Shown here piece by piece: positions 1 through 64,000 of a stretch of 64,000 bases of DNA (its first letter is position 1; every line of letters begins with the position of its first letter). Below the pieces are notes generated by a model. It ran no database searches. It had not been told where the DNA came from and saw only the letters and a list, made by a program, of their open reading frames with translations. Source of the DNA: Muribaculaceae bacterium (GTDB lineage Bacteria > Bacteroidota > Bacteroidia > Bacteroidales > Muribaculaceae); NCBI GenBank assembly GCA_017619355.1, contig JAFZSO010000036.1:1-64000 (forward strand), given 5' to 3'. Made by a program: the position numbers and the translations under genes.

Positions 1-1
1 C

Positions 2-1537
2 GTCGACGGCAAGGTGCCCGATGCCCTCAAGGGTTTCCGCATCTATCAGCTCGAACTCGGCAGTCTTGTGGCGGGCACACAGTCCCGCGGCGACTTCGAA
101 GACCGCATCAAGCGCATCATGACGGGCATCGAACAGGAAGAGAAAGCCATCGTCTATATCGACGAGATTCACAACCTGGTGGGCGCCGGTCAGACGGGCA
201 ATGGCTCGCTCGACGCATCCAACATGCTCAAGCCCTACCTTGAAGGCGGCAAAGTGCGCTTCATCGGCGCCACCACTTATGAGGAGTACAACCGCAACCT
301 CGCCCGTAGCAAAGGACTCATCCGCCGTTTCCAGACCATCGACATCGTTGAGCCCTCCATTGACGAGACCATCAAGATTCTGCAGGAACTGAAACCCAAC
401 TACGAGGCATTCCACCATGTGAAATATAGCGATGAGGCCATCGAGTTTGCCGTCAAGGCGAGTGCCCGCTACATCAACGACCGTTATTTGCCCGACAAGG
501 CCATCGACCTCATCGACGAGGCAGGTGCCTTTGTCAACATGAAAGGCCGTCGCAGCAAGACCGTCGACAAGCAACTCATCGCCGATGTGCTTGCCAAGGT
601 GAGCAAAATCGATGCCCTCGCCATGAAGGAGAACGACAACTCCAACCTTGAGAACCTCTATCAGCGCATGAATAGCGTCATCTTCGGCCAAGACGAGGCC
701 CTGCGCAGCGTGGTCGAGGCTGTCCAGCTCTCCAAAGCCGGACTCACCGACGAGACCAAGCCGCTGGCAAGTCTGCTTTTCGTCGGCCCCACCGGCGTAG
801 GCAAGACCGAAGTCGCCAAAGTCCTCGCCAAGGAAATGGGTGTGCAGCTCATACGCTTCGACATGAGTGAGTATGTCGAGAAGCACACCGTCGCCAAGCT
901 CATCGGCTCTCCAGCCGGTTATGTGGGTTATGAAGACGGCGGACTGCTCACCGATGCCGTGCGCAAGTCGCCCGACTGCGTACTGCTGCTCGACGAAATC
1001 GAGAAAGCACACTCCGATATCTTTAACATCCTGCTTCAGGTCATGGATTATGGCGTGCTCACCGACAATAAAGGTCGCAAGGCCTTCTTCCGCAATGTGG
1101 TGCTTATCATGACAAGCAATGCCGGCGCACAGTTTGCCGCACAAGCCTCAGTGGGCTTCGCTTCTACTGTCACCGCTGGCAGCGCCATGCTCAAGCAGGT
1201 GAAGAAGACCTTCAAGCCCGAGTTCATCAACCGCCTTTCAGGCATCGTGGTCTTCAACGATATGGACCGCGAAATGGCAAGCCTCATTCTCGACAAGAAA
1301 CTGCGCGAGCTGTCCAACATGCTCAAGGCCAAGAAGGTGACTATGAAACTCTCGAAGGAGGCACACGAGCACCTGCTCCAGCAAGGTTTCTCCAAGGAGT
1401 TCGGTGCCCGCGAAATGGACCGCGTCATCCTCCAGCAGCTCAAAACCCTGCTCATGCGCGAAATCCTTTTCGGCCGTCTCAAGGATGGCGGTAAGGCCAA
1501 TGTGAAGCTCAAGGATGACAAACTCTACATCGCATGA
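2..1537 (+). CDS. clpA: ClpA-type AAA+ unfoldase, 5' end outside window
   Basis: This is the ATPase subunit of the ClpAP protease, which unfolds substrates and feeds them to ClpP. The frame is open from base 2, so the N-domain and first Walker A lie outside the window. Visible in order are the D1 Walker B (IVYIDEIHNLVGAG), the D2 Walker A (GPTGVGKTE), the D2 Walker B (VLLLDEIEKAH), and a VGF tripeptide in the place of the ClpP-docking IGF/IGL loop. The C-terminal small domain is typical (FGARE, then LLMREILFGRLKDGG). About 511 residues remain, against roughly 750 in E. coli ClpA. The stop overlaps the aat start by four bases (ATGA), so the two genes are translationally coupled. Confidence 0.93.
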   Translation, partial: VDGKVPDALKGFRIYQLELGSLVAGTQSRGDFEDRIKRIMTGIEQEEKAIVYIDEIHNLVGAGQTGNGSLDASNMLKPYLEGGKVRFIGATTYEEYNRNLARSKGLIRRFQTIDIVEPSIDETIKILQELKPNYEAFHHVKYSDEAIEFAVKASARYINDRYLPDKAIDLIDEAGAFVNMKGRRSKTVDKQLIADVLAKVSKIDALAMKENDNSNLENLYQRMNSVIFGQDEALRSVVEAVQLSKAGLTDETKPLASLLFVGPTGVGKTEVAKVLAKEMGVQLIRFDMSEYVEKHTVAKLIGSPAGYVGYEDGGLLTDAVRKSPDCVLLLDEIEKAHSDIFNILLQVMDYGVLTDNKGRKAFFRNVVLIMTSNAGAQFAAQASVGFASTVTAGSAMLKQVKKTFKPEFINRLSGIVVFNDMDREMASLILDKKLRELSNMLKAKKVTMKLSKEAHEHLLQQGFSKEFGAREMDRVILQQLKTLLMREILFGRLKDGGKANVKLKDDKLYIA

Positions 1538-2175
1538 TACCGCTTAGCGAAGAACTGGTTTTCCCCGACCCGCATCTGGCAAATGACGAGGGGTGGCTCG
1601 CCTATGGCGGCGACTTGAGTCCCGAACGCCTCCTTCTCGCTTATAGTCAAGGTATTTTCCCCTGGTTCGGTTTCAGAATGCACGAGGAGATTCAGTGGTA
1701 TTGCCCAATGGAGCGTTTTGTCATCTTTCCCAACGAGATTCACATCTCCCACTCCATGCGCACCCTCATCAACAAGGGCACTTACAGCATCACCGTCAAC
1801 CAGGCCTTCGACGATGTCATCGAGTATTGTGCTGCTCTGCGCTTCCACGAATGGGGTGCATGGCTCGGACCGCAGATGATTAAGGCCTACAAACTGATGC
1901 ACCAGTTGGGCCATGCCACAAGCGTGGAAGTGTGGAACAGCAAGAGCCAGTTGGCAGGCGGACTCTACGGCATCACCCTCAAGCGATGCTTCTTTGGCGA
2001 GAGCATGTTCTCGCTCGAGCCCAATACCTCAAAATTGGCACTCATCGCACTTGCTTACACCATGCAAAAGAATGGCGGCAAACTCATCGACTGCCAGTTC
2101 GAAACCCCGCACCTCCGCTCCATGGGTGGCCGCTACATCCCCTACGATGAGTACATGGCCATTCTCAACGCCTGA
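1534..2175 (+). CDS. aat: Leucyl/phenylalanyl-tRNA-protein transferase
   Basis: Aat transfers Leu or Phe from aminoacyl-tRNA to proteins with N-terminal Arg or Lys, creating N-degrons that ClpS/ClpAP degrades. The 213-residue protein has the usual family length. It has the family signatures FPDPHLANDEGWLAYGGDL near the N-terminus, YSQGIFPWF, and the catalytic-core segments GESMFS and IDCQFETPHLRSMG. The ATG overlaps the clpA stop by four bases, so recogniser-modifier and unfoldase are made from one transcript. clpS is not in the window and may lie upstream. Confidence 0.95.
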   Translation: MIPLSEELVFPDPHLANDEGWLAYGGDLSPERLLLAYSQGIFPWFGFRMHEEIQWYCPMERFVIFPNEIHISHSMRTLINKGTYSITVNQAFDDVIEYCAALRFHEWGAWLGPQMIKAYKLMHQLGHATSVEVWNSKSQLAGGLYGITLKRCFFGESMFSLEPNTSKLALIALAYTMQKNGGKLIDCQFETPHLRSMGGRYIPYDEYMAILNA

Positions 2176-2288
2176 TTGCATCACAGCCTCATCAAACCTA
2201 TCACTTATGTTAGCGCACATGTAATCGTTTGCGTAACAATAGGTTATTTTTTATTTACTTTTACTATACATTTTTATCTCTAATACAC

Positions 2289-2296
2289 TATCTTTG
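2289..2296 (+). promoter_or_regulatory. -7 promoter box for the starch-binding protein gene
   Basis: TATCTTTG matches the Bacteroidetes TAnnTTTG -7 box and lies 71 bases before the ATG at 2368, in a strongly AT-rich leader. No clear TTTG is seen about 20 bases upstream. Confidence 0.55.
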
Positions 2297-2367
2297 CTAA
2301 AAACAATCACGAAACACACGAAATTTTCTTTTTAATATTTATATATAAACTTAAAAATCAACGCTTT

Positions 2368-4386
2368 ATGAAAAAATCATTTACCTTTCTGAGCCTTTTG
2401 GTCGCAACTATGTTTGCCTTTCAGGCAAATGCTGACTTGTGGCTCATAGGCGCCATCTCTCCCGATGGCTGGAATCCGAGCAAGGGCGCTGCATTCACCG
2501 CTGTCGACGAGCACAACTACACACTCGACCTGGAAGTGACTGCAACCGGACAACAGTATTATAGCCTGACAAGCAAGTTAGGTGCCAATAACGGCGACTG
2601 GGACGGTATCAAACCCTATCGTTTTGGCGGCTCTATGGAAGTGGTTCTCGGTACTGAAACTACTCTTGAGGCCGGAACAGACCAAAGCCCTTACAGTAAC
2701 TTTACTCAGGCTGGTATTTACACTTTCACCTTCAACGATTCAACCCGTGTGCTGAAGGTGGTGTTCAAGGAAGAAGTTGTGGTTCCCACTTTCAATGGCA
2801 CCATCTACATCGACAAGGCTTCAATTGGCAACATCTGGGCTTGGGATAGCGACGGCAGCTATTTCGACAACTGGCCAGGCAAGGCTATCAATACACTCGA
2901 AACCACCCAATTGAATGGCACAGAGTATTATTTCTTCACCTACACTCACAATGCCAGCAACCCCGGTCTCATCTTCAATGACGGCACCAGCCAGACTAGC
3001 GACCTGGTTCCTCAAGACGGCATGGTCTACTTCTACACAGGCGGCAACAGTGTTACCATCACCGACCCCAGTGCACCTGTAACAATCCCCGACCTCTATC
3101 TCTTTGGTCCCGCAGCACAGGGTTGGGATCCCACCAAGGGCGACAAGATGACCTATGACGAGACTACCGAAACCTACTCTATCAGCATCAATCCTGAAAG
3201 CCCCACCACATTCAGCTTCACAACCAAACTGGCTGAGAACGCCGACGACTGGGCTGCGATTGCCACTTATCGCTTTGGTGCCGATACCGATGGCAACGAC
3301 TTTGTATTCAATGAAAACTATCTGGACAGCGCCCTCGCACTCGTCCAGACCGACCAGCCCGGACACGCTTTTGCTGTTCCTGCTGGCCAATACACGCTGA
3401 CGGTAGATCTGAATAACAAGACACTCGTTATTTCAGGCACCATCACTCCCATCGAACCCGAACCCACCAAGGTCTACATCCTTGGCAATGTTGCAGGCGA
3501 CTGGGATCCCACCACTGGCCAGGAAATGACCTCTGAAGATGGCGAGACCTTCACTGCCAACCTCGTTGCTGTTGATGCTGGCGATGGAAACTCCTATTTC
3601 AGCTTCACCAAGAAACTCGGTTCTTGGGACGAAATCGCCATGTATCGTTTTGGTGCTCAGAGCGAAGGCGACTACTGGGTAACAGCCGACAACATCCACG
3701 ACACCATTCCTCTGGTCGACAATGGCAAGACCCTGCGCATCCCCGCTGGCGAATACACCCTCACTGTCAACCTCACCGACATGACGCTCCTCATTGGTGG
3801 CGAGATTATCATTCCTGTTGACACTGCCGATGTCTATATCCTTGGCGAAGTCAACGGCAACCAATGGGCTCCCAATGTGGGTGTGAAGATGGAGTTCAAA
3901 GATGGCATCTACACAGCTACCATCACTGCAGAACCTTCAGGTGAGAACACTTCGGCCTTCTTTGGCTTCTCTACCGCGCTTGCTGAGAACGATGACCAAG
4001 GTGGCTGGGATTACATTGCTCCCTACCGTTTCGGTCCTTGGAGCGATGACGGAAACTTCTTGATGACCGATGAGCTCTTCGGCGAGGAGATTTCTCTCTC
4101 GTTTGAAGGTTATAGCACTATCCAGATTGACAAAGGCACTTACAATGTAACGGTTGACCTCGAAAACAGCAAACTCGTTATTGAGAAGAATGTATCTGAC
4201 AAGCCTGGCGACGCCAACAACGACGGCAATGTAGATGTGAACGATGTCACCACGATCATCAACTACATTCTGGGCAAGAACCCCACCCCGTTTAACTTCG
4301 ACAATGCCGACGTAAACGGCGACACCAAGGCAGACGTGATGGACGTGACCCTCATCATCAACATGATCTTAGGTATCAGCAAATAA
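2368..4386 (+). CDS. Secreted SusE/F-like and CBM26-like protein with dockerin-like tail
   Basis: The protein (672 residues) starts with a signal peptide ending near QANA. A first SusE/SusF-like repeat covers about residues 23-135 (LWLIGAISPDGWNP, later YRFGG). A CBM26-like module at about 140-240 shows WAWDSDG, NWPGKA and IFNDGTSQTSDL. Three further SusE/F-like repeats follow (LYLFGPAAQGWDP, VYILGNVAGDWDP, VYILGEVNGNQWAP). The C-terminus from residue 614 holds two calcium-loop dockerin-like repeats (GDANNDGNVDVND and ADVNGDTKADVMD). The likely role is binding starch or a related glucan at or outside the outer membrane. No SusC/D genes are adjacent and no cohesin is seen. The domain calls come from motifs, not a profile search. 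Confidence 0.75.
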   Translation: MKKSFTFLSLLVATMFAFQANADLWLIGAISPDGWNPSKGAAFTAVDEHNYTLDLEVTATGQQYYSLTSKLGANNGDWDGIKPYRFGGSMEVVLGTETTLEAGTDQSPYSNFTQAGIYTFTFNDSTRVLKVVFKEEVVVPTFNGTIYIDKASIGNIWAWDSDGSYFDNWPGKAINTLETTQLNGTEYYFFTYTHNASNPGLIFNDGTSQTSDLVPQDGMVYFYTGGNSVTITDPSAPVTIPDLYLFGPAAQGWDPTKGDKMTYDETTETYSISINPESPTTFSFTTKLAENADDWAAIATYRFGADTDGNDFVFNENYLDSALALVQTDQPGHAFAVPAGQYTLTVDLNNKTLVISGTITPIEPEPTKVYILGNVAGDWDPTTGQEMTSEDGETFTANLVAVDAGDGNSYFSFTKKLGSWDEIAMYRFGAQSEGDYWVTADNIHDTIPLVDNGKTLRIPAGEYTLTVNLTDMTLLIGGEIIIPVDTADVYILGEVNGNQWAPNVGVKMEFKDGIYTATITAEPSGENTSAFFGFSTALAENDDQGGWDYIAPYRFGPWSDDGNFLMTDELFGEEISLSFEGYSTIQIDKGTYNVTVDLENSKLVIEKNVSDKPGDANNDGNVDVNDVTTIINYILGKNPTPFNFDNADVNGDTKADVMDVTLIINMILGISK

Positions 4387-4391
4387 ACTTG

Positions 4392-4427
4392 TACATCTAG
4401 TACATCTAGAGCATCTAGTAAATCTAA
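4392..4427 (+). repeat. 9-bp tandem repeat, four units, in a 3' UTR
   Basis: The units are TACATCTAG, TACATCTAG, AGCATCTAG and TAAATCTAA. They sit between the stop codon at 4386 and the terminator hairpin. A comparable 9-bp array occurs at 60589-60642. Confidence 0.8.
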
Positions 4428-4432
4428 AATAA

Positions 4433-4466
4433 AACGAGACCGGCGTGCTTCAATGCCGGTCTCGTT
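4433..4466 (+). terminator. Hairpin terminator between convergent genes
   Basis: A perfect 12-bp stem (AACGAGACCGGC and its complement) closes a 10-base loop. It is followed by a short T-rich stretch and lies between the convergent genes ending at 4386 and 4493. Confidence 0.8.
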
Positions 4467-4492
4467 ACTTTATCCTCAAGCAAAAATGATTA

Positions 4493-6580
4493 TCAGTTTT
4501 TGCGTCCCTTTCTGCTTGCCTTCATCTGCCGTTCACGCAGCTGGCGAGCCTTCAGCGCATACTCCTCGGCAAGGTCGTCAAGCCCTATGCGCTCATACAA
4601 GTGTGCCAACGACATAAGCGGAGCCACCGCCTTCTTGTCGGCACGGACAGCACGCTTGTAGGCCTTAATGGCGGCTGGCATGTCTTTCCTGTTCAGGTAC
4701 AACTCGCCCAGGCACATGTGCGCCTCATAGCACTCCGACTGAATAGCCAGAGCCTCCTGCAGGGTGGCTTCAGCACGGTCGGGCTCGTCAATCACCATGA
4801 GCAGTCGCGCTTTGCCTACATAAGCATCCACACAGGCAGGATATATCTTCAGGGCCTTGTTATAGTTGGCCATCGCCGACTTGATGGCAATATCATCAAG
4901 CGGTGTAGCGGCCACCGAACCATAAGCCTCGGCAGGTTCTTCGGCAAATGTGCCGCGACCCAGCACCTGATTACCCATCTCCGTATATTCGAGAGCCAGA
5001 TTCTTAAGCATCTGTTTCTGCGCATCTATCACACCTTCGAGGCTATCAATCTTCTTCTGCAACCGGTTGAAGCGTTGCATCTTGATCGACAGCAGTCGTC
5101 GAGCCGACTTGCTGCCCAGCATATTCTGTATGTTCATGGCCTGAGCAAAGTAGTCGAGGCTCATGCCGAACTCGTTCTTGTCAAGAGCATGCAGTGCCCT
5201 GCGATAGAGTTGGGCTGCCTTTTCCTGTTCAAGGGCTCCGGTAATGGCCATCTGATTATTGAACTGGCGGCTGAAGTTCACCACCGATGAGCTCACAATG
5301 ATGTCGCGCCCCGAGAGGGGTTTGAGCAGCGTGATACCCTCAAGCGAGGTGCAGCGCGACAGCGCTACATAGGTCTGCCCGCTGGTGAAAGCACCGCCTG
5401 CAAAGTCTATCACTATGCGGTTAAATGTCAAGCCCTGGCTCTTGTGAACCGTGAGTGCCCATGCAGGCTTGATGGGATATTGCGTGAAGGTGCCCAGCAG
5501 GGTTTCCATCACCTTCTTCTCCTTCTCGTCGTAGTAGTACTGGATATTCTCCCACCGTTCTCGCTCCAACTCATAGTCATCGCCAGCTTCAAGAGCCACA
5601 TGCACTTTTTGAGAGTTTACCTCACTCACGATCCCAATGGTACCATTCACCCAGCGGCCCTCCTTGTCGTTCCTGATGAATATCACCTGTGCTCCTTGCT
5701 TGAGGATAAGCTCTTTCGAGGTGGGCAGGTCGTTGTCGGGAAAGTTCCCTTCCACCTCGCCTTCAAAGGTGTATTCCGGGGTAGTCAGCGCATTCATGTG
5801 CTCCTCGTTGATGGCATCCACGGTGTCGCGGCGTGTAGCAAGGGTCATGATGTAGCCCTCTTTTTCGGTATAAGACGCATCGTAACGGCTATTTAACTGG
5901 CGTATGTCATCTTGTGAGGCGCGGTTCACGCGCACACGGTCGAGCATCGACACAAAGGTATTGTCGGTCTGGCGGTAAATCTTTCGCAACTCGATGGGTA
6001 TTAACCCCAGACTCGTGAACACATGGGCATTGAAAAAGAAGAACTGGTTATAGTAGCGCCGCAAGATCTCGCGCATGTCGCGCGTCACCACCGGCTCCAG
6101 CTGAAACACATCGCCCACAAAGAGCAGCTGCTTGCCGCCAAACGGCTCGCGCATATTGCTCGAATAGATGCGCAGCACCTTGTCGATAAAGTCGATGATA
6201 TCGGCCCGCACCATCGAAATCTCGTCGATGATGATGAGTTCCAGTTTCCTGATGAGCTTTATCTTCTCTTTTGAGTAGCGAAGCGTCTTCCTGATCTGGC
6301 GTGGCGAGAACTCGGGGTCGTCGGGCAGCAGGGGCTTAAACGGTATCTTGAAGAACGAGTGCAGCGTCTGGCCGCCAACATTCACGGCAGCGATGCCTGT
6401 GGGAGCCAGCACCACATAGCTCTTCTTGGTCGTAGCGCAAATATAGCGTAAGAATGTACTCTTGCCCGTGCCCGCCTTTCCCGTCAGAAAGACCGAGCGG
6501 TGCGTGTTCTTGATCAGGTTCCAGGCATTCTGGAACTCGACATTGTCAAGGTCAATATTCTCGGGCAAGTTCACATTCAT
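4493..6580 (-). CDS. Pif1-like helicase with C-terminal TPR region
   Basis: This is a superfamily 1B DNA helicase of the Pif1/RecD type (695 residues). Walker A GKAGTGKST is at residues 34-42, followed by LAPTGIAAVNVGGQTLHSFF, Walker B LIIIDEISM, GDVFQLEPV and the C-terminal TVHKSQGLT and YVALSRC motifs. After the helicase core come tetratricopeptide-like repeats (for example ALKIYPACVDAYVGKARLL), then a basic tail. The TPR extension suggests a protein-protein adaptor role. The reading frame is open 25 codons further upstream, but a strong -7 box at 6625-6632 places transcription start below that, so I take the ATG at 6580. Confidence 0.88.
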   Translation of the reverse strand: MNVNLPENIDLDNVEFQNAWNLIKNTHRSVFLTGKAGTGKSTFLRYICATTKKSYVVLAPTGIAAVNVGGQTLHSFFKIPFKPLLPDDPEFSPRQIRKTLRYSKEKIKLIRKLELIIIDEISMVRADIIDFIDKVLRIYSSNMREPFGGKQLLFVGDVFQLEPVVTRDMREILRRYYNQFFFFNAHVFTSLGLIPIELRKIYRQTDNTFVSMLDRVRVNRASQDDIRQLNSRYDASYTEKEGYIMTLATRRDTVDAINEEHMNALTTPEYTFEGEVEGNFPDNDLPTSKELILKQGAQVIFIRNDKEGRWVNGTIGIVSEVNSQKVHVALEAGDDYELERERWENIQYYYDEKEKKVMETLLGTFTQYPIKPAWALTVHKSQGLTFNRIVIDFAGGAFTSGQTYVALSRCTSLEGITLLKPLSGRDIIVSSSVVNFSRQFNNQMAITGALEQEKAAQLYRRALHALDKNEFGMSLDYFAQAMNIQNMLGSKSARRLLSIKMQRFNRLQKKIDSLEGVIDAQKQMLKNLALEYTEMGNQVLGRGTFAEEPAEAYGSVAATPLDDIAIKSAMANYNKALKIYPACVDAYVGKARLLMVIDEPDRAEATLQEALAIQSECYEAHMCLGELYLNRKDMPAAIKAYKRAVRADKKAVAPLMSLAHLYERIGLDDLAEEYALKARQLRERQMKASRKGRKN

Positions 6581-6624
6581 CGCTATCGGGTTTTGTGGCT
6601 CAATCAGTTCTGACTGGCACTTTA

Positions 6625-6632
6625 CAAAGTTA
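6625..6632 (-). promoter_or_regulatory. -7 box of the helicase promoter
   Basis: TAACTTTG on the minus strand lies 44 bases before the chosen ATG and upstream-starting alternatives would be untranscribed, so it decides the start of the helicase gene. Confidence 0.65.
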
Positions 6633-6663
6633 CGAGTTTTTTCACCCACACACAACTATTTTC

Positions 6664-6701
6664 CACAAAAAAAGCTACCCACCCAATCATGGGCAGGTAG
6701 C
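6664..6701 (-). terminator. Terminator of the FadL-type porin gene
   Basis: A 12-bp stem (GCTACC-CA-CCCA against TGGG-CA-GGTAGC, with one mismatch) is followed on the minus strand by a run of T residues, 31 bases after the porin stop. Confidence 0.8.
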
Positions 6702-6731
6702 CAAGATAAGTGATAGTATTAACCTAAACAG

Positions 6732-8372
6732 TTAGAATCTGAAACCGAGCGTGAGCGAAACACGATTGTTGTGGTCGTTCACAGCGGCATAGTTGCCAAA
6801 GTCGGTGCCGCCATACTGATAAGTCACAGCAGGATAGGCATGGTAGTTGCTCTGGCGATAGTTGTGAACATAAGCCATATCGAGCGAGAAGGCTTTGTAG
6901 CGATAACCGAAGCCACAGGTAATGTTCTGCACACTGCGGTCATACTGGAATGCGGGATTCGAGCCGCTGGTGATCACGCTTACCACGCCATCTTTCACCA
7001 CATCCTTCACAGGCGAAGTCTGATAAGAGTAACCGGCACGCAGGCTAAAGTTGTCGCTGACGCGATACTCACCACCCACTCGCACGGTGTGTGTTGCCTG
7101 GAAGTAGTTCTTGATGTCGTCGGTCAGGTCGGTAAACTCATGGTCGCCGTCATCACACAGACGCATGGTGTTGGCACCCTTCCACTCGTAGTCAAGACTC
7201 AAGATACCCTTCTGACCAATCACACCAGCCACACTGGCAATCACACGCCAGGGGGTGTGAAGGTTGTAGTGATACTCATCCCAGTAGCCAGCTTCGCCAG
7301 CCTCTTTTTCACCATCGAAGGTGCCATAGGAGTCTTGCATTTCAAAGCTCGAGATGGTCTTGTAGAGATCCTTCATCTCAAAGTAGGTAGGCGTGTGGAA
7401 TGCCAGACCCAGACGCAGCTCGTTCACAGGTTTCACGATGACACCCAGCTTGAAGTTGTAGCCAGTGCCTCTCGTTGCAAGATGATTCACAAAACCATAG
7501 GATGCATAACCGGTTTCATAGGCACCGGTTTCCATCATGTTGCCACTGGCATCAAAGTCGGGATGATAGTAGTAGGCATTGTCAAGACCCTCACCATAGT
7601 ACATATAGGAGTCATAGTCAAGGTCAACGATGCCAACGCCCAGACCCCAGTACACCTTGTTCTTGATGTTACCACCAAAGTTGATGCTATACTCGTCGGT
7701 ATGTCCAGCTTCATCTACCTCAAATTCAGCAAAGCCCGATGCACCATTTGCTGCAATACCCTCGAAACCATTGCTTACTGGATTCAGCAGGTATGAATCA
7801 TAGGCGAGAATGCTCATCCAGGGAGCAGCGCTATCATAGTAGGGATTATAATTAGCACCATAAGGGTGTCCATTATAACCGAATGCAAGGTCATCTTCAC
7901 TCCAATTACCAGCATTGGTCAGAGCGGCAACATAGTTGGTCAACGATGACTTGATGCCATTCATGCCTCCCTGATAATGGCGGTGGAACGACTTGTTGCG
8001 GTTGAACGAGAAACCCACATTCAGGTTAGGCATCGTCTCGCTGTTGAGCTTGATAGCGCCCACATAGCCCACATTGTTCAGATTAAACTTAGTCTGAGTG
8101 TCGGCACTGCTCATGCCATCTACCTTCGACGACTGGAAGTCCAGATCCATCGTCAAGCTCACGTCTGAACTGCGATACACGCCAATACCGGCTGGGTTCT
8201 GGTTCATCACCGAGACGTCTCCGCCCAGGGCACCAAATGCACCTGCCATCGACTGGAATCGTGAAGTACCGCGTAACTCGTCTTGCGACATCTGCAGTGC
8301 GTCGAATGCGCCCTGGGCGTTAGCCAGCAGAGGTGCGGCGCACAGCATCATGATTGATATATACTTTTTCAT
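6732..8372 (-). CDS. OmpP1/FadL-family outer membrane transport protein
   Basis: The protein (546 residues) has a signal peptide (to LANAQG), then the FadL-like N-terminal hatch signature: SMAGAFGALGGDVSVMNQNPAG. Many alternating beta strands follow and the end is NNRVSLTLGFRF, a C-terminal aromatic as in outer-membrane barrels. The family imports hydrophobic compounds such as long-chain fatty acids. In Bacteroidetes the true substrate is generally unknown. It stands alone with its own terminator. Confidence 0.8.
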   Translation of the reverse strand: MKKYISIMMLCAAPLLANAQGAFDALQMSQDELRGTSRFQSMAGAFGALGGDVSVMNQNPAGIGVYRSSDVSLTMDLDFQSSKVDGMSSADTQTKFNLNNVGYVGAIKLNSETMPNLNVGFSFNRNKSFHRHYQGGMNGIKSSLTNYVAALTNAGNWSEDDLAFGYNGHPYGANYNPYYDSAAPWMSILAYDSYLLNPVSNGFEGIAANGASGFAEFEVDEAGHTDEYSINFGGNIKNKVYWGLGVGIVDLDYDSYMYYGEGLDNAYYYHPDFDASGNMMETGAYETGYASYGFVNHLATRGTGYNFKLGVIVKPVNELRLGLAFHTPTYFEMKDLYKTISSFEMQDSYGTFDGEKEAGEAGYWDEYHYNLHTPWRVIASVAGVIGQKGILSLDYEWKGANTMRLCDDGDHEFTDLTDDIKNYFQATHTVRVGGEYRVSDNFSLRAGYSYQTSPVKDVVKDGVVSVITSGSNPAFQYDRSVQNITCGFGYRYKAFSLDMAYVHNYRQSNYHAYPAVTYQYGGTDFGNYAAVNDHNNRVSLTLGFRF

Positions 8373-8439
8373 CTTTTAAAAATCAGAATATGTTTCTTTT
8401 GTTAATGTCAAGAGTTTCACTTAATGATGCCTCAGGGGC

Positions 8440-9693
8440 TTAACGGCGATGTCCACCGCCTCCGCCACTGTGACCGCCACTGCTATGACTGCCACCGCTG
8501 CTGTGGCCACCACTATAGCCGCCACTGCTGCGGCCTCCGCCTATGTTGGAGCTGCCGCCATAGCTGCGACCCGACGATGAAGAACTGCCACCGTAGCTGC
8601 GACCTGATGATGACGAGGAACTGCCACCATAAGAGCGTGAGGGAGTGTAAGAACGGCCGCCACTGCTCTGGGTACTGCGGTTAATGCCACTCGAGGTGCC
8701 CACATTGCCGCGCGACGGATTGCGATGTCCACCCACGGTGCCGCTGCCGCCACCACCGCCATAGTTACCGTTGGCACTGCCATAGCGCACGCCAGGACGG
8801 CTCGTTGGACGATCGTTGTTGATGATGCCACCTGTCGAGGGACGGCGACCTATACCATTGCCATTTGAACGAACGCCCGATACGCCATTGCCACCTTTAT
8901 TGTAGCCATAGCCACGGCCTATGCTCGACGGACGACGTCCACCGGCATGTCCCATACCGCCATGGTTGTGACGCCAGACGTCACGACCCCAGCCATAGCC
9001 CCAGTGATTCCAGGGGTGATGATAGCTATAGTAGCCCCAAGGACGATATGCCCAGCTGTCCCAGTATCCCCAGCCATACAGGCCGTGATGCCAGCCATAA
9101 TGCCAGCTGTAATACCACGAGGGATACCAACCAGTGTACCAAGGATAATAGTCACACATCAATCCGCCATACCAAGGCGAATAATAGATATTTGACCATC
9201 CCCAGCCTGACCAGTAACTAGGGCCCCAATTCGAACCGATGATAAGGTTCACAGTGGGTTGATCTTCATAATAGAGTGTGATGAGTTCTTCGTCATCACT
9301 TCCCTTGATAATTTCGGGGTTATAGAAGCGTTCTATGCGTTGCGTGTTGGAGAATGAGCCTTCGTCGTCATAAGCTGTCGTATCATAAGGATTCGTCAGC
9401 TCATAATCGCCACGACGGTTATACTCGTCATCGTCACGATAGCCATCACGTTCAACTTTCACCCGCGGTGTGGTCGACACGGGGGTAACAGTAGATTTGC
9501 CCACGCGGGTCTGCACAGTTGTCGGCTGTGTCTGCTCGGTGAGAGAAACAGAACCACTACTCTTCTTCACCGTCTCTTTCTTCGCGGTTTTTGAAGCGTC
9601 ATAGTAAATGTCATCATAATCTTGAGCGCCAGCATAGAGCGCTCCACCTAAGGCGAAGATGCCTATCAGTGCAAAAAATTTTCTGTTCTTCAT
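8440..9693 (-). CDS. Secreted Trp/Tyr-rich and Gly/Ser-rich protein of unknown function
   Basis: A signal peptide (ending ALYAGAQ) is followed by an acidic segment to about residue 150. A remarkable aromatic stretch, about residues 155-245, is dominated by W, Y, H and G (for example WYPSWYYSWHYGWHHG). The C-terminal 170 residues are low-complexity Gly/Ser/Arg, with near repeats of GRSYGGSSSSS. No enzyme motif is visible. Similar aromatic/Gly-rich exported proteins occur in Bacteroidales without assigned function. A structural or matrix role is only a guess. Confidence 0.75.
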   Translation of the reverse strand: MKNRKFFALIGIFALGGALYAGAQDYDDIYYDASKTAKKETVKKSSGSVSLTEQTQPTTVQTRVGKSTVTPVSTTPRVKVERDGYRDDDEYNRRGDYELTNPYDTTAYDDEGSFSNTQRIERFYNPEIIKGSDDEELITLYYEDQPTVNLIIGSNWGPSYWSGWGWSNIYYSPWYGGLMCDYYPWYTGWYPSWYYSWHYGWHHGLYGWGYWDSWAYRPWGYYSYHHPWNHWGYGWGRDVWRHNHGGMGHAGGRRPSSIGRGYGYNKGGNGVSGVRSNGNGIGRRPSTGGIINNDRPTSRPGVRYGSANGNYGGGGGSGTVGGHRNPSRGNVGTSSGINRSTQSSGGRSYTPSRSYGGSSSSSSGRSYGGSSSSSGRSYGGSSNIGGGRSSGGYSGGHSSGGSHSSGGHSGGGGGHRR

Positions 9694-9938
9694 AATGCTA
9701 TAACGTTTAAAAAAATTATCAATATGATTTTGCCTTTTAGACCCTATACAAGGGTTAAAGTTTAAATTTAGCTCACCAAATTACATATTTATTTCCACAT
9801 ATTGTGGGTTTTAACTCAAAAAACATCACTCAATAAACTTTTTTTAACCCAAAACGGACACAACCGCACTGGATTTACCACACTCTTGCAATTTCTGTGC
9901 CAATTTTTTAACCGCGTTTTCAGCAACCCGCTCAAGGG

Positions 9939-9970
9939 TTTGTATATTAGCCGACATTGTGCTATATTTG
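9939..9970 (+). promoter_or_regulatory. Strong promoter implying a leaderless or near-leaderless mRNA
   Basis: TTTG at 9939-9942, a 20-base spacer and TATATTTG at 9963-9970 match the Bacteroidetes consensus. The ATG at 9975 is only four bases after the -7 box, where transcription would start. Confidence 0.7.
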
Positions 9971-9974
9971 CACT

Positions 9975-10355
9975 ATGAAACTGGTTCAATTCATTCTGGC
10001 GATTGCCACAGCTATGCCTTTGTGGGCTTGCCACTCACAGCAGCAAGTGGAGAAGGTTACTCTGCCCATTCGCAACGATAGCATTCCAGGCTTGGAATAC
10101 TCTCCCACCACCCTCATCATCACCTACGATGCCGAAGTGGGCAAGCAACCCCTGCTCGATGCCATTCAGGCAAGCGGTGCCCAAGTCATTTACGATTACA
10201 GAATCATTCACGGCATGGCCATCCGCAAGCCCGACGACATGACCCTCGAGCAGGCCATCGCACACTTCCGCAAAGTGAAAGGCGTGCTCACGGTCGAAAA
10301 AGACCGTATTATCCGACTCACCGATCCCGTCCGCCCACCCGTCTTCGACCGATAA
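9975..10355 (+). CDS. Small lipoprotein resembling an inhibitor I9 / subtilisin propeptide domain
   Basis: The protein (126 residues) has a lipoprotein signal peptide with lipobox LWAC. The mature part (LIITYDAEVGKQPLLDAIQA, then DYRIIHGMAIRKP, ending VLTVEKDRIIRLTDP) has the compact beta-alpha-beta pattern of the I9 propeptide fold that inhibits or chaperones subtilases. No subtilase is adjacent. The I9 resemblance is by eye. The following gene starts 27 bases later, so they probably form an operon. The start is supported by the promoter directly upstream and by the signal peptide. Confidence 0.65.
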   Translation: MKLVQFILAIATAMPLWACHSQQQVEKVTLPIRNDSIPGLEYSPTTLIITYDAEVGKQPLLDAIQASGAQVIYDYRIIHGMAIRKPDDMTLEQAIAHFRKVKGVLTVEKDRIIRLTDPVRPPVFDR

Positions 10356-10382
10356 CCCACACACAACTTTTCCATATATAAT

Positions 10383-10829
10383 ATGCAACAACCCACTACC
10401 GACATCATCGAATCTCTGCTTGAAAAGCCCTGCTGGGTGATTGATTTCCTGCCTCACCAGGTTCCCGCAGACCAAGGATCACAATTCTTCAAAATTGAGA
10501 AGTTGTTGTTGCAATCGCCTCACATCAATCTGCTGTACGACAAATTCGCAGCCATCTTGCTCCAACTCTATTGCTACTACGACATTCACTTGTGCATGAA
10601 CGACGACGAAGTGTGGACATTCAATCCCGAACCCGAGCATTTGCTGAATGCCGTGCATAGTGTGCTGGAACAGAAACGGCATCTCGTCATTCTGATTGAA
10701 GCAACCTCTACCTTACTCACACTCAGTGGTGACGACACCCATATCACCGTCTATAATCCCAGCGACGATATCCTGCCGCTGCTCGACAAACTCGCCACCG
10801 CCCAAGGCTTGTGGCTTTGGAAACCCTAA
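10383..10829 (+). CDS. Conserved-looking hypothetical protein
   Basis: This soluble 148-residue protein follows the I9-like lipoprotein by 27 bases. It has no signal peptide or membrane segment and shows alternating hydrophobic helices and strands (HINLLYDKFAAILLQLYCYY, HLVILIEATSTLLTL). I do not recognise a family. Its codon use resembles its neighbours and its end converges on the P1 peptidase gene. Confidence 0.6.
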   Translation: MQQPTTDIIESLLEKPCWVIDFLPHQVPADQGSQFFKIEKLLLQSPHINLLYDKFAAILLQLYCYYDIHLCMNDDEVWTFNPEPEHLLNAVHSVLEQKRHLVILIEATSTLLTLSGDDTHITVYNPSDDILPLLDKLATAQGLWLWKP

Positions 10830-10858
10830 ACAATCAAGTAGTAAAGGAAACCGCTCTC

Positions 10859-11989
10859 CTACCGGTTGCGGAGCATTTCAAGCACTTTGTCAACAGGGAG
10901 AGCATCCACGTGGTTGCCGGCACGGCCTGTCATCGAGTCGGCCATAAACAAAGAGTTCCAAAGTGCTTCGGCAGTGGTCTCGATAGTAGCAGCGAAAATC
11001 GACGACATTTCGTTGTTGGCAAGCACAGTAGAGGTGATTTTCTTTGCCTTGTCGTTGATGAGGTTCTCGGGTGCTACCGAGAGGGCAATCACATAGTCGC
11101 CACTGCCGTTGGAGGCAATGCCGCCAGTCTTGGCCATGCCCATCATGGCGCGTTTGGCTACACGCTCTAAGTTGCGCGAGTCAAGCGGAGCATCAGTAAT
11201 CACTACCATCATGCACGAGCCATCCACATTCTCGGTGCGACGCACATGGTTGATGAAATCGTACTTCTGCAGTTTCTGACCCACCTGCACGCCATCAATC
11301 TCAAGGATGCCGCCATAATTGGTCTGGACAAGCACCCCAATAGTGTAACCACCCAGCGATTCGGGCAACACACGCGACGAGGTGCCAATTCCGCCCTTGA
11401 ACCCAAAGCAGATGGTGCCAGTTCCTGCTCCCACGCAACCTTGCTCCACAGGACCGCCTTTGGCATTCTTGATGGCATCTATCACCATTTGCGGAGTGAC
11501 ATACATGGCGCGGATGGTGTTGAGCCTGCCGTCGTTGGTCTCGCCTACGATGGCATTCACCGAGTTTTCGCGCTCATTGCCGGGGAGCGACAGGGTGTAG
11601 CGCACGGCACCCTCGATGCCTGCAGCCACGCTTAGGGTGTTGGTGAGTATAACGGGAGTTTCAATATTGCCCAGTTCACGCACTTGCGTGTAGCCCGCCA
11701 ACTTGCCGAATCCGTTGCCCACATAGATGGCGGCGGGCACCTTATTGCGGAAAAGGTTGCCCTGATGCGGCACAATGGCGGTGACGCCGGTGCGAATGCT
11801 GTCGGCCACGATACAGGTGACATGGCCCACGGTCACGCCTGGCACATCGGTAATAGCGTTATTGGGACCTGGCTGGAAGATGCCCGTGGGAAAGCCCCAT
11901 TCGCGCAAGGTCTTGTGGGTCTGACCCCACGAGCCCGATGCTACCAGCATCAGGCTCAGGGCTAAAATGAAACGATATGACAATTTCAT
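10859..11989 (-). CDS. P1 family (DmpA-like) peptidase, exported
   Basis: P1 (S58) enzymes are Ntn-type aminopeptidases/esterases that self-cleave before a Ser or Thr nucleophile. This 376-residue protein has a signal peptide (to GSWGQ), the N-terminal motif NAITDVPGVTVGHVT, and NTLSVAAGIEGAV. The processing region is CFGFKGGIGTSSR, with the candidate nucleophile Ser at about residue 204-205. GDYVIALS follows. A GTG lies one codon upstream, but the ATG at 11989 overlaps the upstream stop as TGATG, indicating coupling with the HerA/DUF853 gene. Confidence 0.88.
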   Translation of the reverse strand: MKLSYRFILALSLMLVASGSWGQTHKTLREWGFPTGIFQPGPNNAITDVPGVTVGHVTCIVADSIRTGVTAIVPHQGNLFRNKVPAAIYVGNGFGKLAGYTQVRELGNIETPVILTNTLSVAAGIEGAVRYTLSLPGNERENSVNAIVGETNDGRLNTIRAMYVTPQMVIDAIKNAKGGPVEQGCVGAGTGTICFGFKGGIGTSSRVLPESLGGYTIGVLVQTNYGGILEIDGVQVGQKLQKYDFINHVRRTENVDGSCMMVVITDAPLDSRNLERVAKRAMMGMAKTGGIASNGSGDYVIALSVAPENLINDKAKKITSTVLANNEMSSIFAATIETTAEALWNSLFMADSMTGRAGNHVDALPVDKVLEMLRNR

Positions 11990-13560
11990 CACTTGAGAAG
12001 ATTGCCTAAAATGTCGCGGGTGATGGTGCGGGTAGCAGCCTGAGTGGCACTCTTGGTGATCTTGCTGCCAGCACTGGTCTTGCTCTTGGTCTTCTTTCCG
12101 CTCACGGCGTCGCTCACCTTGGTGCCAATGATGGTGGCAATGGCAGCAGTCACTGCCGTGGCGATGGCCTTTAAGATGCGCCTGATAAGACCCGGTTTCT
12201 TGTTCTTCTCCTCTTTGGCTTTCTCCTTCTCTTTTTCGGCCTCGGCTTTAGCTTCTTCTTCGGCCTTAGCTTCTTTCTCCATTTCCTTGAGCAGCACCTC
12301 AAAGGCACTCTCGCGGTCTACCGCTTTGTCATACTTGCCATAGATGCGGCTGCTCTTGATGATGCCGTCGCGCTGGCCCTCGGTGATAGCACCAATCTGG
12401 CTCAGCGGGAACAGAATCTTGGCACGTTCCACAATGCTGGGCGCACCCTTCTCGTCGAGGAACGACACAAGTGCCTCACCGGTCTCGAGGTTCATGATGG
12501 TTTCATCAGTCTTGAACGCAGGGTTGGGACGGAAGGTGTCGGCAGCGGTCTTCACTGCTTTCTGATCCTTGGGCGTATAGGCACGCAGGGCATGCTGCAC
12601 ACGGTTACCCAACTGACCCAGGATGGTCTCGGGAATGTCGGTAGGACTTTGGGTCACGAAGTAGATACCCACGCCCTTACTGCGAATGAGGCGGATGACC
12701 TGCTCAATCTTATCGACCATGGCCTTGGAGGTATCGTCGAAGAGCATGTGAGCCTCATCGAAGAAGAACACGAGTTTGGGCAAGTCAAGATCGCCCACCT
12801 CGGGCAAGGTGCTGTAGAGTTCGCTCATGAGCCACAGCAAGAAGGTGGAATAGAGCTTGGGCTTGAGCATGAGCTTGTCGGCAGCGAGCACATTCATGAT
12901 GCCCTTGCCACCTTCGCATTGCAGCAGGTCGTAGATTTCGAATTCGGGTTTGCCAAAGAACTGGTTGCCGCCCTGGTCCTCAAGACGCAGAATGGCGCGC
13001 TGAATAGCACCCACCGATGCAGTAGCAATGTTGCCATACTGCGTGGTATATTCTCCCGAGTGCTTGCTAATGTAGTCGAGCAATGAGCGCAAGTCTTTCA
13101 GGTCATCGAGCAGCCAACCACGGTCGTCGGCAATGCGGAAGGCGATGGTGAGCACGCCAGCCTGAGTCTCGTTGAGTTCAAACAGGCGTGAAAGGAGTTC
13201 GGGACCCATCTCCGATACGGTGGCACGCATGGGATGTCCCTGCTCGCCATAGACGTCGAAGAAACGCACGGGGCAAGCCTGGAACTCCGGATTTTCAATG
13301 CCAAACTCAGGCATTCTCTTCTCAATGAAGCCTGAGAGCTTGCCGGGTTGACTGATGCCCGAAAGGTCGCCCTTCATGTCGGCCATGAAGCATGGCACGC
13401 CTGCCTGGCAGAAACTTTCAGCAATCACTTGAAGGGTAACGGTTTTGCCCGTACCGGTAGCACCGGCCACAAGACCATGCCTGTTAGCCATCTTGCCAAT
13501 GATGTGGATGGGACCATTGTCGCAATGCGCAATGTAGAATTCTTTGTCTGGTGTATACAT
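11989..13560 (-). CDS. HerA-like ATPase, DUF853 (YjgR) family
   Basis: The 523-residue protein has Walker A GATGTGKTV near residue 33, MADMKGDLSG, and Walker B KLVFFFDEAHMLF. A sensor segment, GIYFVTQSPTDIPETILGQLGNRVQHALRA, is characteristic of DUF853/YjgR. The C-terminal 90 residues are a Lys/Glu/Ala-rich coiled coil followed by an Ala/Thr-rich hydrophobic stretch and a basic tail. The cellular role is not established. The family is related to DNA-pumping HerA ATPases. An upstream frame extension exists, but the promoter at 13633-13664 and the ATG at 13560 fit the family start MYTPDKEFYIA. Confidence 0.88.
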   Translation of the reverse strand: MYTPDKEFYIAHCDNGPIHIIGKMANRHGLVAGATGTGKTVTLQVIAESFCQAGVPCFMADMKGDLSGISQPGKLSGFIEKRMPEFGIENPEFQACPVRFFDVYGEQGHPMRATVSEMGPELLSRLFELNETQAGVLTIAFRIADDRGWLLDDLKDLRSLLDYISKHSGEYTTQYGNIATASVGAIQRAILRLEDQGGNQFFGKPEFEIYDLLQCEGGKGIMNVLAADKLMLKPKLYSTFLLWLMSELYSTLPEVGDLDLPKLVFFFDEAHMLFDDTSKAMVDKIEQVIRLIRSKGVGIYFVTQSPTDIPETILGQLGNRVQHALRAYTPKDQKAVKTAADTFRPNPAFKTDETIMNLETGEALVSFLDEKGAPSIVERAKILFPLSQIGAITEGQRDGIIKSSRIYGKYDKAVDRESAFEVLLKEMEKEAKAEEEAKAEAEKEKEKAKEEKNKKPGLIRRILKAIATAVTAAIATIIGTKVSDAVSGKKTKSKTSAGSKITKSATQAATRTITRDILGNLLK

Positions 13561-13632
13561 AGTTATAAAGTTTTTAGTGAATAATCGTAATGGTATTTGA
13601 GCACTTTCAGCACAGCTTGATGCTCTAATTAG

Positions 13633-13664
13633 CAAAGATACACATTTTTCCGGTGCCAACCAAA
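13633..13664 (-). promoter_or_regulatory. Promoter of the HerA/P1 peptidase operon
   Basis: On the minus strand TTTG (13664-13661), a 20-base spacer and TATCTTTG (13640-13633) form a full consensus promoter about 70 bases before the ATG. Confidence 0.75.
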
Positions 13665-13683
13665 TTATATCATTTTTTTTCAA

Positions 13684-13691
13684 TAACTTTG
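13684..13691 (+). promoter_or_regulatory. -7 box for the CvfB-like gene, divergent from the HerA promoter
   Basis: TAACTTTG lies 23 bases before the ATG at 13715. It is back to back with the minus-strand promoter, so the two promoters share about 50 bases. Confidence 0.6.
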
Positions 13692-13714
13692 CATACTCTA
13701 AATTGATACAAAGC

Positions 13715-14542
13715 ATGAAAATTGGACAATATAACGAGTTAAAGGTGAACCGGAGCGTGGACTTTGGTCTGTATTTGATTGACGACGAGGGCAACGAAGT
13801 GCTGCTCCCTAAGCGCTATGTGACCGACGAGATGGCCGAGGGCAAAATGCTCGAAGTCTTTGTCTATAACGATTCTGAGAACCGCCCCGTTGCCACCACC
13901 GAGCGTCCGCACGCCGTGGTGGGCGATTTTGCGCTGATGCGCGTCAGTGCCGTGAACCAGGTGGGCGCATTCCTCGACTGGGGACTGGTGGCAAAGGAAC
14001 TGCTGGTGCCTTTCCGTGAACAACGCGTGAAGATGCAACCTGGCCGCAGCTACATCGTCTACATCTACCTCGACCACGAGAGCCAACGCGTGGTGGCTAC
14101 CGCAAAACTCGATAAATATCTCAATAACACTCAGCCCCGCTACTATCATCGCCAAAAGGTGGATGTGCTGATTGTTCAACGCACCGAACTGGGTTACAAG
14201 GTCATCGTCAACAACCTGCACTGGGGCATGCTCTATGCCAACGAGACCTACGGCGACGTGAACGTGGGCGAACGCCATACAGCCTTTATCAAGCAGGTGC
14301 GCGACGACGGTAAAATCGACGTGACGCTGCTCAAAATCGAGAAGATGCGCGTCGATGACCTGTCGACACAAATCCTCAACTACCTGAAGAATCATGGTGG
14401 CAGCATGACCCTGAACGACAAGAGCGACCCGAAAGAGATTCTCGCTGCCTTTAACTGCAGCAAGAAAGACTTCAAGAAGGCGTTGGGGCAACTCTACAAA
14501 GAAAAGAAGGTGACGCTGGGCGACCAAGTGAAACTGGTGTGA
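13715..14542 (+). CDS. CvfB-like S1 RNA-binding protein
   Basis: This protein (275 residues) matches the CvfB/YitL layout of consecutive S1-like OB folds and a C-terminal winged helix. The first S1-like segment begins GQYNELKVNRSVDFGLYLID and ends NEVLLPKRYV. A second runs VSAVNQVGAFLDWGLVAKELLVP. A third lies at HWGMLYANET to KIDVTLL. The winged helix is at about residues 205-275 (LNYLKNHGGSMTLNDKS). CvfB proteins bind RNA and affect virulence-gene expression in Gram-positives. The role here is inferred. The next gene follows 21 bases later. Confidence 0.82.
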   Translation: MKIGQYNELKVNRSVDFGLYLIDDEGNEVLLPKRYVTDEMAEGKMLEVFVYNDSENRPVATTERPHAVVGDFALMRVSAVNQVGAFLDWGLVAKELLVPFREQRVKMQPGRSYIVYIYLDHESQRVVATAKLDKYLNNTQPRYYHRQKVDVLIVQRTELGYKVIVNNLHWGMLYANETYGDVNVGERHTAFIKQVRDDGKIDVTLLKIEKMRVDDLSTQILNYLKNHGGSMTLNDKSDPKEILAAFNCSKKDFKKALGQLYKEKKVTLGDQVKLV

Positions 14543-14563
14543 CGAAAACACTCACGACGGCAG

Positions 14564-15019
14564 ATGGACGCATTTGTTGAATTTTTCACGCAGTGGGGCA
14601 TATTCGGGCTGTTTTTTGGCTCTTTTATTGCCGGCAGCGTGGTGCCGCTCAGTTCAGAGGCGCTGCTTGTGGTTTGCCTCGGCCCGCTCAAGTTGGGTGC
14701 CTGGCCCTGCTTCATCGCAGCTCTTGCCGGGAATGTGGCGGGCGGTATGACCTGCTACCTCATTGGCCATTTGGGCAAAATGGAATGGATCGAGAAATAC
14801 TTCCATGTGAAGAAGGAAAAACTCGACAAGGCCCAGCGATGGGTCGAGAACCGTGGAGCCTACATGGCATTCTTCGCCTTCTTGCCCATACTGGGATCGG
14901 CCATCACCATTGCGCTGGGCCTGATGCGCGCCAACGTGTGGATTGTGCTGCTGTCGATGACTCTGGGCAAGGCCATCCGTTATGCCCTCATCATCTGGCC
15001 CATGCTATTGTTTTTCTGA
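14564..15019 (+). CDS. YqaA/DedA-family small membrane protein
   Basis: This 151-residue integral membrane protein has about four hydrophobic segments. It has the DedA/SNARE-associated signature: FGSFIAGSVVPLSSEALLV, then GNVAGGMTCYLIGHLGK, and a second half with AFFAFLPILGSAITIALG. YqaA members are inner-membrane proteins, related to lipid scramblases or flippases, of uncertain substrate. It lies 21 bases after the CvfB-like gene and is probably cotranscribed. Confidence 0.8.
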   Translation: MDAFVEFFTQWGIFGLFFGSFIAGSVVPLSSEALLVVCLGPLKLGAWPCFIAALAGNVAGGMTCYLIGHLGKMEWIEKYFHVKKEKLDKAQRWVENRGAYMAFFAFLPILGSAITIALGLMRANVWIVLLSMTLGKAIRYALIIWPMLLFF

Positions 15020-15054
15020 AAAACAGCCTTCCACAGCCAAAAAAGTGAGCCTTT

Positions 15055-15086
15055 TTTGCGTGTTTCGTGAAGTTTTTGTAATTTTG
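15055..15086 (+). promoter_or_regulatory. Promoter of deoD
   Basis: TTTG at 15055-15058, a 20-base spacer and TAATTTTG at 15079-15086 precede the ATG at 15129 by 42 bases. Confidence 0.75.
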
Positions 15087-15128
15087 GAGCAAATAAACTT
15101 TATAAAAACTAACAAAAACCACTGAATC

Positions 15129-15836
15129 ATGAACAAAACTCCTACTCCCCACATTGGGGCAAAATTCGGCGAGATTGCCGAAACCGTCATCATGGCTGGC
15201 GACCCCTTGCGCGCCAAATTCATGGCCGAGAATTTCATGGAAAATCCTGTTCAGTTCAACAACGTGCGCGGCATGCTGGGATTCACCGGCACTCACAAGG
15301 GCAAACGCGTGAGTGTAATGGGCCATGGCATGGGTATGCCCTCGATAGGTATCTACACCTATGAGTTGTTTAACTTCTATGGCGTGAAAGCCATCATCCG
15401 CGTGGGCTCAGCAGGCGCTTTCGACACCGATCTGCACCTGGGCGACCTGGTCATTGCCATGGGCGCTTGCACCGACTCCAACTATGGCGCTCAGTATGCC
15501 CTACCTGGTCCCTTTGCGCCCATTGCCGACTTCAACCTGGTGCGTGGTGCTGCCGAAGCATGCGAGAAATATGGCTATAACTACAAGGTGGGCAACGTGG
15601 TGTCGTCCGACGTGTTCTACAACGACATCAACCAGAACGACAAGTGGATGAAGATGGGCGTGCTGGCCGTTGAGATGGAGGCCGCAGCACTCTACATGAA
15701 CGCTGCCCGTGCCGGCAAGCAGGCACTCACCATCTGCACCATCTCCGACCACATTGTTACTGGCGAGGTGACCACATCAGAACAGCGTCAGAACTCGTTC
15801 ACACACATGATGGACGTGGCTTTCTCCCTCATCTGA
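15129..15836 (+). CDS. deoD: Purine-nucleoside phosphorylase, DeoD type
   Basis: This enzyme cleaves purine (deoxy)nucleosides with phosphate to a free base and (deoxy)ribose-1-phosphate in purine salvage. The protein (235 residues) is the normal length for hexameric DeoD. It begins [28 protein letters not shown] and has the phosphate/ribose-site motif [12 protein letters not shown], then RVGSAGAFD. It also has VVSSDVFY, the purine/ribose-binding [10 protein letters not shown], and ISDHIVTGE, whose Asp is the usual catalytic acid. It is monocistronic with its own promoter and a strong hairpin after the stop. Confidence 0.95.
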
Positions 15837-15872
15837 TTTCCACACAACCCGTTCATTAAGATTTAAATCAAA

Positions 15873-15911
15873 ACAGGGCGCGCCTAATCTCAGCATTCAG
15901 GCGCGCCCTGT
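15873..15911. terminator. Strong hairpin between convergent genes
   Basis: A perfect 13-bp GC-rich stem (ACAGGGCGCGCCT and its complement) closes a 13-base loop. It lies between deoD and the convergent TSCPD gene. The T-tract is weak on both sides. Confidence 0.7.
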
Positions 15912-15919
15912 CGCCCTTC

Positions 15920-15947
15920 CTTAATCTCTCATCACTAATCACTCATC
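15920..15947 (-). repeat. 14-bp imperfect tandem repeat overlapping a stop codon
   Basis: CTTAATCTCTCATC is followed by ACTAATCACTCATC (plus strand). The array lies between the terminator and the end of the TSCPD gene and overlaps its stop codon. Confidence 0.5.
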
Positions 15948-16202
15948 CTTTATCCCTAATCCTTCCTCTATGGCCCTGGCTAGCTGGTCGGGGCACGAGG
16001 TAGCCTTGTAGCCGCAGCGCACGCCACGCAACTTGCGCATCACATCCTCAGCCTTCTGCCCTTCCACAAGCAGTGAAATACCTGTGGTGTTGCCCTGGCA
16101 ACCGCCCACAAACTGCACATTATGCAGCCGCTGTTCATCGTCAAGTTCAAAAAGAATCATCTGGGAACATGTCCCTTCGGTTGTATAGCTTATCTGTTTC
16201 AT
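15939..16202 (-). CDS. TSCPD domain protein (TIGR03905-like)
   Basis: This 87-residue protein starts MKQISYTTEGTCSQMILFEL and has the Cys-rich TSCPD-type segments GGCQGNTTGISLLVEG, RGVRCGYKATSCPDQLARAI. The domain also occurs fused to some ribonucleotide reductases and the standalone role is unknown. Upstream codons are open, but the ATG at 16202 gives the family N-terminus. Confidence 0.85.
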   Translation of the reverse strand: MKQISYTTEGTCSQMILFELDDEQRLHNVQFVGGCQGNTTGISLLVEGQKAEDVMRKLRGVRCGYKATSCPDQLARAIEEGLGIKDE

Positions 16203-16250
16203 TTCTATTAATTTATATGTCAATTATTAAAGTGTTAATTAAAGTCTTGT

Positions 16251-16517
16251 TCATCCTTCTTGCTCCTTGCCTTTACGGCGTTCTCGCCTAATGGCCAAAA
16301 CCGCTGGCACCACAATAACATAGGCAAGCAATGCCAACAAAGCAATCTGCGGCAAGTTCGACATTCGCTCCTTCCAGTACTGCCAAGAGTAAAGGTCAGG
16401 CGGCCCCTCACAATACCCTTCGGGCCACGGATTGAGTCCGAAATAAATATTCAACGCAACCCACAACACCAGCGTGAAGGCCACATAAATCACCAAATGA
16501 ACAATATATTTTTTCAT
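16251..16517 (-). CDS. Small two-helix membrane protein
   Basis: The protein (88 residues) has one transmembrane helix at about residues 5-28, a Trp/Pro-rich external loop (NPWPEGYCEGPPDLYSWQYW), and a second helix at about 55-76 ending in a basic tail (RRERRKGKEQ). I recognise no family. It lies 48 bases upstream of the TSCPD gene on the same strand and has its own -7 box at 16538-16545, so the two may be cotranscribed. Confidence 0.6.
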   Translation of the reverse strand: MKKYIVHLVIYVAFTLVLWVALNIYFGLNPWPEGYCEGPPDLYSWQYWKERMSNLPQIALLALLAYVIVVPAVLAIRRERRKGKEQEG

Positions 16518-16537
16518 AGCAGAGACCTTTATGCTTA

Positions 16538-16545
16538 CAAAGATA
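16538..16545 (-). promoter_or_regulatory. -7 box upstream of the small membrane protein
   Basis: TATCTTTG on the minus strand, 20 bases before the ATG at 16517. Confidence 0.6.
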
Positions 16546-16577
16546 ATGAAAAATCCATCATACTTGCACTATGTGGC

Positions 16578-16609
16578 ATTGGAAAACAGAAAATAATGAA
16601 TTATATTTG
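16578..16609 (+). promoter_or_regulatory. Promoter of a dockerin-like secreted protein
   Basis: ATTG at 16578-16581, a 20-base spacer and TATATTTG at 16602-16609 lie upstream of the ATG at 16635. Confidence 0.6.
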
Positions 16610-16634
16610 CACATCTTTAACCAACACATTAACT

Positions 16635-17078
16635 ATGAAAAAGATTATCATATCAGCAATTCTTGCTTTTGCTTGTGTATGCGCTTTTGCGCAAAAGAGT
16701 TACATAACCGTTTTCGCTCATCCCAACTCCTTACTTGAAGGCATTCAACTAACTGGCGATGTGCCAAGTGACATCGACGGGTTATACTATAATGACAACA
16801 ACCACAGCTGGTACTCCGACCGTTATTACAGCATGGGAGAAATCCTGAACATCCTCTCGGGTTATGGCTATGAGATTGAATTCATGGAAGGTGGATTCAC
16901 ATCGGGGTCAAGCGCCAACAATCAAAGGGCGCTTTTTGTCTTATCCAAGCCTGCTTCAAACCAGTCTCCCCTAACTGGCGACATCAACAAGGACGGCAAG
17001 GTAAATGTGAGTGATGTAACACATTTAGTAAACATTATCCTTGGCATCATCAAGCAGAATCCCAATTTGCTAAAATAG
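16635..17078 (+). CDS. Small secreted protein with one dockerin-like repeat
   Basis: The protein (147 residues) has a signal peptide (to CAFAQK). A mature domain of about 85 residues, rich in Tyr, Asp and Asn, I do not recognise. A C-terminal dockerin-type calcium loop reads GDINKDGKVNVSDVTHLVNIIL. The same tail type ends the proteins at 2368-4386 and 17703-18482. The start is supported by the promoter and signal peptide; a long upstream frame extension is rejected because it runs through the promoter. Confidence 0.7.
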   Translation: MKKIIISAILAFACVCAFAQKSYITVFAHPNSLLEGIQLTGDVPSDIDGLYYNDNNHSWYSDRYYSMGEILNILSGYGYEIEFMEGGFTSGSSANNQRALFVLSKPASNQSPLTGDINKDGKVNVSDVTHLVNIILGIIKQNPNLLK

Positions 17079-17260
17079 CCCCCTTTGTCCAACTGCAAGA
17101 TTTGCTCCCATTCGGTTGCGAATACCTCATGGTTCTCGTGCGAAGCACGACTCCAAGAATTGTCATCAATTGTCTGACTCAAAATAACACCCGCGGCAGA
17201 CGGGGTTGACGACCGGGATTCGCTACGCGCATCCCTCACGCTCCCGCGGGGCCGCTGACA
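17079..17260. other. Non-coding spacer sharing a 20-base motif with the 35-kb repeat region
   Basis: No gene is seen between the dockerin-like gene and the tRNA (309 bases with the hairpin below). It holds a short hairpin, CGTGC-GAA-GCACG, near 17139-17151. At 17160-17179 a 20-base motif (TTGTCATC, then AATTGTCTGACT) recurs with one change at 35390-35409 and with more changes at 35248-35267. Confidence 0.6.
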
Positions 17261-17387
17261 AGAGATTGAGAAACGACAGCGCACGCGCTGAGTTTCGTTT
17301 CTTGCTACACTGCCATAAGCAAGCGAGCTTGCATGGCAGTACAACAAGAAACGGCTGCGACTATGTCACAACCGTTTCTCAATCTCT
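17261..17387. repeat. Nested inverted repeat abutting the tRNA-Ser gene
   Basis: Outer 15-bp arms AGAGATTGAGAAACG (17261-17275) and its exact complement (17373-17387) enclose a 58-base hairpin (17296-17353). Its stem is built of CGTTTCTTG, ACTGCCAT and GCAAGC with their perfect complements, around a GA turn. The outer right arm ends exactly where the tRNA CCA begins. No reading frame is plausible. It could be a MITE-like element or a structured RNA. Confidence 0.75.
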
Positions 17388-17475
17388 TGGCGGAGAGAGA
17401 GGGATTCGAACCCCCGGTGCCTCTCAGCACGCCGGTTTTCAAGACCGGTGTAATCGACCACTCTACCATCTCTCC
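17388..17475 (-). tRNA. tRNA-Ser (anticodon UGA)
   Basis: The minus strand reads as a class II tRNA of 88 bases including an encoded CCA. It has acceptor stem GGAGAGA pairing with TCTCTCC, discriminator G, anticodon loop CTTGAAA (anticodon TGA), a long variable arm (GTGCTGAGAGGCAC) and the T loop TTCGAAT. A consensus promoter lies just upstream. It reads UCA and probably UCG. Confidence 0.95.
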
Positions 17476-17515
17476 GAAAGCTATTAACGAGTGGGTCGTT
17501 AGCATTTTTCGGGTG

Positions 17516-17547
17516 CAAAGTTAGGCACAAGAATTGTTCTGTGCAAA
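17516..17547 (-). promoter_or_regulatory. Promoter of tRNA-Ser
   Basis: On the minus strand TTTG (17547-17544), a 20-base spacer and TAACTTTG (17523-17516) end 40 bases before the tRNA 5' end. Confidence 0.75.
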
Positions 17548-17702
17548 TTTTTTTATAAAATAGTAGGTATTTGAGAGAAATTTTCTTAACTTTGCCAAAT
17601 GTAATTGGCGGAATCAACATTTGCTAACTCAGCCACAAAACACACATAAGAAATCTTCGAAATATCAATATTATTATCATAAACATTTAAAATCAGAAAA
17701 TT

Positions 17703-18482
17703 ATGAAAAAAACTTTACTTTTCTTGATGGTGCTTGCTGCTTCTGCACTCACCCTCACTGCACAGAACAATGTGCCCAGGCCTTTGAATCCCGAGATCTC
17801 TGAATGGATTGATGGAACACCATACCAATGGCCAGATGGCAGTTTCTCTTATAACACTCAGCTTGGAATAGACTGGGGACTAGACGTCATGGGCAATCTG
17901 GTTGCCGACGATTACGATTTCGAAATTGATGAGGCCTGGACCGAAGGCCCATGTCAATACACCAAGCTCGACCCTGACAAATTCTCCTACAGCATTTTCA
18001 CCGACAATGATAAGATTTACACGTTCACACCTGACAAGTACGAGGAGTTTTCTGAACCCACCACCATGGTTCCTTTCGCAATCATGTTAGGCCCAGAAAC
18101 CGGCGGAACATATCCTAACTTTGAATATTGGTATGTACACTTTGTAGAAGAAACTAACAATGGTGAACAATTTGGCCTCCCCCGCTTCTTCAAGTGGCGC
18201 ATTGGTGTCCAGACCCACTACACCGTCGATGGCGTGACTAACTCGTCCGACATTGTTTACTACGACCTCAACAAGTGGGGCGACTTGAATGACGATGGCG
18301 ATGTGAACGTGATGGATGTCACCCTGCTCATCAACATGATTCTGGGCGCAGAGACCAAGATTACACTTGCCGACCTCAATGACGACGAAGACGTTAACGT
18401 GAACGACGTCACCATGCTCATCAACAGAATCCTCGGCATTGTTGGCGACTTCGGCAAACCCATCAACAACTCCGAAGAATAA
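17703..18482 (+). CDS. Secreted protein with two dockerin-like repeats
   Basis: The protein (259 residues) has a signal peptide (to LTLTAQN). A mature domain of about 160 residues is rich in aromatic and acidic residues (WIDGTPYQWPDGSF, GGTYPNFEYWYVHF), and I cannot assign it to a family. Two C-terminal calcium-loop repeats follow (GDLNDDGDVNVMDVTLLIN and ADLNDDEDVNVNDVTMLIN). A -7 box TAACTTTG is at 17587-17594, and a clear terminator follows the gene. The tail suggests a calcium-stabilised attachment or sorting module. Confidence 0.72.
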   Translation: MKKTLLFLMVLAASALTLTAQNNVPRPLNPEISEWIDGTPYQWPDGSFSYNTQLGIDWGLDVMGNLVADDYDFEIDEAWTEGPCQYTKLDPDKFSYSIFTDNDKIYTFTPDKYEEFSEPTTMVPFAIMLGPETGGTYPNFEYWYVHFVEETNNGEQFGLPRFFKWRIGVQTHYTVDGVTNSSDIVYYDLNKWGDLNDDGDVNVMDVTLLINMILGAETKITLADLNDDEDVNVNDVTMLINRILGIVGDFGKPINNSEE

Positions 18483-18507
18483 CATCCTTACAACACAAAA
18501 AGCTCAT

Positions 18508-18538
18508 AGGCTGGCACTCACACTGCCAGCCTTTTTTC
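18508..18538 (+). terminator. Rho-independent terminator
   Basis: A 9-bp stem (AGGCTGGCA and its complement) with a 7-base loop is followed by six T residues, 26 bases after the stop at 18482. Confidence 0.88.
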
Positions 18539-18627
18539 ATGCAAGGAATATTGGGTATTGTGTGCAGGAAATGGAATTTTTGTGTAACTTTGCAAAAACG
18601 ATTATTCACATATAAAAGATACATTCT

Positions 18628-20046
18628 ATGTCACGCTTCATCAAACATCTTGCCGCTGTTGCCGCCGCTGTGTGTGTGCTGCCATTGTATGGCCAGGCGC
18701 CGCAAAGCAATCCAGCCAAGAGCAATCAAGAGATTATTCTCCACGCCTGGTCGTGGTCGTTCAACACCATTCGCCAGCACCTGCCCGAAATCAAGCAGGC
18801 AGGCTTCACCATCGTGCAGACCTCGCCCATCAACGAGTGCTATGTGGGCGATAACGGCGGCCGCCAACTCTTTGGCAACGGCAAGTGGTACTACCATTAC
18901 CAGCCTACCGACTGGACCATCGGCAACTACCAGCTTGGAACCCGCGACGAGTTCAAGGCCATGTGCGACGAGGCCAACAAACTGGGCGTGCGCGTTATCG
19001 TCGACGTGCTGCCAAACCACACCGTGATTGACCGCACTCAAATCAACGCCCGCCTCGACAGTGCCGTTCATGGCCGTGAGAACCTGTTCCATGCCAATGG
19101 CCTGTGGCCCATCAAGGACTACAACGACCGCTACCAGTGCACCACTGGCGAGATGGGCACCCTGCCCGACGTGAACACCGAGAATCCCGACTTCCAGCAC
19201 TACTACATGCTCTACGTGAACGACGTGCTGGCATGTGGAGCACGAGGCTTCCGCTATGATACCGCCAAGCACATTGGCCTGCCCGATGAGCCGCGCGACC
19301 CCAAATCGCCTCAAAACGACTTCTGGGATGTGGCCATGGGACGCAAGGCTGTGCAAGGCGTGCGGCTTGCCATTCCGCGCGACCAGCTCTTCATCTATGG
19401 CGAAGTGCTGCAGGACCGCAATGTGCCCGAACAGGGCTACGCCGAGTATATGGATCTCACTGCGAGCAACTATGGCTGGGTGCTGCGCAACGTGCTCAAC
19501 CAGCACAATGCCAAGGCCAGCGACCTGATGTCGTGGCACCACTCGGTCGACCCCGCCCACCTCATCACCTGGGTAGAGTCGCACGACACTTACTGCAATG
19601 CCCACGAGTCGGCAGGCATGAGCGACGAACTCATTCGCCTGGGATGGGTATTCCTCACCGCACGCCAGTTCGGCACTCCCCTCTTCTACTCACGCCCGCA
19701 CGGGAGCACCCGCGACAACTATTGGGGCGACAATGAGATTGGCAAGGTGGGTAACGACGAGTTCAAGCACCCCGTTGTGGCTGCCGTCAACGAGTTCCGC
19801 CGCCGCAATGCCAATCAGCCCGAGCACCTCATCTTCAGCGATAACGGCAAGCAGATTATCGTGGAACGCGGCAACAAGTCCGCCGTGGTCATCAACCTCG
19901 ACGAGCAGCCCGCACAAGTCTCCATCCCCGTCACCATCGAGAATGGCAAGTATCGCGATGTCGTCACCAAGGCCCAGCTGCGCGTGAAGAAAGGTGTGCT
20001 CAACGCCACACTTGCACCCACGGCCGCCTACATTCTCTACAAATAA
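18628..20046 (+). CDS. Secreted alpha-amylase, GH13 family
   Basis: This enzyme hydrolyses alpha-1,4-glucan. The 472-residue protein has a signal peptide (to LYGQ). Its (beta/alpha)8 barrel carries the conserved GH13 regions: DVLPNHT (region I), GFRYDTAKH with nucleophile Asp211 (region II), YGEVL with acid/base Glu259 (region III), and VESHDTY with Asp320 (region IV). A short C-terminal beta domain ends at the stop. The size fits a simple single-domain amylase. A -7 box TAACTTTG lies at 18585-18592. There is no adjacent Sus locus. Confidence 0.92.
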   Translation: MSRFIKHLAAVAAAVCVLPLYGQAPQSNPAKSNQEIILHAWSWSFNTIRQHLPEIKQAGFTIVQTSPINECYVGDNGGRQLFGNGKWYYHYQPTDWTIGNYQLGTRDEFKAMCDEANKLGVRVIVDVLPNHTVIDRTQINARLDSAVHGRENLFHANGLWPIKDYNDRYQCTTGEMGTLPDVNTENPDFQHYYMLYVNDVLACGARGFRYDTAKHIGLPDEPRDPKSPQNDFWDVAMGRKAVQGVRLAIPRDQLFIYGEVLQDRNVPEQGYAEYMDLTASNYGWVLRNVLNQHNAKASDLMSWHHSVDPAHLITWVESHDTYCNAHESAGMSDELIRLGWVFLTARQFGTPLFYSRPHGSTRDNYWGDNEIGKVGNDEFKHPVVAAVNEFRRRNANQPEHLIFSDNGKQIIVERGNKSAVVINLDEQPAQVSIPVTIENGKYRDVVTKAQLRVKKGVLNATLAPTAAYILYK

Positions 20047-20092
20047 TTCACTCCCCTCGATTGCTCGCCTCTAAACGCTAAAAATCAAACAG

Positions 20093-20704
20093 ATGAAGGC
20101 CATTGTTGAGCACAAGATAAGCATCATGCCGGCGGTGCAATACATCGACGGCTATCACGCCCCGAGCAAGGTGGAGCCCTTGTGCCGAGCGTGCCCCAGC
20201 TATGGGCGCTGCTGGACCTGCCCGCCTTTTGACCACGATGTGATGGCCCACCTACAGCAATTTGAGTGGGTGCTGGTGTTGGGAGCCAAAATCACCCCTG
20301 ACGACGAACTGCGACACAGTCCTGGCAGTGCCGCCACCCGCAACGCTCTGGCTCACCGTCTCATCACGCAGGCCTGGTTGCAAAATGTCGAACCGCTTAT
20401 GCGTAGTCTTGAAAGCAACCACCCCGGCAGCACACTGTTGTGCGGATTCTTTGCATGCCCATCAGAGTGCTCGGCTCATTGCGCACGCATCGACGGCAAA
20501 CCCTGCCGGCACCCGCAACTCATGCGACCCTCACTCGAGGCCTACGGCTTTGATGTGGCAAAAACCACAAGCGAACTGCTGGGTCTGGAACTCAAGTGGG
20601 CTAACGACAACGCGCTGCCCGAGTACACCACCCTCGTCACCGCCATTTTCACCCACAACCAGCCAGCCATTGCACCCGCTCCCCCTGTTGAGTTGTCACT
20701 CTAA
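20093..20704 (+). CDS. DUF2284 Cys-rich metal-binding protein
   Basis: The protein (203 residues) has the DUF2284 signature. An N-terminal cluster, CRACPSYGRCWTCPPF, is followed by ACPSECSAHCARIDGKPCRHP, a likely metal- or Fe-S-binding set of cysteines. RPSLEAYGFDVAKT follows near the C-terminus. It is cytoplasmic, with no signal peptide. The function of the family is not known to me. It starts 46 bases after the amylase stop. Confidence 0.85.
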   Translation: MKAIVEHKISIMPAVQYIDGYHAPSKVEPLCRACPSYGRCWTCPPFDHDVMAHLQQFEWVLVLGAKITPDDELRHSPGSAATRNALAHRLITQAWLQNVEPLMRSLESNHPGSTLLCGFFACPSECSAHCARIDGKPCRHPQLMRPSLEAYGFDVAKTTSELLGLELKWANDNALPEYTTLVTAIFTHNQPAIAPAPPVELSL

Positions 20705-20711
20705 CCCCAAC

Positions 20712-20741
20712 AAAAAAGCACCCCCGAGGAATCCTCGAGGG
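20712..20741 (-). terminator. Terminator between convergent genes, T-run on the minus strand
   Basis: A 9-bp stem (CCCCCGAGG against CCTCGAGGG, one mismatch) is followed on the minus strand by TTTTTTG. It lies 35 bases after the stop of the small exported protein. Confidence 0.7.
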
Positions 20742-20776
20742 CGCATATCTCTATAAATGAGCTCGTTCGCGAGCCA

Positions 20777-21181
20777 TTACCTCATGGTAGAAATCATTTC
20801 GAGTGTAGCTTTCTGCACTGCGGCATCCACCTCTTTCTTGCAGTTAAACTGAGCCGCCTTCTTTTGCGACAGGATGCCCACCTGCTTCTGCAGCGTGTCG
20901 ATCTGCTTCTGCTGATACTCGGTCATCTCGCTGTAGTCCTTCATCACAGGCAGCGCCTCTTTCACATAGTTGTACATGGCCTTTGCCACCTCATCGCCAT
21001 TCTTGGCAACTTTGAGACTCTCGATGGTAGCATTAAGGATGGCCTTCATTTGGTTGAAGCCGTCGGCACTGGCATAAATGCGTTCAGTGGCGGGAGTTTG
21101 AGCCGCTTGGAGGCTCACGGGTGCCATCAGGCACAATGCGCCGGCAATGGCGCCAAGCATGAATTTCATTTTCATAGTCAT
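20777..21181 (-). CDS. Small exported helical protein, unknown function
   Basis: The 134-residue protein has a signal peptide (to LQAAQT). The mature part is nearly all helix with heptad-like spacing (SEMTEYQQKQIDTLQKQVGI), suggesting a coiled coil in the periplasm. It has a single Cys near the C-terminus. No family is recognised. The reading frame is open further upstream, but a TATCTTTG -7 box at 21219-21226 limits the start to the ATGs at 21181, 21175 or 21169. Confidence 0.65.
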   Translation of the reverse strand: MTMKMKFMLGAIAGALCLMAPVSLQAAQTPATERIYASADGFNQMKAILNATIESLKVAKNGDEVAKAMYNYVKEALPVMKDYSEMTEYQQKQIDTLQKQVGILSQKKAAQFNCKKEVDAAVQKATLEMISTMR

Positions 21182-21218
21182 ATATGCTTTTAATTGTTTA
21201 TTGTCAATAAATATGGCA

Positions 21219-21226
21219 CAAAGATA
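21219..21226 (-). promoter_or_regulatory. -7 box of the small exported helical protein
   Basis: TATCTTTG on the minus strand, 37 bases before the ATG at 21181. It decides against the longer open frame. Confidence 0.6.
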
Positions 21227-21414
21227 CTTGATTTCAATGAATCGCCAAAATCCACCGCACTTTTTGAACTTTTTTAAGGATACTGCTACACCCAATGTCG
21301 TTTTTTCACTTCATTAACTATCCGTCAATGAAAAAAACTTCACAAGCGACATACTAATTCAGTTTTTTTGCGTAAATTTGCCATACAAAATTATTCAACT
21401 ACATTTTTATTATT

Positions 21415-21744
21415 ATGGCTAACAAAAGAGATCTCAAGAAAGCTATTCGTTATGCCTGCGGCGACATGGCAGGCCAGTGCATCATTGCCGAATCGGTGCT
21501 CCAAGACGCCGACATCGAGAAGTGGGACAACGTGATTCTGAACATCGCTATGCTTCAGGAAGAGGCCGTGAACCGCGTGACCGTGAGCTTCGACAGAACC
21601 CGCAAGGACTTCCCCAACGGCCGCGAGTACAAGAAAGCCCGCCGCAACTACTTCAAGCAGGTGGAGAAGGCTCTTCAGGAGTACATGAAGACCGAGGCCG
21701 GCAAGATTGCCGCCGAGATGAATGCCCTCACCCCCAAGAAATAA
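21415..21744 (+). CDS. Small conserved-looking cytoplasmic protein
   Basis: This 109-residue, all-helical protein (MANKRDLKKAIRYACGDMAG, then DRTRKDFPNGREYKKARRNY) has a charged, basic C-terminal half. There are no membrane segments. I do not recognise a named family, although such proteins are seen in Bacteroidales. It is followed by a stable hairpin. Confidence 0.65.
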   Translation: MANKRDLKKAIRYACGDMAGQCIIAESVLQDADIEKWDNVILNIAMLQEEAVNRVTVSFDRTRKDFPNGREYKKARRNYFKQVEKALQEYMKTEAGKIAAEMNALTPKK

Positions 21745-21768
21745 CAACCACGGCATAGCAACCTCAGC

Positions 21769-21793
21769 CACTGCACCCCAAGCGGGTGCAGTG
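21769..21793 (+). terminator. Hairpin after the small helical protein
   Basis: A perfect 10-bp stem (CACTGCACCC and its complement) closes a 5-base loop, 24 bases after the stop. There is no clear T-tract, so termination is likely but not certain. Confidence 0.55.
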
Positions 21794-21846
21794 CTAAAGT
21801 TGTCAACTCACAATCAGCACAATAACCCCACAGCATAAACTCACGT

Positions 21847-22395
21847 ATGAACCTGAGCGCACGCATCTTGAAATGGAAAAAATGGAAGTTCGAACTCAAT
21901 ACCGAGCTCCCTGACAAGTGCGTGATTTGCGTAGCACCCCACACCAGCAACTGGGACTTCATTCTGGGCGAACTCTGCATCCGTTCCATCGGCAAAAAAG
22001 CCTCCTTCCTGATGAAGAAGACGTGGTTCTTCTTCCCTCTGGGCATCTTCATGCGTGCCATAGGAGGCATTCCCGTGGTGCAGGGCAAGAGCACTCATGT
22101 CACCGAGGGCGTGGTGGCCGAGTTTGCCAAGCGCGACAAACTCTCGGTAGCAGTCACCCCCGAAGGCACACGCAGCCCTAACCCCAACTGGCACAAGGGT
22201 TTTCTGCACATTGCACGTCAGGCTCAGGTGCCCGTGATACTCGCCTACTTCGACTATGCCCACCACCGCGTGTGCATCGACCGCGAGCTGCCTCTCACCG
22301 GTGATGCCGAGGCCGACCTGCTCACCGTGAAGCGCTACTACGAGCAAACCCCCTGCTCTGGTCGCCGACCCGAGAAATTCACTACCGGATTATAA
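21847..22395 (+). CDS. PlsC-like acyltransferase
   Basis: The 182-residue protein has the LPLAT signature. The HX4D-type motif is HTSNWD near residue 37, with GGIPVVQG and the substrate-binding PEGTRSPNPNWHKGF. It is likely to acylate lysophospholipid or a related acceptor at the inner membrane. It is shorter than typical PlsC and lacks an N-terminal helix. The omega-amidase gene follows 29 bases later. Confidence 0.85.
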   Translation: MNLSARILKWKKWKFELNTELPDKCVICVAPHTSNWDFILGELCIRSIGKKASFLMKKTWFFFPLGIFMRAIGGIPVVQGKSTHVTEGVVAEFAKRDKLSVAVTPEGTRSPNPNWHKGFLHIARQAQVPVILAYFDYAHHRVCIDRELPLTGDAEADLLTVKRYYEQTPCSGRRPEKFTTGL

Positions 22396-22424
22396 TTTAC
22401 CCCCCCTTATAACCAAAACCCATC

Positions 22425-23225
22425 ATGTTCTCACGCAATCTAAGAGTCTCGATTTTTGAAGACAACATCATCTGGGCCGACAAAGCCGCCAACCTGGAAC
22501 AACTCAAGCGAAACCTGCGCAATATGCCCGAGGATACCGACCTCGTCATCCTCCCCGAACTCTTCACCACGGGCTTCATCATCGATGACCGTGACCTGGC
22601 CGCCAGCCTCGCTGAGCGTAACACCGGCGAAACCATAAGTACCCTGCACCAGCTCGCCAACGAGTATCATGTGGCTTTCACCGGCACCTTCCTGGCGCAT
22701 ACTGCAGGGCAGCTCTTCAACCGTGCCTTCTTCATCGAACCTAACGGCGAAGACACCTTCTACGACAAGCGCCACCTCTTTGCTTTTGGTGGCGAAGACA
22801 AGGTCTACAAGCAAGGTGTGGTAAATCAGGCGCCCATCATACGCTATCGTGGCTTCAACATTAAGCTCATTGTGTGCTATGACCTGCGCTTCCCCGTCTT
22901 CATCCGCAATGTGAACAACAACTACGACTTGCTCATCGTAGTGGCCAACTGGCCCAAAGCCCGCGAGAATTCGTGGAAAACCCTGCTCATGGCGCGTGCC
23001 ATCGAGAACGAATGCTACGTGTGTGGCGTGAACCGCTGCGGCACCGACCCGCAAGGCATCGAGTACAGCGAAGGCTCATCGCTCATCATCGACTTCAAGG
23101 GAAAAGTCATCACTCAGCGTGGCACAAGCCCCATCATCGCCGCCGACCTCTCGCCCGCCCCGCTGGCACGCTTCCGCGAGAAGTTCCCCGCTTGGCGCGA
23201 CGCCGACCCCTTCAGCCTCCTCTAA
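22425..23225 (+). CDS. Carbon-nitrogen hydrolase, omega-amidase type
   Basis: This nitrilase-superfamily amidase (266 residues) resembles YafV/Nit2 omega-amidases, which hydrolyse 2-oxoglutaramate or 2-oxosuccinamate. The catalytic triad is visible: Glu in LPELFTTGF, Lys in YDKRHLF, and Cys in VCYDLRFPV. NWPKARENSWKTLL, ARAIENECYVCGVNR and a terminal FPAWRDADPF match the family. The gene follows the acyltransferase and is followed after 8 bases by the membrane regulator. Confidence 0.9.
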   Translation: MFSRNLRVSIFEDNIIWADKAANLEQLKRNLRNMPEDTDLVILPELFTTGFIIDDRDLAASLAERNTGETISTLHQLANEYHVAFTGTFLAHTAGQLFNRAFFIEPNGEDTFYDKRHLFAFGGEDKVYKQGVVNQAPIIRYRGFNIKLIVCYDLRFPVFIRNVNNNYDLLIVVANWPKARENSWKTLLMARAIENECYVCGVNRCGTDPQGIEYSEGSSLIIDFKGKVITQRGTSPIIAADLSPAPLARFREKFPAWRDADPFSLL

Positions 23226-23233
23226 TTATTGTT

Positions 23234-24964
23234 ATGATGAAACGCTGGTCTGGCATATTGCTCTTGCTGTTCGCGACCCTGCTGTGGGGCTGTGGGGGCA
23301 GTCACGACGCGCGCATTGTGGCGGTGCTCGACCGCGCCGACTCGCTGCTGCGCACCAGCGATACCGCCGCCCACAGTGCGGCCCTGCGCCAGATGGTGGC
23401 GCTCGACACCGCTCACATCCTGCAGTCCGACGAGATGCTGCGTGCCCGCCACGCCCTGCTGCTCGCGCAGGCACGCTACAAGTGCTATGTGACTGAGCCT
23501 GCTGACAGTGGCCTGATGGAAATCGCCCGCAACTATTACGCTGACCATCACTCGTCGGCGCAAGACCACGAACGCTATACCCGCGCCCTGATCTATAGCG
23601 GCTGTGTAGCCGAAGAGCTCGGCCACCCCCAGCAAGCCATGCAGTACTACCTCGAGGCCGAGTCCACCGCCGACCCCAACGATCACTTCAACCTCGGCTA
23701 CGTGAATATGTGCATAGCTGGAATCTATGAGTCAGAATATACTACCGACTCCACCGATCTGGTGCGCTATAAGCAGGCATTGCCGCATTTCGAGAAAGCG
23801 GGTAGCGACTATTATCAGGCTGTTTGCCTCACTAACATTGGTGGACTATACCGCACCCATAACAACGATAGTGCCATGCACTATCTGCAACAAGCCATCA
23901 GTTTTTCCAAGGAACACGGACTTACATACAACTATTATAAGTCACTTGACAAACTTTGCGGACTCTATTATGTAAAAGAAGAATATACAAAATCGAGAAA
24001 TCTTGCGACGCAGATTTATAGAGAAAGTCACGGTTTTTATTATGGTACACAATATCTCTCATTTGGAATAAGGTCTTTTGCAAAACTCGGCATGATTGAT
24101 TCGGCTGAATATTATTTCAAGCTACTGCCAGAACCACAATCTCCAGTCGACTCCATGATGCTTCACAAGACGCTTTCCGTTATTGCAGAAGCGAAGAATG
24201 ACTATAAGGCTGGCATTGCTAACTATCGAAAATCGAATGAAGTGGCCGACACTATCATTCTCAAATCAAATTCAGAATTACTTAAGACCATAGAACAACA
24301 ATACCATACGAATCAGTTAAAGAACGAAACAGAAAAAGCCAAAGGAAATGTTTGGCTGTTATGGACTATCATAGTCCTTATTGCGTTGTTTTCTTGTTAC
24401 ATTACTTACAAGTTTATCAGGGCGAGAAACCTGATGTCTCAACTTGACAAGGAAAACAAGATGATTTCTAAATCATTAAAAGATCTTCAAGAAAAGGCAA
24501 AAAACTTGGAGCGACAACCCATAGATTCACATCAAGAGAAAAATGGTACTATAGATTTAATTGACAGTGAAATTGCTATTTTGACAGAACTATCGCAAAA
24601 ACTATCCTATCCAAGAAAAATGTCATTGAAAGATGTTTTATTCTCAAAGGGCATCTCAACAAAGCTGTCTTTAAAACCATTAAGTCCAGATTTTTGGAAC
24701 AACCTTTTCCAAGTTGCCGATATCAAGTCAAAAGGGATTATTACATATTTGAATAATAATTACGACTGCAAGCCTAAAGAACTGAAATTTATTGCGCTTG
24801 TTTGTTTTGGTTTTTCTAATCAGATCATTCAGCAATGCATGGATTATTCCAACGTCAAAACAGTAAGCAACTATAAAAGTAGCCTTCTAAAGAATATTAC
24901 TGGAGAAAACAAGTCACTTGACTTATTTATAGCAGATTACATGATGAATGAGAATGTGAAATAA
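23234..24964 (+). CDS. Membrane TPR regulator with C-terminal LuxR-like domain
   Basis: The 576-residue protein has an N-terminal signal/anchor with a lipobox-like LLWGC, then TPR-like helical repeats to about residue 350. One transmembrane helix follows at about 373-395, then a coiled coil. The cytoplasmic C-terminal domain (ELKFIALVCFGFSNQIIQQC, NVKTVSNYKSSLLKNI) resembles a degenerate LuxR-type helix-turn-helix. Such Bacteroidales proteins are thought to sense and signal across the inner membrane. The first about 480 bases are GC-rich like the housekeeping genes before it. From about 23.7-23.95 kb onward the gene is AT-rich like the lanthipeptide block after it, so it may be chimeric. It probably controls the cluster downstream (inference). 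Confidence 0.72.
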   Translation: MMKRWSGILLLLFATLLWGCGGSHDARIVAVLDRADSLLRTSDTAAHSAALRQMVALDTAHILQSDEMLRARHALLLAQARYKCYVTEPADSGLMEIARNYYADHHSSAQDHERYTRALIYSGCVAEELGHPQQAMQYYLEAESTADPNDHFNLGYVNMCIAGIYESEYTTDSTDLVRYKQALPHFEKAGSDYYQAVCLTNIGGLYRTHNNDSAMHYLQQAISFSKEHGLTYNYYKSLDKLCGLYYVKEEYTKSRNLATQIYRESHGFYYGTQYLSFGIRSFAKLGMIDSAEYYFKLLPEPQSPVDSMMLHKTLSVIAEAKNDYKAGIANYRKSNEVADTIILKSNSELLKTIEQQYHTNQLKNETEKAKGNVWLLWTIIVLIALFSCYITYKFIRARNLMSQLDKENKMISKSLKDLQEKAKNLERQPIDSHQEKNGTIDLIDSEIAILTELSQKLSYPRKMSLKDVLFSKGISTKLSLKPLSPDFWNNLFQVADIKSKGIITYLNNNYDCKPKELKFIALVCFGFSNQIIQQCMDYSNVKTVSNYKSSLLKNITGENKSLDLFIADYMMNENVK

Positions 24965-25110
24965 AACATCATAATCATTTTTACATTATCCAAGTAATCC
25001 TTCAACCTAACAAACTGGTTTAAAGAAAAATAGTTCGAAAAATATGTATTCATAAATACATAACATATTGATAAGCAGAGTATTGCATAAGCAAAAGATG
25101 ACCTCTAAAA

Positions 25111-25143
25111 TTTGGAGGCATGAAAGTGGTTGTTGTATTTTTG
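25111..25143 (+). promoter_or_regulatory. Promoter of the lanthipeptide-type operon
   Basis: TTTG at 25111-25114, a 21-base spacer and TATTTTTG at 25136-25143 match the consensus. It is the only clear promoter between the regulator gene and the biosynthetic genes. Confidence 0.7.
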
Positions 25144-25171
25144 CGATGAAAACCAATTAAAAACCACAACT

Positions 25172-25537
25172 ATGAATAAAAAAATTTTTTTCACATTTGC
25201 TCTATTGTTATTTATTACATCAGCTCATGCTGATAAAAAAGACTACATTGAGCAAAAAATTGAGATGAAAGGTCAAAGGCCTCACACTGAAGTGAACATC
25301 CCTGCCGATATGCCAGACGTATTTTATAACAATGTGTCTGGCACTATCACCATCGTCGATTATGCAAATGTAACTTACTATGTAACGATTTACGACGACT
25401 GGTGGAATGCCGTCATCACCGACACCAAACCCGGCGGCGGAACCATCAACGTCTCCTCTCTCACCAGCGGTGACTACGTTATCGACATCACCACCTCCTG
25501 GTCCAACCAGTATGAGGGAGAGTTTACCGTACCCTAA
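25172..25537 (+). CDS. DUF3244-like small exported protein
   Basis: The protein (121 residues) has a signal peptide (to TSAHA) and an immunoglobulin-like beta sandwich. It carries VSGTITIVDYANVTYYVTIYDD and the DUF3244-type ending LTSGDYVIDITTSWSNQYEGEF. DUF3244 proteins are small Bacteroidales exported proteins of unknown role. It heads the operon, 35 bases before the lanC-like gene. The ATG at 25172 is chosen because it gives a clean signal peptide. Confidence 0.7.
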   Translation: MNKKIFFTFALLLFITSAHADKKDYIEQKIEMKGQRPHTEVNIPADMPDVFYNNVSGTITIVDYANVTYYVTIYDDWWNAVITDTKPGGGTINVSSLTSGDYVIDITTSWSNQYEGEFTVP

Positions 25538-25572
25538 AGAATTACCTTTTATAATTAATAAATCCTACGACC

Positions 25573-26745
25573 ATGAAGGAGATAGAAGATATTCTTGAAG
25601 GAGTTGCCAAGACTGTACGGCAGAAGCTTGAAACCACTGCCACGCTCAACTACAGCCTGCTTGGTGGCAACTTTGGGGAAATCCTTTTCCTTTACTATTA
25701 TTCAAGAGTCAATCACGACTATCTAGCCATAGCTGAGCAGCAGACCGACAGGATGTTCGCCGACATGAGCAGAATAATGTCTATTGCCTCATACTGCAAT
25801 GGGCTTGCAGGACTTGCTATAGGTTTGAACGAACTGCAGCGTGACGGGTTCATGCAAGGCATTGACGATGCCATAGAGGTATTTGACGATGCCATAGAGA
25901 CGCAGCAGCAAGAAGATTTCCGTTCAAACCGTCATGACTTCCTTCATGGTTTCATTGGCTTGGGATTCTACTGGCTCATGCGCTACAGGAACAGTGGCGT
26001 GGGCATAAAGCCACTCATGGAGATAGTAGAATACCTTTCAACCACATGCAATGAAGTTGATGAAATGCTCAGGTGGCTTCTGCCTGAGGGTAAACGAGAT
26101 AGCCGTTATAACATATCTCTTTCGCATGGATTGTCGAGCACAATCATATTGCTCACACGCATTGACCTGCTCTCGACGCTCACCAAGCATGAACACGCAG
26201 AAATAGAACGTCTTGTAAGCGGTGCTGTGAGCTATTTAAACTACAACAGGCTTGACCTTAACAGATTTGGAAGTTGGTTTCCAATGAGCTCAATAGACAC
26301 TGCCAATCCAGCCAAAAGCCGTCTGGCGTGGTGCTATGGTGACCTGGGAGTGGCTCAGGCTCTATTATCGGCAAACAGAATTGGACTGGCTCTAGATGTA
26401 TTTCAACATTCGGCATTGAGGCGGGATTTGATTGAAAACAGGGTCTATGATGCCACCATCTGTCACGGTACAGCAGGCTTAGGGACCTTTTTTGATTATC
26501 TGGCACATTGCCATCCCTCTAAACTTTTCCTTGACGCGGCAGATTACTGGAGAAATCAGACGCTCAGGAAAGTGGAATACGTGAACGGAAATGCCCAGTT
26601 CCGTCACATGTCTGGCCTCAACGGAAAATTTGAGGAAGGACATGGAATCCTGGTCGGTACAGCCGGGGTTGGTCTCTACCTGCTCGACTGCATTGGCATC
26701 AAGACACCGTTAAACAGATTTCTGCTGTTGGAACCCTATGAATAA
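25573..26745 (+). CDS. LanC-like lanthionine cyclase
   Basis: LanC enzymes add Cys thiols to dehydroalanine or dehydrobutyrine to make (methyl)lanthionine rings, using a zinc ion. The 390-residue protein shows the alpha-toroid glycine motifs (CNGLAGLAIGL, HDFLHGFIGLGFYW, LSHGLSS). The zinc ligands are present: Cys254 in WCYGDLG, and Cys297-His298 in ICHGTAGLG. A last repeat is GHGILVGTAGVGLYLLD. The cyclase should therefore be active. It precedes and overlaps the dehydratase gene by eight bases. Confidence 0.9.
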   Translation: MKEIEDILEGVAKTVRQKLETTATLNYSLLGGNFGEILFLYYYSRVNHDYLAIAEQQTDRMFADMSRIMSIASYCNGLAGLAIGLNELQRDGFMQGIDDAIEVFDDAIETQQQEDFRSNRHDFLHGFIGLGFYWLMRYRNSGVGIKPLMEIVEYLSTTCNEVDEMLRWLLPEGKRDSRYNISLSHGLSSTIILLTRIDLLSTLTKHEHAEIERLVSGAVSYLNYNRLDLNRFGSWFPMSSIDTANPAKSRLAWCYGDLGVAQALLSANRIGLALDVFQHSALRRDLIENRVYDATICHGTAGLGTFFDYLAHCHPSKLFLDAADYWRNQTLRKVEYVNGNAQFRHMSGLNGKFEEGHGILVGTAGVGLYLLDCIGIKTPLNRFLLLEPYE

Positions 26746-28933
26746 GCCAGCCATCACATACCGGCCCACAGCGAGATTTGTCATGCGGTTCCCAAGGTTT
26801 CCGCTCAAGGTTCTTGAAACAGCCGTGCAAGGCGAGAGTGAATTCATGCCCTTGATGAAAAGTGATGAGTTCAGAAATGCCCTGCTATTTTCATCTCCTG
26901 CCCTGCATGAACAGTGGGAGAAGTTGATAAATGGGGAAAAAACAGATGTGAAAGACAGGAACAGAGTGATTGTTTCGGCACTGAAGTATCTTGTCAGAAT
27001 GTCAGCCCGCTGCACACCCTTTGCCTCTCTGGCTTCATGCGCCGTTGCCGAATGGGGCGTGAAGAACTCACTGGTTGTCAGTGACAAGCTGCAACAAGAT
27101 TTCAGGATTGATATGCTCTATCAGTGCCAGTTGGCACAGTATCTCCAAAACAAACTCTCAAAAGTGTTGCGTTACCGGTTGAATGAGTCCGTGTATGTGG
27201 TTGGTAACCAATATAGGTATGTGGCTGTCGGCATGACTAAGTCGGGGCGCACCTTCTATATAAAAGAGGTGGCAAGAACCGGACTGTTGTCCTCTGTACT
27301 CAAGTTTGCGCATGATTATCTGCCATTTGAAGAGCTTGTCTCACGGGTAACAAATATTTGTGACTGCAATGCCGATGAAGCTGAGGCCTACGTGAGCCAG
27401 CTGATACAGGAACAGCTGCTTACAAGCGAGATAGCACCAAATGTTACAGGCCATGATGTCCTTGCGAGGTTGATTGATGCTGCTTCGAGTCTTGGGTGCG
27501 ATGAATATGCACAGGAATTGTCGTCAATCGATGCTGTGTTAAAAGAATTTGATATAGAAAGTTCTGTTGATGCCAACCTTGATGCGAGGAACCGTGTAAA
27601 AAGCTTTTTTATCGAGAAGAGCATACGAGTACAGGAAAAATATCTGATACAGCTTGACACATATAGGGAAATGCTCAGTGCAACCCTCGACAAGAATCTC
27701 CAGAAGCAACTGCTGCAGGGATTGAAGATGCTCAGTGCATTGACTCCCAATCATCGCCATGGCCTTCTCGAAAATTTCAAGAAGCGGTTTCAGGAGAGGT
27801 ATGAGGAGCAGGAGATTCCCCTGCTTGAAGCGCTTGACCCTGATGTCGGGGTGGGCTTCATTGTCGAGGAAGACAGGATATATTCACGTCTGATTGGCGG
27901 CATCAGATTGCCTGCAGGAAAAAGCACGTCATCAATATCGCTAACACCCATAACACGACTTCTTCTCGCCAAACTGCATGAATATGACCTGTCGGATGGC
28001 AGTTTCATAGAGTTTACCGACAAAGACATCGCAAAACTTGAATGTGGCTTCAATGACCTTCCTCTGTCAATGAGTGCCATGTTCAAATTGCTTGATTACG
28101 ATTCTCAAAAGCGGGAATATCTCATTGGCGGGCTGCACTTCACTGGTTCAAGCGGTGCAAACATGCTGGGAAGGTTTGCTGGTGGAAACGCACAGATCAT
28201 GAAGATTGTCGAGTCTGTTGCCAGAAGCGAGAGTACGGCCTATGGTGATGAAATCATGGCTGAAATTGTCCATATTCCTGACAGCCGCACTGGTAACATC
28301 CTGCATAGACCTCATGTGCGTGATTACGAAATTGCCTATCTCAGCAATACCACGCTTGACGAAGAACACCGCATTCCCATCAATGACTTGCTTGTGTCGG
28401 TGAAGGGAGGCAGGATTGTTCTGCGTTCGAGGAAACTTGGAAAGGAGGTTGTTCCACGACTGACCACCGCTCACAATTACAGCCAGAACAAGCTGACTCC
28501 AGTCTATCGCTTTCTGTGCAATATGCAGCAGCAGACGGGTCGGATGTCTCTGAACTTTTCATGGCAAGGGCTGGAACAGGCATTTGACCATCTGCCACAA
28601 GTCAGATATAAGAACATCATCCTTAAACCAGCACAATGGAATATAATAAGAAAAGAACTGCCATTCAAACAAAACCCACTTGATATGGAATTTGTGGAAT
28701 CTTGGAGAAAAAAACTAGAACTGCCTCGACGTGTATTGCTCGTTTCGGGTGACAACAAACTGCCCATCGACCTGAACAGCAGTCTGAGTGTGCAGGCTAT
28801 GCTAAGCGAGACAGGAAACCTTGAAAGTTTTGTTTTGGAAGAGTTCATTCCCTGCCGTCATGTGACTGTGGATGAACACGGCCAAGACTACATGAACGAA
28901 TGTATAATCCCTTTTATAAAAGTAAGGCAATGA
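26738..28933 (+). CDS. LanB-type dehydratase, glutamylation half
   Basis: LanB enzymes use glutamyl-tRNA to glutamylate Ser/Thr of a precursor peptide. This 731-residue protein corresponds to the N-terminal (Lant_dehydr_N) half. It begins with FVMRFPRFPL and carries the family signature YLVRMSARCTPFASLAS at about residues 84-100. Later it has RLIGGIRLPAGK and the C-terminal PRRVLLVSGDNKLPIDL. The elimination domain, fused in nisin-type LanB, is here a separate gene, so the dehydratase is split. ATGA overlaps with the next gene show tight coupling. Confidence 0.88.
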   Translation: MNKPAITYRPTARFVMRFPRFPLKVLETAVQGESEFMPLMKSDEFRNALLFSSPALHEQWEKLINGEKTDVKDRNRVIVSALKYLVRMSARCTPFASLASCAVAEWGVKNSLVVSDKLQQDFRIDMLYQCQLAQYLQNKLSKVLRYRLNESVYVVGNQYRYVAVGMTKSGRTFYIKEVARTGLLSSVLKFAHDYLPFEELVSRVTNICDCNADEAEAYVSQLIQEQLLTSEIAPNVTGHDVLARLIDAASSLGCDEYAQELSSIDAVLKEFDIESSVDANLDARNRVKSFFIEKSIRVQEKYLIQLDTYREMLSATLDKNLQKQLLQGLKMLSALTPNHRHGLLENFKKRFQERYEEQEIPLLEALDPDVGVGFIVEEDRIYSRLIGGIRLPAGKSTSSISLTPITRLLLAKLHEYDLSDGSFIEFTDKDIAKLECGFNDLPLSMSAMFKLLDYDSQKREYLIGGLHFTGSSGANMLGRFAGGNAQIMKIVESVARSESTAYGDEIMAEIVHIPDSRTGNILHRPHVRDYEIAYLSNTTLDEEHRIPINDLLVSVKGGRIVLRSRKLGKEVVPRLTTAHNYSQNKLTPVYRFLCNMQQQTGRMSLNFSWQGLEQAFDHLPQVRYKNIILKPAQWNIIRKELPFKQNPLDMEFVESWRKKLELPRRVLLVSGDNKLPIDLNSSLSVQAMLSETGNLESFVLEEFIPCRHVTVDEHGQDYMNECIIPFIKVRQ

Positions 28934-29784
28934 AAAGAATTCAAACAATACAAAGGGATTTCTATCCAGGAGACCGTTGGGTTTTCTTCAAAATCTATGG
29001 CGGTCTTGTAGCTTGCGACAATCTGTTGACAACTAAGATATTTCCACTTGCCAAACGACTGATGAAAGCCGGTGCTGTGAAAAAATGGTTCTTCATCAGG
29101 TATTCCGACCCCCGTTATCATCTTCGTGTCAGGTTTGAGATTGCCTCGCTGGAGTGTTTTGCTGCAGTGGTGGAAAGCGTGAACAGGGTCATCGCACCTT
29201 TGTGCAGAAAACGGCTACTTGACAAGATTGTAATTGACACTTACCGCCGTGAGATAGAACGATATGGCGCGCCTCTGATAGAGATGAGTGAAACACTGTT
29301 CTGCCATGAGAGCATCTGCATCTGCAAGGTTTTGAATGCACTCGAGAGGTCGGGCCGGCGGGATGACCGCTGGATGATTGCCTTCAGGATGGCCGAACGC
29401 ATGCTCACCTCTTTTGGATTGAGTCTTGAAGAAAAGAGCAATCTGTCGAAACGTATGTGCAAGACCATGCTCAAGGAATATAGCTATGATGAGCACAACC
29501 AGAAACCGCTCAATGAGCGCTACCGTGCATTGAGAAAGGATATTGCCAACTGTGTTGAAGGAGTATTTGACAAATCCGTTACTAGTGCCATTGAAAAGTA
29601 TGCACAAGTAATCAGCAATACTTTAGATAGCCGCAAGTATAAGGCTGTGAACATTACGTCTCACATTCACATGATGAATAACCGCCTCTTTGCAGCGCAA
29701 GGCAGATTTCATGAAATGATGCTATACTTTTGCCTGTCAAGGTTCTACGAAAGCCAGCTGGCAAGAATTAAATACAACAAATAA
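28930..29784 (+). CDS. Thiopeptide-type bacteriocin biosynthesis protein (SpaB_C-like elimination half)
   Basis: The 284-residue protein matches the SpaB_C / thiopeptide-type domain. It has GDRWVFFKIYGGLVACDNLL near the N-terminus and WFFIRYSDPRYHLRVRF at residues 53-69. It ends with SHIHMMNNRLF, typical of the domain. The family removes glutamate to leave a dehydro-amino acid, or in other contexts builds pyridine rings. Beside LanC and the LanB N-half, elimination is the likely role. The chosen ATG at 28930 overlaps the LanB stop (ATGA); an earlier in-frame ATG at 28900 lies inside lanB. Confidence 0.85.
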   Translation: MKRIQTIQRDFYPGDRWVFFKIYGGLVACDNLLTTKIFPLAKRLMKAGAVKKWFFIRYSDPRYHLRVRFEIASLECFAAVVESVNRVIAPLCRKRLLDKIVIDTYRREIERYGAPLIEMSETLFCHESICICKVLNALERSGRRDDRWMIAFRMAERMLTSFGLSLEEKSNLSKRMCKTMLKEYSYDEHNQKPLNERYRALRKDIANCVEGVFDKSVTSAIEKYAQVISNTLDSRKYKAVNITSHIHMMNNRLFAAQGRFHEMMLYFCLSRFYESQLARIKYNK

Positions 29785-29816
29785 TTCATTTTATTAATTT
29801 TTAAATTTTTACGATT

Positions 29817-30320
29817 ATGAAAAAGTTATCCAAGAACGACCTGAAATTGAAAGGTCAATTGGTGACAGGGCTGACAGATGGGAATGTTCCATCATGTCAA
29901 GACTCCAAGCTAGATGGAGACTGTGAAACTAAAGACACTATGCAAGAGTGTTATGATACTCTCAGGCAATGCACTTTTGACACATTGCAGATTTGTAATT
30001 ATACGGAAATCGATAGTTGTGACGGCAATGAAACAAATTATGACACTTGTGCGGAATCCGATAATTGCATTGTTGACTCAATCTCAGGTGGTGATTTATG
30101 CTGCCTCGGTAGAACATACGATTCTGAATGTCCAGATTGCGTTGTTATACTGCCAAGTATAACTGAATGTCCGTTGACCGAAGGTGAAGATGAAACCTGT
30201 AAACTTGCCCCATGTATTCATGAAACGGATGATTGTATATCTGTAAATGTGTGCGAGCAGACCTCAGATTGTCCAGAAACAAGAATCTGTTGGGGAACTG
30301 ATGCATTTTGCAAAGACTGA
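29817..30320 (+). CDS. Putative lanthipeptide precursor 1 (20 Cys)
   Basis: This 167-residue protein has no signal peptide. Its leader-like N-terminus (MKKLSKNDLKLKGQLVTGL) closely matches precursor 2. The rest is very acidic and Cys/Ser/Thr-rich: 20 Cys from residue 27 to 165 and about 26 Ser/Thr. Between residues 45 and 68 the Cys recur every 7-8 residues, each preceded by Thr or Ser (DTLRQC, DTLQIC, EIDSC). SGGDLCC at residues 90-96 recurs in precursor 2. It lies 32 bases after the biosynthetic genes. It is much longer than usual lanthipeptide precursors. Confidence 0.78.
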   Translation: MKKLSKNDLKLKGQLVTGLTDGNVPSCQDSKLDGDCETKDTMQECYDTLRQCTFDTLQICNYTEIDSCDGNETNYDTCAESDNCIVDSISGGDLCCLGRTYDSECPDCVVILPSITECPLTEGEDETCKLAPCIHETDDCISVNVCEQTSDCPETRICWGTDAFCKD

Positions 30321-30405
30321 ATGAGTGTTGCTAAACAAATGAAATACAAAATGTCAATTTATTCAAGAATACTCTTTTTATAAAATCAATTTAAAGATAA
30401 CCATC

Positions 30406-31143
30406 ATGCGCCAATTACTTATTTGTTATATCTCGATTTTCGTAGTGGGGCTTTTCGCCTGCGATGACGATGTGCCGAGCTGGGCAAAAGACGTAGATAG
30501 CGCCGTAGATCTTGGCCTGAGCGTGAAATGGGCTCCATGCAATCTGGGTGCCTCGCAGTCCTATGAGAGCGGTGGCCTCTATGGCTGGGGCGACCCCACT
30601 GGAAAAGCTGTTTCGGTTGATTCAATGGATTTTAACCAAGACCTGGAAACTGGCATACGCTATGTGAAATGGAATTACCGCTCGCTCTATGGTGGACAGA
30701 ACCCTCCGCAGGACATTTCAGGCACTGGTTATGACCTCGCCACAAAGATGCTGGGCAAGAACTGGCGAATGCCCACCAAGAGGGAAATGCAGGAACTGCT
30801 CAAATATTGTAGATGGGAGAAGACCGAAGAGCACGGCGTGCCGGGAATGAAGGTGACAGGCAACAATGGCAACAGCATTTTCTTGCCCATAACCAACTTC
30901 CGCAATGGAGGAAAGGTTTATCCCACATTTAAAGACAGGGGCTATTATTGGTCCTCAACTCTTAGTACCGAAGAGGAGGAGGCGAAAAGCCTGAACTACA
31001 AGGAACTGGGCGCGTCACCCTGCTGTGCTGGAGCGCTTTACTTCAACATGACAACAACTGTTGATACGGGCCGCATATATATCACTTTTGAGGCTAATAC
31101 CAGACATTCGGGTTTAGCCATCAGACCAGTTTTGAACAAGTAG
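30406..31143 (+). CDS. FISUMP-domain surface lipoprotein
   Basis: The protein (245 residues) has a lipoprotein signal with lipobox LFAC (Cys19) followed by Asp-Asp-Asp, which resembles the Bacteroidetes surface-export signal. The domain (DLGLSVKWAPCNLGASQSYE, LYGWGDP, GTGYDLATKMLGKNWRMPTKREMQELL, GYYWSST) is the FISUMP type. It sits between the two precursor genes on the same strand, 85 and 78 bases away. Its role there is unknown; immunity or surface display are possible guesses. Confidence 0.8.
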   Translation: MRQLLICYISIFVVGLFACDDDVPSWAKDVDSAVDLGLSVKWAPCNLGASQSYESGGLYGWGDPTGKAVSVDSMDFNQDLETGIRYVKWNYRSLYGGQNPPQDISGTGYDLATKMLGKNWRMPTKREMQELLKYCRWEKTEEHGVPGMKVTGNNGNSIFLPITNFRNGGKVYPTFKDRGYYWSSTLSTEEEEAKSLNYKELGASPCCAGALYFNMTTTVDTGRIYITFEANTRHSGLAIRPVLNK

Positions 31144-31162
31144 TTTTAAAATACATATCATT

Positions 31163-31204
31163 GTTTTGTCAAAACTAATTGGCTGTTATTAGATAATCTA
31201 ATAA
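31163..31204 (+). promoter_or_regulatory. Two perfect palindromes upstream of precursor 2
   Basis: A 13-bp palindrome (GTTTTG-T-CAAAAC, 31163-31175) and a 19-bp palindrome (TTATTAGAT-A-ATCTAATAA, 31186-31204) lie in the 78-base gap. The second ends 17 bases before the ATG. They may be operators or a weak attenuator tuning precursor 2. Confidence 0.5.
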
Positions 31205-31221
31205 TTTAATTATTCAATATT

Positions 31222-31566
31222 ATGAAAAAGATATCAAAAGACGATTTGAAATCAAAAATTCAAGTAGTAACAGGATTAAACGAAACAGTTGATGGTTCAC
31301 AAAATAATCCTGAACGTGGACTGACTGAAGATGGGGTTGAACGGTGTATCCCTGATACCTTTTACTCTAATTGTTTATGTTATACATTGGGGGAATTAGG
31401 TTGTGTTCAGTCTAGAAATTGCCCTCAAACAGAGTCTGGTGGTGATATTTGCTGCGCTGATACACTTGATGATGTTAAGACCTGTGTAGCAGAGACACAT
31501 GATGGATGTTTGGCACCTACAATAGAAAGTGAAGACCTTGCTTGCAATGATACTGAAGGATGTTAA
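31222..31566 (+). CDS. Putative lanthipeptide precursor 2 (11 Cys)
   Basis: The 114-residue protein begins MKKISKDDLKSKIQVVTGLN, matching the precursor 1 leader at most positions. The core is acidic with 11 Cys (residues 42-114) and ends in Cys. SGGDICC at residues 72-78 repeats the SGGDLCC of precursor 1. There is no signal peptide. The shared leader, shared core motif and position next to split LanB and LanC make it a paired substrate. No leader peptidase or dedicated exporter is seen in the window. Confidence 0.76.
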   Translation: MKKISKDDLKSKIQVVTGLNETVDGSQNNPERGLTEDGVERCIPDTFYSNCLCYTLGELGCVQSRNCPQTESGGDICCADTLDDVKTCVAETHDGCLAPTIESEDLACNDTEGC

Positions 31567-31613
31567 CACTTTCTTATAATTGAGGGATTAATCGTAATTA
31601 ATTTGCGTATTTT

Positions 31614-31645
31614 TTTGATAATTATCAAAATCAATACTATATTTG
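31614..31645 (+). promoter_or_regulatory. Promoter of the MG2/plug-like protein
   Basis: TTTG at 31614-31617, a 20-base spacer and TATATTTG at 31638-31645 form a full consensus promoter. Transcription would start close to the Shine-Dalgarno sequence. Confidence 0.75.
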
Positions 31646-31652
31646 CAAAGAA

Positions 31653-31658
31653 AGGAGG
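31653..31658 (+). promoter_or_regulatory. Perfect Shine-Dalgarno sequence, rare in this window
   Basis: AGGAGG lies 8 bases before the ATG at 31667 and decides that start over the in-frame TTG at 31643, which would lie within the promoter. Confidence 0.7.
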
Positions 31659-31666
31659 AACTGGAT

Positions 31667-34423
31667 ATGCTGTCGAAAGGATATTATAGAGTGATTATGC
31701 TGTTGCTTGCCCTGCAGTGTTCCGTGTGTGCGCTGGCTGATGATTTTGATGTCATCAGTGAGCGGTTGGCATTGCAGCGCTTCAACTTCCCGCAAGAGAA
31801 ACTGCACATCACCACCGACAAGTCGCGGTATATGGCTGGTGACACCATCTGGCTGCGTGCCTTTGTGGTGAACGCCGCCACACATGAGCCTGTGGATGCC
31901 AGCAAGTATTGCTATGTGGAACTGATTAACCCTTTCGACAGTGTAGAACTGCGCATCAAGGTCAAGGAGAAGGACGGGGTGATTCAGGGTTATCTTGCCT
32001 TGCCGCCCCAGCTTCCCGAGGGCAGCTACACCCTTGCAGGCTACACCCTGTTCATGCAAAGCCTCGACGAGGGCTACTTCTTCAAGAAACGCATCGAGGT
32101 GATGAGTGCGCACTCCACACGCAGCAGCATCGTGTGTGATGTGGAACGAGACCCGAAAAGCCCTGGCCGTGTGAGGGTCACAGCACATTATCTTGACCTG
32201 CACACAAGAGCAGAGAAAGAATTCAAGTTGATGACCTATGTGACATCTGACCAGTTCAAGCGGCAGCATAGTCAGGGCAAATCACCGATGACGTTCTCAT
32301 TGAACGAGAAGGAGACCCTGGGAGGAGCTGTGCTCGTTCGGTTCGACGGCTTCAGCAAGTTTGTGCCGTTGCCTCCCGATGAAAACCAGGCCGAGGTCCG
32401 CTTTTTCCCCGAAGGGGGGTATCTTGTGCCGGATGCCAGGAATCATGTGAGTGTGAAAGCTATATATGCCGATGGCAGCGAGGCCTCCGCTACAGGCCGC
32501 GTGCTGGACAGCTATGGTAACGAGGTGGCGACATTCACGACCGGCCATGCAGGCATAGGCGACTTCTACTTTGAGCCACAAGCGGGCATGGTCTATAGAG
32601 CGGTGTGCCGTCTGCATGGCGTTGACAAAGAGCGAGAGTTTGAGTTGCCGCAGGTGAAAAGCAATGCCACCATTGTGCAGGTGGATACTGGAGCCGACGG
32701 GCAAATTCACATCAGACCGGTGGGGGCAAAGACAGCTCAGTGTCTCATCATTGTGCAGCAGCGCGGCGTTCTGCTTGCAACGGGAACCGACAGCATCACT
32801 TTGCCCGGTGAATCGTTGAGTGCAGGAGTTATTCAGGCATTGCTGCTTGACGAGCGAATGCGCCCGCTGAGCGAGCGCCTGTTCTATGTGCCAGGCACGA
32901 AAACACGTGGGGTGAAGGTGGCGTGCGACAAGAATGCCTATGCGAGTCGCGACCGTGTAGTGGTCACAACCAGTCTCGAAGGCTTTGCCGCCCCTCTGGG
33001 CAACTATGCCGTGAGCGTGACCGACGACAAGTCGGTCATAGCCGAGAGCGCGTCGGCCATAGAGGTCAATCTGCTGCTGCAGTCTGACCTGCGCGGCCAT
33101 CTGCCAGATCTGGCCTACTACTTTGCCCAAGAGAGGCGTGAAAGCGAACTCGATGCCATGCTCATGACGCATGGCTGGCGGCGATACAACATACCCGATG
33201 TGCTGCGCGGGCAGCTTGCCGAACCATCATTTCCCATTGAGCAAGGCCTATCGGTGACAGGAACGGTTGTTAGCGAGTGGAAGAAGACCCCAATTAAAGG
33301 CGGCTCCGTGCAGGTGCTTGTGCCTAAGCTAGGCTATGGCAACACATTTGCCACCAACGATGAGGGCGAGTTCGTCATAGAGGGTTTTGAGCTACCCGAC
33401 AGTGCGCTTCTGGTGCTTCAGGCCTACAACAGCAAGGGCGGTCAGGAGATGAATGTGGCATTGAACCTAGAGCAGCGCCCCGCAATCACCTCAGCTGCCA
33501 TGAAACATGAAAATCGGGTTGTGAGGAATGTTGTCAATACGTTTAAAGACACCGATTTAGGCGATTTTCTGGAAGCCGAGGCAAAGCGGATGCAGTATAT
33601 CGACGGCTTGCGCAACATTGTGCTCGGTGAAGTGGAAGTAACGGCTTTAGCCAAAGATGAGCCTAAAGACGTGTTTCAGCAGCTTGCCGCCCGTTCGTTT
33701 GATGAGGAATATATGGAAGAGAGCCAGATTACTTCGATTGAAGATGCCGTCAGGCGCATTGCCGGCATCAGGATAACGGGTGGGCGTGTGAAGTCGGCAC
33801 GTACCGGCGGCAATGTGGGATTCTTCCTCGATGGGGTATATGTGGAACCCATGAAGTATGCCTTGGGTAATGGTAGCGGTGTGTTTATAATCAGGCAAAA
33901 GCATGAACTGGACTTAGCTGATGTGAGTGAAGTCAAGTCAATTGAAGATGAAATGGAGAAGTCAGGCACGGTAAACAACGCACTTGTCTTGCAGGAACTT
34001 GACCAGCAGGTACCATTTCAGTCCATCAAGCGAATTGACTATATCCAGCCTCAAATGGCAGTGGCCTTAGGGCATCGGGGTACCGATGGCGGAGCCATTA
34101 TGATTACTACCAAAGACGGGGTCAACAAATACAGGTTTAAAGACATGAACCCCTATCTCAAGACCTATATTATGCACGGCATCCAGAGTCCAGCTGAATT
34201 CTTCAGTCCCGACTACGACTTGGGCGACAATGGCAAGGCCCTCAACACCGACCTGCGCAACACCCTCTACTGGAATCCCTGTGTGCAGGTGGGCAGCGAT
34301 GGCAAGTCAAGATTCAGTTTCTTTGCCGCCGATGTGCCTAACACCACCTACACCATCACCATCGAGGGCATCACCGCCGACGGCAGCATCATTGCCACCA
34401 CCCACAAAGTCAAGAAACAGTAG
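31667..34423 (+). CDS. Large exported MG2 / TonB-plug-like protein
   Basis: The protein (918 residues) has a signal peptide (to ALADDF). An alpha-2-macroglobulin MG2-like N-terminus reads FPQEKLHITTDKSRYMAGDTIWLRAFVV and is followed by further beta domains. At about residues 690-750 a plug-like segment reads SIEDAVRRIAGIRITGGRV and GNVGFFLDGVYVEP. The end (SRFSFFAADVPNTTYTITIEG) is another beta domain. Such proteins are common in Bacteroidales and are usually periplasmic or outer-membrane associated, without known substrates. Its own promoter separates it from the precursor genes. It could help the peptide cross the envelope, but that is only inferred from position. Confidence 0.72.
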   Translation: MLSKGYYRVIMLLLALQCSVCALADDFDVISERLALQRFNFPQEKLHITTDKSRYMAGDTIWLRAFVVNAATHEPVDASKYCYVELINPFDSVELRIKVKEKDGVIQGYLALPPQLPEGSYTLAGYTLFMQSLDEGYFFKKRIEVMSAHSTRSSIVCDVERDPKSPGRVRVTAHYLDLHTRAEKEFKLMTYVTSDQFKRQHSQGKSPMTFSLNEKETLGGAVLVRFDGFSKFVPLPPDENQAEVRFFPEGGYLVPDARNHVSVKAIYADGSEASATGRVLDSYGNEVATFTTGHAGIGDFYFEPQAGMVYRAVCRLHGVDKEREFELPQVKSNATIVQVDTGADGQIHIRPVGAKTAQCLIIVQQRGVLLATGTDSITLPGESLSAGVIQALLLDERMRPLSERLFYVPGTKTRGVKVACDKNAYASRDRVVVTTSLEGFAAPLGNYAVSVTDDKSVIAESASAIEVNLLLQSDLRGHLPDLAYYFAQERRESELDAMLMTHGWRRYNIPDVLRGQLAEPSFPIEQGLSVTGTVVSEWKKTPIKGGSVQVLVPKLGYGNTFATNDEGEFVIEGFELPDSALLVLQAYNSKGGQEMNVALNLEQRPAITSAAMKHENRVVRNVVNTFKDTDLGDFLEAEAKRMQYIDGLRNIVLGEVEVTALAKDEPKDVFQQLAARSFDEEYMEESQITSIEDAVRRIAGIRITGGRVKSARTGGNVGFFLDGVYVEPMKYALGNGSGVFIIRQKHELDLADVSEVKSIEDEMEKSGTVNNALVLQELDQQVPFQSIKRIDYIQPQMAVALGHRGTDGGAIMITTKDGVNKYRFKDMNPYLKTYIMHGIQSPAEFFSPDYDLGDNGKALNTDLRNTLYWNPCVQVGSDGKSRFSFFAADVPNTTYTITIEGITADGSIIATTHKVKKQ

Positions 34424-35606
34424 TGAAATCTAAGGGTGTTTCAGGTAAAGCTGACATCCAACGCAACAGGTCTCTTGTGCATCGGCCAGGTGCATTGTCA
34501 ATCTGTCTCGATTCACTTTCAAGTGGGAGTCGGTTCTCTTGGCATTGGTGAGGCAACAAAGCGAGTTGGTGCTAAGACTTTAAAGGCTTAACGTCACAAT
34601 GTTTGAACCCTCATAATTGATATTGATTAAGATTATATTTTCTCAGGCATAGTTCGAGAGAATAGCACCTGTGGTGCCAAGTCACAGGACCACTGGCACA
34701 AGAGACTTTTAAATTTTAAGAGCGTTGTAGTGCAATTGTAGCGGGCTTAGCGTAATTCACATTGCCCGCTGCTTCTCCATCCCTTATCTTCGCTCACGCG
34801 TCTACACGCACAATCGCTCTTTGACAATTTTCCCATGCAGCACAATCAGTCAGAAGGTCGTGAGGCACCGCCTCACAATATCACACAAACCCACACGATA
34901 GCACACAATGAATAACGAACCCCGAAGGGCTCGAGGCGATGTTGAAGCACGAGTCACGCTTGCGAGGTGTGCGGTGCCCAAAGGGCATCAACACTCGACT
35001 CAACATTAGCAGTATGAACTTTGACGAAAGTATATAATAAATAACGATAGTACACAATCTAGTACGAATGCAGTATGACACCAAAACAACCAACCAGCTT
35101 AAAATCAATTAATTATGATATTTATCCGCAAATTTCCCATCTTTCCCACATGATTCACTCTTCCCGCCGTTCCCTAAAAAATCATTGCACGATTTGTTTA
35201 CTATTTGCAAGATTTCTCGCGAAGCGACCACCAACAATTGTCATCCGTTGTCATTCATTGTCTGATTAATTTTTCCGGTGCAAGCCGGCTTTTTGTGGCT
35301 TTTCGACGAGCTCAGCTCGCCACTTTTTGAATTAATTCCCCGCGTCGTCATTGAAAACAATTGTCATCAATATAAAACATTGTCATCCGTTGTCGTCAAT
35401 TGTCTGACTAATTCATGGAGACATCCCCCGCGCAGTCATTGAAAAAAAACTGGCGTAAGCCAGCTTTGCGTGTCACCCGCTTTGCGAGAGGAATCCCCCT
35501 CGCCGTCATTGAAAAATAACCGCGTTAGCGGCTTTGTGTGCATGCCCCTTTGTGAGATTATAAAACCCCGCGCAGTCAAAACTTATGTCCTTCTATGTTA
35601 TTATAT
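34424..35606. other. 1.2-kb non-coding, repeat-bearing region
   Basis: No convincing gene is present; short frames are out of context and lack start signals. The left two thirds hold no recognisable feature. From about 35230 it holds two copies of the TTGTCRTYMATTGTCTGAYT motif (35248-35267, 35390-35409), a GNRA-type hairpin at 35275-35288 and then the 70-bp repeats. It separates the lanthipeptide block from the U32 peptidase gene and may be a recombination remnant. Confidence 0.6.
35347..35578. repeat. Degenerate tandem repeats with covarying mini-hairpins
   Basis: GTCATTGAAAA-type cores start at 35347, 35435 and 35505, and a shortened GTCAAAA core starts at 35575. The spacing is 88, 70 and 70 bases. 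Fifteen bases after two of them lie hairpins CTGGC-GTAA-GCCAG (35450-35463) and CCGC-GTTA-GCGG (35520-35531). A related one, CCGGT-GCAA-GCCGG (35275-35288), precedes the array. All are followed by CTTT. The stems differ but remain paired. Confidence 0.7.
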
Positions 35607-37454
35607 CTAAGGATTCAGCAAGTATAGCCGCATCTCGCAGCGGCTGCAGTCGCAATCGACGCGCAGCAGCGTATTGCCGTTGCGCAGATACAACTCATCG
35701 GTCAACTGACGTGCCTTGGGATCGAGCCTGCAGGCTCCCAATTCACGCCTCAGGCAATAGCGCGTGTGCATTACCGGAACAGGTTCTTGGCCCGCAGGTT
35801 TCTGCACCTCAATGGCCGGTGTGATGCGCTCCACACCATGGTCGCGATAGAATTCTTCAGCCAGATGATTCGCCACATTGTCGGCACTGGTAAGTTCGGT
35901 AGCGAAACAAGGAGCCTCACGGTCCTCGGTCCGACGCAAATCAAAGCGATAAGTGAGCCGTTGCGCACGGTCAAGCAACTCGATGGTTTCTCGACGCAAG
36001 CGAGTAAGCAACGACGACGGAATAAAACTGCCGTCAAGCAGTTGTGCCTCATTCAAGACATAGATTGTATTACCCAGCTTGGCAAGCACTTGACGCTGCT
36101 TGTCGGCTTGTGTCGATTGAGCAGGTTGGATGGCATCGGTCTCAAGGCGGTGTGTCACGCGGTTGCCAGGCTCGTCGGTAAGAGTGAGCGAAATGCCACC
36201 CGGCACAAGGGCCAGTTGCGCATCCACGGCAATACGTCGTTCGGTGCTGGGTTTTGCAAGTATATCGGCCATCGCCTTGTCGTGGGTGCGATAAATCATG
36301 GCACCGGCAGGAATCTGCACCTCATCGTTCAGCACCACACGGTTGCCGTTTGCAACATTCACACGGCAGCCCTCATACTCGCCCCGAACATTCACGAAAC
36401 TCAGGCCATCGCCATTGGCAAGTGGTTTTCGGGTGTCAATCTCCATAGTCTTGCCCCGCACATTGCGGGCCTTGCCCAGCGGTTCGCCCATCGACTTGGG
36501 CGTGTGCAGCGACGCCATGCTGTGACCATTGGGCAAGCGGTGACCATCGGCAAAATAGGTAGTGAACGAGCGATTAAAGCTCTTTGCCACATCGGGGTCA
36601 AAATTGTGCACCGAGGTTCCACACGAGGCGCGCTCATAACGGTCGCCATTGGCGGCAATGAGTCTGTCAAGCGCTCGGCGATAATAGGCCACCACATTCT
36701 TCACATAGCCCGCTTCCTTGAGACGGCCCTCAATCTTAAACGACGAAATGCCCGCCTCGAGCATGGCAGCAAGGCGGCTGCTCATGTTCAGGTCGCGCAA
36801 CGACAGCAAGTGCTTATTCTCCATAAGTTTATGACCCTCGCCATCTTCCAGGTCATAGCTCAGGCGGCACATCTGGGCACACTCGCCACGATTGGCACTC
36901 CTGCCCTTCACCATCTCGCTCACTTGGCAACGGCCGCTATAGCTCACGCACAACGCGCCATGCACAAAGGCCTCGATGGGCACCTGCACGCTATCGGCAA
37001 TGGCACGCACCTCGTCAAGACTCAGCTCGCGCGCAAGAACCAGCTGTGAGAATCCCACCGACTCTAAAAACCGGGCCTTCTCCACAGTGCGTAAGTCGCA
37101 TTGCGTGCTAGCATGCAGCGCAATAGGCGGCAGATCAAGCCGCAGGATGCCCATATCCTGCACAATGATGGCATCGACGCCTATGTGGTAAAGGTCTCTG
37201 ATAAGACGCTCCACCTGCTTCAGTTCATGATCATAGACCAGCGTGTTCACCGTGGCATAGACGCGAGCATTGAACTGGTGCGCAAAGTCCACGGCACGTG
37301 CCACCTCGTCGAGAGCATTGCCAGCCGAAGCACGAGCCCCAAAGGCCGAAGCACCCATATACACCGCATCGGCGCCATGGCGCACCGCCTCAATGGCGAT
37401 GTCAGCATCACGCGCAGGTGCCAGCAACTCTATTTTTCGTAACTGAGTTTTCAT
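35607..37454 (-). CDS. U32 family peptidase, RlhA-like
   Basis: U32 proteins such as RlhA and TrhP carry out prephenate-dependent hydroxylation of rRNA or tRNA, and others are collagenase-like. This 615-residue protein begins IELLAPARDADIAIEAVRHGADAVYMG. It has the Cys motif FVHGALCVSYSGRCQVSE and RGECAQMCRLSYDL, which bind an Fe-S cluster in the family. GISSFKIEGRLKEAGYV follows, with a C-terminal DUF3656-like extension. That architecture fits RlhA (23S rRNA C2501) best. The ATG at 37454 is preferred over a GTG one codon earlier. Confidence 0.85.
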   Translation of the reverse strand: MKTQLRKIELLAPARDADIAIEAVRHGADAVYMGASAFGARASAGNALDEVARAVDFAHQFNARVYATVNTLVYDHELKQVERLIRDLYHIGVDAIIVQDMGILRLDLPPIALHASTQCDLRTVEKARFLESVGFSQLVLARELSLDEVRAIADSVQVPIEAFVHGALCVSYSGRCQVSEMVKGRSANRGECAQMCRLSYDLEDGEGHKLMENKHLLSLRDLNMSSRLAAMLEAGISSFKIEGRLKEAGYVKNVVAYYRRALDRLIAANGDRYERASCGTSVHNFDPDVAKSFNRSFTTYFADGHRLPNGHSMASLHTPKSMGEPLGKARNVRGKTMEIDTRKPLANGDGLSFVNVRGEYEGCRVNVANGNRVVLNDEVQIPAGAMIYRTHDKAMADILAKPSTERRIAVDAQLALVPGGISLTLTDEPGNRVTHRLETDAIQPAQSTQADKQRQVLAKLGNTIYVLNEAQLLDGSFIPSSLLTRLRRETIELLDRAQRLTYRFDLRRTEDREAPCFATELTSADNVANHLAEEFYRDHGVERITPAIEVQKPAGQEPVPVMHTRYCLRRELGACRLDPKARQLTDELYLRNGNTLLRVDCDCSRCEMRLYLLNP

Positions 37455-37585
37455 CACTCTGCAAATTTACGAAAAACCACCGTTATTCTCTACTTAATTT
37501 TCCTTTTTCATCTCATGAATCCTATTTTCATTACAATTCAAGCCAAATCAAACATTAGAAATGAATTTTATTGAAAAAACATGAA

Positions 37586-37623
37586 CTTGTGCCTCAATTG
37601 TTCATATGTTCTTAGTATCTTTG
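37586..37623 (+). promoter_or_regulatory. WYL gene promoter with one half-site of the island operator
   Basis: CTTGTGCC at 37586-37593 starts exactly 30 bases before the -7 box TATCTTTG (37616-37623), as in the four island promoters. The right half (TTCATATG) does not match GGCATAGG. An overlapping inverted repeat TGAAC-N13-GTTCA spans 37582-37604. No TTTG is present at -33. Confidence 0.6.
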
Positions 37624-37645
37624 CAACAATCAAGCATTTTTCACT

Positions 37646-38587
37646 ATGGCAAACAAACTTATCAACAAGTATGTGTGGCTGGTCGAAACCATCTATCGGG
37701 CAGGCCGCATCACATTCGAGGAAATCAATCAACAATGGCTTGACGAAGAAATGGACGACAAGCCCATTCCGTTGCGCACCTTTCACAAGTGGCGCATTGC
37801 CGCCGAGGAAATGTTCAACATCAACATTGAGTGCAAACGCATTGGCGGTTACCACTACTACATTGACAACATCGATGATTTTAAAAGTGGCAGGTTACGT
37901 AATTGGCTTTTCAGCACAATTGCAGTAAGCAACCTTCTGCTTTCATGTCAGTCGCTGAAGGAGCGCATTCTTCTTGAAGATATCCCCTCGGGACAGAATC
38001 ATTTGGCGGTCATCCTCGATGCCATGAAGGAGAACCAGGCGCTCAACATCACCTACCACAGCTACTGGAAAGATGAGGAATACAACTTCGATGTGGAGCC
38101 TTTCTGCGTGAAACTGTTCAGGCAGCGTTGGTATCTGGTGGCCCTGAGCACCAATGAATATTACAGGAAGAAAGGCCCTGCAATCTACGCCCTCGACCGC
38201 ATTGCGTCGTTAATGAAGACCGGAATCACCTTTGCCATGCCCAACGATTGGGACGCCGATGCCTATTTCGACGGTTTCATGGGCGTTCTGCGTGAGAACG
38301 AATATGATAAAGAAATAGTGAAAATCAAAGTCACTGCCAGCCAGGCCAACTATCTGCGCGACCTCAAGATTCACCACTCGCAGCGGGAGGTGGAGCGCAA
38401 CGAGCAATTCAGCATTTTCTCATTCTACCTGCGCCCCACCTTCGACTTCCAGCAGGAACTGCTCTGGAACGGCCCCGAATTGGAAGTGCTCGCCCCCCAG
38501 TGGCTCCGCACAATGATGGCCGAGAGAATTGAACAGATGCTGAACCTATACAAAAATGACCCAAATAACAGCAAAAAAAGCATATAA
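37646..38587 (+). CDS. WYL-domain transcriptional regulator
   Basis: The 313-residue protein has an N-terminal helix-turn-helix (residues 1-70, IYRAGRITFEEINQQW), a WYL domain at about 125-195 and a C-terminal WCX-like domain to about 300. The WYL domain includes ALNITYHSYW, and the motif Trp162-Tyr163-Leu164 is in QRWYLVALST. WYL regulators sense ligands, often nucleic-acid related, and control defence and repair genes in many bacteria. Its promoter shares a half-site with four promoters at 43.9-48.7 kb, so it may regulate itself and that island (inference). Confidence 0.88.
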   Translation: MANKLINKYVWLVETIYRAGRITFEEINQQWLDEEMDDKPIPLRTFHKWRIAAEEMFNINIECKRIGGYHYYIDNIDDFKSGRLRNWLFSTIAVSNLLLSCQSLKERILLEDIPSGQNHLAVILDAMKENQALNITYHSYWKDEEYNFDVEPFCVKLFRQRWYLVALSTNEYYRKKGPAIYALDRIASLMKTGITFAMPNDWDADAYFDGFMGVLRENEYDKEIVKIKVTASQANYLRDLKIHHSQREVERNEQFSIFSFYLRPTFDFQQELLWNGPELEVLAPQWLRTMMAERIEQMLNLYKNDPNNSKKSI

Positions 38588-38647
38588 GGGTTTTCACCAC
38601 CGAAAATAACCAATTTCACTTTTCTCGCTGATTTTCAACCATTTTTA

Positions 38648-38679
38648 CTTGCATTTCTCAAAAACATATCTTATATTTG
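38648..38679 (+). promoter_or_regulatory. Promoter of the DUF262 operon
   Basis: CTTG at 38648-38651, a 20-base spacer and TATATTTG at 38672-38679 precede the ATG at 38713. It lacks the island palindrome, so this operon is probably under separate control. Confidence 0.6.
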
Positions 38680-38712
38680 CAAAAACAATAAACGATTAAA
38701 CTAGCAAAAGCC

Positions 38713-39267
38713 ATGACAGAAGAAAAACGTAATTCAATTGTAAACAAACTCGAAGTTTACATGAATAATGGTGATATACCATCTTTTATTCAGGTCTTGA
38801 AAGAAGACCTTTCTCAGGAATCTGCGATTAATGCATGTATATGTATTAGTGGAGCCATTTTGAAATGTCATACATTTTACAAATCTGACATGTTAGCTGC
38901 ATTTCTTGAAAAAGCTATTCACTTTAACATGGATTGGGCTAAGTTCAGCGGAGGGAAGAATCCATTATTTCGTGTTGCTTTTCTAACAGGTTCTTGGGAT
39001 CTGTACACATGCTTTATAGAAGAGGTAGAAGGGCTTGATGAAGTTGCATATGCTGACGCATATGCTGACTGGCAGGATTTTAACGAGAAAATATTGGGCC
39101 ACGCACAAATGTACATCAAAGGACGGGATTACAATAGTGGTTATGAAACAAATGGCCAACGAATCATCGATATGGAGGATTACGAGAAGATGAACTTTAT
39201 GGCAGAAAACTACAACGCAATCATCGGCCGACATAAGATATTGAAGGACTTAGAGAATAGATTGTAA
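38713..39267 (+). CDS. Hypothetical protein, first gene of the DUF262 operon
   Basis: This 184-residue soluble, mostly helical and acidic protein (MTEEKRNSIVNKLEVYMNNG, then SGGKNPLFRVAFLTGSWDLY) is not a family I recognise. It lies 10 bases before the first DUF262 gene and shares its AT-rich composition, so it is probably a functional partner. Confidence 0.6.
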   Translation: MTEEKRNSIVNKLEVYMNNGDIPSFIQVLKEDLSQESAINACICISGAILKCHTFYKSDMLAAFLEKAIHFNMDWAKFSGGKNPLFRVAFLTGSWDLYTCFIEEVEGLDEVAYADAYADWQDFNEKILGHAQMYIKGRDYNSGYETNGQRIIDMEDYEKMNFMAENYNAIIGRHKILKDLENRL

Positions 39268-39277
39268 TTAAACACTT

Positions 39278-41281
39278 ATGGCAGAAAATAAGATTGAACT
39301 AAAATCGGTGAATGAACTTCTTGGGATGAAGTTTTTTATACCTAGCTATCAGCGTGGTTATAGATGGACGGAGCAGCAAGTCAAGGACCTGCTCAATGAC
39401 ATTGAAGAATTCAGATTAAGGAACAAATCCATAACGGACTTTTATTGCCTTCAACCACTTGTAGTCAGAGAGAATATTGATGACAAAAACAGTTTCATAA
39501 ATAACCTACCCAAGGCAACTGATTTAGAAAAAGATGTCTTAGGTATAACACGAAAAGCGATATCTGAACATACAAAATGGGAAGTTATTGACGGGCAGCA
39601 ACGCTTAACAACCATTCTCATCATTCTATCTTTTTTATCATCAAACGATGAAGGAAACAAACCTTACTCCATTGATTATCAAACCAGAAATGATTTTGAT
39701 AAATTTTTAAACAAAATAAAGGATATTGATACCCCTGATATTCTTGAACAACAAAGCTTTGTTAAAGAAAAGTTCGATGAGGTTATAAAAAACGATGACA
39801 AATTCAACAATATCGATTTTTATCATATTTTTCAAACTCTAGCCACAGTCAAGCATTGGTTTAACATTAATAATAATATTGATAAAAATGAGTTTAAGAA
39901 AACCATTTTAAATAGGGTTAAATTCATTTGGTATGAGTCTGTTGATGAAAATCCTATTAAAGTCTTCACCCGGCTAAATATTGGCAAGATATCTTTAACC
40001 AATGCCGAACTTATTAAGGCACTATTTTTAAATCAATCAAACTTCCCGGGCATTGACAACAATTCATTTAAGCTTAAACAACAAGAGATAGCAAGTGGAT
40101 GGGATATTATTGAATACACACTGCAAAACGATGAGTTTTGGCTTTTCCTACACAAAAATGGATATAACCGCCCAACTCGAATAGACTTCATATTTGACTT
40201 AATTTGCGACCAAAATGCAATGAATTTGCCTGATAACACCCGTATTGGCACTGACGGTTATAGAACATTCCGTTATTTTTATGAATACTTCAAACAGGGT
40301 GCGTCAGAACAAGATTCTAGAGAAATAGCAAAGGTTGAATCATGTTGGGATGAGGTGAAAAAGTATTTCCAGACATTCCAAGAGTGGTTCAACGATTTGG
40401 AAATGTATCATTATGTTGGTGTGTTATTGTCCGATGATTTTAATCGAGGTCTATCAGATATTGTGAGAAAGTGGACAGGAAGCAAAAACGAGTTTCTTAA
40501 ATACTTAAAGGACATGATATCTAATGAAATTAAGGTTCCCGACGGCAAGTATTTTTGCAACGAAAATCATATTGAAGAGTCATTACATTTCGATTCTGAA
40601 AAAAAACTGATTCGGAAGATATTATTAATGCACAATATTCAAACTGTAATTAATCAGAATAAACAACTAAAAGAAAAAGAGGATTACCAACTACCCGTGT
40701 TCTATAAATTTCCATTCCACTTGTTTAAAAAAGAGAAATGGGATGTAGAGCATATTGATTCTCATTCAAAGAATGACATGAATGATAAAGATTCAAAAAA
40801 TGAATTCTTGTTGAATATTTATTACTCTGTTGATGATGAGACCCAGAAAAAAATCGAAGCATTCATCAATAATTCAGATGCTAACAATTGGGATGATTTC
40901 ATTGAATATACGAAGAAACCAAAAGATTCATTGTCAGATGAAGAAAAGGACCAAATTTGGAATTTTACTCTTTTGGATTATTCTACGAACCGCAGTTATG
41001 GCAACTCAATCTTTACTGCCAAGCGACGAATTATCATAGGTAAAGACAGAGGCATTGCATTGCCAATACCGATAATCAAGAAAGAAAAAAACCAAAGCAA
41101 ATTAAGTATTGGAGAAGAAGCAAAAGCTAAAACAGCATTCATTCCACCTTGTACCAAGAATGTTTTCATGAAATACTACACTCCAGTTTTGACGAATTAC
41201 AATTATTGGACAAAACCCGATGCCGATGCATACAAACAGAATATTCTCGACATACTGAAAGATTTTAAAGTTAGTAAATGA
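39278..41281 (+). CDS. DUF262-DUF1524 protein, GmrSD-like
   Basis: The protein (667 residues) combines an N-terminal DUF262 (ParB/Srx-like NTPase) and a C-terminal DUF1524 HNH-type nuclease, as in GmrSD type IV restriction enzymes. DUF262 is shown by FFIPSYQRGYRWTEQQVKDL and DGQQR at residues 105-109. DUF1524 is shown by WDVEHIDSHSKND, with candidate catalytic His492, then LLDYSTNRSYGNSIFTAKRR. The motifs look intact. AT content is visibly higher than in the flanking core genes, suggesting transfer. Its stop overlaps the next start (ATGA). Confidence 0.82.
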   Translation: MAENKIELKSVNELLGMKFFIPSYQRGYRWTEQQVKDLLNDIEEFRLRNKSITDFYCLQPLVVRENIDDKNSFINNLPKATDLEKDVLGITRKAISEHTKWEVIDGQQRLTTILIILSFLSSNDEGNKPYSIDYQTRNDFDKFLNKIKDIDTPDILEQQSFVKEKFDEVIKNDDKFNNIDFYHIFQTLATVKHWFNINNNIDKNEFKKTILNRVKFIWYESVDENPIKVFTRLNIGKISLTNAELIKALFLNQSNFPGIDNNSFKLKQQEIASGWDIIEYTLQNDEFWLFLHKNGYNRPTRIDFIFDLICDQNAMNLPDNTRIGTDGYRTFRYFYEYFKQGASEQDSREIAKVESCWDEVKKYFQTFQEWFNDLEMYHYVGVLLSDDFNRGLSDIVRKWTGSKNEFLKYLKDMISNEIKVPDGKYFCNENHIEESLHFDSEKKLIRKILLMHNIQTVINQNKQLKEKEDYQLPVFYKFPFHLFKKEKWDVEHIDSHSKNDMNDKDSKNEFLLNIYYSVDDETQKKIEAFINNSDANNWDDFIEYTKKPKDSLSDEEKDQIWNFTLLDYSTNRSYGNSIFTAKRRIIIGKDRGIALPIPIIKKEKNQSKLSIGEEAKAKTAFIPPCTKNVFMKYYTPVLTNYNYWTKPDADAYKQNILDILKDFKVSK

Positions 41282-43704
41282 TTCGTCTAACAGTCAAAAT
41301 GAAGAAAACAATGGTAAACTATAAATCATCTCAAAAGATTTCTTTTTGGAAATTTCTAAAAACCACAAAAATAGAAATTCCCATCATTCAACGTGATTAT
41401 GCTCAAGGTCGACTAGGAAAAGAATACCTAAGAAAAAGATTCCTTTCCAATTTAAGAGAAGCGCTAAACAATAAACAAGAACTAAAACTTGATTTTGTAT
41501 ATGGTTCTACTGAAAGTGGGACATTTTATCCTCTTGATGGACAACAGAGATTGACAACACTTTGGCTCTTGCATTGGTATGTTGCTTTGATGTCCGATAA
41601 TCTTAACGAAGACATCTGCAAAGTGCTTGAAAAATTTACATATGAAACCCGCATTTCGTCACGTGAGTTTTGCAAGAATTTATGTAACCCTAAATACTTT
41701 GAAAACTATGCAGACTACAAACCAGAAAGTTCAAGAAGAATTGTTGGTTTTATCACAAGTCGCACTTGGTTCTATTCCGCTTGGAAACAAGACCCCACAA
41801 TTCAAGCTATGCTTAGAATGCTTGGAGGAACACAAATAAAAGACAAAGATAACAAAGACATTATTGACGGTCTAGAAGAATTATTTCCTTGTCCTTTAGA
41901 GTGCCACATTCAGAAAAATGAAAAATTTATCCTAAAAAGAAGTTTTAAAAACTATTGGGATGCATTAACTGGAGATGATTGTCCAATTGTTTTTTATCAT
42001 TTTCCGTTTAAAGATTTTGGATTGTCAGGTGACTTGTATATCAAGATGAACGCTCGTGGCAAGCAATTAACCGCTTTTGAGAATTTCAAAGCGGATCTGA
42101 TAGGCTATATTAGAAAACAAGCAGAAGAATCAACTGATAATAAAACTCAAAAAGATTGGAATGAATTGTTAGATGCCAAGAATGGAATTCCCAAATTAAT
42201 GGATACGACTTGGACAGACATTTTTTGGAATAACAAATCTGAAGAATATTCAATTGATGAAATTTACTTTGCATTCATAAACAGATTCTTCTTAAATGAA
42301 CTTGTCTGCCAAAAGGATAATAACAATGAGTATCTCTACACAGCAAAACAACTTGAAGAAGATAATCCTATATTCTCTTATTTATACGGTGACAAGAGTG
42401 ATGATACAATTATTGATTATGTTGGTTTTGAGAGATACAAGGATATACCACTATCATTTTTAAAGAATCTTAGTAATACATTAAGTTGTATCCCTTATGC
42501 CATCAACTTATCTTCTTTTAATCCAAAGTGGGTTGGACAAGATTTTCAATATATCCCAATTTATAAAGAAATTTCAATATCATCGTTTGAACAAAAGGAT
42601 AGGATTGCATTTCATGCCATATCAAAATATATTCAAAAGGGAACATTCGATGCTGTTTCATTCCAGCAATGGATGCGTGTCGTGTGGAATATAGTTGAGA
42701 ATGCAGGAGTTAATTCTATATCTTCGATGATTGGTGTGATGCGTTTAATTGATGAACTTTCTGAGCATTCTCATGTAATATATTCCTTCTTGTCCAAACA
42801 AGATTCATTAATCAAATCATCTGCTGCTAAAGAACAAGTATATGAAGAGCGTGTAAAAGCAAAACATATTTGTAATAAAGATTTTCGGGAAGAAGATATC
42901 ATTTATGCCGAAAGTCATCCCCTATTAAAAGGATGTATAAGTGTAATTTTTAAAGATGACAAGTGTGATGAAGTCTCTTTTGGTCAAACCATTCGAAAAA
43001 GAACAGATTTACTTGACGAGTTATACAATGCTGATGATGATTATAAGTTAGTAAAAGTTCTAGTTTCGCAATATAATAATCATCAACAAGTTGAAAAATT
43101 AAAATTGAAGAAAGACCCTGATAATTGGAAGAGTCTAGTTACAGACAAATTGAAAGATTGCTACAGGAAAAATGAGAATAATGTTATTAATAATAATTGT
43201 TCTGGATGGCAAAGTATGATATCAAAAACCCCTTTGATTAATAATAGCAGAGACTTAGGCAAGATATTAGGTGGTGATGGTAAAAGAACAGTTTTATGGG
43301 CCACGAATGGTTGCACATGGATTGCTTATGAAAATGTGATTCTTGATAAAGTTCACAACAATCCAAGTCTTTCAGAACTAGTTAGAAACAAGACTATTGA
43401 ATGTAATCAAAAGGTTAAAGATTGTGATTTCTTTTGGGGACAGAATATTGATTTCAAATATAATGAACATTTTTTTCGTTGGTATGACAACCCTAATGAA
43501 AAAGAGCTGGATGTATATTTGATGGAAGACAATTGGAAAGAATATAAACTTCGTTCCAAAGGACGAGACAGAAATACTGATGAAGGCAAAACAGACGAGG
43601 ACACTTATTATTGTTTTCGAGTTGAAGATGGGATAACACCAGAACAGTTCTTAAATAATTTGGACGATCTCATAAAAGAACATAATAACTCTGCTTCAAA
43701 ATAG
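41278..43704 (+). CDS. Second DUF262-type protein of the pair
   Basis: The 808-residue protein has an N-terminal DUF262 signature (EIPIIQRDYAQGR, later DGQQRLTTLWLLHWY at residues 87-101) and GDLYIKMNARGKQLTAFENFKADL. The long remaining region (residues 280-808) has no motif I recognise and no evident HNH, so it may be the recognition or regulatory partner. The start at 41278 overlaps the preceding stop. Internal ATGs at 41299 and 41311 are alternatives. AT-rich like its partner. Confidence 0.78.
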   Translation: MIRLTVKMKKTMVNYKSSQKISFWKFLKTTKIEIPIIQRDYAQGRLGKEYLRKRFLSNLREALNNKQELKLDFVYGSTESGTFYPLDGQQRLTTLWLLHWYVALMSDNLNEDICKVLEKFTYETRISSREFCKNLCNPKYFENYADYKPESSRRIVGFITSRTWFYSAWKQDPTIQAMLRMLGGTQIKDKDNKDIIDGLEELFPCPLECHIQKNEKFILKRSFKNYWDALTGDDCPIVFYHFPFKDFGLSGDLYIKMNARGKQLTAFENFKADLIGYIRKQAEESTDNKTQKDWNELLDAKNGIPKLMDTTWTDIFWNNKSEEYSIDEIYFAFINRFFLNELVCQKDNNNEYLYTAKQLEEDNPIFSYLYGDKSDDTIIDYVGFERYKDIPLSFLKNLSNTLSCIPYAINLSSFNPKWVGQDFQYIPIYKEISISSFEQKDRIAFHAISKYIQKGTFDAVSFQQWMRVVWNIVENAGVNSISSMIGVMRLIDELSEHSHVIYSFLSKQDSLIKSSAAKEQVYEERVKAKHICNKDFREEDIIYAESHPLLKGCISVIFKDDKCDEVSFGQTIRKRTDLLDELYNADDDYKLVKVLVSQYNNHQQVEKLKLKKDPDNWKSLVTDKLKDCYRKNENNVINNNCSGWQSMISKTPLINNSRDLGKILGGDGKRTVLWATNGCTWIAYENVILDKVHNNPSLSELVRNKTIECNQKVKDCDFFWGQNIDFKYNEHFFRWYDNPNEKELDVYLMEDNWKEYKLRSKGRDRNTDEGKTDEDTYYCFRVEDGITPEQFLNNLDDLIKEHNNSASK

Positions 43705-43729
43705 ATTATTTCAATCATTTGAGATTTCT

Positions 43730-43765
43730 TGGAGCTTCGCCAAATCGAGGTGCAGCTCCATTTTT
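43730..43765 (+). terminator. Terminator of the DUF262 operon
   Basis: A 7-bp stem (TGGAGCT and its complement) around a 17-base loop is followed by TTTTTAT, 26 bases after the stop at 43704. The 300-base gap to 44006 otherwise holds promoter P1. Confidence 0.65.
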
Positions 43766-43925
43766 ATGAATCAAATGCGGGGGTCAAAAACTGCAAGGTT
43801 GCATTAAACTAGAGAGCAAGGATTATTGATGTAAATTTGCATCAAGTTAAGAATTATTCCCCCTTATAAACATTGAAGTATGAAGAAAAAAACCATGTAG
43901 TATGAAAAAAATAGAAAATCCACCA

Positions 43926-43963
43926 CCTGTGCCTTGATACGGCATAGGCTTGTTGTTTCTTTG
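43926..43963 (+). promoter_or_regulatory. Island promoter/operator P1
   Basis: The palindrome CCTGTGCC-N7-GGCATAGG covers 43926-43948 and the -7 box TTTCTTTG starts at 43956. The palindrome overlaps the -33 position. It drives the small proteins at 44006 and 44094. Confidence 0.78.
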
Positions 43964-44005
43964 TGGTGGAAATCTTTATTCATCACCAGTAAAAGTCATT
44001 TCATT

Positions 44006-44110
44006 ATGCTTGAACTTAACATTGAACATATTAGAAAAGAACTAGAAGGCAAGAGCCATCTCTATATATTCACCACAACTAAAACAAAACACTATGATGA
44101 ACTTCGATAA
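44006..44110 (+). CDS. Possible 34-residue protein overlapping the next gene
   Basis: This is the first ATG after promoter P1. The peptide (MLELNIEHIRKELEGKSHLY and 14 more residues, ending YDELR) is charged and helical. Its last 17 bases overlap the next gene start in another frame. It could be a leader peptide coupling translation, or chance. No family is recognised. Confidence 0.35.
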   Translation: MLELNIEHIRKELEGKSHLYIFTTTKTKHYDELR

Positions 44111-44354
44111 AGATTATTGGTTCTGTATTTATCTCGACGATGACGACGGTTATGTTGAGTTTACCATCAATTCGCTTGTTAAAGAAGAGATGGACAAGCT
44201 CTCAAAAGTAGTAAAAGAGCTTGGGGACTCTGACGATGAAATCCAAGCGATGAAAGAAGAATTTATCGATGCCTTGATTTATGATCTGACATCGTTAAAA
44301 CACTCTGAAAGAATGATTCACTTAAGGCGCAAGCGACTAAATGGCTCCTCCTAA
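44094..44354 (+). CDS. Small acidic protein of the island
   Basis: The 86-residue, highly acidic protein (YLDDDDGYVEFTIN) has a helical C-terminus ending in a basic stretch (HLRRKRLNG). No family is recognised. It is driven by promoter P1 and ends 46 bases before promoter P2. A start one codon later (44097) is equally possible. Confidence 0.6.
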   Translation: MMNFDKDYWFCIYLDDDDGYVEFTINSLVKEEMDKLSKVVKELGDSDDEIQAMKEEFIDALIYDLTSLKHSERMIHLRRKRLNGSS

Positions 44355-44400
44355 GCACCCTATTTTGAATTGGTCAACATAAACAAAAACTTTTTTTGCA

Positions 44401-44438
44401 CCTGTGCCTTGATTTGGCACAAGCCCCATCTAATTTTG
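44401..44438 (+). promoter_or_regulatory. Island promoter/operator P2
   Basis: The palindrome CCTGTGCC-N7-GGCACAAG starts at 44401. The -7 box TAATTTTG (44431-44438) is a perfect match and starts 30 bases later. CTTG inside the palindrome sits at -33 with a 19-base spacer. It drives the three-gene operon 44463-46887. Confidence 0.8.
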
Positions 44439-44462
44439 TCCCAAAAACAAAAAAGAAATAAA

Positions 44463-45305
44463 ATGAGCGAGATTGTAAAAATGCGAGATGTGCGGTTTGA
44501 CCCGGGACTGTTTGTGAACTTTCGTTCGGGAACAGTGCTTGATAACTTGCTGTGCAGTTATCAAGGGCTGCCGAAGGGAGTGAACTACATGGTCATTGGC
44601 GACCCAGGTGTGGGCAAGACCACCATCATTCTCGACCTGATAGCCAATATTGAGCGCCAAGCTGCCGGAACGCGCATCCTATTCATCAGTGCCGAGATGA
44701 ACGAGATAGACCTTGCCGTGTATGTGCAACGCTATCCCAAGTTCGGCGACCTGAACATCATGTTCGTGGAGTCGGACTTCGATAGCAAGCGCCACCACTT
44801 GCAGGAAATAGAGGATGTCCTACAACATGGTTGGGACATCGTTGCCATTGACTCGTTCCATGAGTTGCAGGGCATCGTCAAGGAGGAGGAAAACATCACC
44901 ACGCGCCTTGCCGAGACCAAACTGCTGTCGCTCATCAAGCGGCACAACAAAGCCGAGAACGACACGCGCACCAACACCACCTTTCTCACCATACAACAAG
45001 TGACCAAGAGAGGGGCTTTCATTGGCTCCAACCGTCTGAAGCACATGATTACCGCCATGATGGAACTGCGGCTCGACAATCCCAAGAACATCTATAGCGA
45101 CCGCTATGTGGTGTTCTCCAAGCATCGCCGAGGTGATGTGGGCGTGAAACTCTACTACAGCCTCAGCTCAACGGGCGATGTCTCGTTTGACGAGCAGCGC
45201 TACCGCCAGGAACTGCAACTGCGCAATTTGCAAAGCAATGTCTCGACACAGCTTCGCGACTTCGCCACCCAATTCGACAATTTGTTTAATAACGAAATAC
45301 AATAA
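44463..45305 (+). CDS. RecA/KaiC-like ATPase
   Basis: This 280-residue single-domain RecA-fold ATPase has Walker A GDPGVGKTT at residues 46-54, then RILFISAEMNEIDL, Walker B DIVAIDSFHEL (Asp130), and TFLTIQQVTKRG. It resembles RadA/DnaB/KaiC-type proteins but has no zinc finger or Lon domain. A role in loading or remodelling nucleic-acid complexes is plausible. Frame upstream of 44463 is in promoter P2, which fixes the start. The next gene begins 4 bases after its stop. Confidence 0.75.
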   Translation: MSEIVKMRDVRFDPGLFVNFRSGTVLDNLLCSYQGLPKGVNYMVIGDPGVGKTTIILDLIANIERQAAGTRILFISAEMNEIDLAVYVQRYPKFGDLNIMFVESDFDSKRHHLQEIEDVLQHGWDIVAIDSFHELQGIVKEEENITTRLAETKLLSLIKRHNKAENDTRTNTTFLTIQQVTKRGAFIGSNRLKHMITAMMELRLDNPKNIYSDRYVVFSKHRRGDVGVKLYYSLSSTGDVSFDEQRYRQELQLRNLQSNVSTQLRDFATQFDNLFNNEIQ

Positions 45306-45309
45306 CATT

Positions 45310-46371
45310 ATGGACACCACTGAATTTTACCAAATCAAGCAGGAGGTGCTGTCACGCCCCATCTGCTATCGCGAACTTGAAGCGAAAGAAATCATCGCCC
45401 TTGGCGAGAACCACTACACCGTGGGCAATGCCACATTTGAAGTCGAGCCCCGTGTGGCATCTAAAATCGACCGTTTTGCAGGAATTAGAAGCGGGCAATC
45501 GGCCGTTGCACACGACAGCTATGGCGAGCAGGGCTTGACCAACCTGCGCAACTTCTTTGGCCAGGCTGTCCCAAGAAAAAGCAAACGCATCGTCCTTGCT
45601 GCCGACACACAGTCAAAGCAGATTGTCGATGCCATCCCCATCCACGACCGTATGATCACGCCCGAAGTATTCTTCGACTTCGCCGAGATGTTCATGGACA
45701 AGAATCAGTATCTTCCCGACAATGTAGAATACTCAATGGGCGGAAACGGCAACATTTCCATTCTCATGAAGCCTGTCACCGAACAATTCATGGAATTTGC
45801 TCCGGGCGACGAATTCATGTTCAACGGCATCCAACTATTGTGGTCACCAGGCGAAGTCAGCCTGAACAATTATTATGAGCGACTGGTGTGCTCTAATGGT
45901 CAAACTCAGACTTCGCAGCATAGAATCGCAAAGGCTTTCTCGCCCGAAGCCTCCAAACTTGAGGCGTTGCTTGACGTTACTGTCGAATCAGAGCCCCTCA
46001 AGAAGAACCTTGACCAAATGCTTCTCAGCGCAAGGTTGGCTATGCGCACTTCAGCTTCGGTGCATGAACTGAAAGCCGCCATGAAAATGCTTAACGGTCA
46101 TGGTTTGACGGAACAAGATGCCAACCAAATCGTCCCTTACGAGCAAACCAGATCGAAATATGAAACCGCTGGATTTCTCCTGAGTTCCACCGAAGAAGCA
46201 CAAGCCAAGAGCGACCGCACGATGTGGGAGGTGTTCAACCTGCTCACTTTCTTTGCAACTCATAACACCGTGTGGGCACGGCAGGACATTCGCCGCTCAT
46301 CGCTCATGGAAGCGAGCATGAACCTGCTGTTGCGAGAACGGGACATCAAGGAGTATTACAACATTTTCTAA
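45310..46371 (+). CDS. DUF932-like protein of the island
   Basis: This is a 353-residue cytoplasmic protein. The middle (EYSMGGNGNISILMKPVTEQF, YYERLVCSNGQTQTSQHRI) loosely resembles the DUF932 phage/plasmid-type proteins (target-region plus VCxN motif), but the match is by eye and weak. The C-terminal third is helical. It sits between the ATPase and the PLD-like gene, 4 and 3 bases from its neighbours, so all three are one transcript and probably one complex or pathway. Confidence 0.5.
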   Translation: MDTTEFYQIKQEVLSRPICYRELEAKEIIALGENHYTVGNATFEVEPRVASKIDRFAGIRSGQSAVAHDSYGEQGLTNLRNFFGQAVPRKSKRIVLAADTQSKQIVDAIPIHDRMITPEVFFDFAEMFMDKNQYLPDNVEYSMGGNGNISILMKPVTEQFMEFAPGDEFMFNGIQLLWSPGEVSLNNYYERLVCSNGQTQTSQHRIAKAFSPEASKLEALLDVTVESEPLKKNLDQMLLSARLAMRTSASVHELKAAMKMLNGHGLTEQDANQIVPYEQTRSKYETAGFLLSSTEEAQAKSDRTMWEVFNLLTFFATHNTVWARQDIRRSSLMEASMNLLLRERDIKEYYNIF

Positions 46372-46374
46372 GAC

Positions 46375-46887
46375 ATGATTGAGTATATTGCTGACACCGA
46401 CCATTACAACAAGGTGCTCGCTCAGGTGGCTAATGTGAAGCAGAGCCTATGGATTGGAACTGCCGACATCAAGGACTTGCACGTTAAAGTTGGAGCAACG
46501 ACCAAGCCGTTTCTTGCCGTCATTGCCTTGCTCATCAGGCGAGGCGTGGCGGTACGGCTCATTCATGCCAAGGAACCAGGACCAAACTTCCGAGAGGACT
46601 TCGATCGCTATCCTGTGCTGTATGACCGACTTGAGCGGGTGCTGTGTCCACGTGTGCATTTTAAAATGATGGTATTCGACGGCAAGGAAGTGTATATTGG
46701 CAGTGCGAACCTCACAGGTGCCGGCATCGGCATGAAAACCGCAGACAAGCGCAACTTCGAGGCGGGAATCCTTACGGACGTTCCTGTTATCATCGAACAA
46801 GCCATGACGCAGTTTGATGATGTATGGCGTGGTTACCATTGCAAGTCTTGCCGTCGCAGGGACTTTTGCCCCGCCCCAATCAAATGA
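46375..46887 (+). CDS. Single-HKD phospholipase-D-like protein with Cys tail
   Basis: The 170-residue protein has one HKD motif: His95-x-Lys97-x4-Asp102 in RVHFKMMVFDG, then GSANLTGAG. One HKD per chain is typical of dimeric Nuc-type nucleases, so cleavage of DNA or RNA is more likely than lipid hydrolysis. The C-terminus (CKSCRRRDFCPAP) may bind a metal. It follows the DUF932-like gene by 3 bases. Its operon is under promoter P2. Confidence 0.78.
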   Translation: MIEYIADTDHYNKVLAQVANVKQSLWIGTADIKDLHVKVGATTKPFLAVIALLIRRGVAVRLIHAKEPGPNFREDFDRYPVLYDRLERVLCPRVHFKMMVFDGKEVYIGSANLTGAGIGMKTADKRNFEAGILTDVPVIIEQAMTQFDDVWRGYHCKSCRRRDFCPAPIK

Positions 46888-46951
46888 ATATAATGCACGA
46901 GAAAATTCTCTTTCTTGATGATTTTTCAAAAAAAATGATACCACCCTGCGA

Positions 46952-46989
46952 GTTGTGCCCCAAAGCGGCATAGGCCGTCTCTATCTTTG
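46952..46989 (+). promoter_or_regulatory. Island promoter/operator P3
   Basis: The palindrome GTTGTGCC-N7-GGCATAGG starts at 46952. The -7 box TATCTTTG (46982-46989) is a perfect match at the same 30-base offset. There is no TTG at -33. Confidence 0.78.
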
Positions 46990-47026
46990 CCATGAAAGTT
47001 CACATGTAACAAAAAGGCATAAGATT

Positions 47027-48661
47027 ATGGCAACAAAACAGAAAATGGATTTGCTCACAGCAGTGGAGAAAATCGTCGACAAGGCAAAAGGTAGCGGGCT
47101 TAGCCCAGAATTCTACCAAAAGGCTAATAGGTATATAAAATATGTGTCAGAGAGGCTGGACCTCACCAGGGAACAAGCCGTCATGATGGCGTTGTTTATT
47201 GACAATAGCGACGACACGAGTATAACATTAGGACAATTCCTGGAATGCAGGACCACAAGAATCATTAAACACATGGCAGACATTGATGAGTTGGAGAAAA
47301 AAGAACTCGTAAGGTGTAGCCGAGGATGCCGTCAAGTTTCGTATCGTGTTCCCATAGAGGTGATTGAGGCATTCAAAAACAATGAGAAGTATGAGCCTAG
47401 AGATTGCTCTGGTCTTTCTTGCATGGAACTGTTCGGTGAGTTGGAAAGCATTCTTGAACAACGCCGTGATGATGAGTTGACTTACGAGGGGTTGATAGAA
47501 AAAATCCACCACTTATTTGAGGGCAACAAGCAACTTCTTTTTGTTCAAAAAGTGTTAAGCTATGGTTTGGATTACGATGAGGAAATGCTGCTGATATTAT
47601 TCTCTCATCTGTTTGTCAACAATAACGACGACAACATCACGTTTGATGACATTAGATTCTTATATGAGAAATGGTTGTGGAATCATGCGAAGTCACAGTT
47701 TAACCGCGGCGATCATGTGTTGTTAAAGAAAAAGCTGATAGAATACAACAATAATGATGGTTTTATAAATAGAGAATGTTTTCGCATGACCAGCGAGGCA
47801 AAGCGTGAGCTGCTCTCTGAACTCAACTTGAAATCATTGGAATATAAAGCCAAGCGAAACGATGTCGTCAAGTGCGAAGACATCACGCCTAAAACGCTGT
47901 TTTACGGCGAGAAAATCAGTTCACAAGTAAATGAACTGGGAAAGTTGCTCGACGCCGAGCAATATAACAAGATTAGGACGCGCATGAAAGACACAGGATT
48001 CCGCTGTGCTTTCACTTGTCTGCTTTACGGTGCTCCAGGAACCGGCAAGACCGAGACTGTGCTGCAGCTGGCACGGCAGACCGGCCGCGACATCATGCAA
48101 GTGAATATTTCTCAAATCAAGAGTTGCTGGGTTGGCGAAAGCGAGAAAAACATCAAGCAGGTGTTTGACAACTACAAGGCAAAGGTGAAAGAGAGCACGA
48201 TTACGCCCATCCTCCTCTTCAACGAGGCCGACGCCATCATCGGAGAGCGTTTGGAAGGCGCAAAAAGCGCAGTTAATAAGATGGAAAACAGCATCCAGAA
48301 CATCATCTTGCAGGAAATGGAAACACTCGATGGAATACTTATCGCCACGACCAATCTTGCCCAAAACATGGACAAGGCTTTCGAGCGCAGGTTTCTCTAT
48401 AAAATCAAGTTTGAGAAGCCAACCGTTGAAGCCCGCATAAGCATGTGGCACGAGATGATTCCGAACCTGAACGAGGAACAATGTCGCACGTTGGCTTCAA
48501 AATACGACTTTAGCGGTGGACAAATCGAGAACATCGCCCGCCACTATGCCATCGGGAACATCCTGCATGGAGAACCAGAGAATGTAATTGAAGCGCTCTC
48601 GGCATATTGCGACAGCGAGCGACTGGAAACAAAAGAGCACCACAAAGTGGGATTTCGTTAA
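47027..48661 (+). CDS. AAA+ ATPase with N-terminal winged-helix-like region
   Basis: The protein (544 residues) has an N-terminal helical half, about residues 1-310, with a winged-helix-like patch (KKELVRCSRGCRQVSYRVP). The AAA+ module has Walker A GAPGTGKTE at 335-343 and Walker B ILLFNEADAI, where Asn399 replaces the usual Asp. It also has sensor LIATTN and arginine-finger region AFERRFLYKIKF. This is a CDC48/FtsH-like remodelling ATPase without a protease. It is driven by P3. The start at 47027 is the first ATG after that promoter that matches the reading frame. Confidence 0.8.
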   Translation: MATKQKMDLLTAVEKIVDKAKGSGLSPEFYQKANRYIKYVSERLDLTREQAVMMALFIDNSDDTSITLGQFLECRTTRIIKHMADIDELEKKELVRCSRGCRQVSYRVPIEVIEAFKNNEKYEPRDCSGLSCMELFGELESILEQRRDDELTYEGLIEKIHHLFEGNKQLLFVQKVLSYGLDYDEEMLLILFSHLFVNNNDDNITFDDIRFLYEKWLWNHAKSQFNRGDHVLLKKKLIEYNNNDGFINRECFRMTSEAKRELLSELNLKSLEYKAKRNDVVKCEDITPKTLFYGEKISSQVNELGKLLDAEQYNKIRTRMKDTGFRCAFTCLLYGAPGTGKTETVLQLARQTGRDIMQVNISQIKSCWVGESEKNIKQVFDNYKAKVKESTITPILLFNEADAIIGERLEGAKSAVNKMENSIQNIILQEMETLDGILIATTNLAQNMDKAFERRFLYKIKFEKPTVEARISMWHEMIPNLNEEQCRTLASKYDFSGGQIENIARHYAIGNILHGEPENVIEALSAYCDSERLETKEHHKVGFR

Positions 48662-48679
48662 AACAATCATCACAAACAA

Positions 48680-48717
48680 ATTATGCCCCTATTTGGCATA
48701 GGCCAATTGTTTCTTTG
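48680..48717 (+). promoter_or_regulatory. Island promoter/operator P4
   Basis: The palindrome ATTATGCC-N7-GGCATAGG starts at 48680 and the -7 box TTTCTTTG starts at 48710, the same offset and the same -7 as P1. There is no TTG at -33. Confidence 0.75.
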
Positions 48718-48753
48718 CCAAGTGAGTAATAACCAATAAAACAACACTATAAT

Positions 48754-49629
48754 ATGAATCGGGCAGAATTAGTACGACAAATACAACAAAAATACCAAAT
48801 GAGGCAGTTGTTATTTGACTCCAAAGATGATGAAAAGGACAATATGTCAATTTGGCCATCTCAAGATGAAGCCCCATACAATATCGATAACATCTATCCT
48901 TTGACCATCATCAAGGATCGTTACCACGAAAGCGGATACTATTATTTGGCATTTAATCTGGAGCCTTGGGATGTGCCCAAAGAAATCAATGATGACGGAC
49001 TGGACTTTTGCGGATTCTTTCGCAACAAAGGCAAAAAACACATCATTGGCAAAGGAAACACGCCACAAGAGGCTCTTGATAATCTAATAGAAAAACTGCG
49101 TCCTGCGTCTGACAATCCTCTTGTGGACAAATATCTCTTTCTTGATTTTGATGGCGTGCTGAACACCGAGTTCTACCAAGACCTTTTGTTGTCTCAAGGC
49201 AAGCAATGGCAAGACGAGCATGGTGCGTTCTTCGACCCGGAGACGGTGAAGCAACTTGAACGAATCATTGATGCCACGCAAGCCAGCATCGTGATAGAAT
49301 CATCGTGGAAATATCTTGGACTCAAAGCCATGCAGGAAATGTGGCATGATCGCCAATTGCCTGGACGAGTGATTGACATCACCTCATCCTGCGCCAGCGA
49401 CAGTTGGTTGCAAGCTACCAGCATCGACGAAAACGACCTCAATCACTCCAAAGGAATTGAAATCGCCTCTTGGCTTTTTGACCATGCTGCCGAAGGCACC
49501 CGATATGTCATCATTGACGACGAGTATGTGATACTGGATTCCCAGTTACCGCACTTTATCATGACCAATCCTTTTGATGGCATAACCGAAGAAGTGGCTA
49601 ATCGGGCCATCGCCCTCCTCAACAACTAA
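48754..49629 (+). CDS. HAD-like protein, RNA-repair (Swiss-army-knife) type
   Basis: The 291-residue protein has an N-terminal module of about 120 residues (a WPSQDEAPYNIDNIYPL segment and a region like HicB/DUF1902). A HAD phosphatase domain follows. Motif I is Asp131-Phe-Asp133-Gly (FLDFDGVLN), then FDPETVKQLERIID, motif II at IVIESSWK, and motif IV at IIDDEYVILD (Asp255-Asp256). This pattern matches the HAD domain found in RNA repair proteins. End repair of cleaved RNA or DNA is plausible beside a PLD nuclease. It is under P4. Confidence 0.72.
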   Translation: MNRAELVRQIQQKYQMRQLLFDSKDDEKDNMSIWPSQDEAPYNIDNIYPLTIIKDRYHESGYYYLAFNLEPWDVPKEINDDGLDFCGFFRNKGKKHIIGKGNTPQEALDNLIEKLRPASDNPLVDKYLFLDFDGVLNTEFYQDLLLSQGKQWQDEHGAFFDPETVKQLERIIDATQASIVIESSWKYLGLKAMQEMWHDRQLPGRVIDITSSCASDSWLQATSIDENDLNHSKGIEIASWLFDHAAEGTRYVIIDDEYVILDSQLPHFIMTNPFDGITEEVANRAIALLNN

Positions 49630-49758
49630 ATTTTTTTTAAAAAAAATGTCACCATCTTTTAAACATGAGCATGGCCGTTTTTGGCAATAAGCACTATTGT
49701 TTTCACCCCAATTATTCACTTTTGGAGACATGATTTAAAAGTTTTTTGGTTTTATATG

Positions 49759-49789
49759 CTTGTAATGTCTAGAATTATGAGTAATTTTG
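49759..49789 (+). promoter_or_regulatory. Promoter of bamD-rpoZ
   Basis: CTTG at 49759-49762, a 19-base spacer and TAATTTTG at 49782-49789 precede the bamD start by 49 bases. Confidence 0.65.
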
Positions 49790-49838
49790 CGGGTCGAAAC
49801 GCCATGCTCTCATGAGCACGGCATTAATGGTTATGCTA

Positions 49839-50648
49839 ATGAGATATATTTTCATCATATCGGTTTGCGCTACAGCCCTGCTATTCACCTCATGCGGTGA
49901 GTATAACAAGGCCATGAAGAGTTCAGACTTCAACTACAAGTTTGAATATGCCAAGAAAGCCTTTGAGCAGAAGAAGTACTCACAGGCCTACACGCTGCTG
50001 GAGGATGTGATTAGCGTGTTCCGCGGCACCGACAAGGCCGAGGAGTCGCTCTACCTGCTGGGCTTGAGCTACTATGAGAACAAGGACTACCTGAATGCAG
50101 GTTCCTACTTCAAACAGTACTACACGCAATACCCGAGAGGCCAATACACCGAGCTGGCACGCTACTATGCCGGTTATGGCTACTATCTCGACTCGCCCGA
50201 TCCGCAACTCGACCAGACGCTCACCATCAAGGCCATCGAGGAGCTGCAAGCCTTCCTCGACTACTTCCCCAAGAGCGACAAGGTGTCGATTGCACAGAAC
50301 GCCATCTTCGAGCTTCAAGACAAGCTTGTGAAGAAGGAACTCGAAAATGCCACGCTCTACTACAATCTGGGCAACTACATGGGCAACAACTACGAGAGTG
50401 CGGTGATTACCGCCAAGAACGCCATCAAGGACTACCCCTACAGCAAATACAAGGAAGACCTTGAGATGATCATACTCAAGTCGCGCTTCAGCGAGGCCGA
50501 GCAGAGTGTGAACGAGAAAAAGGAAGAGCGTTATCGCACCGTCATCGACGAGTACTACGCCTTCATCAACGACTACCCCGACAGCAAGTATCGCAAGGAA
50601 GCCGACAACATCTTCAAGATTGCAAGCAAACACGTCAACAACAATTAA
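49839..50648 (+). CDS. bamD: Outer membrane assembly lipoprotein BamD
   Basis: BamD is the TPR lipoprotein of the BAM complex that inserts beta-barrel proteins into the outer membrane. The 269-residue protein has lipobox LFTSC (Cys19), then GEYNKAMKSSDFNYKFEYAKKAF and TPR units such as YTQYPRGQYTELARYYAGY and IVIDEYYAFINDYPDSKY-like repeats. The ATG at 49839 gives the correct signal peptide; earlier in-frame ATGs add unneeded residues. It is 15 bases upstream of rpoZ, a pairing conserved in Bacteroidetes. Confidence 0.88.
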   Translation: MRYIFIISVCATALLFTSCGEYNKAMKSSDFNYKFEYAKKAFEQKKYSQAYTLLEDVISVFRGTDKAEESLYLLGLSYYENKDYLNAGSYFKQYYTQYPRGQYTELARYYAGYGYYLDSPDPQLDQTLTIKAIEELQAFLDYFPKSDKVSIAQNAIFELQDKLVKKELENATLYYNLGNYMGNNYESAVITAKNAIKDYPYSKYKEDLEMIILKSRFSEAEQSVNEKKEERYRTVIDEYYAFINDYPDSKYRKEADNIFKIASKHVNNN

Positions 50649-50663
50649 TTTTATATATTCACA

Positions 50664-51002
50664 ATGGATTACAAAAAGACTAACGCACCTCTCACCACAT
50701 CGGTGCACGATCTCATTGAGATGGCTCAACCCACCGGTAACATCTATGAAACTGTGGCCATCATTGGCAAGCGCGCCAATCAGATTTCGGCTGAGATGAA
50801 AAGCGACCTCGAGAAGAAGCTCCAAGAGTTTGCCACACTCAACGACAACCTCGAAGAAATCTCCGAGAACCGTGAGCAGATTGAAATCTCAAAGTACTAC
50901 GAGAAGCTGCCAAAGCCCACTCTCATTGCCACTCAGGAGTATTGCGACGAAAAGCTCATGTTCCGCAACGTGGTGAAGGAGAAGGACGACTTCAACTTCT
51001 GA
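50664..51002 (+). CDS. rpoZ: RNA polymerase omega-like subunit
   Basis: The 112-residue protein is the Bacteroidetes-type omega (Rpb6-like). It contains TGNIYETVAIIGKRANQISAEM, the conserved omega helix motif, and the extended tail DEKLMFRNVVKEKDDFNF. It follows bamD and is closed by a strong terminator. Confidence 0.88.
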   Translation: MDYKKTNAPLTTSVHDLIEMAQPTGNIYETVAIIGKRANQISAEMKSDLEKKLQEFATLNDNLEEISENREQIEISKYYEKLPKPTLIATQEYCDEKLMFRNVVKEKDDFNF

Positions 51003-51055
51003 TCGCTACAGCTCACGCGGCCCTGCTGCCTGTGAGCCACGGCAACACACACTAC

Positions 51056-51088
51056 AACACCCTGATGTCATCCCGACATCAGGGTGTT
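51056..51088 (+). terminator. Terminator of bamD-rpoZ
   Basis: A perfect 14-bp stem (AACACCCTGATGTC and its complement) with a 5-base loop, 53 bases after the rpoZ stop, followed by a T-rich stretch. Confidence 0.85.
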
Positions 51089-51211
51089 CCGTTCTTGGAT
51101 TTCTACTGTTTGAAGTGTTTCTGTGTATTTTTGTTACTAACGTTATTCATTCAATAGACGCGTCATCGGACCATTTTGTTGCAAACAAACAACACTTTTT
51201 TTGAGAAAAAT

Positions 51212-51243
51212 GTTGGAAGTACAGAAAAAAGTACTTATTTTTG
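51212..51243 (+). promoter_or_regulatory. Toxin-antitoxin promoter with inverted repeat
   Basis: GTTG at 51212-51215, a 20-base spacer and TATTTTTG at 51236-51243. An inverted repeat AAGTAC-N8-GTACTT (51217-51236) lies in the spacer, as expected for autorepression by a YefM-type antitoxin that binds GTAC-core palindromes. Confidence 0.6.
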
Positions 51244-51262
51244 CATCCTAAAGCAAAATAAT

Positions 51263-51553
51263 ATGAGAACAACGAATTATACAGACCTCCGCTCAAACCT
51301 GAAGCATCATCTTGACGCCGTTGCCAACGACAATGAGCCGCTCATCGTCAACCGTTCGGGCAACAACAGTGTAGTCATCATGAATTTAGATGACTATAAT
51401 GCTCTTGTCGAGACCCATTACATCCTCAACAACCCGCACCTGATGAGCGCCATCGCAGCTGCCGAGGATGAAATCAAGTATGGCAAGACAACGCCTCAAA
51501 ACCCGAACGAATCAATTGACGACTATCTGAAACGACTGTCATGTACCGACTAA
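51263..51553 (+). CDS. YefM/Phd-family antitoxin
   Basis: The protein (96 residues) starts MRTTNYTDLRSNLKHHLDAV and contains NRSGNNSVVIMNLDDYNALVETHY, the Phd/YefM DNA-binding domain. The C-terminal half is the disordered toxin-neutralising segment. It overlaps the toxin gene by 13 bases, as is usual for such pairs, and has its own promoter with an inverted repeat. Confidence 0.9.
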   Translation: MRTTNYTDLRSNLKHHLDAVANDNEPLIVNRSGNNSVVIMNLDDYNALVETHYILNNPHLMSAIAAAEDEIKYGKTTPQNPNESIDDYLKRLSCTD

Positions 51554-51813
51554 TCTTTACCGACACGGCCAAAGCGCACTACCAGTTTTTCCTCAGGAGC
51601 GGCAACAAGAAAGTAATAGATAAAATCAACCGCCTACTTGCCGACATTGCCCAGCATCCCTATACAGGCATTGGAAAACCCGAGGCCTTGCGATTTTCCC
51701 TTGCCGGTAAGTGGTCGCGACGCATCACTCACGAGCATCGGCTCATATATAGTGTGCACGACGACCTTGTCATCGTCTATATATTGGCGCTTCATTCTCA
51801 TTACCACTCCTGA
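51541..51813 (+). CDS. YoeB-family mRNA interferase toxin
   Basis: YoeB is a ribosome-dependent endoribonuclease. The 90-residue protein has YRLIFTDTAKAHYQFF and the family core IGKPEALRFSLAGKWSRRITHEHRLIY, ending YILALHSHYHS with the conserved His-Tyr. The catalytic Glu, Arg and His positions look intact, so the module is probably active. Confidence 0.92.
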   Translation: MYRLIFTDTAKAHYQFFLRSGNKKVIDKINRLLADIAQHPYTGIGKPEALRFSLAGKWSRRITHEHRLIYSVHDDLVIVYILALHSHYHS

Positions 51814-51870
51814 ACCAATTCGAGACGACAGCCGCGTTAATATCTTGTGAATAAGTTTAGGGGGCATTGT

Positions 51871-51902
51871 GTTGGGCTTCCAGAGCATCTGTACTAACTT
51901 TG
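51871..51902 (+). promoter_or_regulatory. Promoter of dnaB
   Basis: GTTG at 51871-51874, a 20-base spacer and TAACTTTG at 51895-51902 precede the dnaB ATG by 26 bases. Confidence 0.65.
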
Positions 51903-51928
51903 CACCAGAACAAAAACTGAACACCACT

Positions 51929-53518
51929 ATGGAATTTGAACTCACCAAAGAACAGCAGCGCAACAGGCGCCAGCGTCCTCGCCACGAGAGCGAGATAACA
52001 TCAGAATACGGCAAACAGCAGCCCCAGGACCTTGAAGTCGAGGAGGTGGTGCTGGGAGCCCTTATGCTTGAGAAAAACGCCTACTCCATTGTGTGCGACA
52101 TATTGACGCCCGACAGCTTCTACGACAATGCCAATGCCCGAATCTACGAGGCTATTCAGACGCTTGGCGCCAAGCAGCGACCCATCGACATGCTCACCGT
52201 GACCGAGCAGCTGCGCAACAACGGCACACTCGACGAGGCGGGCGGCCCCGTGCGCATCTCCACGCTCACCAGCCGCGTGACCAGTGCCGCCAACGTGGAG
52301 TATCATGCTCGCATCGTGGCGCAGAAGTACATAGCACGTGAACTCATAAGCTTCAGCTCGCAGATTGGCACACTTGCCTTCGACGAGTCGATCGACGTGT
52401 ATGACCTGATGCAAGAAGCTGAAGGCAAACTCTTTGAAATCTCAAAGAAGACACTCAAGCGTGAAGTGACACAAATCGACCCCATCATCAACGAGGCCAT
52501 TGCCAATATTGAGCTTGCCGCTGAAAAGAAAGACGGCTTTAGCGGACTTCAGTCGGGATTCCGTGCCCTCGACAAGATTACCTCGGGCTGGCAAAACAGC
52601 GACCTGGTGATCATCGCGGCACGACCTGCCATGGGTAAAACTGCCCTCGTGCTTTCGATGGCCAAGAACATGGCCGTGGACTTCAACATTCCTGTGGCAT
52701 TCTTCTCGCTCGAGATGTCGAACCTGCAGCTCGTGAACCGCCTCATCAGCAACACCTGCAACCTCGAGAGCGAGAAAATCAAGAGCGGAAATCTGCAACC
52801 CCAGGAATGGGACAACCTCATGACCCGCGTCAAGGGGCTTTACACCGCGCCGCTCTATGTCGACGACACGCCATCACTCTCGGTATTTGAGTTACAGACC
52901 AAAGCCCGCCGGCTGGTGAGTGAGCATGGGGTGAAAATCATCATCATCGACTACCTGCAGCTAATGAATGCCTCGGGCATGAGATTTGGAAGCCGTGAAC
53001 AGGAGGTGAGCACCATTTCGCGTTCACTCAAGCAGCTTGCCAAGGAGCTCAACATCCCCATCATAGCCCTGTCACAGCTCAACCGCAGTGTGGAGCAGCG
53101 TGGCGACGACCGCAACGGCAAGCGGCCGCAGCTGAGCGACCTGCGCGAGTCGGGTGCCATTGAGCAAGATGCCGACATCGTGTGCTTCATTCACCGACCC
53201 GAGTACTACACCAAGTCGAGCGAGAATGCCGAGGGACAGGACATCCGCGGCCTCTCCGAGTTCATCATTGCCAAGCACCGTAGCGGTGCCGTGGGCGACG
53301 TGAAACTGCGCTTCATTGCCAAATATGCACGCTTCGAGAACTGGGACGACAGCCTGGTCACCACACAAGGCACCATCGAGTCGAGAATGAACAGCGAAGA
53401 ACCTGACAATGCCGCGCCGCAGCCCGACTCCATTCCGCCATTCATCGGAGGCACCCCCGACATTCCCGCTAACGTCAACTTCATGCAAGACTCCGACGAA
53501 GACAAGCCGCCCTTCTAA
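51929..53518 (+). CDS. dnaB: Replicative DNA helicase DnaB
   Basis: This 529-residue protein has the DnaB N-terminal helicase-primase domain (EEVVLGALMLEKNAYS). The RecA core has Walker A ARPAMGKTALVLSM, FSLEMSNLQLVNRLIS, Walker B KIIIIDYLQLMNASG, and the C-terminal QLSDLRESGAIEQDADIVCFIHRPE. The C-tail is acidic and Pro-rich. The ATG at 51929 follows a clean promoter; an earlier in-frame ATG lies in the -33 region. Confidence 0.95.
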   Translation: MEFELTKEQQRNRRQRPRHESEITSEYGKQQPQDLEVEEVVLGALMLEKNAYSIVCDILTPDSFYDNANARIYEAIQTLGAKQRPIDMLTVTEQLRNNGTLDEAGGPVRISTLTSRVTSAANVEYHARIVAQKYIARELISFSSQIGTLAFDESIDVYDLMQEAEGKLFEISKKTLKREVTQIDPIINEAIANIELAAEKKDGFSGLQSGFRALDKITSGWQNSDLVIIAARPAMGKTALVLSMAKNMAVDFNIPVAFFSLEMSNLQLVNRLISNTCNLESEKIKSGNLQPQEWDNLMTRVKGLYTAPLYVDDTPSLSVFELQTKARRLVSEHGVKIIIIDYLQLMNASGMRFGSREQEVSTISRSLKQLAKELNIPIIALSQLNRSVEQRGDDRNGKRPQLSDLRESGAIEQDADIVCFIHRPEYYTKSSENAEGQDIRGLSEFIIAKHRSGAVGDVKLRFIAKYARFENWDDSLVTTQGTIESRMNSEEPDNAAPQPDSIPPFIGGTPDIPANVNFMQDSDEDKPPF

Positions 53519-53615
53519 AACCTGCAAGGAGGTGGTCACCATCATCAAATCGTCCACAAGAAATACGAGCGATGCTTTATTGAAAGCACCGCTCAACTTT
53601 TATGGGTTGTAAGGC

Positions 53616-53933
53616 TTATTTCTTTTTGGGTTTGGGAGCTGGCAGAGCCTTGCAGGTTTCCTTGACCAGCATCTTCATGTAGTCATGGTCATCGATATCT
53701 TCGATGTAGAAATAGTCTTTTGCTCCCTCGTAGGGCGGACGCATATCAACCTTCCGAAGAAGCGGACGGACGGCATCAGTAGGTTTCAAGTAGAAGCAAT
53801 CGTCACATATCAAGCCGAAGATTTTTCCATCACAATAAATTCCATAATCACCAAACATCTTTTTGGTGATGATTTCTCCGGCTCCAGCGCACTGGTCGGC
53901 GATATACTGAACTAAATCCTGATTACTTGCCAT
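53616..53933 (-). CDS. TfoX N-terminal domain protein
   Basis: The 105-residue protein carries the TfoX_N signature (TKKMFGDYGIYCDGKIFGLICDD, LYLKPTD-like, PPYEGAKDYFYIED). Sxy/TfoX regulates natural competence in some Proteobacteria. Standalone TfoX_N proteins in Bacteroidetes have no known role. The gene is one base after radC on the minus strand and is the last in the set. Confidence 0.85.
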   Translation of the reverse strand: MASNQDLVQYIADQCAGAGEIITKKMFGDYGIYCDGKIFGLICDDCFYLKPTDAVRPLLRKVDMRPPYEGAKDYFYIEDIDDHDYMKMLVKETCKALPAPKPKKK

Positions 53934-53934
53934 A

Positions 53935-54660
53935 TCATTTTAAAATGCGAGAGTTATCGGCATAACTGTAGAAGTTGCCGCCACGGCACACAATGATGTG
54001 GTCGAGCAGAGAGATGCCCACGGCATCGCAACCCGCCTTGACCTGACGGGTGAGATTATCGTCCTGCGGACTGGGCTTGACGGTATCAGAAGGATGGTTG
54101 TGCGCCAGAATCATGCCATCGGCAAGATGCTCGAGGGCTGTGCGCAAAATGATTTTCACATCGCCCACCGCCATGGCCGTACCGCCCGAACTCACGCGAT
54201 AGCTGCCCATGATGCGGCGTCCGCGGTTGAGCAGCATGATCCATATCTCCTCATGCTCAAGATGCTCCATGCGCTGACGCAGATACTGGTAAGCATCTTT
54301 GCTCTCACGCACCACCGAGTCTTCCTCAAACTTCTCGAGCTGATAGCGCCGCGAGAGCTCGAGGGCGGCAAGCACCTCGATGGCCTTGACCTCGCCAATG
54401 CCCTTGTAGCGCATAAGGTCGCGAATGCTGTTGCGTGCCACAAGATAGAGCTTACCGTTGTGGTCGCGCAAGATGCGCTGACACAGTTCCACAACCGACT
54501 CTCCTGGAGTGCCGCTGCCAATGATGATGGCAAGCAGTTCAGCCGTAGTGAGTGCTTCAAAACCCTTGAGCTTAGCCTTCTCGCGAGGGCGGTCTTCGGC
54601 AACAAGCTGCTCCTTGAGTGCACGCGATAACTGACTATTTATGGTGATATCCTCTTCCAT
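53935..54660 (-). CDS. radC: RadC-family JAB-domain protein
   Basis: The protein (241 residues) has a UPF0758/RadC layout. The N-terminal HhH segment (GFEALTTAELLAIIIGSG) is followed by the JAMM motif ILAHNHPSDTVKPSPQDD, with His-x-His and the distal Asp. The protein was once proposed as a DNA repair factor; its true function is unclear. The ATG at 54660 gives the family N-terminus. It lies 12 bases after the glycosyltransferase gene on the same strand. Confidence 0.9.
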   Translation of the reverse strand: MEEDITINSQLSRALKEQLVAEDRPREKAKLKGFEALTTAELLAIIIGSGTPGESVVELCQRILRDHNGKLYLVARNSIRDLMRYKGIGEVKAIEVLAALELSRRYQLEKFEEDSVVRESKDAYQYLRQRMEHLEHEEIWIMLLNRGRRIMGSYRVSSGGTAMAVGDVKIILRTALEHLADGMILAHNHPSDTVKPSPQDDNLTRQVKAGCDAVGISLLDHIIVCRGGNFYSYADNSRILK

Positions 54661-54672
54661 GACAATCAAAAA

Positions 54673-55671
54673 TTACTTGCCCTTGCGCATGGCTATCTCC
54701 TGCTGCACATCGCGGCCATGCCCCAACACGATTTTCCACACAAAGGCCTTCAGGAACCCATAGCCGTAGCAGCCAAGCTGCACGAAACTGGTAACAACTG
54801 CCATCGAGGCAATCTTGAGACTGCGCGTCTTGAAAAGGGCACTCACCCACAACAGCACCACATAGAGCGCCAACGGCAGAATGCACCACCAGCGCCAGAA
54901 GATGGCGAGCAGTATGAGTGCAAGGCACCCCAACACAAACACGGCAGGCAATGTATGGACGAGCTTGAGCGAGTCGGGGTAAAGCAGTTTGAGGGAGATG
55001 CGCGACATGCCGAAGACGTAGGTCTGGCGGGCAAACTTGGCAAGACTAGTACGGCGCTTGTGGTAAACATAGGCCTCTCGGATGAGCCTGATGTCAAAGC
55101 CAGCCTGGCGGATGCGGGTGCTCATGTCAATGTCTTCGCTGAACATCTCGCGGAAGCCCCCCACCCGCTCCCACACCTCGCGGCTATAGCCCATGTTGAA
55201 GGAGCGCGGCACAAACTTCTCGAGCTGAACCTTTCCGCCACGTATGCCTCCCGTTGTGAGGAAAGACGTCATCGAGAAGTTGATGGCCTTCTGCACATCG
55301 GTGAAGTCGTCGCTCGCCCCATCGGGTCCACCAAAGCACGGCACATAGTGCCGCTTGAGTGCCCTGGCAAGGGTGGCAAAATACTGGTCAGGGATGACGC
55401 AATCACTGTCGAAGAAGATGAAATACTGGCCACGGGCGCGCTCTATGCCATAGTTGCGGGCAATGCTGCGCCCCTCGTTCTCCTTGTAGTAGTAGTGCAG
55501 GTCCAGCTTGCCCTCGAAAGCCTTCGCCTCGGCCTCGCAAGGCACAGTGGAGCCATCCTCTACCAGCAGCACCTCAAAGTCTTTCGATGTCTGGCGGCTT
55601 AGGCTTCGCAACAGGTCGCGCACCTCGTCGGTGCGGTTATACACGGGAACTATGACTGAAAAATAAGGCAT
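54673..55671 (-). CDS. Family 2 glycosyltransferase
   Basis: The 332-residue GT2 begins PYFSVIVPVYNRTDEVRDLL. It has LLVEDGSTV, NYGIERARGQYFIFFDSDC with the DxD-type motif, and an acceptor-site SEDIDMSTRIR. Two or three C-terminal membrane helices follow (about residues 240-320). It probably transfers a sugar to an envelope lipid or polysaccharide. The ATG at 55671 is chosen because upstream codons add residues without homology to the family start. Confidence 0.85.
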   Translation of the reverse strand: MPYFSVIVPVYNRTDEVRDLLRSLSRQTSKDFEVLLVEDGSTVPCEAEAKAFEGKLDLHYYYKENEGRSIARNYGIERARGQYFIFFDSDCVIPDQYFATLARALKRHYVPCFGGPDGASDDFTDVQKAINFSMTSFLTTGGIRGGKVQLEKFVPRSFNMGYSREVWERVGGFREMFSEDIDMSTRIRQAGFDIRLIREAYVYHKRRTSLAKFARQTYVFGMSRISLKLLYPDSLKLVHTLPAVFVLGCLALILLAIFWRWWCILPLALYVVLLWVSALFKTRSLKIASMAVVTSFVQLGCYGYGFLKAFVWKIVLGHGRDVQQEIAMRKGK

Positions 55672-55746
55672 AACAGGCGCTTTGAATGGTTTTCTATGCA
55701 AATTTAGAGAAGATTCTCGGCTCAGGCAACTTTCATCAGCATTATT

Positions 55747-55778
55747 TTTGGTTATTAATGGAAATCAACTTAACTTTG
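55747..55778 (+). promoter_or_regulatory. Promoter of the secreted endonuclease gene
   Basis: TTTG at 55747-55750, a 20-base spacer and TAACTTTG at 55771-55778 lie 41 bases before the ATG. Confidence 0.75.
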
Positions 55779-55819
55779 CATAATTATAAATACCAGATAT
55801 AAACTAATAATAGAAATAT

Positions 55820-57493
55820 ATGCGCAAGATTTACCTTACCCTCGCCCTTGTGATGGCAGCCATAACTGCCATGGGTACCGTATCTAAAGGCTACTATAAG
55901 AGTCTCGACGGCAAAAGCGGACAGGCACTGAAAGATGCCATTTTCAACCTCATTCGTCCTCACACAGCTGTCTACTACAGCAGTCTGTGGTACTACTTCT
56001 GCACCACCGACTGCAGAGCCGACGATCCCAGTCGCGTGTGGGACATGTACTCTAACGAGGAGTATTACTTCCGCGGCTCCAGTTCTGTTCCCGGCATGAA
56101 CAAAGAGCACTCCCTGCCCAAGAGCTGGTGGGGAGGAGGCGACGATATCACCATTTATCCGAGTTACACCGACCTGTATCACCTCTACCCCAGCGACGCC
56201 GAAGCCAACACTGCCAAGCTGCACTGGCCACTGGGCGAGGTTTCGACTGTATCGTTCAATAACGGTGTATCAAAGACGGGTACACCCAAAACCGGACAAG
56301 GTGGTGGTGCTGGCACCGTGTTCGAACCCGATGACCAGTACAAAGGCGATTTTGCCCGCACCTACTTCTATATGGCAACCTGCTATCAGGACTACACTTG
56401 GAAGTACACTTTCATGATGAGCAACAATAGCGCTGACTGGAAGACGCTCAACGAATGGTCGGTAGCACTGCTGCTGCGCTGGGCCCGAGAAGACCCTGTG
56501 AGCGACAAGGAAAAGAACCGCAACGATGCTGTTAGCCGCATCCAGAATAACCGCAACCCGTTTATCGACAATCCAGAACTCATCGAGTACATCTGGGGCG
56601 ATAAGCAAGGCCAGGTGTATAACGGTGAAGGAGGCGATGTGGATGGTGACCCCGAGATCATCAGCCCCACCCAGGGCACTGTGCTCGACTTTGGCGAGGT
56701 GGCCATAGGCAAATCTCTGCAGTACACCGTTTATATCAAAGGCCAGAACCTGACCAACGACCTGAGCGTCCAACTCTACAAAAACGACTACAAGATGTTC
56801 TCCATCAATGTGACGAGCATCGACCGCACCATTGCCAACTCTGAAGACGGCTATCCGCTGGTCATCACCTACACCCCGACGACCGTAGGCGACCACACTG
56901 CCAAGCTGCTCATCAGCGACGGCGGACTTGTAGGCAGCATAGGCGTGGAATTGCTTGCAAAATGCTGCGAAGTGCCCACTCTCACCGCCATTAATGCACT
57001 GCCGGCCACCGAGATCACCGACAACAGCTATTTGGCCAACTGGGAACCTGCCACACAGGAGATTGACCACTACCTGCTGACCCGCACCGTTTATGACAAG
57101 GACAACAACATCGTGCTCAACGAGACACTCAATATTGATGCCGAAGAAACCAGCTACGGAGTTACCGACTTTGCAGCCGACCAGACGCAGACCTACAGTG
57201 TGCAGACCTCACGCTTGGGCTACGAATCGCCTGCCTCCAATGTGATTACCGTGACCCGCACCGGCATCGACAATGTATTCGTCAGCAAGCCGCTTGCCAT
57301 CATTCCCATGGACGGCGCCATTCTGGTGAAGTGCAGCGAACCGCTTGGCAAGGCCCGCATCTTCAATGTGAACGGACAACTCGTGAAAGAAATCCGCAAT
57401 CTTGAGAACGATGTCATCATCGAGCTGCCCAGAGGTGTCTACTTCATGACGACAAGCTCCAGCAACAAGGCATTTAAAGTGATTATCAAATAA
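55820..57493 (+). CDS. Secreted endonuclease I with type IX-like sorting domain
   Basis: The protein (557 residues) starts with a signal peptide, then an EndA/endonuclease I domain with the His-containing active-site segment NKEHSLPKSWWGGG, HLYPSDAEANTAK, and CYQDYTWKY. After residue 275 come beta-rich domains (FGEVAIGKSLQYTVYIKG), a fibronectin-like segment and a C-terminal FNVNGQLVKEIRN to RGVYFMTTSSS. That ending looks like a T9SS type A sorting tail. Likely roles are extracellular DNA degradation and nutrient release. Confidence 0.85.
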   Translation: MRKIYLTLALVMAAITAMGTVSKGYYKSLDGKSGQALKDAIFNLIRPHTAVYYSSLWYYFCTTDCRADDPSRVWDMYSNEEYYFRGSSSVPGMNKEHSLPKSWWGGGDDITIYPSYTDLYHLYPSDAEANTAKLHWPLGEVSTVSFNNGVSKTGTPKTGQGGGAGTVFEPDDQYKGDFARTYFYMATCYQDYTWKYTFMMSNNSADWKTLNEWSVALLLRWAREDPVSDKEKNRNDAVSRIQNNRNPFIDNPELIEYIWGDKQGQVYNGEGGDVDGDPEIISPTQGTVLDFGEVAIGKSLQYTVYIKGQNLTNDLSVQLYKNDYKMFSINVTSIDRTIANSEDGYPLVITYTPTTVGDHTAKLLISDGGLVGSIGVELLAKCCEVPTLTAINALPATEITDNSYLANWEPATQEIDHYLLTRTVYDKDNNIVLNETLNIDAEETSYGVTDFAADQTQTYSVQTSRLGYESPASNVITVTRTGIDNVFVSKPLAIIPMDGAILVKCSEPLGKARIFNVNGQLVKEIRNLENDVIIELPRGVYFMTTSSSNKAFKVIIK

Positions 57494-57531
57494 CTATCAT
57501 AAAACAACTTATAAAAAACTTACAGAAAACT

Positions 57532-58728
57532 ATGCCAAAGATTTCACAACGCGGCTTCGACATGCCCGCATCGCCCATCCGCAAACTGGCGCCCTTTGCT
57601 GTAGCAGCAAAGCAAAAAGGCATCAAGGTGTATCACCTCAATATCGGACAACCCGATATCGCCACCCCTCAAGAGGGCCTCGACGCTCTCAAGAACGTGG
57701 ATCGCAAGGTGCTCGAGTATTCCCCCTCACAGGGCTACCAGAGCTACCTCGACAAACTCGTGGGCTACTACAATCGTTACAACATCAACCTGGAATCTGG
57801 CAACATCTTAGTCACTTGCGGTGGTAGCGAGGCCCTGCAGTTTGCCTTCCTCGCCTGCTTCAATCCCGGCGACGAACTCATTGTTCCCGAACCAGTCTAT
57901 GCCAATTATATGGGCTTTGCCTGTGAGATGGGCGTGAAAGTGCGCACCATCACCACCAAAATCGAGAATGGCTTTGCCTTGCCACCGATTGAGGAGTTTG
58001 AAAAACTTATCAACGAGCGCACTCGTGCCATCATGATATGCAACCCCAACAACCCCACCGGACAACTCTATTCCGACGATGAACTCATGCAGTTGCGCGA
58101 TTTGGTTAAGAAGCATGACCTGTATCTCATCAGCGATGAGGTCTATCGTGAATTCCGCTATAGCGACAAGCCGTATCTGAGCGCTTTGCACCTTGAGGGT
58201 ATCGAGGACAACGCCATTGTCATCGACTCGGTATCCAAGCGTTACAGCGAGTGCGGTATCCGCATCGGCGCTTTCATCACACGCAACAAGCAACTCATGA
58301 CCACTGTCATGAAGTTTGCCCAGGCCCGCCTTAGCCCCCCATTGATTGGTCAGATTGTCGCCGAGGCTTCACTCGACGCACCTCAGGATTACCATCAGGG
58401 AGTGTATGACGAGTACATCGCTCGTCGCAATTGCCTGGTTGAGGGTCTGAACAAGATTCCCGGAGTCTTTGCCCCAATGCCCACCGGTGCATTCTATGCT
58501 ATGGTCAAGTTGCCGGTGCAAGACTGCGACGACTTCTGCCGCTGGTGCCTCGAGGAGTTCAACTACGAGGGCGAGACCGTGATGATGGCTCCTGCCACCG
58601 GTTTCTATGCTACCCCAGGCTTAGGCAAGAACGAGGTGCGCATGGCCTACGTGCTCAAGAAAGCCGACCTGGAACGCGCGCTCATCGTGCTCGAAAAAGC
58701 CCTTGAGGCCTACAGTGCCTGCAAATAA
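57532..58728 (+). CDS. Class I/II PLP-dependent aminotransferase (AspC-like)
   Basis: The 398-residue protein has the fold type I layout: YHLNIGQPDIATPQ, a cofactor-binding CGGSEALQFAF, MICNPNNPTGQLYS, LISDEVYREFRY, and the PLP-lysine DSVSKRYSECGIRIG. The end is FYATPGLGKNEVRMAYV. It probably transaminates aspartate or another amino acid. The substrate cannot be fixed from sequence. It follows the endonuclease gene by 38 bases and has its own terminator. Confidence 0.9.
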   Translation: MPKISQRGFDMPASPIRKLAPFAVAAKQKGIKVYHLNIGQPDIATPQEGLDALKNVDRKVLEYSPSQGYQSYLDKLVGYYNRYNINLESGNILVTCGGSEALQFAFLACFNPGDELIVPEPVYANYMGFACEMGVKVRTITTKIENGFALPPIEEFEKLINERTRAIMICNPNNPTGQLYSDDELMQLRDLVKKHDLYLISDEVYREFRYSDKPYLSALHLEGIEDNAIVIDSVSKRYSECGIRIGAFITRNKQLMTTVMKFAQARLSPPLIGQIVAEASLDAPQDYHQGVYDEYIARRNCLVEGLNKIPGVFAPMPTGAFYAMVKLPVQDCDDFCRWCLEEFNYEGETVMMAPATGFYATPGLGKNEVRMAYVLKKADLERALIVLEKALEAYSACK

Positions 58729-58744
58729 ACCCGAATGATAACCC

Positions 58745-58784
58745 GATGTGCCGAAAGCCTACACTTTTGGCACATCTTTTTTTC
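58745..58784 (+). terminator. Terminator of the aminotransferase gene
   Basis: Stem GATGTGCC and its complement, extended by A/T pairs, is followed by a run of eight T residues, 16 bases after the stop. Confidence 0.8.
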
Positions 58785-58807
58785 AACTGCCATCGTCTTC
58801 ACGCTTT

Positions 58808-59671
58808 ATGCTGCACAACAACACCAAAGCCAAGAACACGCCACTTATTATCTATGCCATCCTGCTCATCATAGCTGTGGTGGCGATGATTGCACTCAAG
58901 CGTTGTGGCAATGCGCACTTTGGCACAAAGGCCGGCTTTGCGCAAAGTGGTGGCGACACGCTCGACATAGGCATCGAGTACTCTCCCATCACCTACTACA
59001 CCTACAACGACACGCTGGGCGGCTTCGACTACGATCTGCTCAGGCTCATCTCCAGCCAGCAGCAGGTGCCCATGAAGTTTCACCCCATCGTCACGCTCGA
59101 GAAAGCGCTCGATGGTGTTCAGAAAGGTGATTTTGACCTGGTGGCGGCACAGTTCCCAGTCACCGCTCAAAACAAGAAGCAATTCCTGTTCACCGACCCT
59201 GTGTATCTCGATCGGCAGGTGCTTGTGCAGCGCAAGGACCCGAAGAACGGCAAGGCACATGTGAAGTCGCAGCTCGACCTTGCCGGCTGCACGCTGCACA
59301 TCGTGAAAGGGTCGCCCATGAAGGAGCGCATCGAGGGGCTAAGCCGCGAGATTGGTAGCGACATACACATCGTGGTCGACGACGTTTACGGTCCCGAGCA
59401 ACTCTTCCTGCAGGTGGTGACCAGCGAAATTGACTATGCCGTGATGAACGAGGCCATTGCTACGAGTCTGGCCAAAAATTATGCCAAGAAGGTAGACGTG
59501 AACACAGCCATCAGCTTTTCGCAATTCCAGTCGTGGGTCATCAACAAGCGCAATGCCGAGCTTTGCGACAAGTTCAATGAGTGGCTCCAGCAGGCCAAGG
59601 AGTCAAAGCAATACCAGCGGCTCACCGCACGCTATTTCCCGAACAACAACCAAAACGACATCTCTAATTAA
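58808..59671 (+). CDS. Membrane-anchored family 3 solute-binding-like protein
   Basis: The 287-residue protein has an N-terminal anchor (about residues 10-32). A SBP_bac_3-type fold follows: LDIGIEYSPITYYTYNDTLGGFDYDLL, the motif FDLVAAQFPVTAQNKKQFLFTDPVY and a C-terminal SWVINKRNAEL. The same module is found in MltF without the transglycosylase half, which is absent here. It could sense amino acids or murein-derived ligands. The start is the ATG after the upstream terminator. The lipoprotein gene follows 22 bases later. Confidence 0.75.
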   Translation: MLHNNTKAKNTPLIIYAILLIIAVVAMIALKRCGNAHFGTKAGFAQSGGDTLDIGIEYSPITYYTYNDTLGGFDYDLLRLISSQQQVPMKFHPIVTLEKALDGVQKGDFDLVAAQFPVTAQNKKQFLFTDPVYLDRQVLVQRKDPKNGKAHVKSQLDLAGCTLHIVKGSPMKERIEGLSREIGSDIHIVVDDVYGPEQLFLQVVTSEIDYAVMNEAIATSLAKNYAKKVDVNTAISFSQFQSWVINKRNAELCDKFNEWLQQAKESKQYQRLTARYFPNNNQNDISN

Positions 59672-59693
59672 ACATCTATAACACGCATATAAT

Positions 59694-60560
59694 ATGAAAA
59701 CTGTAACCACCCTGCTCGCTGCCTTACTCATCGGCGTCACCGCTGTGGCATGCGGCACACAAAAAACTGCACAGATGAACAACAAACCAGAAAAGCTCGA
59801 AGAGACGCAAATCGAAAAGTTCGTAACCTTCCTTGAAAAGCCCGACTACTCATTCCGAGAGGCTCTTTTCATGGAGGCCCCCGACTATTTCATCTCTAAG
59901 ATGCCATTGCTCTCACTCGACCAGCTCGAGGGTTTCCTGAAAATCGTTGAAGGGATGGAAAAAGAGAACAACATGCATCTTAAAAGGAAAGATCAGATCG
60001 ACGCTTCCATGAAAGGAGGCTTCGAGGCCGCTGTCGCGAAATACAGTTCGAAACCCGACGAGGTCATGAAGAACATCCAGGAGAGAGTCGATAACAGCCA
60101 GAAGCTTGCCCTGCTCAAGTCCATGCTCAGCAGCAACATCGAGAAAAAGCGTGACCAGGTGTTCAAAGTGCCTGAAGGTGACCTCGTGTACTACGAAGAC
60201 CGCACCTTCGGCGGCATGATGCCTGGCACCACCTATAGGCTTGAGAAAAAGACCGACGGCAAGACCTATCTCACCTCCACCCTGGGTTGGAGAGGCGACA
60301 CCACCATCGTGGTGCCCGACGCCACACTCGCCCATGTGCAGAAGCTCTTTATCGAGGGCAAGGGCTACGAAGTGGCTCCCCTCTACATGACCCCTTTCCG
60401 CATCTACGATGCACCGTCATGGTCGTTGGAGGTAAGGTTCTCCAGCGGCGAAAGAATCTCATCAGACGGCCGTCAGTCGCACACCGACATCCAGGCCATT
60501 TGGGATATTCAGAAGTACCTCAAGGAAATCGCTCCCAAACCCAAACCCACCGACTATTGA
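59694..60560 (+). CDS. Lipoprotein of unknown function
   Basis: The 288-residue protein has a lipoprotein signal (lipobox AVAC at residue 20) and a mixed helix-strand domain (EKFVTFLEKPDYSFREALF, VYYEDRTFGGMMPGTTYRLE). It ends in a Lys/Pro-rich segment. I recognise no family. It probably shares a transcript with the solute-binding-like gene. Confidence 0.7.
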   Translation: MKTVTTLLAALLIGVTAVACGTQKTAQMNNKPEKLEETQIEKFVTFLEKPDYSFREALFMEAPDYFISKMPLLSLDQLEGFLKIVEGMEKENNMHLKRKDQIDASMKGGFEAAVAKYSSKPDEVMKNIQERVDNSQKLALLKSMLSSNIEKKRDQVFKVPEGDLVYYEDRTFGGMMPGTTYRLEKKTDGKTYLTSTLGWRGDTTIVVPDATLAHVQKLFIEGKGYEVAPLYMTPFRIYDAPSWSLEVRFSSGERISSDGRQSHTDIQAIWDIQKYLKEIAPKPKPTDY

Positions 60561-60588
60561 TCCCGCCCCCATAACCCCTCTAAACAAT

Positions 60589-60642
60589 TCCGAGGTCTCC
60601 AAGCTTTCAGAGTCCTCCGAGCACTCCGAGGTCTCCGAGATC
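60589..60642 (+). repeat. 9-bp tandem repeat, six units, in a 3' UTR
   Basis: The units are TCCGAGGTC, TCCAAGCTT, TCAGAGTCC, TCCGAGCAC, TCCGAGGTC and TCCGAGATC. They lie between the lipoprotein stop and the terminator, like the array at 4392-4427. Confidence 0.8.
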
Positions 60643-60663
60643 TTTAAACAACAAGCAAAAAAC

Positions 60664-60699
60664 AGAAAGGGAACGCTCTTGCATGAGCGCTCCCTTTCT
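60664..60699. terminator. Bidirectional hairpin terminator
   Basis: A 9-bp outer stem (AGAAAGGGA and its complement) and a 4-bp inner stem (GCTC-GAGC) enclose a 6-base loop. It lies between the convergent genes ending at 60560 and 60725. Confidence 0.75.
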
Positions 60700-60724
60700 T
60701 GTATATCGACAAATCTAAATTGTC

Positions 60725-63700
60725 TTAGAAGATGCGTTTGTCGCTAACAACCGAACCGTCGGTGTAACGAGTCACCACAATATTCACGCCCTCAAACGGA
60801 CGGTCACTCTCAATACCGGTCAGGTTGTAGTACTTCACGCCAGCCACTTCCTTGGTCTTCTGAACCACTTCAACACCAGTTACCACCTGGCTTGGATTGT
60901 CAGAAATCGTAGCCTTCCATTCTACCTCAAACGGGAACAAATTGTCGCCTGTCACCTCTGTTCCATCACTAGAGATAGTTTGACTTATATAGTAGTTCTG
61001 TTTCTTCGCCTGGGTATCCAATTGTCCCTCAGGATTAACAACACTTGCGCTTTGTTCATCCTGCTTCGTGTTATACAGATATGCAATCTTACCTGTCACT
61101 TCTTTCTCGCCTTCACCATCAGCAATGTTATACAAGCCCAGTGAAAGGATATCACCTACGATCAAATCAGGATCCAGTTCCGTAGGAGAAGCCTTGCCAA
61201 GCACGCGGTTTCCGCTCACAAGCTCAATATCCTTTTCACCCTCAAGACGCACCCAACGGTTCACACGGCTCATCTTGAAGTTAGTGGGACCCACTTCAGC
61301 CAAACCTAATTCGAAAGTGCTTTCTTTTTCCGACGACATGTTGTCATCCATTCTCAAGTATAACAGATAAGTGTACACATTGGGAGTAACATCGCGGTCA
61401 ATATACACAAGCGATACATCGGCCTTCATTTTAGTCGGAATCTGACTATTGTAGCCATTATGTATAATGTGATCTGCCAATAATGTGGGATACTTATTCG
61501 TTAAGTTGTAGTTGTAGTTTCTTGGTGCAGTCTCATCCAACACACCGGTTACACCTGTGAGGTCAAGAGCACGCAGATAGTTACTGTTAAAAGTGAATGT
61601 TGAGTTTTGATTAACTGGACCACCATGTTGTGAAGCTTGTTTTGTGCCCAGATTGGTACAACCATTCAATATGATTTCACGCAATTCACAACCTATAACA
61701 CTTACATTATATAGATAGCGGCAACCAGTCAAATCAAGCACATTGTCCTCAAAGGTGTTGTAGTCAGCCACAAGATTTTCCAAACCGGTCATGTCTTTAC
61801 AAACGCCGACAATATGATTCTCCTTTCCTAATTGCCACAATGTCAAAGAGTAAAGATTGACATCACCTGTCAGGTCTAATGTTTTTCCTGCAAATGAAGC
61901 ACAACTTCTAAGAGTTATTTTTTCCAGTGACACAAGTGGTGTTGGAATTGACAACTCAGCAAACTGAGGACAACTTTCAACAACTATTTCAGCCATTTTG
62001 TTGTTGCTCGTCAAATCTAATTCTGTAATGACATCTTGATACATCAGCTGGATGTAATTAAGATTTGTGCAACCTGATACATTCACCTCAGTAAGATTGC
62101 TGCCATACCTACAAGTGAAGCTTTCCAGATTAGTCAGATTTGACATGTCAAGAGCCTCGACAACCAATTTGTTGGTAGATGTTCCTGCAAAGAAGAATGT
62201 CTTCAAATTGGTGAACCACTCAATACCTGTGAAGTCGGTAATCTTGGCATAGTCGGCATTACTCGAAGCGTAGATGTTCATACTAGTCACGGCGTCAAGT
62301 TCGGCCCGGCTCAGCCACCAGTTGTCATTCTTGTCATACTTGTCTTGAACAAACTGACGGAAATTTGGATCGGGGAAGTATTCAGCAATGATAGGAATCA
62401 CCTCCAGACGAGTCACCATCCACTTGCTGGCGGTGCCATTATCTAGCGTGAAGCCGAAGGTGTCATCGTTATCTACACACAGATAGTGACGCTTGCCAGG
62501 TGTCATGTGGCTCAAATAGAAGGTAACTGCCTGATTGCCACCAGCCTTCTCAATGAGATAATCACGAATCCCGTTAAAGTTAGGTATCAATGGAATATCT
62601 ACGCACAGGTAAACCGAAGCGTCATCGTCGCCAGTCTTCACAATGCGCATAGTGAACATCTGGTCGAGGAAGTCGGTAGGATAACCACCTTCTTCAAGTG
62701 CATCCTTGAAGCTGCTCTTAATCATGTCCAGAGTAGCAATCATGTCGCCATCGCCACGATATTGCTTCATCACGCTTACATTGCCATCTTCATCAAAGTC
62801 AAGGGCGATGATGTCGGCATCGTCTTCAGTCTCGGCAGTCACATCAGCAAGGGTTGCGTTCACAAGTTGTACGTATTTGCCTGTCAACTTGTTGTTGATG
62901 TAGTAATACCAAGGTTCGGTGAACAAGTCGTCATCGGTAGGATTAATCTGTGCATTTTCAACAAGCCACTTGCTGGCGGTACCGTTGTCGAGCGTGAAGC
63001 CGAAGGTGTCATCTCCATCAACGCACAGGTAGTGGCGCTTGCCAGCCGTCATGTTGCTTAAGTAGAATGTGACAGCAGGATTATCTGTCAGCCCGAGCAA
63101 ATACCCTTTGATATCGCCGAAGTTCTCAATTGCGGGAACATCAACTGCCAAGTAAACTGAACCGTCGTCGTCACCAGTCATGACCATCTTCATGGTGAAC
63201 ATCTGGTCGAGGAAATTGGTTTCAAAGCCACCTGCCTCAAGAGCATCCTTGAAGCTGCTCTTAATCATGTTCAGGGTAGCAATCATGTCGCCATCACCAT
63301 CATACTGCTGCATTGTCGAAACAGCACCTTCATCGTTGAAGTCAAGTATGATAATGTCGGCATCATCCTTGTTCTCAGCAGTCACATCGGCAAGTTGAGA
63401 GTTCTCAAGCTTCACATACATGCCGCTCTGCTTATTATTAATGTAATAGAGTCCTGGAGTGGTGAATAGGATATCGCCATCTTCAGTGATTTTAGCCTCA
63501 TTAACGAGCCACTTGCTTGCTGAGCCGTTATTGAGAGAGAAACCGAAGGTGTCGTCACCATCAACGCACAGGTAATGGCGCTTGCCTGCAGTCATATTGC
63601 TTAAGTAGAATGTGACAGCAGGATTCTCAGTCATACCGAGCAAATATGCTTTGATTTCATCAAAATTCCTGATTTTGGGAACATCAACAACCATATACAC

Positions 63701-64000
63701 CGAACCGTCATTGTCACCAGTCATGACCATCTTCATGGTGAACATCTGGTCGAGGAAGTCAGTCGCATAACCGCCAGCCTCGAGTGCATCCTTGAAGCTG
63801 CTCTTAATCATGTTCAGAGCAGCAATCATATTGCCATCACCTTCATACTGCTCCATCACACTTACAGCACCATTCTCGTTGAAGTCGAGGGTGATGATGT
63901 CGGCCTGAGCTTGATTCTCGGCAGTCACATCAGCAAGTTGCGAATTCTCAAGCCTTACAAATTTTCCAGTCTTTTTGTTGTTGATATAGTAGTTGCCGGG
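60725..64000 (-). CDS. Large surface protein with about 180-residue tandem repeats and an LRR region, 5' end outside window
   Basis: The minus-strand frame is open to the right edge. The N-terminal visible part has a partial unit and three tandem units of 181-182 residues, each with YYINNK, LADVTAE, ADIIxLDF, MIKSSFKDAL, FLDQMFTM, AVTFYLS and HYLCVDxDDTFGF. An LRR region follows (PDPNFRQFVQDKYD, then LTNLESFTCRYGSNLTEVNVSGC), then beta domains. The C-terminal GVKYYNLTGIESDRPFEGVNIVV tail is of a kind common in this group. It is probably an exported surface protein. The signal peptide is not in view. Confidence 0.72.
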   Translation of the reverse strand, partial: PGNYYINNKKTGKFVRLENSQLADVTAENQAQADIITLDFNENGAVSVMEQYEGDGNMIAALNMIKSSFKDALEAGGYATDFLDQMFTMKMVMTGDNDGSVYMVVDVPKIRNFDEIKAYLLGMTENPAVTFYLSNMTAGKRHYLCVDGDDTFGFSLNNGSASKWLVNEAKITEDGDILFTTPGLYYINNKQSGMYVKLENSQLADVTAENKDDADIIILDFNDEGAVSTMQQYDGDGDMIATLNMIKSSFKDALEAGGFETNFLDQMFTMKMVMTGDDDGSVYLAVDVPAIENFGDIKGYLLGLTDNPAVTFYLSNMTAGKRHYLCVDGDDTFGFTLDNGTASKWLVENAQINPTDDDLFTEPWYYYINNKLTGKYVQLVNATLADVTAETEDDADIIALDFDEDGNVSVMKQYRGDGDMIATLDMIKSSFKDALEEGGYPTDFLDQMFTMRIVKTGDDDASVYLCVDIPLIPNFNGIRDYLIEKAGGNQAVTFYLSHMTPGKRHYLCVDNDDTFGFTLDNGTASKWMVTRLEVIPIIAEYFPDPNFRQFVQDKYDKNDNWWLSRAELDAVTSMNIYASSNADYAKITDFTGIEWFTNLKTFFFAGTSTNKLVVEALDMSNLTNLESFTCRYGSNLTEVNVSGCTNLNYIQLMYQDVITELDLTSNNKMAEIVVESCPQFAELSIPTPLVSLEKITLRSCASFAGKTLDLTGDVNLYSLTLWQLGKENHIVGVCKDMTGLENLVADYNTFEDNVLDLTGCRYLYNVSVIGCELREIILNGCTNLGTKQASQHGGPVNQNSTFTFNSNYLRALDLTGVTGVLDETAPRNYNYNLTNKYPTLLADHIIHNGYNSQIPTKMKADVSLVYIDRDVTPNVYTYLLYLRMDDNMSSEKESTFELGLAEVGPTNFKMSRVNRWVRLEGEKDIELVSGNRVLGKASPTELDPDLIVGDILSLGLYNIADGEGEKEVTGKIAYLYNTKQDEQSASVVNPEGQLDTQAKKQNYYISQTISSDGTEVTGDNLFPFEVEWKATISDNPSQVVTGVEVVQKTKEVAGVKYYNLTGIESDRPFEGVNIVVTRYTDGSVVSDKRIF
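62475..64000 (-). repeat. About 545-bp tandem repeats inside the large surface gene
   Basis: Equivalent positions recur at 62475, 63021 and 63564, giving periods of 546 and 543 bases (182 and 181 codons). A further partial unit runs past the right edge. Confidence 0.8.

Follow-up and report, generated by a model that had tools for sequence, protein, structure and literature searches.

The locus at positions 25172–34423 of the window (the whole 64,000-nucleotide stretch analysed, from a Muribaculaceae genome) raises the question of whether two unusually long cysteine-rich proteins encoded beside a set of lanthipeptide enzymes are the substrates of those enzymes. The initial annotation had proposed this and had predicted a large polycyclic product. 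The region is a single run of genes on one strand, with a TPR regulator upstream, and the order is DUF3244-like gene, LanC, the two LanB halves (LanBn and LanBc), precursor 1, a lipoprotein gene, precursor 2 and a gene for an MG2/plug protein (Table 1). The two proteins encoded after LanB, of 167 aa with 20 Cys and 114 aa with 11 Cys, were recovered where they had been annotated, and neither matched a Pfam or NCBIfam family. The lipoprotein gene and the MG2/plug gene add to what the initial annotation had described.

Table 1. Features of the lan locus and the preceding regulator gene
Feature	Position in window	Strand	Evidence and remarks
TPR regulator, BT3442-like	23222..24964 (start approximate)	+	NF053779 E 2.8e-17, 62.6 bits vs cut-off 940
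Small secreted protein, DUF3244-like	25172..25537	+	PF11589 E 0.04, below gathering
LanC cyclase	25573..26745	+	PF05147 E 9e-34; Zn ligands C254, C297, H298
LanB N-half (LanBn), tRNA-Glu glutamylation domain	26738..28933	+	PF04738 E 1.2e-135
LanB C-half (LanBc), glutamate elimination domain	28900..29784	+	PF14028 E 2.9e-60; TIGR03891 E 4.6e-52
Precursor 1, 167 aa, 20 Cys	29817..30320	+	leader ~residues 1-21; 19 rings predicted
Predicted lipoprotein, Lcl_C/FISUMP-like C-terminal domain	30406..31143	+	PF07603 E 4.6e-06, below gathering score
Precursor 2, 114 aa, 11 Cys	31222..31566	+	11 rings predicted
Predicted secreted MG2 + carboxypeptidase-regulatory + plug-domain protein	31667..34423	+	918 aa; 926 aa from TTG 31643

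The G+C content is 0.53–0.57 in the left-hand genes, 0.38–0.47 from the regulator to precursor 2, with the exception of the lipoprotein gene (0.50), and 0.54 in the MG2/plug gene (mean of the window, 0.48). The drop would fit an acquired island, without proving it. Homologues of the regulator, which by eye has a lipoprotein-like N-terminus and one transmembrane stretch, are present in eight other loci of the genus. The DUF3244-like gene is the first after the regulator and has a homologue at the equivalent place in the nearest relative, locus L016. Loci L021 and L022 have a 121 aa ORF at this position without a match to the DUF3244-like protein.

The enzyme genes overlap, as had been noted, LanC and LanBn by 8 nt and LanBn and LanBc by 34 nt. 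LanC aligned to NisC with the Cys-Cys-His zinc site kept, and the three annotated zinc ligands were invariant in seven aligned sequences including that of the window. LanBn and LanBc aligned along the two halves of NisB and their Pfam matches (PF04738 and PF14028) bear out the assignment of a glutamylation half and a separate elimination (SpaB_C-type) half. In LanBn, R87, R91, T93, D125, D307 and R479 were invariant in seven sequences and align to what we take to be the catalytic residues of NisB, while the LanBc of the window keeps the stretches HLRVR, ERYG and HMMNNR, which align to the presumed elimination residues. The class I lanthipeptide enzyme set of the window is intact-looking; in L016, LanBc carries an in-frame stop.

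Thiopeptides are defined by a YcaO cyclodehydratase and have no LanC. The split LanB could in principle yield a thiopeptide- or dehydroamino-acid-type product in place of lanthionines, given that LanBc matches TIGR03891 (thiopep_ocin) and that split LanB is known in thiopeptides too (PMC7268733). This is highly improbable, however, with a complete LanC that has its zinc ligands, a LanBc that has kept the NisB elimination-residue stretches and a scan of nine genes that turned up no YcaO. A split LanB is itself ordinary in Bacteroidota, both in the loci that we fetched and in the literature (PMC7268733), with relatives in, for example, the named Bacteroidales Odoribacter laneus and Tannerella forsythia.

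LanB was found in eight of the 101 genomes of the genus and, across the family, in 14 of the 397 genomes sampled, where one of the 14 holds a remnant. In a quick tree of 85 LanBs, built without a mixture model, the LanBn of 14 loci from five genera (the window, L016–L023, L025 and L169–L172) grouped as a single clade (SH-aLRT 99); L172 and L169 are long branches in this tree. The initial annotation had considered that homologous clusters might instead hold a different conserved small gene. A precursor of 92–180 aa with 10–22 Cys was present in 13 of the 14 clade loci, and no other small Cys-rich gene recurred across the loci inspected. No precursor was seen in the 14th, L172, where the contig begins 1.3 kb upstream of LanC. 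In 12 loci from three genera the precursor starts 17–71 nt after LanBc, and in L019 it is found upstream of LanC with an MG2/plug gene in between.

A profile of the precursors, applied with E values up to 1, matched only the two precursors in the genome of the window. Across the 397 family genomes it found matches in ten, namely the eight LanB genomes of the genus, to which matches within the genus were confined, and two of genus g82. It did not pick up the precursors of G177, G178, G252 and G263, and those emerged on reading the loci themselves. By coordinates and contig number, L019 and G252 are one and the same stretch. One of the g82 genomes, G237, contains an intact 163 aa precursor and an MG2/plug gene, and of LanB a remnant of 99 aa is all that was matched there; LanB may have been lost recently, or the precursor may sometimes do without it. 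In the other, G289, the contig ends within the gene after the precursor. Judged from these sequences, the cluster is a member of a family-level subtype and not a one-off. The two precursors of the window are not chance ORFs, because their cores are acidic, as annotated (33 acidic and 8 basic residues including His in precursor 1, 19 and 5 in precursor 2), they are the sole profile matches in their genome and their homologues lie beside LanB elsewhere.

The N-termini of the two precursors, which had been described as matched and leader-like, belong to a conserved leader start, and all 19 aligned precursors share D8-L9. The core motif S-x(3-4)-CC was found in all 20 precursors, two of which are near-identical (L023 and the first of L025). 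Class I lanthipeptides of Bacteroidota are described as having LxLxKx5L leaders, many ending in GG, often a C39 protease, and a split LanB as in pinensin (PMC7268733). The LxLxKx5L pattern was exact in 10/20 precursors, not including those of the window; precursor 1 differs from it in one residue (G in place of K) and precursor 2 in two. Within residues 1–50, GG was seen in three of the 20 (both precursors of L021 at 20 and that of L018 at 47) and in neither precursor of the window. The leader is related to that of the Bacteroidota type and is shorter. Around the LanB of Odoribacter laneus, the nearest to the clade in the tree, neither a precursor nor a C39 gene was found in 18 kb.

The best evidence that the precursors are substrates of LanB and LanC comes from a one-to-one pairing of Ser/Thr with Cys. 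Each Cys was given, where one could be found, a private Ser or Thr 2–7 residues upstream, and the count was compared with shuffles that hold Cys fixed and move the other residues. Using 14 representative cores with less than 50% core identity, chosen from the 20 precursors, 226 of 233 Cys were matched against 167.5±5.3 in the shuffles (z 11.0, a value inflated because the representatives are homologous and share ancestry). Six other residue groups (D/E, D/N, E/Q, G/A/V, I/L/V/M and A/G/P) gave z values between -0.8 and 1.5. The choice of core start barely mattered, with 227, 226 and 225 of 233 Cys paired from residues 16, 22 and 26, and 215/231 from residue 31. Tested singly, 17 of the 20 precursors fell below 0.05, among them precursor 1 (0.0005) and precursor 2 (0 of 2000 shuffles as good); three that are related to one another, the first and second precursors of L021 (0.45 and 0.10) and that of L022 (0.49), did not. 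Ser/Thr was also enriched after Cys, more weakly (198/233, z 7.4), so that the pairing does not fix the direction of the rings. The same signal was obtained for 93 other Bacteroidota LanA cores (315/379 Cys paired, z 8.0). Among 22 control Cys-rich ORFs, one of which (L019_3542) is the L019 precursor extended to an upstream start, 121 of 213 Cys were paired (z -0.2).

These results bear on the alternative that the long ORFs encode disulfide-bonded or metal-binding proteins and that the true substrate of LanB and LanC lies elsewhere. Cys-rich acidic proteins can be of either kind, and in G237 the precursor persists beside a degraded LanB. We nevertheless regard this explanation as improbable: the pairing is specific to Ser/Thr, absent from the Cys-rich control ORFs and present in other Bacteroidota LanA cores, the start of the leader is LanA-like, the spacing to LanBc is short and repeated in 12 loci, the loci have no other recurring small Cys-rich gene and by eye no Sec signal was seen on the precursors of the window.

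The locus is probably a class I lanthipeptide cluster that belongs to a Muribaculaceae-type subtype with small proteins as its substrates. This supports the reading of the initial annotation, which the pairing, the spacing from LanBc and the co-occurrence across genomes strengthen without proving it. LanBn would glutamylate Ser and Thr residues of each precursor, whose leader is taken to be about residues 1–21, LanBc would eliminate glutamate to leave dehydroamino acids, and LanC would add each Cys to a dehydroresidue that mostly precedes it by 3–7 residues. A string of small thioether rings would result, about 19 from precursor 1 or 11 from precursor 2. The sequences themselves show the complete enzymes, the order of the genes, the conserved start of the leader, the joint presence of precursor and LanB and the Ser/Thr–Cys pairing, from which dehydration, cyclisation and the ring pattern are inferred. 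These numbers follow from a rule that bridges each Cys to the nearest preceding Ser/Thr (PMC11251773), which gave 19 and 11 rings with spans of 3–7 for the two precursors, and 10–22 rings with a longest span of 12 over the whole set.

No exporter or leader peptidase is seen at the locus, as already noted, and no Peptidase_C39 was found in the genome of the window (89% complete). None was found in any of the eight LanB genomes of the genus, a result limited by their incompleteness (80–98% complete). In the other genera of the clade, there was none in G177, G178 and G252, and one weak match each in G263 and G342, neither at the lan locus. G237 has one strong match, in a 144 aa ORF away from the lan locus. 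The LanB genomes examined from other families had C39 in four of four. We considered the lack of a C39 gene beside the lan genes as a mark of the subtype and rejected it, since among the 71 LanB loci that were fetched from outside the clade, of which some are short, just 32 have a C39-like gene; it is the absence from the genomes that is special. In the loci, C39 and MG2/plug labels each came from one phmmer query. Our guess is that export would use a route without a C39 transporter.

The neighbouring genes encode predicted surface proteins. Wherever the next gene on the same strand is visible in the genus and g82 (15 distinct precursors), it encodes either a FISUMP/Lcl_C-like lipoprotein (nine) or an MG2/plug protein (six); two further precursors (L017 and L023) stop at contig ends, where the next gene is not visible. 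In L169–L171 (g78 and g79) an MG2/plug gene comes next, on the opposite strand. Genome G065 has four precursors (11, 13, 11 and 17 Cys) alternating with FISUMP-like lipoproteins or an MG2/plug protein, with near-identical copies in G039 and G028, and in G159 two precursors alternate with FISUMP-like lipoproteins. The lipoprotein of the window has by eye a lipobox-like stretch (LFAC), and paralogues of it lie downstream of precursors in relatives. The identification of its N-terminal domain as a fimbrillin was an impression without Pfam or PDB support and was dropped. The domains of the MG2/plug protein (PF01835 E 1.4e-06, PF13620 E 0.0016, PF07715 E 0.0095) all scored below gathering, and its relative in L019 passed gathering for PF13620 and PF07715.

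A general dedication of the MG2/plug protein to the cluster was rejected, as 51 of the 101 genomes of the genus carry it (in a single copy in the genome of the window), and for the same reason it may be tied to the peptides by position alone. The MG2/plug-lipoprotein module was also found without adjacent lan genes (L129, L130, L132, L142 and L137, whose genome carries a lan cluster at another place), which suggests that the lan genes were added to a surface-protein module that already existed.

We tentatively suggest that the products are lanthionine-stapled small proteins with 10–22 rings that serve as surface components, exported independently of C39 and partnering the outer-membrane MG2/plug proteins and lectin-like (Lcl_C) lipoproteins. 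The acidic product would, at a guess, act at the cell surface with the co-encoded proteins and would not be a cationic pore-former. A surface or structural role is only tentatively favoured over pore formation and is itself less likely than not, and a bacteriocin with lipoprotein immunity stands at a similar level. In that case the adjacent lipoproteins would be cognate LanI-like immunity proteins, which would explain the alternation of precursors with lipoproteins in G065 and G159. Identity to the respective L016 homologue is 60% for precursor 2 and 90% for LanBn, and this faster divergence of the precursor fits a surface role or a bacteriocin alike; dS was saturated in the dN/dS comparison of the precursor pair. 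The cores are acidic (median net charge 0.14 acidic per residue over 20 cores), in contrast to the positive charge of 94 known lanthipeptides (PMC11251773), with the caveat that the 104 other Bacteroidota candidates also have a slight excess of acidic charge (median 0.04). The immunity-pair explanation is also weakened because MG2/plug-FISUMP modules occur without precursors or adjacent lan genes, and six precursors lead directly into MG2/plug; we still keep it as a rival. For the surface role that we tentatively favour, there is a likeness in SapB-type morphogenetic lanthipeptides, which are non-antibiotic and act at the surface. They are of a different class and size and are alike in putative role only.

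Lanthipeptides are mentioned for rumen Muribaculaceae MAGs (PMC8241843), and within the excerpts of that open-access paper long Cys-rich precursors of this kind are not described. No LanB was reported when 1,136 Bacteroidales genomes were surveyed with BAGEL4, as far as the excerpts go (PMC10352776), in contrast to the split LanB relatives found here in Odoribacter laneus and Tannerella forsythia. Another survey considered only ORFs up to 100 aa (PMC11251773), which suggests that mining may miss such precursors. With pinensin-type lanthipeptides of Bacteroidota the cluster shares the split LanB and LanC (PMC7268733), and 10 of the 20 precursors have the exact LxLxKx5L leader. The GG site and C39 protease of the GG-leader lanthipeptides set those apart, as 17 of 20 precursors here have no GG in residues 1–50 and no C39 was found in the eight LanB genomes of the genus. 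If our reading is true, the cluster offers a way to test how lanthipeptides are exported by cells in whose genome no C39 exporter is found. The precursors adjoin genes for cell-surface proteins and no recognisable exporter gene.

Size is a further difference. The 104 other Bacteroidota candidates, regex matches from 43 loci, have a median of 62.5 aa and three core Cys, and their range of 47–104 aa, against 92–180 aa and 10–22 Cys here, is partly by construction because a GG was required. One of them, from L081, has 99 aa and 11 Cys. For known lanthipeptides, the literature describes cores of greater hydrophobicity and positive charge, and up to seven bridges (PMC11251773). Geobacillin I, elgicin and a T. 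forsythia peptide, with seven known or, for the last, eight predicted bridges, compare with the 10–22 predicted here by the same rule (PMC11251773). If these predictions are true, the number of rings on one ribosomal chain would rise from the known maximum of seven to about 20, which raises the question of how LanB and LanC handle a protein-sized substrate.

Near-identical precursor runs were found in three species of the window's genus (loci L025/L103, L023/L139 and L138) and, together with a dS of 0.014 for LanBn between L025 and L023, suggest recent transfer. In L016, the closest relative (90% identity in LanBn), the LanBc gene is interrupted by a single in-frame stop after codon 232 of approximately 294, which could reflect either decay or an assembly error. 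Going by gene content, the precursor in genome G237 (locus L162) has been retained and the modification enzymes lost.

Coordinates of features in the window and in related loci
Locus	Coordinates	Feature
L016	10160-11047	LanBc
L162 (G237)	10158-13951	LanB remnant (99 aa) beside an MG2/plug gene and an intact precursor of 163 aa
L131	8463-13568	MG2/plug gene close to another lipoprotein in place of FISUMP lipoprotein
L136	6313-9844	As L131
L081 (Sphingobacterium corticibacterium)	3795-10238	LanA, MG2-like protein, LanC, LanB, in this order
L092 (Bacteroidales MAG McBI.38)	4710-7654	Eleven LanA-like genes in series, adjoining LanB
Window	39278-43704	667 aa protein, then 808 aa ORF

Elsewhere in the window, the 667 aa protein is, by appearance, a putative DUF262-type (GmrSD-like) restriction/defence protein.

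No lan genes adjoin the MG2/plug genes of L131 and L136, and the lipoprotein near each has an FGE-sulfatase-like appearance. The LanA-like genes of L092 encode 53-101 aa as called, with 4-8 Cys per gene and GG-type leaders. The LanA of L081 is also GG-type (99 aa, 11 Cys), and the gene for the MG2-like protein there overlaps LanC by 4 nt; this arrangement indicates that the MG2-lanthipeptide link may extend beyond Bacteroidales.
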